NCBI GenBank assembly: GCA_947625165.1
Contig: CANQNH010000004.1
Span: forward strand, 1 to 40,275
Direction of reading: 5' to 3'
Length of the DNA stretch: 40,275 nt
Source: an uncultured Clostridia bacterium
GTDB lineage: Bacteria; Bacillota; Clostridia; Christensenellales; UBA1242
The notes under the pieces: model-generated
The model's input: only the letters and a program-made list of their open reading frames with translations
The model's database searches: none
Told to the model about the DNA's origin: nothing
Shown: positions 1-40,275 of the stretch, piece by piece
How positions within the stretch are numbered: position 1 is the first letter of the stretch
How the letters are laid out: the number at the start of each line of letters is the position of its first letter
Translations under genes and position numbers: made by a program

Positions 1-3000
1 TTGACATCCCAAGGCAATGAAGCGGTGTCTTCAACGGCCGGAGATGGCAACAACTGGAACCTCGGCTTTTTAAATGATGAAAACTCTGGTGCCTCGTTCT
101 ATAATTATGCGGATTTTATGATGGCTCAAACGACACAGTATGCAGAGTCCGCAAGTTTCAAGACCTATGATGAGTTGTTGAAAGAAAACATCACGGGAAT
201 GTCTGGCGATGGCAATTCTTTGGCTGTTGACATTTGTGAGATCTCTGAACAAGAGGAAAATGTTCGAAAACAAATTGATGAAATTGATGACAAAACTGAC
301 CAAAGCTCTTTTGAACAGCGCACAATAGATGGTGTTGACACCGCATTTGTTTCGTCTGGGAGTGATCTTCTGATGGTGACAGACCCTTATGCATATGAGG
401 CAGAAGTGGATTTGGACACATTGAAAAATATGTTCCATAATGATTTGTTTACATCTTCTTGGGAAACTTCGACGGATACTTCTGGGTTTATCTTACGCGC
501 AAATGGAAGGCAAGTTCAAGCAAAATTTGAATGGGTCAAAGAAGGCCGTAAAAATACAGGGCTTCGCATTTCGGCGAATTTGCCAGAAAAATACGAAGAA
601 CTCACTTTGCTCTACTCAAGTGCCAAGGTTGAAACCGAAGTTAAGCTTGGAAAGAAAAATATCATTTATGAAGGCGGAGTTCTCAAATTTGATCTTCGCG
701 GACTTCTTTCAAACGAGAGATTTGATGCTCTTGGAAATATGTCTGTTGCAAAATTCAAGAGTAGGTCAAATGTCGAAGATAAAATTAAAATGATTTACTC
801 CATTGCTGCACACAGCGGAATAGTTACTGCAGATGACCTTGATGCAGCTGCTGCAGGCGGAACATCTATGAGTCCATTCAGGATTGGACTGTTCTTTGAG
901 GACAATGATGAGGTCGTTCACAATCTGTCCATTTCACGAGCAGAAAAGAAAGAGACAGGCAAGCAACTTATTGTGACACCTGAATTGGAAGGTGTGGTGG
1001 AGAAAGATGATTTTGACAATCTCACAATGAAGTTTAAAACAGATAGCGAAAATTGGGAGTATACTTTCAAGAAGAATGTTGAAAATGGATATTTTGGCAT
1101 TAGAATTGAAGAATGGCTTTTGGTTGAAGGCGAAGGGCTTTTGCTTAATTTCCAAACCAAGACAAATGCTGCTGAAGGTGGAGAAGTCAAAATCACGCCG
1201 AATAAAAAAACTGTCACTATTAAAGATTTCAAGGAAACGAACATTGAAACAGTGCTTGAAAATGGAAATGTGGAAGACTTTTTTGCACTTGATGAACCAA
1301 CCGATGCAAAAACTTTGACATTGGATCTTTCAAAACTTAAAAATGTGCTTTTATCAGAGATGCCATCTAATGGGCAGATTGCATTTGGAACAGATGGCGT
1401 CTTTAGTGTCAATTTTGATGGAACTAATTGGAATATCAATGGCTCAAATTCATTTGCATATAATGGTGGCACAGTTTTGAGCCTTTCAATTGAAGACAAT
1501 TTATTGAAAATTTCTTCCAGGGCAAATTATAATTTTGACGGATTGATAAAAACCATAAATTCAATGAATGTTTATTACAATATTATGCAGATTAACTATA
1601 CCGCAGTGGAAGAGTTGCTTGATCCTCGTGACCTCGCAGCGAAGACAATAGAAATTTATTCTGAGGGCTCAGCAAGAATCGTTCTTGAAACAACAGAATT
1701 TGAGTGGGTGACAGAGGCTGGAGAACTTAACCCATCTGTTGAGGGTGGAACAGGAGAAAATATCTTTGGTGTCAAATTTTACTCAAAGGACATTAATTTT
1801 GTGGCGAAACCAAAAGAGAACACGGCAAAAATCAAAGCACGTGGTTGCAGCTTTGGGTATGAACTTGAAACTTGGAATGTTGAAGGTGGAACAAACGATT
1901 TGGTTATTGGTGATTTTGTCAATGCATCAAATTCATTTAATGCTGTTGCCGATGTTGCCTGGGAGAACTGGGATATGTCAAGCGGTGTCACAATCAAATT
2001 TGTTTATCATATCACAAAAACAACGCTCACTGGTGAAGATGGGATTGATTTTGACAGTGAAGATGATCTGGAAATTTCTGGCACAAGTGATGGTGGAATA
2101 ATGAACAGCTTGAATTTATCTTACCAGAATGCCGAAACTGGAGAAAATGTTGCTGTGACCGTAACAAGATCTAACACACAGGGTTCGGATTATTATAAAA
2201 ACAAAATTCACAAGCTTGTAACTTCTGGTCGTGACGCAGTTAACTTTATTGAAACTCATTATGAAGGAGCCTATGTGTCTGGAGAGGGCGATTCAGCAGA
2301 GGCTTATGAATATTCATACATCTATCGTGTTTTTGACAACAATTGTATTGTCCTTGACTATCAGGTTCTTCAATCAATAGCTGAAGAAAAAGATGGTGAT
2401 GATAATGTTACAAAATCAACCATGAATTACGACATCATCAGATATGTCAAGAAGGCTGACGGAAAAGTTGATAAATATTTGTTAGATTATGAGATCATAA
2501 CAACATATCCTAAAGACGAAGATGATGAAATGACAGTCGACATTAAGGAAAAACAAACTGACGTCCAACAAAATATTTTTGATGGCTTGCAATATTTTAG
2601 ACAGCAGGAAGTTTCAAGAGAAGGTGTTTCTTGGACAATTAATGTTGATTATGTTGTCACAAATATGAATTCCAAGACTGTTCGTTTTGCACGTTACAAC
2701 AATGAAAAACCTTTGAATGCTGGAGTTAAAGGAAAGATTTCAAAATGGGTTTCGGGAGACGAACAACAAACGACTGCTATGCATACAGATGAAAGTTATT
2801 CCGTTGGAGCAAGTCAATATGGACGTCTTACCCATGGAGATGTTGAAGTTAATTCGTATAGATATAAATTGCACGAGCAAAGTTCATATACAAGAGCAAC
2901 TGGAAGAAACTTTTCGCTGCCAGATTTTGCTGAAGAAGGTGTGATATATAGTTACGACTTTGCATACACGGAAATTTATCAACCAAAATCAAATTTGGAA

Positions 3001-5247
3001 GTCATTGACAAACCAACAGAAGAAGATGCAGAACTTGAAAAGAACAAGTTTTATGTGACAGAGTCAGATGCGTCTTTGATCAATCAGGTCCTTTTTGTTG
3101 ATGATATTAATGCGAAAAAATCACTTAATGGAAAATCTTTGACCATTTTTGGTGCAGGTTACTTCTGGAAATATCATTCTGTGGATGCAGCATCAGTTAT
3201 TGGCAATGACAGTATTATTGTGGATATTTCAAACTTGAGAGTGATTGTTTCGACAATGGGTGCTGTGCTTGGAGAAAAGGCAAAAGGAAATGAAGTGAGT
3301 TTCTTTGGGAGTATCGCAAATTTTGATACAGACTTGACAATTTTTAACAATAATCTTCAAAATTCTTCTTCAAATATGACAATTTCGAGCTTGGACATCC
3401 CGTATGAAGCTGAAGAGCAAATCATAGATGAAAGGACTTCGTCAAGCGTTGTACTTAAAAATATCATACTTTCCGGCAATGGTCAAAACGGCAAACCTGG
3501 GACATCGGCCAGCAAGGTTGGTCAACAAGGGGGTCTTCCAGGATCAATCACATTGGGCTTAAATTCGACTCCGTTGTTTGTCAGGGCAGGTGTTGCTGGA
3601 CAAGGCGGATATGGATTTGATGGCTCAAATGGCTATTTTAATGGTTCAAAGATTGTTGCTGGGCAAGAAGCCGGCGAAGCAGGAGAAACTCCTCTTGATG
3701 CAACAGGGACAAAAGTTGCCTCTGGAGAAATAAAAATTGCAAGTGAAGGAGAAGACCTGGGGGACTATAGCAGTCAAGCAAATACAAGAGATGTATTCAC
3801 ACAGCAAAGCTCCGGATGTGGTGGGATCAAGGGCTTTGCAGTGATTGATTGCTCATACAAAGCTGGTTCGGGAAACAACTGGTTTAACAATTCTGTTTCA
3901 GCAATGGACACCAATAGATTCCGTTGCCTCTATAATGACAGTAATGGCAATTTGGTGAATAGCAACTGGTGTGATTGGATGTCGAGTTATGAAAAAAGAA
4001 CTGGCGAAAGGACTAGATGCTTTGGCGCAAAAAGAAATTGGGTAGAGGATTTGATGGGCAGTGGTGGACTTTGGAATTTGACTTGGGCTGACACTTACAG
4101 AGTTGAAAAATATTGGAGATTTGGAAATGCAGCATTCACAGACAGAGACTCTCTAAGCGTGTATTTGGCAAACGGAGAAATTGACAGAGGTCGGGGTGAC
4201 AAGGGTGGCTATTGGTCAGATAAATTGGCGACTGGACTTTCAAATGAAAGAAGCAATCCTTCATATAAAAAAGGTGTTCTGACAAAGAATGTTGAAAAAT
4301 TCAATATAAGTGTTCGCGCACAACAAGTACAGCAAAACGATGGCGGGGGAGCTGCCCTGGACTTCTTCTTCGGTCTAGAAAATGACACGCTTTTACGTTT
4401 CGGTGATGTTAAAGTTGTTGAGTGGACAGATGGAAAGGACATTAACTATGGTGGCGAAGTTGTCTTTCCAAGCGGAAGTGGCTCGTTTGTTCACGACGAC
4501 ATGGCACAAGAATTTGGTGACGGAAAAGTTCGCCCAAGCACTGTTGAAGGACACAAGTGGGAAGCAACGGCTGACATTGCTGGTGAAAAGAGGACAGTTT
4601 ATAACGATAGCTCAGATCGTTCTGGTGATTGGTATGGATCATTTGAAGATAGCAGCCCAGATCATCCTTATAATGCGTGGGATTCGACCAAGTTTGTTTG
4701 GGACGGAATTGAAAAGAATTGGAGGGTTGATGGCACAGACGGCACTGCATACTATTTTGATGAAGAGTTTTATGAATATTTAAAGATAAACTATTTGTTT
4801 AGCATTGAACAGGATGGCAAGTGGAGGAGCATAGATTGGTTGCAGTTCAGTTTTACATCAGGAAGCAAAAATTATAAAGATGGCTTTGACGAAATTATAA
4901 AAATATCAGACAGTGGAAGAGGCTTTGATATCACGATATTAAACAGTATGGATGACGACGGCAATAGAGACTTCTTGTATAAAAGAGGTCATTGGTCGTC
5001 TGGCTGGAGTGCATATGGAACTTGCTTTGATGAAGAGGATTTGGAATATCATTTGGTAGTCGGCTCAGCATATGGCAATGCAGGGCTTACTGTTCTTGAA
5101 AGAAATAGTGGTGATTGGTGCGTGTTCCAATTTGAAAGAAGTTATCTTTCTTCACGAGACAAATATAGTTGGACATTTACTTGCTCGGAGAGAAACAACA
5201 GTAATTGGTATCATAGGCAATTCATAAATGGAGAGAAATATTCTTGA
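1..5247 (+). CDS. giant secreted/surface-type protein, 5'-truncated by window edge; Gly-rich collagen-like patch (~nt 3470-3720), Trp-rich C-terminus
   Basis: Open frame from base 1 to TGA at 5245-5247, 1748 codons; beta-rich composition, GNGQNGKPG...GQQGGLPG...GQGGYGFDGSNG segment. The N-terminus is probably outside the window. Confidence 0.8.
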   Translation: MTSQGNEAVSSTAGDGNNWNLGFLNDENSGASFYNYADFMMAQTTQYAESASFKTYDELLKENITGMSGDGNSLAVDICEISEQEENVRKQIDEIDDKTDQSSFEQRTIDGVDTAFVSSGSDLLMVTDPYAYEAEVDLDTLKNMFHNDLFTSSWETSTDTSGFILRANGRQVQAKFEWVKEGRKNTGLRISANLPEKYEELTLLYSSAKVETEVKLGKKNIIYEGGVLKFDLRGLLSNERFDALGNMSVAKFKSRSNVEDKIKMIYSIAAHSGIVTADDLDAAAAGGTSMSPFRIGLFFEDNDEVVHNLSISRAEKKETGKQLIVTPELEGVVEKDDFDNLTMKFKTDSENWEYTFKKNVENGYFGIRIEEWLLVEGEGLLLNFQTKTNAAEGGEVKITPNKKTVTIKDFKETNIETVLENGNVEDFFALDEPTDAKTLTLDLSKLKNVLLSEMPSNGQIAFGTDGVFSVNFDGTNWNINGSNSFAYNGGTVLSLSIEDNLLKISSRANYNFDGLIKTINSMNVYYNIMQINYTAVEELLDPRDLAAKTIEIYSEGSARIVLETTEFEWVTEAGELNPSVEGGTGENIFGVKFYSKDINFVAKPKENTAKIKARGCSFGYELETWNVEGGTNDLVIGDFVNASNSFNAVADVAWENWDMSSGVTIKFVYHITKTTLTGEDGIDFDSEDDLEISGTSDGGIMNSLNLSYQNAETGENVAVTVTRSNTQGSDYYKNKIHKLVTSGRDAVNFIETHYEGAYVSGEGDSAEAYEYSYIYRVFDNNCIVLDYQVLQSIAEEKDGDDNVTKSTMNYDIIRYVKKADGKVDKYLLDYEIITTYPKDEDDEMTVDIKEKQTDVQQNIFDGLQYFRQQEVSREGVSWTINVDYVVTNMNSKTVRFARYNNEKPLNAGVKGKISKWVSGDEQQTTAMHTDESYSVGASQYGRLTHGDVEVNSYRYKLHEQSSYTRATGRNFSLPDFAEEGVIYSYDFAYTEIYQPKSNLEVIDKPTEEDAELEKNKFYVTESDASLINQVLFVDDINAKKSLNGKSLTIFGAGYFWKYHSVDAASVIGNDSIIVDISNLRVIVSTMGAVLGEKAKGNEVSFFGSIANFDTDLTIFNNNLQNSSSNMTISSLDIPYEAEEQIIDERTSSSVVLKNIILSGNGQNGKPGTSASKVGQQGGLPGSITLGLNSTPLFVRAGVAGQGGYGFDGSNGYFNGSKIVAGQEAGEAGETPLDATGTKVASGEIKIASEGEDLGDYSSQANTRDVFTQQSSGCGGIKGFAVIDCSYKAGSGNNWFNNSVSAMDTNRFRCLYNDSNGNLVNSNWCDWMSSYEKRTGERTRCFGAKRNWVEDLMGSGGLWNLTWADTYRVEKYWRFGNAAFTDRDSLSVYLANGEIDRGRGDKGGYWSDKLATGLSNERSNPSYKKGVLTKNVEKFNISVRAQQVQQNDGGGAALDFFFGLENDTLLRFGDVKVVEWTDGKDINYGGEVVFPSGSGSFVHDDMAQEFGDGKVRPSTVEGHKWEATADIAGEKRTVYNDSSDRSGDWYGSFEDSSPDHPYNAWDSTKFVWDGIEKNWRVDGTDGTAYYFDEEFYEYLKINYLFSIEQDGKWRSIDWLQFSFTSGSKNYKDGFDEIIKISDSGRGFDITILNSMDDDGNRDFLYKRGHWSSGWSAYGTCFDEEDLEYHLVVGSAYGNAGLTVLERNSGDWCVFQFERSYLSSRDKYSWTFTCSERNNSNWYHRQFINGEKYS

Positions 5248-5265
5248 TAAGAAGGAGATGAATAA

Positions 5266-6033
5266 ATGGGAAAAGAAAGTGAGCTTGGAAAGGATAATAA
5301 AAAGAAAGAAAAAGGCGAGAAAGACATTCACAAGGGGCATCGCGCCCGACTTGTCAACAGTGCCACTGAGGCAGGGCTTGAGGCCATTGGTGAAATTCAA
5401 GCGATGGAATGCTTTCTGACTTACATCTTCCCGCGCGGCGATGTCAATCCTCTTGCACACCGACTTCTGTCAAAGTTTGAAAGTTTCAACAATGTGATTG
5501 AAGCAAGTTACGAGGATTTGAAATCGGTGAAGGGCATCAATGACCGCTCCGCAAAAATGATTCGTTTGTTTTGTGAATATTTCTATTACTACACCTCAAT
5601 GCGTATTGGCAAAAAATATCGCGTCACAAGCAGAAATGATTTGTATGATGTTGTTGAGGACTTTTTGCGACTTCGCACAACCGAGCATTTGCTTTTGCTT
5701 GCAATCAGTCCCGCACATCTCATCACTCACAAAAGGATGATAAACATGCAAAATGCAAGCGAAGTTGGAATATCAACACTTGAACTCACAAATTTCATCA
5801 CTTCGTCAAGAGCGTGCTCGTTTGTGGTTGCACATTGTCATCCATATGGCAGGGCGTTGCCATCGCCGGCTGATGAGGACAGTTTTGAAATGATCAAACG
5901 GCTTTGCGAGTCTTGCGGAGTGAATTTGGTTGACTCATTGATTATTTGCGAGGACGGAATTTACAGCCAATGCGAGTCAGAATATGTGCGTGATTTTGGT
6001 GACATCTCTTCGCTGAAGAAACTGACGGTTTGA
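5266..6033 (+). CDS. radC: RadC-like JAB/MPN-domain protein
   Basis: HCHPYGRALPSPADED matches the RadC HxH...PSxxD metal-site pattern; N-terminal helix-hairpin-helix-like region (LKSVKGINDRSAKMI); AAGGAG SD ~12 nt upstream; 18 nt after the previous stop. Confidence 0.8.
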   Translation: MGKESELGKDNKKKEKGEKDIHKGHRARLVNSATEAGLEAIGEIQAMECFLTYIFPRGDVNPLAHRLLSKFESFNNVIEASYEDLKSVKGINDRSAKMIRLFCEYFYYYTSMRIGKKYRVTSRNDLYDVVEDFLRLRTTEHLLLLAISPAHLITHKRMINMQNASEVGISTLELTNFITSSRACSFVVAHCHPYGRALPSPADEDSFEMIKRLCESCGVNLVDSLIICEDGIYSQCESEYVRDFGDISSLKKLTV

Positions 6034-6055
6034 AAATTTGCGACATTTTTGCAAG

Positions 6056-6436
6056 TTATTTCAGCAAAAGCCAACAAATAAGCGAGGACAAAAAACTTCC
6101 CAAAAATGATGCTAAAAAACACAGAAAAACGGTCAAAAAATTGATTTTTGGCTGTTTTTCTTTTATTTTTTTGAAATTTTTCGGTTTTTCGTTTTCCAAA
6201 ACTTCATAGCCATATGGCAAAACGGCCAAGCAGAAAACATCGTCATCGTCATATTTCACCGAAACGAGCTCTTGTCTTTCCAGATGCACCAAAATGTTTT
6301 TGACGGCATCGCTGTCCATCCGATATCGTCTTGGAATTGCCATTATGATGTCGGGGATTTCAATGATTTTGTAACTTCCATCTGGGCATTCTTTTGCCAA
6401 TATTGACAGCACAAGTTTGGATTTTAAATCAATCAT
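6056..6436 (-). CDS. small predicted winged-helix protein with C-terminal TM helix
   Basis: 126 aa; helical N-terminal half, C-terminal hydrophobic FLTVFLCFLASFLGSFLSSLICWLLL; resembles the 6727..7083 product. Confidence 0.6.
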   Translation of the reverse strand: MIDLKSKLVLSILAKECPDGSYKIIEIPDIIMAIPRRYRMDSDAVKNILVHLERQELVSVKYDDDDVFCLAVLPYGYEVLENEKPKNFKKIKEKQPKINFLTVFLCFLASFLGSFLSSLICWLLLK

Positions 6437-6649
6437 AACAATATTTTTCTTTTTCTTGCGATTTTATATTCACAAAATTTGGAGAGAATAAAAGAAAAAC
6501 GCTATGTTCAAACTTGATTGACCAAAGGAGATTGGAATAGTCGGAGAAAAGGGCAGATGAAAAATAATAAAAAAAATCAATGAAAAGAATAAAAAATATT
6601 AAAACAATAAAAAGAAAAAACTATTAAGAAATTTTATAAGAAAAGTGGC

Positions 6650-6705
6650 AAAAAATTGAAAAAACATTAAAAAATTCGTAAAAAAATTGAAAAAATCAGA
6701 AAAAA
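6650..6705. other. phased A-tract array (predicted intrinsic DNA bend)
   Basis: Six A5-A7 tracts centred near 6652, 6661, 6671, 6683, 6692, 6702 (mean spacing ~10 bp). Confidence 0.7.
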
Positions 6706-6726
6706 TATGCAATTTTTGGAGCAATA

Positions 6727-7083
6727 GTGACAAAAAAAGAAAAAATGGTTATGACATATTTGTGTGAAAAATGTCAGCAAAAGCGGACATATCTTGTTTC
6801 GCCGCAAGAAATCACGCAAGCGCTTTCAAAAAAATTTGTTCTTTCCATTGAAGAGATTGATGAAATTATGGTCACACTTGCAAACGAAAATTTGATTGAA
6901 TTTGTTGTTTCGGACAGCAAAAAGGGATATTTTTATTGCGTCAATCTCAAAAAAAATGGGCAATCGTTTGTCTATGACATCAAAAAAAATCGCAGAGTTT
7001 TTGGGCTTCTGATTTTGAGGAGCATTTTTCTTGCGACTGTCAGTTTTGTTTTTGGATTGATTTTGAAGGCGATTTTCAGTTGA
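6727..7083 (+). CDS. small predicted winged-helix protein with C-terminal TM helix (paralogue of 6056..6436)
   Basis: 118 aa; GTG start with GGAG upstream; C-terminal hydrophobic LLILRSIFLATVSFVFGLILKAIF. Confidence 0.6.
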   Translation: MTKKEKMVMTYLCEKCQQKRTYLVSPQEITQALSKKFVLSIEEIDEIMVTLANENLIEFVVSDSKKGYFYCVNLKKNGQSFVYDIKKNRRVFGLLILRSIFLATVSFVFGLILKAIFS

Positions 7084-7086
7084 TTT

Positions 7087-7299
7087 TCAATCTTCCAATC
7101 CGACCAAATAGTCGATTGAACACTTGAAAAATTGTGCAAGTGTCATCAAAAAATCAATGTTCGGGCGAGTTTCATTTTTCAGCCATCTGGCAATTTGGGA
7201 TTGGGCGATGCCTGTTTCTTTGCTTAATTTGTTTTGAGAGATGTTGCATTCTTCCATAAGTTCTTTCAATCTGCTTGGAAATTTGTATAGTTCTTGCAT
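7087..7299 (-). CDS. XRE-family (Cro/C1-type HTH) transcriptional regulator
   Basis: 70 aa: RLKELMEECNISQNKLSKETGIAQSQIARWLKNETRPNIDFLMTLAQFFKCSIDYLVG is a canonical HTH_3 pattern. Confidence 0.9.
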   Translation of the reverse strand: MQELYKFPSRLKELMEECNISQNKLSKETGIAQSQIARWLKNETRPNIDFLMTLAQFFKCSIDYLVGLED

Positions 7300-7322
7300 T
7301 TTGACCTCTTATGCAAAAATTA

Positions 7323-7367
7323 TATGTAAATTTGCATAAAAAATCTTGACATATGCAGGTTTGCATA
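7323..7367. promoter_or_regulatory. tandem operator-like palindromes TATGTA-AATT-TGCATA and TATGCA-GGTT-TGCATA upstream of the XRE gene
   Basis: Two 16-bp inverted repeats (7323-7338, 7352-7367), same 4-bp spacing, 29 bp apart; minus-strand TATAAT at 7324-7319 overlaps the first. Confidence 0.65.
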
Positions 7368-7448
7368 ATGCTGCTTGTGGTAAATTTGAACAAAAAACTT
7401 TATTTTGACTGATTTTTGCGATATTTTATGGATTTTGAGTGCGATATG

Positions 7449-7457
7449 TGTTAAAAT
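7449..7457 (+). promoter_or_regulatory. extended -10 (TGT-TAAAAT) placing the TSS at or next to the uvrB start codon
   Basis: TGTTAAAAT ends 10 nt before ATG 7468; no SD between. Confidence 0.5.
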
Positions 7458-7467
7458 AATAATTATC

Positions 7468-9438
7468 ATGGAAGAAAAATTTGTTTTACATTCAAAATTT
7501 AAACCCGCTGGCGACCAGCCGCAAGCCATTGAAAAACTCGTTGAAGGCATTGAGGATGGTTTGAAAGACCAAGTGCTTTTGGGCGTTACGGGCTCTGGAA
7601 AAACTTACACAATGGCAAACATCATCGAAAAAGTGCAAAAACCAACGCTTGTGATTGCGCACAACAAAACTTTGGCAGCGCAACTCTGCAATGAATTTCG
7701 CGAGTTTTTTCCTGAAAACCGTGTGGAATATTTTGTTTCCTATTATGATTATTATCAGCCTGAGGCATATATTGTCTCCACTGACACCTACATCGAAAAA
7801 GATATGAGCGTGAACGAGGACATCGACAAACTGCGTTCCTCCGCAACATCCTCCCTTCTTGAACGCAAAGACACCATTGTTGTGGCATCCGTTTCGTGTA
7901 TATATGGTTTGGGCAGCCCCGATGAATATTACAACCTCCACATCTCTTTGAGAGAAGGGGAAGAGTTTGACCGTGACGAGTTGATAAATCACCTCATCGC
8001 CATCCAATACACCCGAAACGACATAGACTTTCAAAGGACAACATTCCGCGTCAACGGCGATGTTGTGGATATTTTTCCGGCAAACACGAGCGAATATGCC
8101 ATTCGTGTCCGCTTTTTTGGCGATGAAATTGAAAAAATTTTTGAATTTGACCCCGTGAGTGGAAATATGATCAACGAAGTGAGTTTCGTGGCAATCTATC
8201 CTGCAACGCACTATGCTGTTGGCTCAAACACGCTGCAAAAGGCGATTGAGGAAATCGAAAAAGACAGAGAAAAGGCCATCAAAGACTTTGAAGCGCACGG
8301 CAAACCACTGGAGGCAGAAAGAATTGGTCAGAGGGTGGCATATGACCTGGAAATGATGAAAGAAGTGGGCTATTGCAGCGGAATTGAAAACTATTCACGC
8401 TATTTTGACGGCAGAAAACCTGGAGAAGCGCCATACACTTTGATTGACTATTTTCCAAACGACTTTTTGACTATCATTGACGAGAGCCATATGACAATTC
8501 CTCAAGTGCGGGCGATGTTTAATGGCGACAAAGCAAGAAAAAATTCTTTGGTGGAATATGGGTTTCGTTTGGAGGCGGCGCGTGACAATCGGCCTTTGAA
8601 ATTTGATGAGTTTGAGAAAAAACTTAAACAAACCATCTATGTTTCCGCAACACCTTCAAAATATGAACTTGACCGCGCGGGGCAGGTGGTGGAACAGGTT
8701 ATTCGTCCAACGGGGCTTTTGGACCCACAAATTGAAGTTCGACCAATCAAAAATCAGGTGGAGCAGTTGATGCAGGAGTGCAGAAAGACCATTGAGCGAA
8801 ATGCGCGTGTGCTTGTGACCACCCTGACAAAAAAGATGGCGGAAAGTTTGACAACCTATCTTGCCGACCACAAATTTAAGGTCAAATATCTGCACAGCGA
8901 AATTGACACAATGGAGCGTGTGGAAATCATCAATGGCCTCAGGCAAGGTGATTTTGACATATTGGTGGGCATCAATTTGCTGCGCGAGGGGCTTGATATG
9001 CCAGAAGTGGAACTTGTGTGCATTTTGGATGCCGACAAAGAGGGCTTTTTGAGGAGTGAAGGGGCGCTCATTCAGACCATCGGGCGTGCAGCGCGAAACG
9101 CAAATGGTCGTGTGATTATGTTTGCAGATGTTGTGACGGAGAGTATGCAAAAGGCGATTGACGAAACAAATCGCCGAAGAGCCATTCAGGAGAAATATAA
9201 TCAAGAAAATGGAATTGTTCCAAAAACAATCATCAAAGAAATCAAAAACACACTTGACATTTCCAAAAAAGTTTCTGAGAGCTCCATTTCCAAGAAAGAC
9301 ATTCCGATGGAGATTGACCGCCTGACGAGTATGATGAAAATTGCGTCTTCGCAACTTGATTTTGAGCGCGCGATTGAACTTCGAAACAAAATTAATAACC
9401 TCAAAAAGCGACTAAACAAAAAAGAAAAAATTGAATAA
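7468..9438 (+). CDS. uvrB: excinuclease ABC subunit B
   Basis: [30 protein letters not shown] Walker [31 protein letters not shown]-terminal UVR motif. Start moved from track 7405 to ATG 7468 ([18 protein letters not shown]). Confidence 0.97.
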
Positions 9439-9561
9439 ATTAAACTGCAAAATTTTGTTATTTTTCATTTTTTTTGAGTTTTTCTTGCTTTTTTTTAATT
9501 TTTTATGCTTATTTTGCGCGTTTTGTTGTGCGAAGGCAGGCTGTTTTTTAAAAATTGCCTA

Positions 9562-9590
9562 TTGACAGATTGGTGCAAATATGATATAAT
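9562..9590 (+). promoter_or_regulatory. perfect consensus sigma-A promoter TTGACA-N17-TATAAT with extended -10 TGA
   Basis: TTGACA 9562-9567, 17-nt spacer, TATAAT 9585-9590; SD GGAGG then ATG 9614. Confidence 0.9.
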
Positions 9591-9613
9591 ATCCTCATAT
9601 TTGGAGGTGAAAA

Positions 9614-10090
9614 ATGAACGGAACAAATTTGGGAGATATTGAGGCAACATGGTGGAACTCTCGCATATTTCCACTTGTCAAAATGGTTGGATGTTTTGCT
9701 TGTGCAGTCACATCTGCCGGCATAAACGATGTTTACTACAAAAATTTTGGGCGGCCAGTTTTTGTGAAAAGGATTAAAAATCTTGGAAATATTCCTGTTA
9801 AAATTGCTGAAAGGGGTTATGATGGTGAGTTTCAATTGACACCAAAAATTGTCCTTGCAATGATACCTGCGGAGGTAAAACGCCATCCAGAAATTGATGC
9901 ATACTATGTCAAAATTGGCAAGAAAAATCAAAATGGAACATATGACGCGGAAATCAGTTTTTACACACTCAAAAGAAGTTCCAAAGAAATTTGCCCTCCT
10001 CCTGAAAAGAACATAAACCTGAATGAACTTGCTTCAGGTGGCAAGGCTCAACAATCGAAAAAAAGTGTCAAAGAGAAGTCACGAAATTGA
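9614..10090 (+). CDS. hypothetical protein (158 aa)
   Basis: Consensus promoter, SD TTTGGAGGTG and a downstream intrinsic terminator; no family recognised. Confidence 0.8.
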   Translation: MNGTNLGDIEATWWNSRIFPLVKMVGCFACAVTSAGINDVYYKNFGRPVFVKRIKNLGNIPVKIAERGYDGEFQLTPKIVLAMIPAEVKRHPEIDAYYVKIGKKNQNGTYDAEISFYTLKRSSKEICPPPEKNINLNELASGGKAQQSKKSVKEKSRN

Positions 10091-10110
10091 AAAATTTTAT
10101 GAACAAAATA

Positions 10111-10145
10111 AAGAAGAAAACACTGAAATATGTGTTTTTTTCTTT
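10111..10145 (+). terminator. intrinsic terminator
   Basis: GAAAACAC-tgaaatat-GTGTTTTTTTC stem plus T-run. Confidence 0.7.
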
Positions 10146-10235
10146 TAAAAGTTTGAAATATGTGATAAAATTATAAATTGAAATCCAAATGAACTTTTCG
10201 TTGAAGTTCGCATCAAAATTTGCTATGGAGAAAAT

Positions 10236-13058
10236 ATGAAAAACTCAATCATAATCAAAGGCGCAAAAGAAAATAACCTCAAAAACATTAATTTGGAAAT
10301 ACCGCGTGACAAATTCATCGTTTTCACTGGTGTGAGCGGCTCGGGGAAGAGTTCGCTTGCTTTCGGCACGATTTTTGCTGAGGGGCAAAGGCGATATATT
10401 GAAAGCCTTTCTTCATATGCTCGTCAATTTTTGGGCGCAGCGCAAAAACCGGATGTGGAGGTGATTGAAGGACTGTCGCCGGCAATCTCAATTGACCAAA
10501 AAACAACAAATCGCAATCCGCGCTCAACAGTTGGAACGGTGACGGAGATTTATGACTATTTGCGACTTTTGTTTGCGCGCGTTGGAACGCCATATTGTCC
10601 GCACTGCCACAAAGAAGTCAAGCAGCAGACAATCGACCAAATTGTTGACAGCATCAAAGAACTTGGCGAAGGCGCAAAACTGACAATTATGGCTCCGGTT
10701 GTTCGCGGGCAAAAGGGGCGTCACGAAAAACTGCTTGACAGCCTCAAAAGAAGTGGATATGTCCGCGTGGAGATTGATGGCAATGTTTTCACATTTGACG
10801 AGGAAATCTCACTTGACAAAAATCTTAAACATAACATCAATGTGGTTGTGGACAGAATAACTTTGAAGGACGGCAAAGACACGCGTCTGACGGGGAGTTT
10901 GGAAACCGCACTCAAACTTGGCGAGGGGCTGGTGATTGTCTCCACAGACGAAAAAAAAGAAACCTATTCCACAAACTATGCCTGCCCAGAATGTGGCTGG
11001 ACTTTGGAGGAAATCACGCCAAGGCTGTTTTCGTTCAATGCGCCATACGGGGCTTGTCCGCACTGCACCGGGCTTGGATACACGCTTGACATTGACGAAA
11101 GTTTGGTGCTTAAACATTCCGACCTCTCGGTCAACGAGGGTGCTTTCAACAACACAGGCTGGAAGATGGAACCCGGCTCGATGGCGAAGTCATATATCAC
11201 ATCGGTTGCTCAGGCGTTTGACATTGATTTGGATGTGCCTGTCAAAAAACTTCCAAAAGAAAAACTCAACATTTTGCTGTATGGCACAGGCAGTGAGAAA
11301 GTGGATGTGGAGATTGCAAACCAGCGTGGGCGACACTTGTTGGCGGTCAATTTTGAAGGCATCATCAACAATCTTCGCAGGCGCTATCGTGAAAGCACAA
11401 GCGAGTGGGTGAAGTTTGAAATTGGGCGCTTTATGCGTGAGCAGACTTGTTCTGTTTGTCACGGGAAGCGTTTGAACGAGAGCGCTCTTTCTGTGAAGAT
11501 AAATCGAAAAGATATTGATGATTTTTGCAATTATTCCATCAAAAGCCTGATCCCTATTTGTGAGAATTTGGAACTTAACAAAACCAAAATGCAGATTGCA
11601 GAGCCAATTTTGAAAGAAGTTTTGTCGCGTTTGAACTTTTTGCAGGATGTGGGGCTTTCCTATCTCAACCTCAATCGCTCGGCGGAGAGTTTGTCTGGCG
11701 GTGAGGCGCAAAGAATACGCCTTGCAACGCAGATTGGAAGCGGTCTTGTGGGTGTTTTATACATCCTTGATGAGCCATCCATTGGGCTGCATCAAAGGGA
11801 TAACGAAAAACTTTTGAACACTCTCAAAAAACTCAAGGATTTGGGCAACACCTTGATTGTTGTTGAACACGATGAGGACACAATGCGTGCGGCGGACTAT
11901 CTTGTGGATGTTGGGCCATACGCGGGCATACATGGCGGCGAGATTGTTGCGGCCGGCACGGTTGAAGAGGTTTTGAAAAGCAAAAAGTCAATCACGGCGG
12001 CATTTCTTCGTGGAGATGAAAAAATTGAAGTCCCAAAAGAGCGCAGAAAACCAAAAGATTTTGTGACGATTTTGGGCGCAAAGCAAAACAACCTGAAAAA
12101 TGTTGATGTTCAAATCCCAACGGGCGTTTTGACGCTTGTCACGGGTGTTTCGGGCGGCGGAAAGTCAAGTTTGATTGACGGAGTTTTATTTCCATATCTT
12201 TCCAATCAACTCAACAACAGCAAGTTGGAACTTGGCAAGTGCAAGGAAATCAAAAACGTGGAGGTTTTGGACAAAGTCATCAACATCGACCAAGCGCCGA
12301 TTGGCAGAACGCCGCGTTCAAATCCTGCCACCTACACGGGCGTTTTCACTGCAATACGAGACCTGTTTGCAGCCACGCCAGATGCCAAAGCGCGCGGTTT
12401 TGGCACGGGCAGGTTTTCATTTAATGTCAAAGGTGGGCGATGTGAAGCGTGTGAGGGCGCTGGCGTGAAGGAAATTGAGATGTATTTCCTGCCAGACATA
12501 ACTGTTCCTTGTGAGGTGTGCAAAGGGAAACGATACAACCGCGAAACTTTGGAAGTGAAATATAAGGGAAAATCAATCAGCGATGTGCTGGATATGACGG
12601 TGGAGGAAGCACTCAAATTTTTTGAAAACATTCCTTCAATCAAAACCAAAATTCAGGCGCTTTTTGATGTTGGTCTTTCTTACATCAAACTTGGTCAACC
12701 AGCAACCACTCTTTCGGGCGGAGAGGCTCAGCGCGTGAAGTTGGCAACCGAACTTTCGCGCAAAGGCACGGGCAAGACGATGTATATTCTGGACGAGCCA
12801 ACCACCGGACTTCATATGTATGATGTCAAAAAACTGATTGCCATTCTGCAAAGGCTGGTGGATGCGGGGAACTCTGTTGTTGTGATTGAGCATAATTTGG
12901 ATGTCATCAAGTGTGCGGACTATATCATCGACCTTGGCCCAGAGGGCGGCGATGAGGGTGGAACGATTGTCGCAACCGGAATGCCGGAAGAGATTGTGAA
13001 ATGCAAAAATTCATACACAGGAATTTTTTTGAAAAAGATGTTGAAAAAAGAGGAGTGA
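10236..13058 (+). CDS. uvrA: excinuclease ABC subunit A
   Basis: [55 protein letters not shown] zinc finger, [12 protein letters not shown] and [15 protein letters not shown] signatures; SD GGAGA before ATG. Confidence 0.98.
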
Positions 13059-13076
13059 GAAACTTCTCTTTTTTTT
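13045..13076 (+). terminator. intrinsic terminator overlapping the uvrA stop
   Basis: AAGAGGAG-tgagaaa-CTTCTCTT followed by T-run. Confidence 0.8.
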
Positions 13077-13104
13077 GCGTGGGCGGCTTTCAAAGCATAA
13101 ATAT

Positions 13105-13134
13105 TTGACAAAACATATTGTCATATGCTAAAAT
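13105..13134 (+). promoter_or_regulatory. sigma-A promoter (TTGACA-N18-TAAAAT) immediately before the MBL-fold gene
   Basis: TTGACA 13105-13110; TAAAAT 13129-13134; ATG at 13143, 8 nt after the -10. Confidence 0.75.
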
Positions 13135-13142
13135 GAAAAGGT

Positions 13143-13928
13143 ATGCGAGTGATAAACCTTTCGTCCGGCAGTGACGGCAATTTGACATATGTTGAAACTG
13201 AAAATTCACGAATTTTGGTGGATGATGGTCTTTCGTGCAAAGAAACGGACAAGCGGTTGTCACTTTTGGGCATTTCGGGAAAGGATATCGATGCGGTGAT
13301 TGTGTCACATGAGCATTCTGACCACATTCGCGGCATTGATGTGTTCAGCAAAAAATATGACATTCCTGTTTTTGCTCACGAAGATGTTTGGCGCGGGATG
13401 TGGGATAAACTTGACCGTGTTGACGACAAAAACAGAAAGATTTTCACCGAAAAATTTGCCATCAAAGACCTTATCATTGACCCTGTGGAAGTGCCACACG
13501 ATGTCAAATGTTTTGGATTTTCTCTTTCGGATGGTGGCGAAAAAAGAATGAGCATTTTGACCGACCTTGGCCACACAACAGACAAAATTTTTGACAGTGT
13601 GAAGGGCAGCAGTTTGGTCTATTTGGAAGCAAATCACGACCTTGAAATGCTTCGGCACTGCGAAAAATATCCTCTTTCGCTGAGGATGCGTATTGCGGGA
13701 AACAATGGACACTTGTCCAACGATGCATCTGCACAGTTTATTGAGAAACTTGTAAATTCTGGCACAAAACAGATTGTTCTTGCGCACCTAAGCCAAGAAA
13801 ACAACACGCCGGAACTTGCGTACAATCACATTTGCTCTGTTCTTGCACAAAAAGGGCTTGTGGAGGGTGAAACCTTCCGCATCGATGTTGCGCTGACGAA
13901 GCCAACAACTTTGTTCCGGTTGAAATAG
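13143..13928 (+). CDS. walJ: MBL-fold metallohydrolase, WalJ/YycJ-like
   Basis: LSSGSDGNLTYVET...ILVDDGLSCKETDKRL, SHEHSDHIRGIDV, LEANHDLEML, NGHLSN: YycJ-type beta-lactamase fold motifs. Confidence 0.88.
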   Translation: MRVINLSSGSDGNLTYVETENSRILVDDGLSCKETDKRLSLLGISGKDIDAVIVSHEHSDHIRGIDVFSKKYDIPVFAHEDVWRGMWDKLDRVDDKNRKIFTEKFAIKDLIIDPVEVPHDVKCFGFSLSDGGEKRMSILTDLGHTTDKIFDSVKGSSLVYLEANHDLEMLRHCEKYPLSLRMRIAGNNGHLSNDASAQFIEKLVNSGTKQIVLAHLSQENNTPELAYNHICSVLAQKGLVEGETFRIDVALTKPTTLFRLK

Positions 13929-14054
13929 GAATTTTGACAATTCTTGCTCAAATGCGTGTTTGGTAAGAAAGAGTTTTTAAATTTGCACAACTTTTTGTTT
14001 GAATTGCAAAAAATATTTCCTGAAAGTGAAGAAAAAAATGAAAGCGGAGAAAAA

Positions 14055-15746
14055 ATGGCGGAAAACTATAAGAGAAAATCTTATAAAGACTACATTCTGA
14101 TGGCAGCAGTCATCGTCATTTTTCTGTGTATGGTGGGGGCGGTCTATTTTTGCGCCATCGACAATGCTTGGCTTGTTGGCTTTGAGATTGAAACTGTTTC
14201 AACGCACGGGAAGATAACAGCAAACAAAAGCACTGCCAAGAAGGGCGAAACGGTTTTCATTCAATGTCAAGCCTATGATGGATATTTGTTCAAACACTTT
14301 TTGGTGAACGGCACTATTGTGGAAGGCGACTTTTTTGTTATGCCAAACAAAAAAGCGGTTGTGGAGGCCGAATATGATTTGATTGAATATGACATAAACT
14401 ATGTTGTTGACGACAGAATTCTTGCAAATGAAAATGTGACCACCTACACAGTTGAAACGCCGACCTTTGAAATTCTTCCTCCAACAACAGATGTTTTTCT
14501 TTTTGATGGTTGGTTTCGGGATGGCTCTCTCACAAACAGAGTGACAGAAATCAAACAAGGCAGTTTTGGCGATTTGACGCTTTATCCAAAACTTTCACAA
14601 TATCAATTTGAAAGCGGTCGGATTTCGACAAAAGAGAAAATCAAAACCGAACATTTCACGGTGGATATCTCTTCAAAAACCTATGTTCCTCCACATTTTG
14701 AAGAGAATTTGGAGAGTGTCTATCTTGCTGCCGAGGAAGTTTCTGGCCTCAGTTTTACAAATTCGGTTTTCAATTCGGATGGTCACGTTGGCATTGAGAT
14801 AACTGTTGCATCAAACGAAGCGACCGGAAATGAGTGCGGGAACACTCACACAATTTCTTTTGAACAGAAAATTGTTCTTGGAAAGGCAGATATGCTTTTG
14901 GGGAACACCTATATTCTTCCACGCTGCCTGTTTTCCATTTTGCAAAGTTCACAAACTTTTTGGTCTTTTCAGACGGCACTTGATGCGGGCTATGCGCAAT
15001 ACAGTTGCTTCAAATTGATTGAGTATCTTGAAAAAAACAATCCTGCGTTGGCAAGGACTATGGGCAAATCGGTGAAAGTTTTGCTTGATGATGTCACCGT
15101 ACTTCCAAACTTTATTTACACTCAGCCGGTTGAATATTGGATTGAGAATAGCACAGGGGTTTATGACAATCTCAATGGCGTGTTTGGCGTTGGGGTTGAG
15201 TTTATGCACTATCTTGATGATGTGTATGGGAACTACACAAAATGGTTTCTTGAATATGAGCGAAGAAATCCATCAGATGCCACCAGTGACAGAATTCAAG
15301 AAGTTGCCGCTGAGGACACTTTTGCGCTGTTCAAATCGGTCTATGGCGATAAGGTGTTTGACAATTTTTATTCCTATCTTCAAGAAAACGCCTTCTTTGT
15401 GCAGTTAGAAAATCTAGAGAACAGAAAGACATATGATTTGACAGGCTTGGACAGGACATATCTTTATCCACTTTTCCATTACAACGGGGATCAGGCAAGA
15501 ATAGAAAATTTTGCTTACAATAATCTGGTTGTTGATTTGACAGAAACAAAAAAATATTTGTCAGAATACAAAAACAGAAATAGCGCATATTTTATGCTGA
15601 AACTTTCTGATGAGGTCAGCGTGTCGTTGCTTTTCGAAGATGGTTCTGTGCAGAGGGTAACATCAAAAAATATTTCGGTTTTGGGGGTGAAGTATTTTCG
15701 TTTGAATGGAAGCGGCAGTTTGGCATCTATGGAAATTCAATATTGA
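14055..15746 (+). CDS. membrane-anchored/secreted protein with InlB B-repeat-like module and possible degenerate gluzincin-type domain
   Basis: Start set to ATG 14055 (SD GGAGA; MAENYKRKSYKDYILMAAVIVIFLCMVGAVYF TM). VSTHGKITANKSTAKKGETVFIQCQAYDGYLFKHFLVNG then INYVVDDRILANENVTTYTVE...FDGWF resemble divergent InlB B-repeats. Confidence 0.75.
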   Translation: MAENYKRKSYKDYILMAAVIVIFLCMVGAVYFCAIDNAWLVGFEIETVSTHGKITANKSTAKKGETVFIQCQAYDGYLFKHFLVNGTIVEGDFFVMPNKKAVVEAEYDLIEYDINYVVDDRILANENVTTYTVETPTFEILPPTTDVFLFDGWFRDGSLTNRVTEIKQGSFGDLTLYPKLSQYQFESGRISTKEKIKTEHFTVDISSKTYVPPHFEENLESVYLAAEEVSGLSFTNSVFNSDGHVGIEITVASNEATGNECGNTHTISFEQKIVLGKADMLLGNTYILPRCLFSILQSSQTFWSFQTALDAGYAQYSCFKLIEYLEKNNPALARTMGKSVKVLLDDVTVLPNFIYTQPVEYWIENSTGVYDNLNGVFGVGVEFMHYLDDVYGNYTKWFLEYERRNPSDATSDRIQEVAAEDTFALFKSVYGDKVFDNFYSYLQENAFFVQLENLENRKTYDLTGLDRTYLYPLFHYNGDQARIENFAYNNLVVDLTETKKYLSEYKNRNSAYFMLKLSDEVSVSLLFEDGSVQRVTSKNISVLGVKYFRLNGSGSLASMEIQY

Positions 15747-15920
15747 CAGCCTGATATTGATTGTGAAAATTTGATGAGAAAATTTTAATATAACAAGCAT
15801 AGAGCGTGTTTGAAAAAAATCAAAATAAAAAGATTAGAACACTAAAAAATAAAAAGCAGAATAAAAAAATAAAAATAAATTTTAGGCATTGAAAATTAAA
15901 ATAAAAATAATACGAAAAAA

Positions 15921-15950
15921 CAAAAACTGCCATAAAAAAGCAGTTTTTTC
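15921..15950 (+). terminator. intrinsic terminator (possibly bidirectional, convergent with fba)
   Basis: AAAAACTGC-cataaaaaa-GCAGTTTTTT perfect stem, A-run and T-run on the two sides. Confidence 0.85.
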
Positions 15951-16099
15951 AATTTTTTTGTTATTCTTTAACATTTTTTATTATTTTTTTGCAAATTTAA
16001 TATTTTTGTGAATTTTAAAAACGATTTTTGGCACTCTTTATTTTTTATTATTTTCTATAATTTTTATTTTATTAAAACTTTCTCTCTTTTTTTAATTTT

Positions 16100-17023
16100 T
16101 TATTTCACTCTGTTTTCGCAGTTGAAAGTGCGATTTTTTTCTTCAACAAGTTTAGTCATTTCTTCGATGGCAAGGAGGTTGGCATTTCTAATGTCAAAAT
16201 CTTTTGGGTTTTGCGCCAAATGTTTTCTTACTGTGGAGATGTATGCCAAGCGCATATCCGTGTCAGTGTTGATTTTGCAAATGTGAAAATTTTTTGCACA
16301 AGTTGACAGAATTTTTGCATCTGTGCCAGCAGCACCACTCATCTCGCCACCAAATTTGTTGATGATTTTGATGTATTTCTGTGGGACACTTGACGCACCG
16401 TGCAACACAAGTGGCACATTTGGAATTGCATTTTGAATTTCCTCAAGAATGTCAAAACGGATTTTGGGCTTTCCTTTATATTTGTATGCTCCGTGGCTTG
16501 TTCCAACCGCCACCGCAAGAGAGTTGCAACCTGTTTTTTCAACAAACTCTTTGGCTTTTTGAGGGTTTGTGAAAAGTGCTTCGTTTGCATTGACCGTGTC
16601 CTCAATTCCGGCAAGCACGCCAAGTTCTGCCTCAACAAACACACCTTTTTTGTGAGCGTATTGCACAACTTTTTTTGTGATTTTCACATTTTCCTCAAAA
16701 GAAAGCGAACTTCCGTCAAACATCACGCTGTCAAAGCCTGCATCCACCGCTCTTTTGCAAATTTCAAAACTTTTTCCGTGGTCAAGATGCAAAAAAATTG
16801 GCAACTTTTTATGCTCTTTTCGGATTGCCTCCACCATTGGCAAAATGTGGTTTTCGCCGATATAAGAAAATCCACCTTCACTGACAGCGACCAAAACGGG
16901 CGAATGTGTGTTTTCGCTTCCGTTGCAAATTGCTTTCAGCGTCTCCAAATTATTGAAATTGAATGCCCCAATTGCATATCCGTTTTTGAGAGCATCTTGA
17001 AAATAGAACTCCAAATCTTTCAT
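16100..17023 (-). CDS. fba: class II fructose-bisphosphate aldolase
   Basis: GAFNFNNLETLKAI, LHLDHGKSFEICKRAVDAGFDSVMFDGSSLSFEEN, EAELGVLAGIED, AVGTSHGAYK, LHGASSVP; SD AGGAG upstream. Confidence 0.96.
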   Translation of the reverse strand: MKDLEFYFQDALKNGYAIGAFNFNNLETLKAICNGSENTHSPVLVAVSEGGFSYIGENHILPMVEAIRKEHKKLPIFLHLDHGKSFEICKRAVDAGFDSVMFDGSSLSFEENVKITKKVVQYAHKKGVFVEAELGVLAGIEDTVNANEALFTNPQKAKEFVEKTGCNSLAVAVGTSHGAYKYKGKPKIRFDILEEIQNAIPNVPLVLHGASSVPQKYIKIINKFGGEMSGAAGTDAKILSTCAKNFHICKINTDTDMRLAYISTVRKHLAQNPKDFDIRNANLLAIEEMTKLVEEKNRTFNCENRVK

Positions 17024-17228
17024 TTTTTTTCTCCTGATGTTTGCAAAAAATTTTGTTTCTCAAATATTTTATCAAAACGGCGTAAAAAATCCAAATATTT
17101 TTGTTTTATTTCGCTTTATATATGCAAAAACGCACATTTTCGCTTCTTTTGAGATGTTTTTTCTCTCAAAAATCATTATGTCCAAATTCTTGGCATATAG
17201 TGGTTTTGTGAAAATGAGGGTTGTGTTT

Positions 17229-17915
17229 ATGAAGAAAAAATTGGCGTTTGCTTTTGTTTTGACTTTTGTCATCATCTTTCTTGGAGTTGCACTTTTTGGT
17301 TGTGGGACAAGCATTGTGACGCGTGTGGAGAAAAATATGGCAGAACGAACAGATGTTTACTATTTTGGAGTTGGCGACAATTTTTATGCGTCAATTGCTT
17401 CGGGTGAGAGGGAAAAAGACTATTTCATAAATGGCAAGTGTGATGACGAAAAAGTTGATTTTGCGCTTTTGACAATCAAGACGACTGCTGACAGCACAAA
17501 GAAAGTTTTGAGCGTTGAAGTTGTGATTGATGGTGAGAAAAAATCCTTCCAATTGTTGAAAAGACCAGATGCGGACAACACTTTTCAAACTGATATGGAG
17601 TTGAATTTGTCTGGTGACGAGAAAATCAGTTTGATGTTTGATGGTGAAAATTTGGATTTGGAGAATGAAAGCAAAAAGTTTGCCATTGACAGCAAAAAGG
17701 CGATAGAGATTGCCACTGTGCAACTTGCAGACAAAATCACGGAATGCAAAAAAGGGAACAATCTTGGTGCAGAGGGCTATCTTCGGGTGCTTGACAAAAA
17801 AGCCAACAACTTTGACGATATGTTTTGGTGCTTCACAGTTGTGAATGTGGAGCAGAAATCCTATTCGGTTGTGATTTCAACGGTTGATGGGTCTGTGAAA
17901 GCAATAAGTGAATGA
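17229..17915 (+). CDS. predicted lipoprotein, PepSY-like C-terminal region
   Basis: MKKKLAFAFVLTFVIIFLGVALFGCGTS lipoprotein signal peptide; C-terminus DDMFWCFTVVNVEQKSYSVVISTVDGSVKAIS is PepSY-like. Start moved from 17037. Confidence 0.75.
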   Translation: MKKKLAFAFVLTFVIIFLGVALFGCGTSIVTRVEKNMAERTDVYYFGVGDNFYASIASGEREKDYFINGKCDDEKVDFALLTIKTTADSTKKVLSVEVVIDGEKKSFQLLKRPDADNTFQTDMELNLSGDEKISLMFDGENLDLENESKKFAIDSKKAIEIATVQLADKITECKKGNNLGAEGYLRVLDKKANNFDDMFWCFTVVNVEQKSYSVVISTVDGSVKAISE

Positions 17916-17921
17916 TGTGGA

Positions 17922-17952
17922 CAAAGTGGAGGGTGAAACTTCCACTTTTTTG
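17922..17952 (+). terminator. intrinsic terminator directly abutting the hflX -35
   Basis: AAGTGGA-gggtgaaact-TCCACTT followed by TTTT. Confidence 0.85.
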
Positions 17953-17981
17953 TTGGAAACCAAGGCGATTTGTGATATAAT
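17953..17981 (+). promoter_or_regulatory. hflX promoter TTGGAA-N17-TATAAT, extended -10 TGA
   Basis: TTGGAA 17953-17958; TATAAT 17976-17981; GTG start 6 nt later. Confidence 0.85.
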
Positions 17982-17987
17982 CAAAAT

Positions 17988-19070
17988 GTGAAAAAGAGCG
18001 AAGAAACAAACGAAAACATTGTTGAACGAGCGGTTGTTTTTTGTCCTATCGAGAAAAACGAGGACAAAGACTGCCAATTTGCCGAGATTGAGCGGCTGTG
18101 TTTTTCTGCAGGGCTTGAGGTGGTCAAAATTTTCAGTCAGGGGATTGACGCATTCAACAGGCGGACAATTATGGGCAAAGGCAAGGTGGAGGAGATAAAG
18201 TTGTTTCTTTCAGAAAATCCTTGCGACACACTTGTGATGGACTATCAACTCACTGGCTCGCAACTAAGGAATTTGTCGGAAGAACTTGGCGTCAAGGTGA
18301 TTGACAGAATTTTGCTTATCATCGACATTTTTGCGCTGAATGCAAAGTCAAGTGAAGGCAAAATTGAGGTGAAATTGGCACAAAATCGCTATCTTTTGAC
18401 GCGACTTTCGTCTTTGCAGGGCAGTTTTGGCAGATTTGGTGGCAAGGGTGCTGGGATGCGCGGACCCGGCGAAACAAAGATTGAACTTGACCGAAGAAAA
18501 CTTGAAAAAGAGATTGTTTCCTTGCAGGCGGAGATTGAAAAAATCAAAGCAAGCAGAAAACAAAATCGCATTTTGAGGCAGAAAAATGGCATCAAAAGTG
18601 TGGTGCTTGGGGGATATACAAATGCAGGCAAAAGTTCGCTTTTCAACCTTTTGACAAAAGAAAACATCTATGCAGATGACAAACTTTTTGCCACGCTTGA
18701 CACAACAAGCAGAAGGCTGTTTTTGGGTGATGGTAAGTTTTGTTTGTTGACTGACACGGTGGGGTTCATCAGCAAACTGCCACACGAACTTGTTGAAAGT
18801 TTTTCAGCAACCTTGGAAGAGGTTTCATCAGCGGATTTGATTTTGCATATTGTGGATGTTTCGGACAAGTTCTTCAACAAAAACATTGAAATCACCAACA
18901 AAATTCTTGATGATTTGGGGGCAACAAAAAACAGAATCGTTGTGCTTAACAAGTGTGATTTGCTGCAAAAACCGATTGAAATCAAAGAAAATCAAATTTT
19001 GTTTTCTGTCAAAAACAAAACCAATTTGGACAAATTGAAAGAGTTGATTGGGCAGTGTTTGGAAGACTAG
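17988..19070 (+). CDS. hflX: GTPase HflX
   Basis: RRTIMGKGKVEEIK, GAGMRGPGETKIELDRR, GYTNAGKSSLFNLLT, DTVGFISKLPHELVESFSATLEE; GTG start. Confidence 0.97.
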   Translation: MKKSEETNENIVERAVVFCPIEKNEDKDCQFAEIERLCFSAGLEVVKIFSQGIDAFNRRTIMGKGKVEEIKLFLSENPCDTLVMDYQLTGSQLRNLSEELGVKVIDRILLIIDIFALNAKSSEGKIEVKLAQNRYLLTRLSSLQGSFGRFGGKGAGMRGPGETKIELDRRKLEKEIVSLQAEIEKIKASRKQNRILRQKNGIKSVVLGGYTNAGKSSLFNLLTKENIYADDKLFATLDTTSRRLFLGDGKFCLLTDTVGFISKLPHELVESFSATLEEVSSADLILHIVDVSDKFFNKNIEITNKILDDLGATKNRIVVLNKCDLLQKPIEIKENQILFSVKNKTNLDKLKELIGQCLED

Positions 19071-19076
19071 GAAAAA

Positions 19077-19108
19077 ACAAAAAACAGCATTTTTGCGCTG
19101 TTTTTTTT
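19077..19108 (+). terminator. intrinsic terminator after hflX
   Basis: AACAGC-atttttgc-GCTGTT plus T8. Confidence 0.85.
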
Positions 19109-19270
19109 GTTAAATTTAAAGTTTTTTCAATAAATTTCAATCTTTTTTTGCGGGTTTAGGACAGAATTTTTTTTCTTTTTTCTGCCGATTTTTTATTTTT
19201 CTTAAAAATGAAATTGCAATTTTTTGGAGTGTTTTGCTTTTGTTACAACTCTTGTGATAAAGACTTGCGA

Positions 19271-19483
19271 TTACTTGAATTCTTTTAATTTTTTCACAAG
19301 GAAGTCAACGTCAACACCGTGAACGGCGGCTGCCTCTTCAACCGTTTCCATCTGGCTGACAGGGCAGGCAACGCAGTGCATTCCAAAGCCGAGAAAAACC
19401 TCTTCCAAATTTGGATTTTGCTTCAAAACCTCACCAATTGTCATTTCTTTTGTGATTTCTTTTGGCACAAATTTCTTTTTCAT
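19271..19483 (-). CDS. DUF1858 / hybrid-cluster-protein-associated redox disulfide domain protein
   Basis: MKKKFVPKEITKEMTIGEVLKQNPNLEEVFLGFGMHCVACPVSQMETVEEAAAVHGVDVDFLVKKL; conserved CxxC. Start moved to 19483 (SD GGAGA on minus strand). Confidence 0.9.
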   Translation of the reverse strand: MKKKFVPKEITKEMTIGEVLKQNPNLEEVFLGFGMHCVACPVSQMETVEEAAAVHGVDVDFLVKKLKEFK

Positions 19484-19510
19484 ATTTTCTCTCCTTTTCA
19501 AATTTGAAAA

Positions 19511-19526
19511 GTGTGAATTTTCACAC
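19511..19526. promoter_or_regulatory. palindrome GTGTGAA-TT-TTCACAC upstream of the DUF1858 gene
   Basis: Perfect 7-bp arms with a 2-bp centre, 28 bp upstream of the minus-strand start. Confidence 0.5.
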
Positions 19527-19713
19527 GAAAAGATTTCTTTTCTGCGAAATATTTTATCACAATTGCAGTTTTTTTTCAAGGGAAAACGCTTATTTTTTCC
19601 TTTTTTCTTGCAAAAAATGTTGATTTTTGTCAAAAACATCCGAAAAGATGCTTTTTTTGTGCTTTACTTCAAATGTTGCTTCGGCGTTTCATAGAATAAA
19701 ACAAGGCGGTTTG

Positions 19714-20391
19714 ATGATGGAAAACATTTCAAAAATTGTCATTGAAAAAAATGAGGGCAGAAGAATTGGCTATGTCCTTAAATATGTGCTTGATTTTGAA
19801 ACAAAAACCAAAATGGGCTATTGTGTTGTTGATGATGAAACGGAAAATGAGTTTTTTCTTCAAAACAAAAACATTGTTGCAATCTCAGATGACTTTTTGT
19901 TGGTTGATGACATTTCGGCTTTGGAGGTGGTGTCGGATTTTGATGACGGGCTGCTTGGGAAAACAGTTGTTGACGAGAAAGGTTTTTGTTTTGGGGAGGT
20001 TGTGGACTGCGTTTTTGTTGGAAAAAGACTTTCAAAAATTGTGACAAATTGCTGTGAACTTCCTTGCAGAAGTATTAAAAAAATTGGAAAAGATTTTATT
20101 TTTGTTGGAGGAAAAAAGAAAAGACGCTCTTCCACATTCAATTTTTTGCGACAAAATGATGAGCGAGTTGTCAAGGTGCAAGAAGAGAAAGTTTTGACGG
20201 GACAGCAACTCAATCCTGAAAAAGTGAGGTTGTCATCGACATACTATGTTGGCCGAGTTGTTGACGAGGACATTATGGGGTATAACAACGAAATCATTGT
20301 TTTGAAAGGGGAGGTGGTGACGCCGGCGATTGTTGAAAAGGCAAAACGCCACAACAGGCTGAACCAGCTTTTCTTTGCGTTGAAAAAATGA
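19714..20391 (+). CDS. PRC-barrel-domain-like protein
   Basis: GLLGKTVVDEKGFCFGEVVDCVF and YYVGRVVDEDIMGYNNEIIVLKGEVVTPAIVEKAKRHNRLNQLF; SD AAGGCGG before the ATGATG start. Confidence 0.65.
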   Translation: MMENISKIVIEKNEGRRIGYVLKYVLDFETKTKMGYCVVDDETENEFFLQNKNIVAISDDFLLVDDISALEVVSDFDDGLLGKTVVDEKGFCFGEVVDCVFVGKRLSKIVTNCCELPCRSIKKIGKDFIFVGGKKKRRSSTFNFLRQNDERVVKVQEEKVLTGQQLNPEKVRLSSTYYVGRVVDEDIMGYNNEIIVLKGEVVTPAIVEKAKRHNRLNQLFFALKK

Positions 20392-20429
20392 TGCAGTTGA
20401 TTGGTGAATGCTATCGATGAAATTTTGAG

Positions 20430-20592
20430 AAAAATGTTGAAAAAAAATAAAAAAACAAAAAACAAATAAAAAATATCAAAAAAATGCAGAAAAATGCGAA
20501 AAAAAACAAATTTTTGATATTTTTTTATTATTTTTCATAATTTTTTGCGATTTTTTAAAATGTTTTTTTGTGCAATTTTTGAATATTTTTTT
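20430..20592. other. long phased A/T-tract array with central A-to-T polarity switch
   Basis: About 16 tracts of 4-8 A or T, spaced mostly 10-11 bp from 20432 to 20589; A-tracts left of ~20508, T-tracts to the right. Confidence 0.75.
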
Positions 20593-20780
20593 GTGCATTT
20601 ATTTGCGCCTAAAACAAATGCGAAAAAACATTTTTGAATTTTTAAAATTTTTTCACTGTTTTCTGTGTTGGAAGTTGTTGTTTTTTTTCGAAAATAAATA
20701 AATTTATTTTTTTTGTTTTTTAATGATTTTATTTGTATTTTTGATGCAATTTGTTGTATCATAAACACAAGGGGAGAATT

Positions 20781-23468
20781 ATGGTCAGAGTTATTCCAAG
20801 AAAAACAAAGGTCAAATCAGAGTTCGTCCGTGGTGTCACTGGGCTTGACATCGTTCTGGGCATCATCTTTGGCGTTGTCGCCATAATTCTTTTTATGGCA
20901 AATTTTGAGGGGCACATCTGGATTGGCATCGCTTGGGTGATTGTCGCAGTTTCAATGTTCTTCAAATTTGCAGACGAAACAAGGTTCTATAACACACTCG
21001 TGTTCTTGCTTCGATATTCCGTCCAGAAAAAAAGATTTCGTAAATCTGACGACAAAAAGAAAAGCGACATCAAAGAGATGATTGCTTATGAGGGGATTTA
21101 TCAAGACAGGTTTATCAATTTTGGTCCATACTTTGCGCAAGTCATTGAAATTGAACCAATGTTCTTCACGCTGCTCACGGAATATTATCAAGACAATGTC
21201 ATCGAAAGTTTTGCAAATGCCATCAGGCGTTTGACCGGTGACCAAACTTGCTCCATCATCAAAATCTCCAAACCAATGATTTTGGACAGATATGTTCACA
21301 ACGAAAACGCAAAATATGAAGTGCTGTATGATATGCAATACGACGGGCAAATCACTCAGGACGAAATTGATGCGCGCTCACCAATTTTTGAAGAAAGAGT
21401 GTCGCTCTATGAGTTTATGAACAGACAGTCAAAAATCTTCAAGGACCACTTCTATCTTGTTGTGTATGACAAAGACCGCGAAGTTTTGGACAACACCACC
21501 TCCGGAATGATAAGCGCGATGGCATCTTCGCTCAACCCAATTTCATCGCATCTTGTCACAGGGAACGACCTTGTTGTTTTCCTCAGGGCAAACCTTGGCA
21601 AAAACTTTGATGAGCGTGATTTGGAAGTGTTGCCAATCACACAGCACATTGATTGGGCAACGCCAGACAAAATCAAATTCAATATTGCGCGCTATTTCAT
21701 TGGCAAAGAGTGCTATCGTTGCTTTAACTTGACCGACTATCCTTTGCAGGTTGGCAACGCTTGGGGTGCACAGTTCTTCCTTTTGGACAGAACGCGAACG
21801 GTTATGAAATTCAACCCAATTCCAAAGTTTGAATCAGAAAAACAGATTGACCGCGCCATTATGGAAATGGAAGCAAAACTTTATAAGGCGGGCAGAAGTT
21901 CCACTCAAATTGAACTTCAAACTCACGTTGAGACTTTGCGCGGGCTTTTGATGAACCTTAAAAACAACAACCAACAACTTTTCAATGTGAACACATACAT
22001 AGTCTGCGAAGACGCCGCCAAAAAAGATGTGCGCGCGATGCTCAAACAACAGGGGTTTAAATATAGCGAACTTTTCTCGCGCCAAATTGATGGTTTCATT
22101 TCGTCAAACATTTCGCGCCGTGATGCTGTGAAAAACTCTTTGCGAGGCATTCCAACATCAACTTTGGCTGCAACATTCCCATTCATTTCAAACGCTTTGC
22201 AAGACCCAAATGGGATCTATCTTGGTGACAACGAATATCCTGTGTTTGTTGACTTTTTCAAGCGTGACCGCGAAAGAGTTAACTCCAATATGATGATTAT
22301 CGGAAAGTCCGGCTCTGGAAAGAGTTATGCCACAAAAACACTTTTGACAAACCTCTCTGCCGACAACTGCAAAATCTTCATTTTGGACCCGGAAAACGAA
22401 TATCAAGACCTGACAATCAACTTGAAAGGCAAGTTTATTGATGTCGGCTCGTCCTTGCACGGCATCATCAATCCTTTCCACGTGATTTCCTCTTTGGAGG
22501 CAAGTGAGGACGAAGATGAAGAAGAGGAGCAATATGACGACTTTGGCAGGCTTATCGTCAAAGAGAAAAAGGAAAAGTTGGCGGACGATTCTTTCCCACA
22601 GCACTTGCAGTTTTTGGAGCAGTTTTTCCGTGTGATTTTGGAGGGCATCAATCCGGATGCGTTTGAGGTGCTCAACTCGCTTATTATAGATATGTATAAA
22701 GAGTTTCACATTGATGCCAAGTCAAATCTTGCCAAACTGAAACCAACCGACTATCCAACCTTTGACGCACTTTATGACCTTATTTTGCGAAGAATTAAGG
22801 AAGCAAAAGACGAATTTTCGCTGAAAAACCTTATGACAGTTGAAACATACATCAAAAAGTTTGCTTCGGGCGGGCGTAACAGCGCACTTTGGAATGGCCC
22901 AACATCCATCGAAACAAATGAAAACTTTGTCACTTTCAACTTTCAATCGTTGGTTGCAGGAAACAACCCTCAAATCACCAATGCTCAGATGCTTTTGGTG
23001 TTCAGATATTTGAACAACGAAATCATCAATAACAAAGATTTCAACAAAAAATATCGAAAAAACAGAAAAATTATTGTTGCGGTCGATGAGGCGCACATCT
23101 TCATCAACCCGAAATATCCAATCGCGTTGGACTTTATGGCTCAAATGGCAAAGCGTATCAGAAAATATGGCGGAATGCAGATTGTCATCACGCAGAACAT
23201 TTCCGACTTTGTGGGCAGTGATGAAATCAAACGACAGTCAACTGCCGTCATCAACGCGTGCCAATATTCGCTCATTTTTTCGCTTGCTCCAAGCGATATG
23301 AACGACCTTGTGGACCTTTATTCCAAATCGGGCGGCATCAACGAGGAGGAGCAAAACTCAATCGTCACCGCCAGTGTTGGACAGGCCTTCTTAATCACCG
23401 GCCCAACTTCAAGAACAACAGTGCAAATCATTGCACAAGACTATGTCAAACGGCTCTTCGGAGAGTGA
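20781..23468 (+). CDS. VirB4/TraC-family ATPase with N-terminal PrgI/VirB3-like two-TM domain
   Basis: N-terminus IPRKTKVKSEFVRGVTGLDIVLGIIFGVVAIILF...IWIGIAWVIVAVSMFF; Walker A IIGKSGSGKSYATK; Walker B KIIVAVDEAHIFI; FMAQMAKRIRKYGGMQIVITQNISDF. Start set to ATG 20781 (GGGGAGA SD). Confidence 0.9.
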   Translation: MVRVIPRKTKVKSEFVRGVTGLDIVLGIIFGVVAIILFMANFEGHIWIGIAWVIVAVSMFFKFADETRFYNTLVFLLRYSVQKKRFRKSDDKKKSDIKEMIAYEGIYQDRFINFGPYFAQVIEIEPMFFTLLTEYYQDNVIESFANAIRRLTGDQTCSIIKISKPMILDRYVHNENAKYEVLYDMQYDGQITQDEIDARSPIFEERVSLYEFMNRQSKIFKDHFYLVVYDKDREVLDNTTSGMISAMASSLNPISSHLVTGNDLVVFLRANLGKNFDERDLEVLPITQHIDWATPDKIKFNIARYFIGKECYRCFNLTDYPLQVGNAWGAQFFLLDRTRTVMKFNPIPKFESEKQIDRAIMEMEAKLYKAGRSSTQIELQTHVETLRGLLMNLKNNNQQLFNVNTYIVCEDAAKKDVRAMLKQQGFKYSELFSRQIDGFISSNISRRDAVKNSLRGIPTSTLAATFPFISNALQDPNGIYLGDNEYPVFVDFFKRDRERVNSNMMIIGKSGSGKSYATKTLLTNLSADNCKIFILDPENEYQDLTINLKGKFIDVGSSLHGIINPFHVISSLEASEDEDEEEEQYDDFGRLIVKEKKEKLADDSFPQHLQFLEQFFRVILEGINPDAFEVLNSLIIDMYKEFHIDAKSNLAKLKPTDYPTFDALYDLILRRIKEAKDEFSLKNLMTVETYIKKFASGGRNSALWNGPTSIETNENFVTFNFQSLVAGNNPQITNAQMLLVFRYLNNEIINNKDFNKKYRKNRKIIVAVDEAHIFINPKYPIALDFMAQMAKRIRKYGGMQIVITQNISDFVGSDEIKRQSTAVINACQYSLIFSLAPSDMNDLVDLYSKSGGINEEEQNSIVTASVGQAFLITGPTSRTTVQIIAQDYVKRLFGE

Positions 23469-23484
23469 CAACAAAGGAAGGAAT

Positions 23485-26400
23485 ATGGCAAAAACCTTGC
23501 GAAGAATTCTTATTGCAATTTGTGGCGCTTTCGCTCTGCTTGTTGGAGGTGCGTTTTTCGTTGGGTGTGGTGAGGACTACAGCAAAATCAACCTTGTCAC
23601 AGATGTTTCTTCAATAAACTTGGAAATCGGGGAAAGTCGAAACATTTATGTCACTTTTGAAAACTATCAAAATGGTTTCAACACGCAACTGACAACAAGT
23701 TCTGGACTTGATGAGGCAGTTTTTGCAATCACATCGCAAAAAGTTGTTTCAAACAACCGGGTTCAAATCACAATCACTGGTGTTGACGGCGGGAAAGACG
23801 AACTGATAATCACATCTTGGGACACAAAGAAAAAATGCACTGTGAACATCTTTGTCAACAAATATTCTTCTGTTTTGTCGCAGAACGAAAGGACTTTCTA
23901 TGTTTCAAACACAACATCTCTTTTGCCAGACGCGAACAATTTCATATTTTCACCAAACACGCAAAATTATGATATGACCTATTATTATATGGAAAATTCT
24001 GATGCTTCATTGAATTTCGCAACCTCAAGACTTGAGACTGTTGAGGCTGTGGAAGGCGATGAAACAGAATTTCTGGGCAACTTTGTTTGGAGTTCTCAAC
24101 AGCGACAAATTTCTCTTCGAAAATTTGACGAAATCAAACTTGTCAAGCAGCCTGATGGCAGAGATATGCTGGAGATTTATCTTGACGGGCAGTTGCTTCT
24201 TCCACCATTTCTTCCAACAGGCAAGAGTTTTCAAATGTTGTCAACCTATGACCACTCTTTTGAGGTTGATGAGGACAGAAAACTGTTCTGCGTTTCGCCG
24301 GTCTATGTGATGCCAGACATTCAAGTTGAGATAAGCGGGGGATACTATTATATTGACAACTCAGGGGAGCGTCATCTGCTTTTGGAAGATTTGCCGCTGA
24401 GCGACAAGAATGAGATTGGACCAATTATGATTGTTCCAAACAATCTTGAACGCACGGACTTTGTCTTGAAAGTTGTTATGAACCAAAATGACAATTTTCA
24501 AATTGAATTTGGAAACTTCATTCAATCACTTGAAAACATTGTTGACATCAGCATTTTCAATCCGCCAGATGATATGGATTTGGAAAAAGCCGACAACATC
24601 TTGTATATCAAAATTTCACAAAATGCCAAGACAAGTGCGCAAATGAATTTCAGTTTTGACATTTCCTATGACCAAGCGCAAGGCATTGAGGATGCAAGCG
24701 TTTCCAAAACTGTCACTTGCAACATTGTCACAAAAGTTGCGCCAAATGACATCACGGTGAATGGACTTCTTGGCGATGTCAAATTTATGGTGTATAACTA
24801 CAGCCAAACAGGATACGGCGAAGAGGCGCTGTATCTTGATGTCATTTCGGGCTTTGCAACCTCGCCAGATTTTGAGGGGTTGTTTTTCCGCTATGACGAA
24901 AACTTTTTGAAAATAAACCACAAAAACAAAGAGGTCAGGTCAGGCGTTTTGCAAAAACTTGACCTGGATGACCTCAACACTCCGTTTATGGTTCAGGGCG
25001 TTTGGGATGCTGATGAAAGAAAGGATGTTGAACTTGAAATCTATGTTGTCAGCGATGTCCTTCAAAATGACGACAGTGAGGAGTTTGAAGGGAAACAACT
25101 TCGCCGAACAGGAAAGGTGACTTTTGATGTTGTTGGCGGCGCACACAACTTGTTGCTTGAAGGCAAAAACGAGTTTTATGTTGATTTTGACGCCGGCACA
25201 AAGCAGTTTTTCACATATGTTTTTGCGGACAGCGAGTTTAAGAGTGTGAATGTGAAACACTCTGGCAGCGATGTTGTTGACATTAAACTTGACACTTTGC
25301 AAATTTATGACCACGAGGAAGGCACGACAAAATATTATCTTCGACTTTTGGTCACTCCAAAAGCAATCGGGGATGGATTTTACAAACTTCAACTTGACAA
25401 CGGAACGGAAATGGCTGATGAACTTCATTTTTACTGCCTTAAAACGCTGACAGAAAAGTCCATAACCTTTCAACTTTCTCCAAGTGACAACGAAAATGTG
25501 ACCAATCCGCCAGATTATTCCAAAACGGAAGATGTTGAAACACTTAGCAATGTTTTGAATTTGGAAATTCTCAACAAATCTGACGAGGGCGGCAGCGAGG
25601 CATTTGTTGACATCTATGCCAATGTCAATGAAATAAACGGAATTGAACCAACACTGCAAGAGGGCAGTGAGGGTGTTTTGGCAAAACCAACCTTTTTTGA
25701 TGGCAGACTGAGGCTGAGAACAATTGCCAATGGCGAAGCAACCGTTTTGATAACTTTGCGAGGCGTTCAAATCAGTGGGGCGGTTGGCGAAGAGTTTGTC
25801 AAACAAGACAAGGTAATTTTGCTGTATGTCAATGTGATTTCATATTCACTTGTTGACGACTTTTTCCTTATGAATGGCGGTGACTATGCTTTGGTCAACA
25901 ATGTCTATTATGGCAGCGACAGAATTCCGTTTGACGACAAGCAGGTCAAACTTTCGGCAAGGGTTGCTCCGGAGAGTGCGTTTGCTTTCTTGCAATATTC
26001 TTTCAAAGCAGAGGCGGTTAAAGAGTTTTTTGAAAACTCCGTCAGCGCCGGAAGTTTCTTCACATATGAAATCCCAACAGGGCGACAATTTGAGCAATTT
26101 GTTTCATCTCAAATCGTTGCAAAATCATTTCAAAAAGAGTTCATCTATTTCACCGCGATGAGACTGGGTGACACACTTGGCGTTTCAACATCAATCTATG
26201 TTGACATCACCAAAGGCGATATGCAAAAACAGGTGTTGCTTGAGTTTTCAAACGGAATTATGTTCTATCCAGAAGACGAAATTGTTTTTGAGGACGAATT
26301 TGGGCAAACCTACACCGCAACTTTCACCGACAAAACCTATTGGGTGGACAGCTATGGCACGTTCAACCTTGACACTCTGACATATCAAGACAGAAGAAAC

Positions 26401-29400
26401 AGTGCCTATCAAATTGTTTTAAGTTCAAACATAAGCCAAAGAAACCAAACAAAAAGATATGATGCAAGAATTTCATCCATTGAATATCAGCGTGTGGAAT
26501 ATATTTCGCTTGTTTCCGCTCAGACAAACATTGATTTTTCGGATGGAAAATTGACACAGCCAATCGGGGTGTCGCTCTATCCACCATTTGCAACAAACAC
26601 GGGGATTAATGTCCAATTTGTGACCACCAATGGCAACCCATATGACGGCAATGTCAACGAGGGCAACCCATACGGCATCAAAATGGTTGAACCAAAATGG
26701 GATGAAAAAGACAACGGAACTGGAATTTACACGATTGACCTTTCTTGCCAAAATTTCTATGACCAAGTTGTCAGCAAAGGCGAGGTCAAAGATGGCACAA
26801 AACTGACAGGACTGCTTTACATCTATCCAAAAGAGTGGGCGGACGACTATAGTTCCATTCCGGCTGACTTGCAGCCAGTCATTTTGCAGGTGCAATATCG
26901 AAACGGCACGAGAGAAAACCCGTATCTGATTGAAACATATCAAGACGTGCTGAACATAAACAATGAGGCAAGCCTTAAGAGCCACTATGAAATCAGAACA
27001 ACCATTGATATGCACAATGCAAAATTTGACCGCCCAATTGGCATCTTGGGGGATGGCGGCAACACGACAGTGGTTGAGTTTTCTGGCTCAATTGTTGGAA
27101 CAACCTCTCAGGCATCAATCATCAATCTTGACATCAACAACAGCAACTTCACAAAGGTTGTTGATGGGGTTTTATACAGCGGACTTTTTGCCAAAATCAA
27201 ATCGGCGGACTTTGCTGAAATTCTGCAAGATGATGCTGGGCACAGAACTGTTGAGGACGCCGACACTTTGTTCAACAATTTCACAATTTCTGGCACTTTT
27301 GATTTGGATTTGACCGAACTTGACCACACCAATGCTTATGTTGGACTTTTGTGTGGCATTTCTGCTGGAAAAATTTTGAATGTTGCTGTCAACATTGAAG
27401 CAAATTCACAAATTTTGGTTAAAGATGGCACAACACTTCATTTTGGCGGGATGAGCGGTGTGAACTTCGGAGCGATTGTGCAAGATTTTGGGCAATATTT
27501 TGCCAGCGAAGATGACGAAAGCGAACAAAAATTTGTTGGTCAAAACACCAAAAATGTGGCATATTTCCTTGGCACAAATGACCATCCAATGAAAATCGTT
27601 GGCGGTCAGAATGTGTATGCCGGAGGAGTTGTTGGAGCAAACAGCGGTGTGATTGTGCGAAGAGAAATCCCTGACGGAATGAGGATTTATGGCTATGGGA
27701 AATACACCGCATATGCGCAACTTGAAATCACCAATGCACAAAATGTGAGTGCAGGCGGCGTTGCGGGTGTGACGGCTTACGCAGATGGTTCTTCTGTGCC
27801 GTATGCCAGCGACTTTTTTGCGGATGTTGAGCAGGTTGACAAAGGCATTGTGATGAAAAACTTGCTTGTTGGCGGCGAGGTGAATGCCCTGACGGTTGAA
27901 AACTCAAATGTTGGCGGATTGGTTGGAACTTTGGACACTCACAACACCTCCTCAATCAACATTGAGAAAAACACATCCCGAACTTTTGTTCGAGGAAAAT
28001 TTGTTGGCGGTCTTGTGGGCGTTGACAATTGGAAATCGACCTATGACAGTTCAAAGGTTGTTCATTTTTCTTCCACAAACAGTCTGGAAAGCGTTGATGA
28101 CGGAAGAAGTCCGTTCTATGCCGCACAAGTCATCAGCACAAATCAAAAGTTTGACAGTGATTTGTCTTCAAACAAAAACATTATGATTGGAAAAACCTCT
28201 TTGGAATATGTTGACGAAAAGGGCGTTTCTTCTGAATTTTCAGTGGCAACCTACAACGCGCGCAATCATCTTGACAAGCCAACTTCGCCTGTCACACCAA
28301 CAAACGCTTCAACGGAAGGATATTATGGAGATTTCATCTGCGTCACAAGGAGCGGACAAGACTATTCAATCGGCACAGCAAAGTTTTTTGACTATCGTTC
28401 CTCAAGCATAGACTTTGGCGCAAGTCAATTTGAAATGCCACTTAAAAACGCAGGCGCACCTGTGGGCATTCCAAGAGTGTTCTTTGCATTCTTGTTTGAT
28501 GTCAACTCCACACTTGGCGGCGAGAGGGCAAGTTTGGAAGATGTTGCCGACTTGAACATTATCAGTCCAACACAAGATGACCTCTATCCTTTTGTTTTGA
28601 ACAGCGAGGACATCACAATCAATTCTGAAACATCCAATTTGGGCATTGACCTTGCCGGCAATTTGACTATGCGACAGACCGGAATTGCAACTGTGCGTGT
28701 CACATCAATTCTCAACACTGTCCAATCGCAAACAATTTATCTGTGGATTGTCAACTATTTCAATCGAAATGTTTCATCAATTTTCTACACCACTCTTGAC
28801 GCAGATGGTGTTCCAAAAACAGATGGTGGCTTAACACATATCTATGGAAACTCATATTCACATCTATATCTTCGTCCGTCCTATCAATTGGACAGCACAA
28901 CCATCAATGGCGACAGAGTTGTGATTTCAAGCGATGGAGTTGTTTCGTTTCAGGGTGTGGCATACAACATTGTCAGAAACACACAACTTGGCATTTCAAA
29001 AGAGCAGGATGCCAATGTGAAAGATGCAAATGGTGGGGCTGTTGTCGGTGGCGATGGCTTGAATGTGCCTGCTTTCTCAAATGCACAAATAAGACAGCAA
29101 ACCATAAGTTTCTATAAGAAAAACGATGCGCAGGAAGGCTACACTGACCACTATACGCTTGTTCCTGTGCTTGAACAAACAATTGCATTTGAAGGAAGGG
29201 AATATACATATCTCTTTGAGTTGACTTCTTCAAAAATAAGTTTGGATGTCAGATATCACGAAACGGCAACCAATATTTCGGTTGGCGACAAGCCTATTTC
29301 GTTCTCAACAAATGGCGCTTTCGATGACATTGTGACCATTGAAAGCACAAGAGATGAAGAACTGCTTTTCTATGACATCCTTGGTCCAAACAGAAGGTCA

Positions 29401-32400
29401 ATTCAAAGACGTATGCCAAGTCTGGATGATGTTGCAAAATATGACGAAGATGAGGCGGCATATCTTCAATATCTCAACACTTTCACGGAAGACGACCTTT
29501 TCAAAGTTGAATTTGAAAGAATGCCAACAAGAAACACTTTCAAATATCGTTTCTCTCTGAATGTGAACAGCACAAAATATCTCAACCGTTTCAAAGAAAG
29601 CATTTTTGGCGAATATGTTTTGGTGTTCTATTCCAGCGAGTTGGACACCGGCGTGGCATATTGTGAAGTGCCAATCCACCTTGACGAAGAAACTTTGGAC
29701 TATGCAATGATGACAAACTATTCCAACTGGGAAGATGTTTCGGTTTCTGACAATGTGGTTGTTCCGTCAAAACGTGGACTTTTGGAAATTTCTTTAAACC
29801 CTGTTGATTCCGTCTTTGACACTTTGACGCTTTCCAACAACGCGATGAACAGCGGGGCAGGGGCAACGAATGCTGTTTTTGAGTTTGTCTATCAAAAAGT
29901 CACTGTTGAGGGTGTTGAATATGTCCGAAACGAACATTTTGGGCACAGCGAAAATGGAGGCTTTTGGTTTACATATCAAGAACTTGTTGAGTTTTATGAA
30001 AACCTGCACAAAAGTGACCCAAGCCTTGCCGAAACGATTTACTATGGCAAAGTTTTCATCTCGTATGTGATGCCGTCACGAAATGTTGATGACAATGTGA
30101 CAGTGGCATTTGATTTGACAGTCACTCACGGAAATGCCGGCGATGCCGAGCCTGTGACAGCAACCATTGAACTGACCACAAAACTTTCAAGTTATGCAAA
30201 AATGACAATCGACGACAAAAATCTTGTTGGTGATGCCTATTATGTTGCACGCGGAATGTCTTATGCCATCTCGCTTGACTATTTTGGTTTCAGCGAGGAC
30301 GACATTGAAATCACAAGCGACCATCCAGAAAATGTTCAAATTTCAAAAGAGGACAGAACACTGACCGTTCTTTCAAACCCTGTGCGCTATCCATCTGGAA
30401 GTGATGGGCTTGAAGTGAAAATCACAACCCACGCTCTGCGCGAAGTTGAGGGCGTTGTTGTGGAGTCCATTGACGAGCAAATCATCTATGTGATGGAATT
30501 TGTTTTGGAATATAACTATGAAGTTGGCGTTTTTGAGGACATTGTTTATGGAATGCAAAACGGCGTCATCAATGTTGCCATTGGAAATCCTTTTGAATTG
30601 AGATTTTCCATCAGAGACTTTTTGGAATACAACCCAGAAATTGACGATGTCAACTTGGCTGTTGATGACTTTGTGGAGAGCATGACAAGCAACATCTTGT
30701 GGCGCGTGTTTGAAAATGGTGAGTTCCAAACTCTTAAACAAGGCTTTGAGATCAAGTCGCAATATTACAACATCTCTTCGTTCGTCTTCACACCAATCAA
30801 GATTTACAACCACACGCAAGACATCTATCACTTCACCGCGATGGGTCACTACACAATGAGCGAAGGAAAATACGTTTTCTCTTCTTCGGACATGAACACC
30901 AGTTTGATATACACCGAATTTGCTTTTGATGTTCACGAACAAAGCACTGACGACAACCCAATCCCTGTTGAAACCTATGAAGAATTGATGAATATGCAAG
31001 AGGAGCAATATTACATCCTGCTGAGCGACATATACATTCCAAACGATGCTGCTGCAAGAGTGGATGGGCTTCAGAAATTTGAACCAATCAGCAACGCGAT
31101 TGCCGGCCTTGATGGAAACTCATACAGCATCTTCTTTGGCGGAACTTATGATTTTTCCGAACTTGAAACAAACTATGTTGGCCTTTTTGAGACGGTTGCA
31201 AATGGTGCATTGCTTCGAAATGTCAAAATTCAACTTGAAACAGATGTGGAGTTCCGTTTCAACACAACATCCTTTAATGTTGGAATGTTGGCTGGCACAA
31301 ATCAGGGTGTCATCACAAACTGCGAGGCTGAATTTGGGGAATACTCTTTGACGGTCACAAATCTCAACCTTGTCAACGCGCAAGATGCTTCGTCAACTGT
31401 TGCAGGCCTTGTTGCAACAAACAGCGGCTACGTCACCAACTCTCGTTCTTCTGCAAACATATTTGCTTCTGCAAATCTTTCCGGCTTTGTTGGCAGCAAT
31501 TCCAGAACAATTTCAAGTTCCTATTTCCGCGGTGGAAGATTGAAGAATTTGAGTAACAATGCGGGCGTGAAAACGGCTGGACTTGTCATCAACAACACAT
31601 CCCAAGGTGAAATCAACACATCCTATGTCAGTGGCGACCTTTCGGATGACTATGAAGTTGGCGGAAACGAAGGAAAACAATATTATGACGGCACAGCAAA
31701 TCTGATTGAATCGCGAAACAGCGTTGCTGGATTTGTTTCCACAAACAGCGGAAATGTGGCAAATTGCTATACCAACATCGCGCTTCGACATAGTGGGCAA
31801 TATGGCGCAGGTTTTGTGCTTGAAAACTCTGGTCTTATCAGAGAGTGCTTCTCAACAAGCGTTTTGGAAAGTTATGACGACTCAAGCTTTGGCTTTGCAA
31901 TGCAAAACAGTGTTTTGACTGAAGGCGATGGAGGGCAGATGGTTCGCGAAGGCGGAACAATCACCGACACTTGCTTCTTCTTGAGCCAGGCAGCAACGGA
32001 TTCCTCGCCAGACATAAATGTCAGCATCGGCGAAATTAATGAAGACGAAAACACAAAAGTTCGCGCACTCGATTTTGCGGGATTTAGGAATTTGGACAAT
32101 TTTGATGGCTACACCTATGTGACCGGAAGAAAGATTGATTCGGTTTGGTTCTATAACGAAGAAATAACTGCTGTTGCAAACTTCAATGGCAAACTCTTCA
32201 ACACATTCAGATTGGAGCTTGTTGCACCAAACATTGTTGCAACATCAAAACGCGAGTTCTTTGACATTCAGGTTGTTCGTGACCCAGAAACAGGCGCAGA
32301 ATACAATCGCTATCTTTATGTTTTCGATTCGTCATCGCCAGCACTTGGCTCGCTCTATAATCCAATCGTCATTCGAAACGCGGAAGATATGGAAGATTAT

Positions 32401-34089
32401 ATCACCCAAGAAAATGACCGTGACAACTATAACTTTGCTTACTATCGTCTTGCCGCTGACATCGACTATTCCTCTCACCTTGAAAACAGCAAAACATTCA
32501 ACACAAAGTTTATGGGCTATTTTGAAGGCAACTCTATGACAATCTCCAATCAAAGACTTGTTTCGGACAAATATCTGACCTTTGCTGGTCTGTTTGCCGA
32601 AGTTGGAAGCAGCCAGATGGCAAATGCGATTGGCACGGTTTTGAATTTTGACTACGAACCAAGCATTGTCCACTTTGCAAACGCAAGTGTTGTTGGTGGA
32701 ATTGCCGGAAAACTTGACGGAGGCACAATTGCCAATGTGGAGATTGATGGCTCAGATGGGCAAGAGGTGGTTGGAAACAACATTGTTGGCGGGGCGGTTG
32801 GCTTGACACTTGGAAGATTTAAAATTCAAAATGTCAACTCTCACCTCAGCGCAAGAGCAAGATTTGAGGACCCAGCATTCAACAACTTTGACAAAAAGAC
32901 AAGCAGTTTCTGGACATATTCCTTTGCTGGCTCGCTTGTGGGCGTTTTGAGTGGAGATGCAGGCAGGGATGGAGCAACACTTTCAAAATGTCAACTTGAT
33001 GGCACGGCTGTTTCTGTGACGGCTGCAAAAGCGGGGCTTTTGTTTGGCCTTATTGATGAAGATGTGACAGTTTTTGACATATACATCAAAATGCAACTGA
33101 ATATGGTTGTCAATGCACATCGATATGGCGGTCTTGTCGCCGGTGAAAGCAAAGGTGTTGTGAACAAAGTTGTTGTTGAAGGTGCGGATGGAAATGGCAT
33201 TTTCACCAATTTCCAGGATGTTCCAAGAATTGCTGATGCTGTTGGCGGCTTTGCCGGGCTTTTGAGTGGTGGAAGTTTGACAGACATCACAATGTCGCAA
33301 TCGATTTCTGTCAGCACAGAGAGCAATGAAAAAGGCATCAAACATCTTGGCGCAATTGCGGGGGAAATCTCGGGCGATATTGTTGCATCACAGATTTATG
33401 TTGATCAAGTTTCATTGATTGGTTTCCAATATGTTGGTGGCTTTGCGGGTCTTTATTCCGCAACATCGGGAGGAAGTTCGTTCAGTCTGATTTCCATCAC
33501 AAATTGCAATTTGAGGCTGTGTGGTGTGAAATTGAATGTTGCAAGCATTGGTGGACTGATTGCTTTGGTCAAATATGACGCAGATGTTCAACTTTTGGGT
33601 GAACCTCCAAAGAATGCAAGTGGAGCAGAAGCCGGAGCAGAGGGAACGGAAGAGAGCGCGGAGAAGAAAAAATCAACAATTGACATTGTTGTGTCTTCAA
33701 TGCTGTATGACTACGACACTGAAGTCTATCTGAATGTTGGCACGATTGTTGGAATGAATGGCGAAGAAATGGAAAGTTCTGGACAGCCAACAAACATATC
33801 TGTCAAAGACACGACTTGCAAAATGGTCAGCGATGCAGAGCAAGGACATTTGAACATTGTCAATTTGGCATTGCCAATTGACACAAAACAATCTTGCACA
33901 GTGAGAGGTGGAAAAGATGATGTTGTTCAGCAATCCGACAATGAATATATCAAAGTCTATAAGAACACTGCTGAAAACACCACATATGAAATTGATTTGA
34001 CCTTCTCATATATGAAGAGTGACCGAAATCTTGCTCAGATGTTGAATGTTTCGGTTTACCGAAGTTTGCCATCTTCAGAAGCAGGTTGA
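23485..34089 (+). CDS. giant predicted lipoprotein (~3,534 aa) with three GLUG-type beta-helix modules
   Basis: MAKTLRRILIAICGAFALLVGGAFFVGC lipobox-like signal; multiple [AV]GG[LF][VA]G-N-G repeats; start 17 nt after the VirB4-like stop with SD AAGGAAGGAA. Confidence 0.88.
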   Translation: MAKTLRRILIAICGAFALLVGGAFFVGCGEDYSKINLVTDVSSINLEIGESRNIYVTFENYQNGFNTQLTTSSGLDEAVFAITSQKVVSNNRVQITITGVDGGKDELIITSWDTKKKCTVNIFVNKYSSVLSQNERTFYVSNTTSLLPDANNFIFSPNTQNYDMTYYYMENSDASLNFATSRLETVEAVEGDETEFLGNFVWSSQQRQISLRKFDEIKLVKQPDGRDMLEIYLDGQLLLPPFLPTGKSFQMLSTYDHSFEVDEDRKLFCVSPVYVMPDIQVEISGGYYYIDNSGERHLLLEDLPLSDKNEIGPIMIVPNNLERTDFVLKVVMNQNDNFQIEFGNFIQSLENIVDISIFNPPDDMDLEKADNILYIKISQNAKTSAQMNFSFDISYDQAQGIEDASVSKTVTCNIVTKVAPNDITVNGLLGDVKFMVYNYSQTGYGEEALYLDVISGFATSPDFEGLFFRYDENFLKINHKNKEVRSGVLQKLDLDDLNTPFMVQGVWDADERKDVELEIYVVSDVLQNDDSEEFEGKQLRRTGKVTFDVVGGAHNLLLEGKNEFYVDFDAGTKQFFTYVFADSEFKSVNVKHSGSDVVDIKLDTLQIYDHEEGTTKYYLRLLVTPKAIGDGFYKLQLDNGTEMADELHFYCLKTLTEKSITFQLSPSDNENVTNPPDYSKTEDVETLSNVLNLEILNKSDEGGSEAFVDIYANVNEINGIEPTLQEGSEGVLAKPTFFDGRLRLRTIANGEATVLITLRGVQISGAVGEEFVKQDKVILLYVNVISYSLVDDFFLMNGGDYALVNNVYYGSDRIPFDDKQVKLSARVAPESAFAFLQYSFKAEAVKEFFENSVSAGSFFTYEIPTGRQFEQFVSSQIVAKSFQKEFIYFTAMRLGDTLGVSTSIYVDITKGDMQKQVLLEFSNGIMFYPEDEIVFEDEFGQTYTATFTDKTYWVDSYGTFNLDTLTYQDRRNSAYQIVLSSNISQRNQTKRYDARISSIEYQRVEYISLVSAQTNIDFSDGKLTQPIGVSLYPPFATNTGINVQFVTTNGNPYDGNVNEGNPYGIKMVEPKWDEKDNGTGIYTIDLSCQNFYDQVVSKGEVKDGTKLTGLLYIYPKEWADDYSSIPADLQPVILQVQYRNGTRENPYLIETYQDVLNINNEASLKSHYEIRTTIDMHNAKFDRPIGILGDGGNTTVVEFSGSIVGTTSQASIINLDINNSNFTKVVDGVLYSGLFAKIKSADFAEILQDDAGHRTVEDADTLFNNFTISGTFDLDLTELDHTNAYVGLLCGISAGKILNVAVNIEANSQILVKDGTTLHFGGMSGVNFGAIVQDFGQYFASEDDESEQKFVGQNTKNVAYFLGTNDHPMKIVGGQNVYAGGVVGANSGVIVRREIPDGMRIYGYGKYTAYAQLEITNAQNVSAGGVAGVTAYADGSSVPYASDFFADVEQVDKGIVMKNLLVGGEVNALTVENSNVGGLVGTLDTHNTSSINIEKNTSRTFVRGKFVGGLVGVDNWKSTYDSSKVVHFSSTNSLESVDDGRSPFYAAQVISTNQKFDSDLSSNKNIMIGKTSLEYVDEKGVSSEFSVATYNARNHLDKPTSPVTPTNASTEGYYGDFICVTRSGQDYSIGTAKFFDYRSSSIDFGASQFEMPLKNAGAPVGIPRVFFAFLFDVNSTLGGERASLEDVADLNIISPTQDDLYPFVLNSEDITINSETSNLGIDLAGNLTMRQTGIATVRVTSILNTVQSQTIYLWIVNYFNRNVSSIFYTTLDADGVPKTDGGLTHIYGNSYSHLYLRPSYQLDSTTINGDRVVISSDGVVSFQGVAYNIVRNTQLGISKEQDANVKDANGGAVVGGDGLNVPAFSNAQIRQQTISFYKKNDAQEGYTDHYTLVPVLEQTIAFEGREYTYLFELTSSKISLDVRYHETATNISVGDKPISFSTNGAFDDIVTIESTRDEELLFYDILGPNRRSIQRRMPSLDDVAKYDEDEAAYLQYLNTFTEDDLFKVEFERMPTRNTFKYRFSLNVNSTKYLNRFKESIFGEYVLVFYSSELDTGVAYCEVPIHLDEETLDYAMMTNYSNWEDVSVSDNVVVPSKRGLLEISLNPVDSVFDTLTLSNNAMNSGAGATNAVFEFVYQKVTVEGVEYVRNEHFGHSENGGFWFTYQELVEFYENLHKSDPSLAETIYYGKVFISYVMPSRNVDDNVTVAFDLTVTHGNAGDAEPVTATIELTTKLSSYAKMTIDDKNLVGDAYYVARGMSYAISLDYFGFSEDDIEITSDHPENVQISKEDRTLTVLSNPVRYPSGSDGLEVKITTHALREVEGVVVESIDEQIIYVMEFVLEYNYEVGVFEDIVYGMQNGVINVAIGNPFELRFSIRDFLEYNPEIDDVNLAVDDFVESMTSNILWRVFENGEFQTLKQGFEIKSQYYNISSFVFTPIKIYNHTQDIYHFTAMGHYTMSEGKYVFSSSDMNTSLIYTEFAFDVHEQSTDDNPIPVETYEELMNMQEEQYYILLSDIYIPNDAAARVDGLQKFEPISNAIAGLDGNSYSIFFGGTYDFSELETNYVGLFETVANGALLRNVKIQLETDVEFRFNTTSFNVGMLAGTNQGVITNCEAEFGEYSLTVTNLNLVNAQDASSTVAGLVATNSGYVTNSRSSANIFASANLSGFVGSNSRTISSSYFRGGRLKNLSNNAGVKTAGLVINNTSQGEINTSYVSGDLSDDYEVGGNEGKQYYDGTANLIESRNSVAGFVSTNSGNVANCYTNIALRHSGQYGAGFVLENSGLIRECFSTSVLESYDDSSFGFAMQNSVLTEGDGGQMVREGGTITDTCFFLSQAATDSSPDINVSIGEINEDENTKVRALDFAGFRNLDNFDGYTYVTGRKIDSVWFYNEEITAVANFNGKLFNTFRLELVAPNIVATSKREFFDIQVVRDPETGAEYNRYLYVFDSSSPALGSLYNPIVIRNAEDMEDYITQENDRDNYNFAYYRLAADIDYSSHLENSKTFNTKFMGYFEGNSMTISNQRLVSDKYLTFAGLFAEVGSSQMANAIGTVLNFDYEPSIVHFANASVVGGIAGKLDGGTIANVEIDGSDGQEVVGNNIVGGAVGLTLGRFKIQNVNSHLSARARFEDPAFNNFDKKTSSFWTYSFAGSLVGVLSGDAGRDGATLSKCQLDGTAVSVTAAKAGLLFGLIDEDVTVFDIYIKMQLNMVVNAHRYGGLVAGESKGVVNKVVVEGADGNGIFTNFQDVPRIADAVGGFAGLLSGGSLTDITMSQSISVSTESNEKGIKHLGAIAGEISGDIVASQIYVDQVSLIGFQYVGGFAGLYSATSGGSSFSLISITNCNLRLCGVKLNVASIGGLIALVKYDADVQLLGEPPKNASGAEAGAEGTEESAEKKKSTIDIVVSSMLYDYDTEVYLNVGTIVGMNGEEMESSGQPTNISVKDTTCKMVSDAEQGHLNIVNLALPIDTKQSCTVRGGKDDVVQQSDNEYIKVYKNTAENTTYEIDLTFSYMKSDRNLAQMLNVSVYRSLPSSEAG

Positions 34090-34213
34090 AAAAATTTTTG
34101 AAAATTTGTTGAAAATGTTTGTTTATTGTTGCTGATTTGTGGTAATATTTTTCTATGAAAGTCTGATAGCGGTGAAAAAGTCAAATTATTTTGAAAAAAT
34201 TTTGAAAAAACTG

Positions 34214-34242
34214 TTGACTTTTGAAAAGAAATTTGATATAAT
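34214..34242 (+). promoter_or_regulatory. rpoB promoter TTGACT-N17-TATAAT
   Basis: TTGACT 34214-34219; TATAAT 34237-34242; TGA extended -10; gives a ~225-nt leader. Confidence 0.85.
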
Positions 34243-34297
34243 CAATTGTTGATTATCGCTATGTTGGAAAGGTCTTATCATTTTTGAGGTTTAAAAT

Positions 34298-34341
34298 AAG
34301 GAAATCTAGGAGATTTTATGCCCCTACTTTTCCTTTTTTTT
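34298..34341 (+). promoter_or_regulatory. terminator-like hairpin (candidate attenuator) in the rpoB 5' UTR
   Basis: AAGGAAA/TTTCCTT stem, inner TAGG/CCTA stem, then an 8-T run (34334-34341), downstream of the promoter and upstream of rpoB. Confidence 0.6.
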
Positions 34342-34374
34342 AAATCAAAATCGGATTTTTATGTTGCCACTTAA
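34318..34374 (+). CDS. candidate 18-aa leader peptide MPLLFLFFKSKSDFYVAT
   Basis: ATG with AGGAG 5 nt upstream; ORF runs through the hairpin's 3' arm and T-run and stops at TAA. Confidence 0.35.
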   Translation: MPLLFLFFKSKSDFYVAT

Positions 34375-34473
34375 AAACAAAAATGTGCGCGTTTTCGACA
34401 ACATATGTCCTTGAAAGTTCTCTCTGACAGCAAAACAATGTGAATGTTTGTGATTTTTAAGGAGTGGAAAACT

Positions 34474-37400
34474 ATGGCAAACGAAATTATGAAAAAACAA
34501 AAATTTGGCAAGGTTGAAAGATACACTTTCGCTCAACTGAAAGATTATATCGACATTCCGCCACTGCTTGAAATACAGCGCAATTCTTTCGATGATTTCA
34601 TCAAAAACGGCATCAAAGAGGTGCTGGATGAGTTTTCGCCTATCGTGGACTATTCCGGAAAGGCAAAACTCTATTTTCTTGAACCTGTCATCGACACCAC
34701 ACCAAAATATTCCAAAAAGGAATGCAAAAAAAGAAGTGTGACATATTCTGTGCCACTCAATGTCAAAACCCGTTTTGTTGTTGAAGAAACCGGTCAGGCC
34801 GTTGAGGACACTGTTTTCTTGGGCGACATTCCATTTATGACTGAGGACTGTTCTTTCATCTTCAACGGCGTTGAAAGAGTTGTTGTCAATCAAATCATCA
34901 AATCGCCAAATTACTATCTTTTGAAGGACAAGCCGCACGATGACACCACTCTTCACGGGCAAATCATTCCAAAGAGGGGGATGTATATCGAATTTGAGCA
35001 GGGCGCAAACGAAGTTTTGAAGGTTGTGCTTGACCGCAGACATAAAGTGACGCTTGGGCTTTTCCTCAAATGCTTTGGCTACACCGCTGACGAAATTTCC
35101 AAACTCTTTGGCGGACACAGACTGATTAAGAATGTTCTTGAAAAAGAAACAATCAACACGCAAGAAGAGGCTCTTTTGGAATTTGCCAGAAAAACAAGAC
35201 CAGCCGATGTTCCATCTGCCGAAACAACACGCTCATATCTCAACCTTTGGTTCTTCAGCGAGCAGTGGTATAACCTTTCACGCGTGGGAAGATACAACCT
35301 CAACAAAAAATTCTCGATTGCACGCAGAATTGACGGGCATATCGTTGCGGAAGACGTTGTTTCTCCTGATGGCGAACTTCTTGCAAAGGCTGGCACTGTT
35401 GTTGACACCGAACTTGCAAACAAAATCAAAGCAAGCGGCGTGAACGAGGTTTGGGTTCAACTTTCTGACAAGAAACATCTCATTCGTGGCAACAACCGCG
35501 TCAAACTTTCCGATTTCTTCCCTTGTGATGAGAAGGCTCTTGGAATTGAAGAGGAAGTTTACTATCCACTTCTTGCTCAAATCTTGAAAGACAACAAGAC
35601 AAAAGAAAAACGCTTGAATGCAATCAAAGAGCACGCCAAAGATTTGGTCATCACAACTTTGACAATGGATGACATCTTGGCTGCAATCAGCATGTATCTT
35701 GATGTTTTGGAGGGGATTGCCAAAACTGACAAGATTGAACACCTTTCAAACAAACGCATCGCCACGGTTGGCGAATTGTTCTATGACCACTTCCGCTCTG
35801 GCGTGACAAAACTTGTTGCAAATGTTCGCGAAACTTTGCAGGGAAAAGAACTTTCCGAAGTCACTCCAAGACAAATCATCAATCCAAAGGCAATCAACAG
35901 AGCGCTCCGTGATTTTGTGGCATCGTCACAACTTTCACAACTTATGGACCAAGTCAATCCGCTTTCTGGAATAACGCAGAAACGCCGTGTTTCAGCCGTT
36001 GGACCTGGCGGCATCAGGAAAGAGCGTGCCGATGCCGAAGTGCGTGATATTCACTACACAAACTATGGCCGCATCTGCCCAATCGAAACCCCAGAAGGTC
36101 AGGCAATCGGGCTTGTGAACACTTTGACAAGTTATGCCAAAGTCAACGAATATGGCTTTTTGGAAACACCATATCGTCGCGTTGACAAAGCAACCGGAAA
36201 GGTCAGCGACAAGTGCGAATATTTTATGGCTGACATCGAGGACACTGCATACATCGCTCAGGCAACAGAGCCTCTTGACAGCGAAGGCAGATTTGTCAAC
36301 AAGCGCGTTATGTGCAGACATAAGGACTATGCCATTGAAGTTCCCGCAAACCAAGTTGATTTGGTTGACGCTTCTCCAAGACAATTCATTTCTGTGGCAA
36401 CATCGCTCATTCCGTTTGTCAACTCAAACGAAGCAAACCGTGCGTTGATGGGCGCAAACATGCAGCGTCAAGCAGTGCCACTTCTTCGCCCAGAAGCACC
36501 AATCGTTGGAACGGGTATGGAAGCAAAGGTCGCACACGATTGCGGCTACACCACTTTGGCAAAATCAGATGGTGTTGTTGAATATGTCAGCGCAGACGAA
36601 GTGCGCATCAAGAACGATAAGGGCGAGGTTGAAATTTACAACCTTATCAAATTTGACAAAACAAACGATGAAACCTGCTTCAATCAAAAACCTTGCGTTG
36701 TGAAAGGCGAAAAAGTGAAGAAAGGCGATGTCATCATTGATGGCTATTCCACCGAAAATGGCGAACTTGCACTTGGAAAAAATGTGCTTGTTGGCTATAT
36801 GAACTGGGAAGGCTATAACTATGAGGACGCGGTTCTCATCAACGAGCGTCTTGTGAAAGAAGATGTGTTCACATCAATTTGCTTGAAAGTTGAAGAACTC
36901 AAATGCCGAACAACAAAACTTGGTGATGAGCAAATCACACGCGACATTCCAAATCTTGGTGATGAGGCGCTGAAAAACCTTGACGAAAACGGCATCATCC
37001 GTATTGGCGCAGAGGTAAGACCGGGTGATATTTTGGTTGGAAAGGTGACACCAAAGGGCGAAACTGAGCTTTCACCAGAAGAAAGATTGTTGCGCGCAAT
37101 CTTTGGTGAAAAAGCAAGAGAAGTCCGCGACACCTCACTTCGTGTTCAGCACGGAAAAGGTGGTGTTGTTGTGGATGTTCAAGTGTTCAGCCGTGAAAAT
37201 AAGGACGAACTTGAACCGGGCGTCAACCAACTTGTGAAAGTGTTCATCGCTCAAAAGAGAAAACTCTCTGTCGGCGACAAAATGGCAGGAAGATACGGCA
37301 ATAAAGGCTGCATCTCCATTGTGTTGCCAGAGGCAGATATGCCATTTATGGCAAACGGAAGAAGCCTTGACATTGTGCTCAACCCACTTGGCGTGCCTTC

Positions 37401-38187
37401 GCGTATGAATTTGGGTCAGGTTTTGGAAGTCCACCTTGGACTTGTTGCCGGCTCTCTTGGTTGGAAAGTGGCAACTCCAAACTTTGATGGCGCTGATGCC
37501 GAAAAAATTCAACAACTCCTCAAAGAAAACAACTTCCCAGAGGATGGCAAAGTTCAACTCTATGACGGCAGAACGGGCGAGCCTTTTGAAAACAAAACCA
37601 CAATCGGAATTGAATATATGTTGAAACTCAACCATATGGTTGACAGCAAAATTCACGCACGTTCAATCGGACCATACTCACTCATCACTCAGCAGCCACT
37701 TGGCGGAAAGGCATTGTTTGGCGGCCAAAGATTTGGTGAAATGGAAGTTTGGGCGCTGGAAGCATATGGCGCAAGCCACGTTCTTCAAGAGATGCTCACT
37801 GTCAAATCCGATGATGTTGTGGGCAGAGTTAAGACTTTTGAAAGCATTGTGAAAGGTTTGCCAATCGCAGAGCCGGGAATTCCAGAATCCTTCAAAGTTT
37901 TGGTGAAAGAACTTCAAGCACTTGCACTTGATGTCAAGATTTTGACAGAAAATGATGAAGAAATTGAACTTCCAGAACTCTCACAAGACGAGCAAGACAA
38001 GATGAGCCTTGACAGTGATGTTGAAAAAGACCTTGAAAAAGTCACACTTGACATTGACGATATGCTTTCAGACGAAGATGATGACGGAAAGTCGGATGTT
38101 CAGAAGGAAATTGAAGAAGAAACCGCACTGCCAACAGGCACTGACGAAATTGACTTGTTTGACGATTTTGGCGACTTTGATGAATGA
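34474..38187 (+). CDS. rpoB: DNA-directed RNA polymerase subunit beta
   Basis: SSQLSQLMDQVNPLSGITQKRRVSAVGPGG, RICPIETPEGQAIGL, GDKMAGRYGNKG, QPLGGKALFGGQRFGEMEVWALEAYGA. Start set to ATG 34474 (SD AAGGAG). Confidence 0.98.
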   Translation: MANEIMKKQKFGKVERYTFAQLKDYIDIPPLLEIQRNSFDDFIKNGIKEVLDEFSPIVDYSGKAKLYFLEPVIDTTPKYSKKECKKRSVTYSVPLNVKTRFVVEETGQAVEDTVFLGDIPFMTEDCSFIFNGVERVVVNQIIKSPNYYLLKDKPHDDTTLHGQIIPKRGMYIEFEQGANEVLKVVLDRRHKVTLGLFLKCFGYTADEISKLFGGHRLIKNVLEKETINTQEEALLEFARKTRPADVPSAETTRSYLNLWFFSEQWYNLSRVGRYNLNKKFSIARRIDGHIVAEDVVSPDGELLAKAGTVVDTELANKIKASGVNEVWVQLSDKKHLIRGNNRVKLSDFFPCDEKALGIEEEVYYPLLAQILKDNKTKEKRLNAIKEHAKDLVITTLTMDDILAAISMYLDVLEGIAKTDKIEHLSNKRIATVGELFYDHFRSGVTKLVANVRETLQGKELSEVTPRQIINPKAINRALRDFVASSQLSQLMDQVNPLSGITQKRRVSAVGPGGIRKERADAEVRDIHYTNYGRICPIETPEGQAIGLVNTLTSYAKVNEYGFLETPYRRVDKATGKVSDKCEYFMADIEDTAYIAQATEPLDSEGRFVNKRVMCRHKDYAIEVPANQVDLVDASPRQFISVATSLIPFVNSNEANRALMGANMQRQAVPLLRPEAPIVGTGMEAKVAHDCGYTTLAKSDGVVEYVSADEVRIKNDKGEVEIYNLIKFDKTNDETCFNQKPCVVKGEKVKKGDVIIDGYSTENGELALGKNVLVGYMNWEGYNYEDAVLINERLVKEDVFTSICLKVEELKCRTTKLGDEQITRDIPNLGDEALKNLDENGIIRIGAEVRPGDILVGKVTPKGETELSPEERLLRAIFGEKAREVRDTSLRVQHGKGGVVVDVQVFSRENKDELEPGVNQLVKVFIAQKRKLSVGDKMAGRYGNKGCISIVLPEADMPFMANGRSLDIVLNPLGVPSRMNLGQVLEVHLGLVAGSLGWKVATPNFDGADAEKIQQLLKENNFPEDGKVQLYDGRTGEPFENKTTIGIEYMLKLNHMVDSKIHARSIGPYSLITQQPLGGKALFGGQRFGEMEVWALEAYGASHVLQEMLTVKSDDVVGRVKTFESIVKGLPIAEPGIPESFKVLVKELQALALDVKILTENDEEIELPELSQDEQDKMSLDSDVEKDLEKVTLDIDDMLSDEDDDGKSDVQKEIEEETALPTGTDEIDLFDDFGDFDE

Positions 38188-38241
38188 TGAAAATGGTCAC
38201 ATCGCTGGCAGTTTGGTGCGGCTCTTTTGGGAAATTGAGAG

Positions 38242-38328
38242 ATGCCAAAGAAAATTGTGGCTTTCAAGATGAAACAACTTTATGAAAGAAAAACAAGACA
38301 AAGAAATTCAGATATAGAGAAAAAATAG
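38242..38328 (+). CDS. candidate 28-aa basic small ORF in the rpoB-rpoC gap ([28 protein letters not shown])
   Basis: ATG to TAG within the 151-nt intergenic gap; no convincing SD. Confidence 0.2.
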
Positions 38329-38338
38329 GGGAAAAGGT

Positions 38339-40275
38339 ATGTTTGAACTTAATAACTTTGAAAAAATCAGAATTGGAATTGCAAGTCCAGAAAAAATCAG
38401 AGAATGGTCTCACGGTGAAGTGACAAAGCCTGAAACCATAAACTATCGCACTCAAAAGCCTGAAAAAGACGGACTTTTCTGCGAAAAGATTTTTGGACCA
38501 AAAAAGGATTGGGAATGCCATTGTGGAAAATATAAGCGCATCCGCTATCGCGGCGTTGTCTGCGACAAGTGCGGTGTTGAGGTGACAAGAAGCAAGGTGC
38601 GCCGTGAAAGAATGGGGCATATCGAACTTGCCACTCCTGTCACACATTTGTGGTATTTCCGCAGCGTTCCATCTCGCATCGGAACACTTCTTGACCTCAC
38701 TCCAAAAACTTTGGAGCAGGTTGTTTATTACATCAACTATATTGTCACAGACCCAAAACATACCGACCTTGAATATAAACAAATCCTCAACGATAAGGAA
38801 TATCGTGATGCCATTGAAAAATATGGTTATGGCTCTTTTGATGCAGGAATGGGCGCAGAGGCAATCAAAGTTTTGCTGTCGCACATCGACCTTGACAGAG
38901 AAAGCGAAGCCCTGAAAGAAGAAATCAAAAATTCCAAAGGACAAAGAAAGATTAAGGCAGCAAAAAAACTTGATGTTGTTGAAAGTTTCCGAAAGAGCGG
39001 CAACAATCCAACTTGGATGGTGCTTGACTGCTTGCCTGTTCTTCCACCAGAACTTCGTCCAATGGTGCCACTGGATGGCGGAAGATATGCAACCAGCGAT
39101 TTGAATGACCTTTATCGCCGTGTCATCAACAGAAACAACCGTTTGAAAAAACTTATGGAACTTGGCGCGCCAGATGTCATCATCCGCAACGAAAAACGTA
39201 TGCTTCAAGAGGCTGTGGACAACCTTATTGACAATGGAAAACGCGGAAAACCTGTTCAGGGCAGCAAACAACGCGATTTGAAATCGCTGACTGCGATGTT
39301 GGGCGGAAAACAGGGGCGCTTCCGTCAAAACCTTCTTGGAAAGCGTGTGGACTATTCTGGACGTTCGGTTATCGTTGTTGGGCCAGAACTGAAAATGTAT
39401 CAATGCGGTCTGCCAAAAGAAATGGCTCTTGAACTTTTCAAGCCTTTCATCATCAACAGATTGATTGATATGAACCAATCAAACAACATCAAAACTGCAA
39501 AAAGAATGATTGAGCGTGAAAAACCAATCGTTTGGGATGTTTTGGCGGATGTCATCAAAGACCATCCTGTGCTTTTGAACCGTGCGCCAACACTTCACAG
39601 ACTTTCCGTTCAAGCGTTTGAGCCTGTTCTTGTTGAAGGCAAGGCCATCAAACTTCACCCATCTGTGTGCGCTGCGTTCAACGCCGACTTCGATGGTGAC
39701 CAAATGCCTGTTCACATTCCTCTTTCGATTGATGCTCGTGCTGAGGCAAGAACTTTGATGCTTGCTTCAAACAACATCCTCAAACTGTCTGATGGTGAGC
39801 CAATTGTCACACCTGCACAAGATGTTGTTTTGGGATGCTATTATCTCACACTTATAAGACCGGGCGCAAAAGGCGAAGGCGGAATTTTCACATCAAAGAA
39901 TGAAGCAATCTATGCTTATCAAACCAAAAATCTTGATTTGCAAGCAGAAATCACAATTCGTTTGAGCAAAGAGGTTGACGGAAAGACCTACGTAAAGCGT
40001 GTGACAACTTCTGTTGGAAGAATTTTGTTCAACAACATCATTCCACAGGATTTGGGCTATGTTGACCGTTCTGTTCCTGAAAACATCTGCGATTTGGAAA
40101 TCAATCGCGCAGTCAAGAAAAAAGACCTTCAAAACATTGTTTCAAAATGCTATGACAGATTTGGAACAACTGAAACATCAAAACTTGTTGACCGCTTGAA
40201 AGAAACGGGATATAAATATTCCACTCTTGCATCAATTTCTGTGAATATGTATGACATTCAAGAGCCAGAAGAGAA
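38339..40275 (+). CDS. rpoC: DNA-directed RNA polymerase subunit beta', 3'-truncated by window edge
   Basis: Not in the ORF track because it runs off the end. [50 protein letters not shown] zinc site, [25 protein letters not shown]. Confidence 0.98.

Follow-up and report, generated by a model that had tools for sequence, protein, structure and literature searches.

It is fairly probable that the VirB4-type ATPase encoded in the window (the whole stretch of DNA analysed, 40,275 bases, which is the entire contig C4 of a 1.04-Mb, 56-contig, 82%-complete draft genome) is the VirB4 of a complete, minimal, MPF_FATA-like T4SS that its bacterial family has kept in its core genome by vertical descent. 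The presence of the partner genes, the rarity of relaxases, the covariation of distances among the components, the tracking of rpoB by VirB4, and a VirB4 clade that excludes an ICE-like copy led us to conclude that the ATPase drives a T4SS which is found throughout the family and probably does not conjugate. At the level of gene content, there is good support for a core T4SS whose genes are dispersed, which probably does not conjugate, and which goes with a giant surface protein specific to the lineage.

The ATPase gene (20781..23468, + strand) was intact, encoded 895 aa from its ATG, and was assigned by NCBIfam model NF045975, PDB 4ag5, and family orthologues. NF045975, the Mbov_0397-family ICE ATPase, aligned with the protein end to end (E 5e-166) at 553.9 bits, slightly below its curated cutoff of 590 bits. 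Since the two are homologous but the score fell below the cutoff, the window VirB4 was regarded as a relative of NF045975 and no formal member. The VirB4 C-terminal ATPase domain PF19044 scored 67.7 bits against a cutoff of 25.8, and the solved VirB4 domain of PDB 4ag5 matched residues 481-899 of the 905-aa ORF (E 3e-43). The Walker A motif GKSGSGKS at residue 508 (22302..22325, +) was invariant in the alignment of homologues, and the Walker B motif IVAVDE was located at residue 765. The AlphaFold model of the ATPase had a pLDDT of 56.6 and was set aside. Two predicted TM segments at the N-terminus (20781..21032, +) bore out the original prediction of a VirB4-type ATPase with its own two-TM domain. 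For the identity of that domain as PrgI/VirB3, the matches were weak: the N-terminus matched Pfam VirB3 weakly (E 0.015, 16.0 bits versus a cutoff of 23.9), and PrgI was weakly matched by the N-termini of two VirB4 homologues (best E 0.017). A VirB3/PrgI-like segment fused to VirB4 is plausible from these matches and the hydrophobic segments, but the Pfam cutoff was not reached. Just 5' of VirB4, the intergenic stretch 20400..20750 was strongly AT-rich. The upstream neighbour conserved in the genus, given here as context only, encodes an HflX-type GTPase (17988..19070, +).

VirD4 and VirB6, which the original prediction had not recognised in the window, were absent from this 40-kb contig only. 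Both were found on other contigs of the same genome, VirD4 on C45 (E 2e-183) and VirB6 on C27, with the pilin on C31 (E 3e-28). Together with VirB4 on C4, one genome thus encodes VirB4, VirD4, VirB6, and a pilin/VirB3-type component, as a monoderm (MPF_FATA) system does; the set sought comprised VirB4, VirD4, VirB6, and pilin, the accessory parts of such a system being VirB8/PrgL and a VirB1-like hydrolase. The description of the machine as stripped-down does not fit a genome that encodes VirD4, VirB6, a pilin, and a second giant elsewhere. A complete conjugation gene set elsewhere in the genome without its own VirB4 had been named in advance as an outcome that would count against the idea of an export machine; the search of the rest of the genome found a T4SS set of this kind without its own VirB4, but no relaxase was found with it.

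The survey covered 197 genomes of about 1 Mb from 42 genera of one GTDB family, probably the Christensenellales family UBA1242, which has been described as genome-reduced (PMC13155120). VirB4 was detected in 188/197 genomes, usually as a single copy, and VirD4 and VirB6 in 187/197 each; all three were found in 42/42 genera. A VirB2-like pilin was present in 20 of the 21 genomes of the window's genus. In other genera, VirB4 was located within a recognisable T4SS cluster with VirD4, VirB6, and the VirB2-like pilin. The partners of family mates scored above the cutoffs of their families: VirD4 against NF045973 (265.8 bits, cutoff 250), VirB6 against NF045848 (152 bits, cutoff 90), and the VirB2-like pilin against PF18895. 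In the window's genus, the T4SS genes are dispersed over the chromosome. In genome G080, for example, VirB4 (49.8 kb), VirD4 (119.6 kb), and the second giant, named VDG below (153.0 kb), were spread along a single 336-kb contig, and a different contig carried the VirB6 genes. That the T4SS was kept in nearly every member of a family with ~1-Mb genomes suggests that it does something the cells cannot do without. Several members of the genus (L082, L083, L086, L087, L088, and L089) had three tandem VirB6 genes, which recall the repeated VirB6 genes of the Rickettsiales. In two loci of other genera, long soluble proteins of 1,462 aa (L059:10838-15226) and 1,625 aa (L061:11510-16387) were encoded directly 3' of VirB4 and followed by a conserved protein of ~80 aa; they may be cytosolic partners or substrates.

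Relaxases were rare. With working controls, the MOB-P relaxase PF03432 was found in 6/197 family genomes and in 0/18 genomes of the genus, and the MOB-T relaxase PF02486 in 0/98 genomes; of the classes MOB-P, -T, -V, -Q, -F, -C, -M, and -H, the counts cover MOB-P and MOB-T, and MOB-V (PF01076) was excluded because its control matched nowhere. The system thus showed neither a regular relaxase of the PF03432 or PF02486 type nor the clustered, mobile, patchily distributed organisation of a conjugative element: it was found in 42 of 42 genera, its loci were dispersed, and its synteny with rpoBC was fixed in the genus. Judged from this gene complement, the T4SS is probably non-conjugative, in line with the original prediction that the ATPase does not serve DNA transfer.

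The components were inherited together. Pairwise distances of VirB4, VirD4, VirB6, and VDG covaried (Mantel r 0.60-0.87, p 0.001). VirB4 distances followed those of rpoB (r 0.91, n=14, slope 1.04); since the two genes are near each other in most of the genomes compared, this correlation may reflect linkage as well as vertical descent. In a tree rooted with the single available Patescibacteria VirB4, the fixed VirB4s formed one clade (support 0.99) that did not include the ICE-like second VirB4 of a same-genus genome. This second copy belongs to an ICE-like T4SS cluster at about 61-74 kb of contig 1 of G180 (L093, L141), which encodes a VirD4 of 722 aa, a 1,481-aa protein, a pilin, a VirB6 of 467 aa, and a VirB4 of 873 aa. 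A similar pair of VirD4 and a 1,478-aa protein was observed in L120. The plasmids searched for VirB4 contained no close relative (Spiroplasma, 24-31% identity), and the viral contigs searched contained no relatives. The predicted chromosomal fixation of the ATPase was therefore confirmed by its near-universal and usually single-copy occurrence in the family.

The giant lipoprotein gene (23485..34089, +; 3,534 aa) started 16 nt past the VirB4 stop codon and was preceded by an RBS-like AAGGAAGG. Its signal peptide (23485..23568, +) extended to a predicted lipidated Cys28 (LLVGGAFFVGC, lipobox FFVGC), so that the protein had both the N-terminal signal and the lipobox Cys of a bacterial lipoprotein. 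The same lipobox pattern was seen in the giants of other loci of the genus, and both the genus and its sister genera encoded homologues of ~3.1-3.8 kaa. The giant was followed by rpoB (34444..38187, +), which came 3' of it in all same-genus genomes read, and by rpoC (38339..40273, +), cut by the window end. The order of an intact ATPase, a giant lipoprotein, and rpoBC was thus as originally described. The assignment of the giant as a GLUG protein needed qualification. A GLUG-like beta-solenoid region (31078..33420, +) was indicated by Pfam Glug matches in homologues, AlphaFold, and Foldseek: Glug matched four of nine homologous segments of the giant (best E 8e-4), and AlphaFold predicted a beta-solenoid for the C-terminal 781-aa segment (pLDDT 75.8). 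The best Foldseek match of this predicted solenoid, partial and of low TM, was to an IgA1 protease (6xja, E 1e-4), a GLUG-containing protease. The lipobox and the predicted solenoid fold agree with the original description, but Glug (PF07581) did not exceed its cutoff of 20.5 bits anywhere in the window protein itself (best 11.1 bits, E 0.6). The likeness to GLUG-motif surface proteins and the IgA1 protease beta-helix lies in the beta-solenoid region; unlike them, the window lipoprotein contained neither an HExxH protease motif nor an LPxTG sorting motif, and its structural match was only partial. A family-wide search with the giant gave weaker, local similarity to many family proteins of 4-9 kaa. 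Family genomes contained numerous single ORFs of 4,000-8,800 aa in which GLUG-like similarity was local (for example contig 7 of G073), and giant proteins were common in these ~1-Mb genomes.

We further compared the arrangement of VirB4, the giant, and rpoBC across relatives. VirB4 and the giant were adjacent in 16/16 loci of the genus, mostly 9-111 nt apart (genus membership of loci from the named collection was inferred via VirB4 identity), and the order VirB4-giant-rpoB-rpoC was found in all 12 same-genus genomes read. The pair is therefore real and beyond chance. Six sister genera (g11, g13, g20, g27, g32, and g36) encoded giants of 3.1-3.3 kaa that were homologous over most of their length, with ~30% identity to the window protein, and none of these was beside VirB4. 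The linkage that had been expected to be conserved thus held throughout the genus but not for the sister-genus homologues. In g32 the giant was followed by rpoB and rpoC with VirB4 absent from this order, and the g36 giant was four genes away from rpoB; the giant-rpoBC neighbourhood therefore probably predates the link to VirB4. The linkage is probably a genus-level rearrangement, an accident of gene order, in which VirB4 would have landed 5' of the giant lipoprotein in the window's genus.

These gene orders bear directly on the model of the original prediction, in which VirB4 is dedicated to the export or assembly of the giant GLUG-like lipoprotein. Strict adjacency and the invariant order with rpoBC in the genus favour that model, but the linkage is confined to the genus, the g32 giant adjoins rpoBC without VirB4, and VirB4 also occurs in genera that encode no close homologue of the window giant. 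Moreover, the genome encodes full T4SS partners elsewhere, and the giant bears an ordinary lipoprotein signal, for which the Sec and Lgt route is expected. A dedicated pair is therefore very unlikely. VirB4 and the giant are probably co-transcribed, and the giant is an independently conserved surface protein, perhaps displayed on the same surface as the T4SS; its status as a client is putative.

A different giant accompanied the T4SS across the family. We named it VDG; it is unrelated to the window lipoprotein. VDG was ~2,500-2,900 aa long, carried hydrophobic anchors at both termini, and had a basic tail. It was encoded directly 3' of VirD4 on the same strand in 11 genera, with one small gene between the two in g7, and roughly half of the other genera read showed this adjacency. 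In the loci read from the window's genus, no T4SS gene adjoined VDG. With the C-terminal 600 residues as a profile, VDG was detected in 173/197 family genomes and 41/42 genera, usually once per genome, and the window's own genome carried a VDG of 2,842 aa on contig C6. No family in Pfam or NCBIfam matched VDG. Order-wide, the profile found the family members and only five weak, mostly short matches outside the family, and VDG is essentially family-specific. Its distribution and its adjacency to VirD4 suggest a giant surface partner of the T4SS that is specific to the lineage and distinct from the window lipoprotein, a tie drawn from gene neighbourhood and co-distribution. The suggestion that giant surface proteins go with this machinery thus stood insofar as giants recur beside T4SS genes, but the family-wide companion is VDG and not the window lipoprotein. 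The window giant was also considered as a displaced VirD4-linked giant. This was rejected because neither an HMM built from the genus giants nor one built from the VDGs recovered the other group, and because a VDG is encoded separately in the window's own genome.

These data are best read as a translocation machine that depends on cell contact and has a giant surface partner. VirD4 would hand the substrate to a channel of VirB4, VirB6, and pilin, and VDG would project from the cell and contact the target cell, or form an outer channel or adhesin. What passes between neighbouring cells may be protein or nucleic acid substrates, and not an element that transmits itself. In its more specific form, a core relaxase-free T4SS that serves with VDG in obligatory cell contact, for effector delivery or macromolecule uptake, would be the Firmicutes counterpart of the Patescibacteria epibiont machine, assembled from parts of the mycoplasma-ICE type; we put this forward tentatively, at somewhat below even chances. 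A domesticated conjugation machine, by which cells of the family would still pass chromosomal DNA to one another with the help of a diverged or unrecognised relaxase, comparable to the distributive chromosomal transfer of mycoplasmas, would account for the closest named families being mycoplasma ICE proteins (NF045975, NF045848, and NF045849) and for the almost universal retention of the VirD4 coupling ATPase, and the relaxase tests were limited to some MOB classes. However, the PF03432 and PF02486 searches, run with working controls, returned six genomes and none, and the genes are single copy, dispersed, and syntenic with housekeeping genes, which makes this explanation unlikely.

Less likely still is a machine for DNA or nucleotide uptake, similar to Helicobacter ComB or archaeal Ced/Ted, by which a genome-reduced auxotroph would scavenge the nucleic acids of its neighbours. 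It is at odds with the retention of VirD4 and pilin; Helicobacter ComB is not known to need VirD4. The small genomes of about 1 Mb would suit it, and for the Patescibacteria system, which is similar, a role in import has been put forward (PMC12102498). We give hardly any credence to the remaining explanation, that the genes are the functionless remnant of a decaying ICE. Second, ICE-like copies do exist in some genomes such as G180, but the fixed VirB4 clade is separate from that copy, the genes are intact in nearly all 197 reduced genomes with invariant catalytic motifs, and VirB4 distances are about as small as those of rpoB.

No paper on a T4SS in this lineage was found in the open literature. 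The nearest described parallel is the T4SS of Patescibacteria, which is chromosomal and mostly relaxase-free, and whose genes are required for epibiotic growth (PMC12102498). Both systems occur lineage-wide on the chromosomes of monoderms with reduced genomes, with a VirB4/VirD4/VirB6/VirB2-like set and rare relaxases (PMC12102498). They differ in the Clostridia host, the VDG of ~2.8 kaa, and the VirB3/PrgI-like N-terminus of VirB4; the Patescibacteria study reported no VirB3-VirB4 fusions (PMC12102498). The one Patescibacteria VirB4 available for comparison was 21% identical. The best-matching families for pilin, VirB6, and VirB4 were those of the Mycoplasma/Spiroplasma ICE T4SS (Mbov_0395/0396/0397; ICEA CDS5/CDS17). 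These ICEs are mobile clusters, whereas the Clostridia genes are fixed, single-copy, and dispersed in the genus, and neither giant matched the NCBIfam ICE protein models. The mycoplasma ICEA depends on CDS14, a lipoprotein of the cell surface for which a role in promoting cell contact has been proposed (PMC6030558); it may serve as an analogy for a surface partner and implies no homology. The rvh T4SS of Rickettsiales is likewise fixed in small genomes and non-conjugative, with genes in dispersed islets (PMC12102498), but it is a diderm P-type apparatus.

T4SSs that are fixed and poor in relaxases thus occur in reduced monoderm genomes beyond the Patescibacteria. If the system is a cell-contact machine, it would help to explain the lifestyle of these uncultured gut bacteria and would point to co-culture strategies. 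VDG represents a large protein family outside Pfam and NCBIfam and makes the question of how monoderm T4SSs reach their target cell testable. Elsewhere in the window, a second long ORF of at least 1,748 aa (1..5247), cut by the contig start, matched no protein family. The 600-aa product of the gene at 13944..15746 carries InlB B-type/Flg_new repeats (PF18998, 25.7 bits, above cutoff) and is apparently another surface protein.
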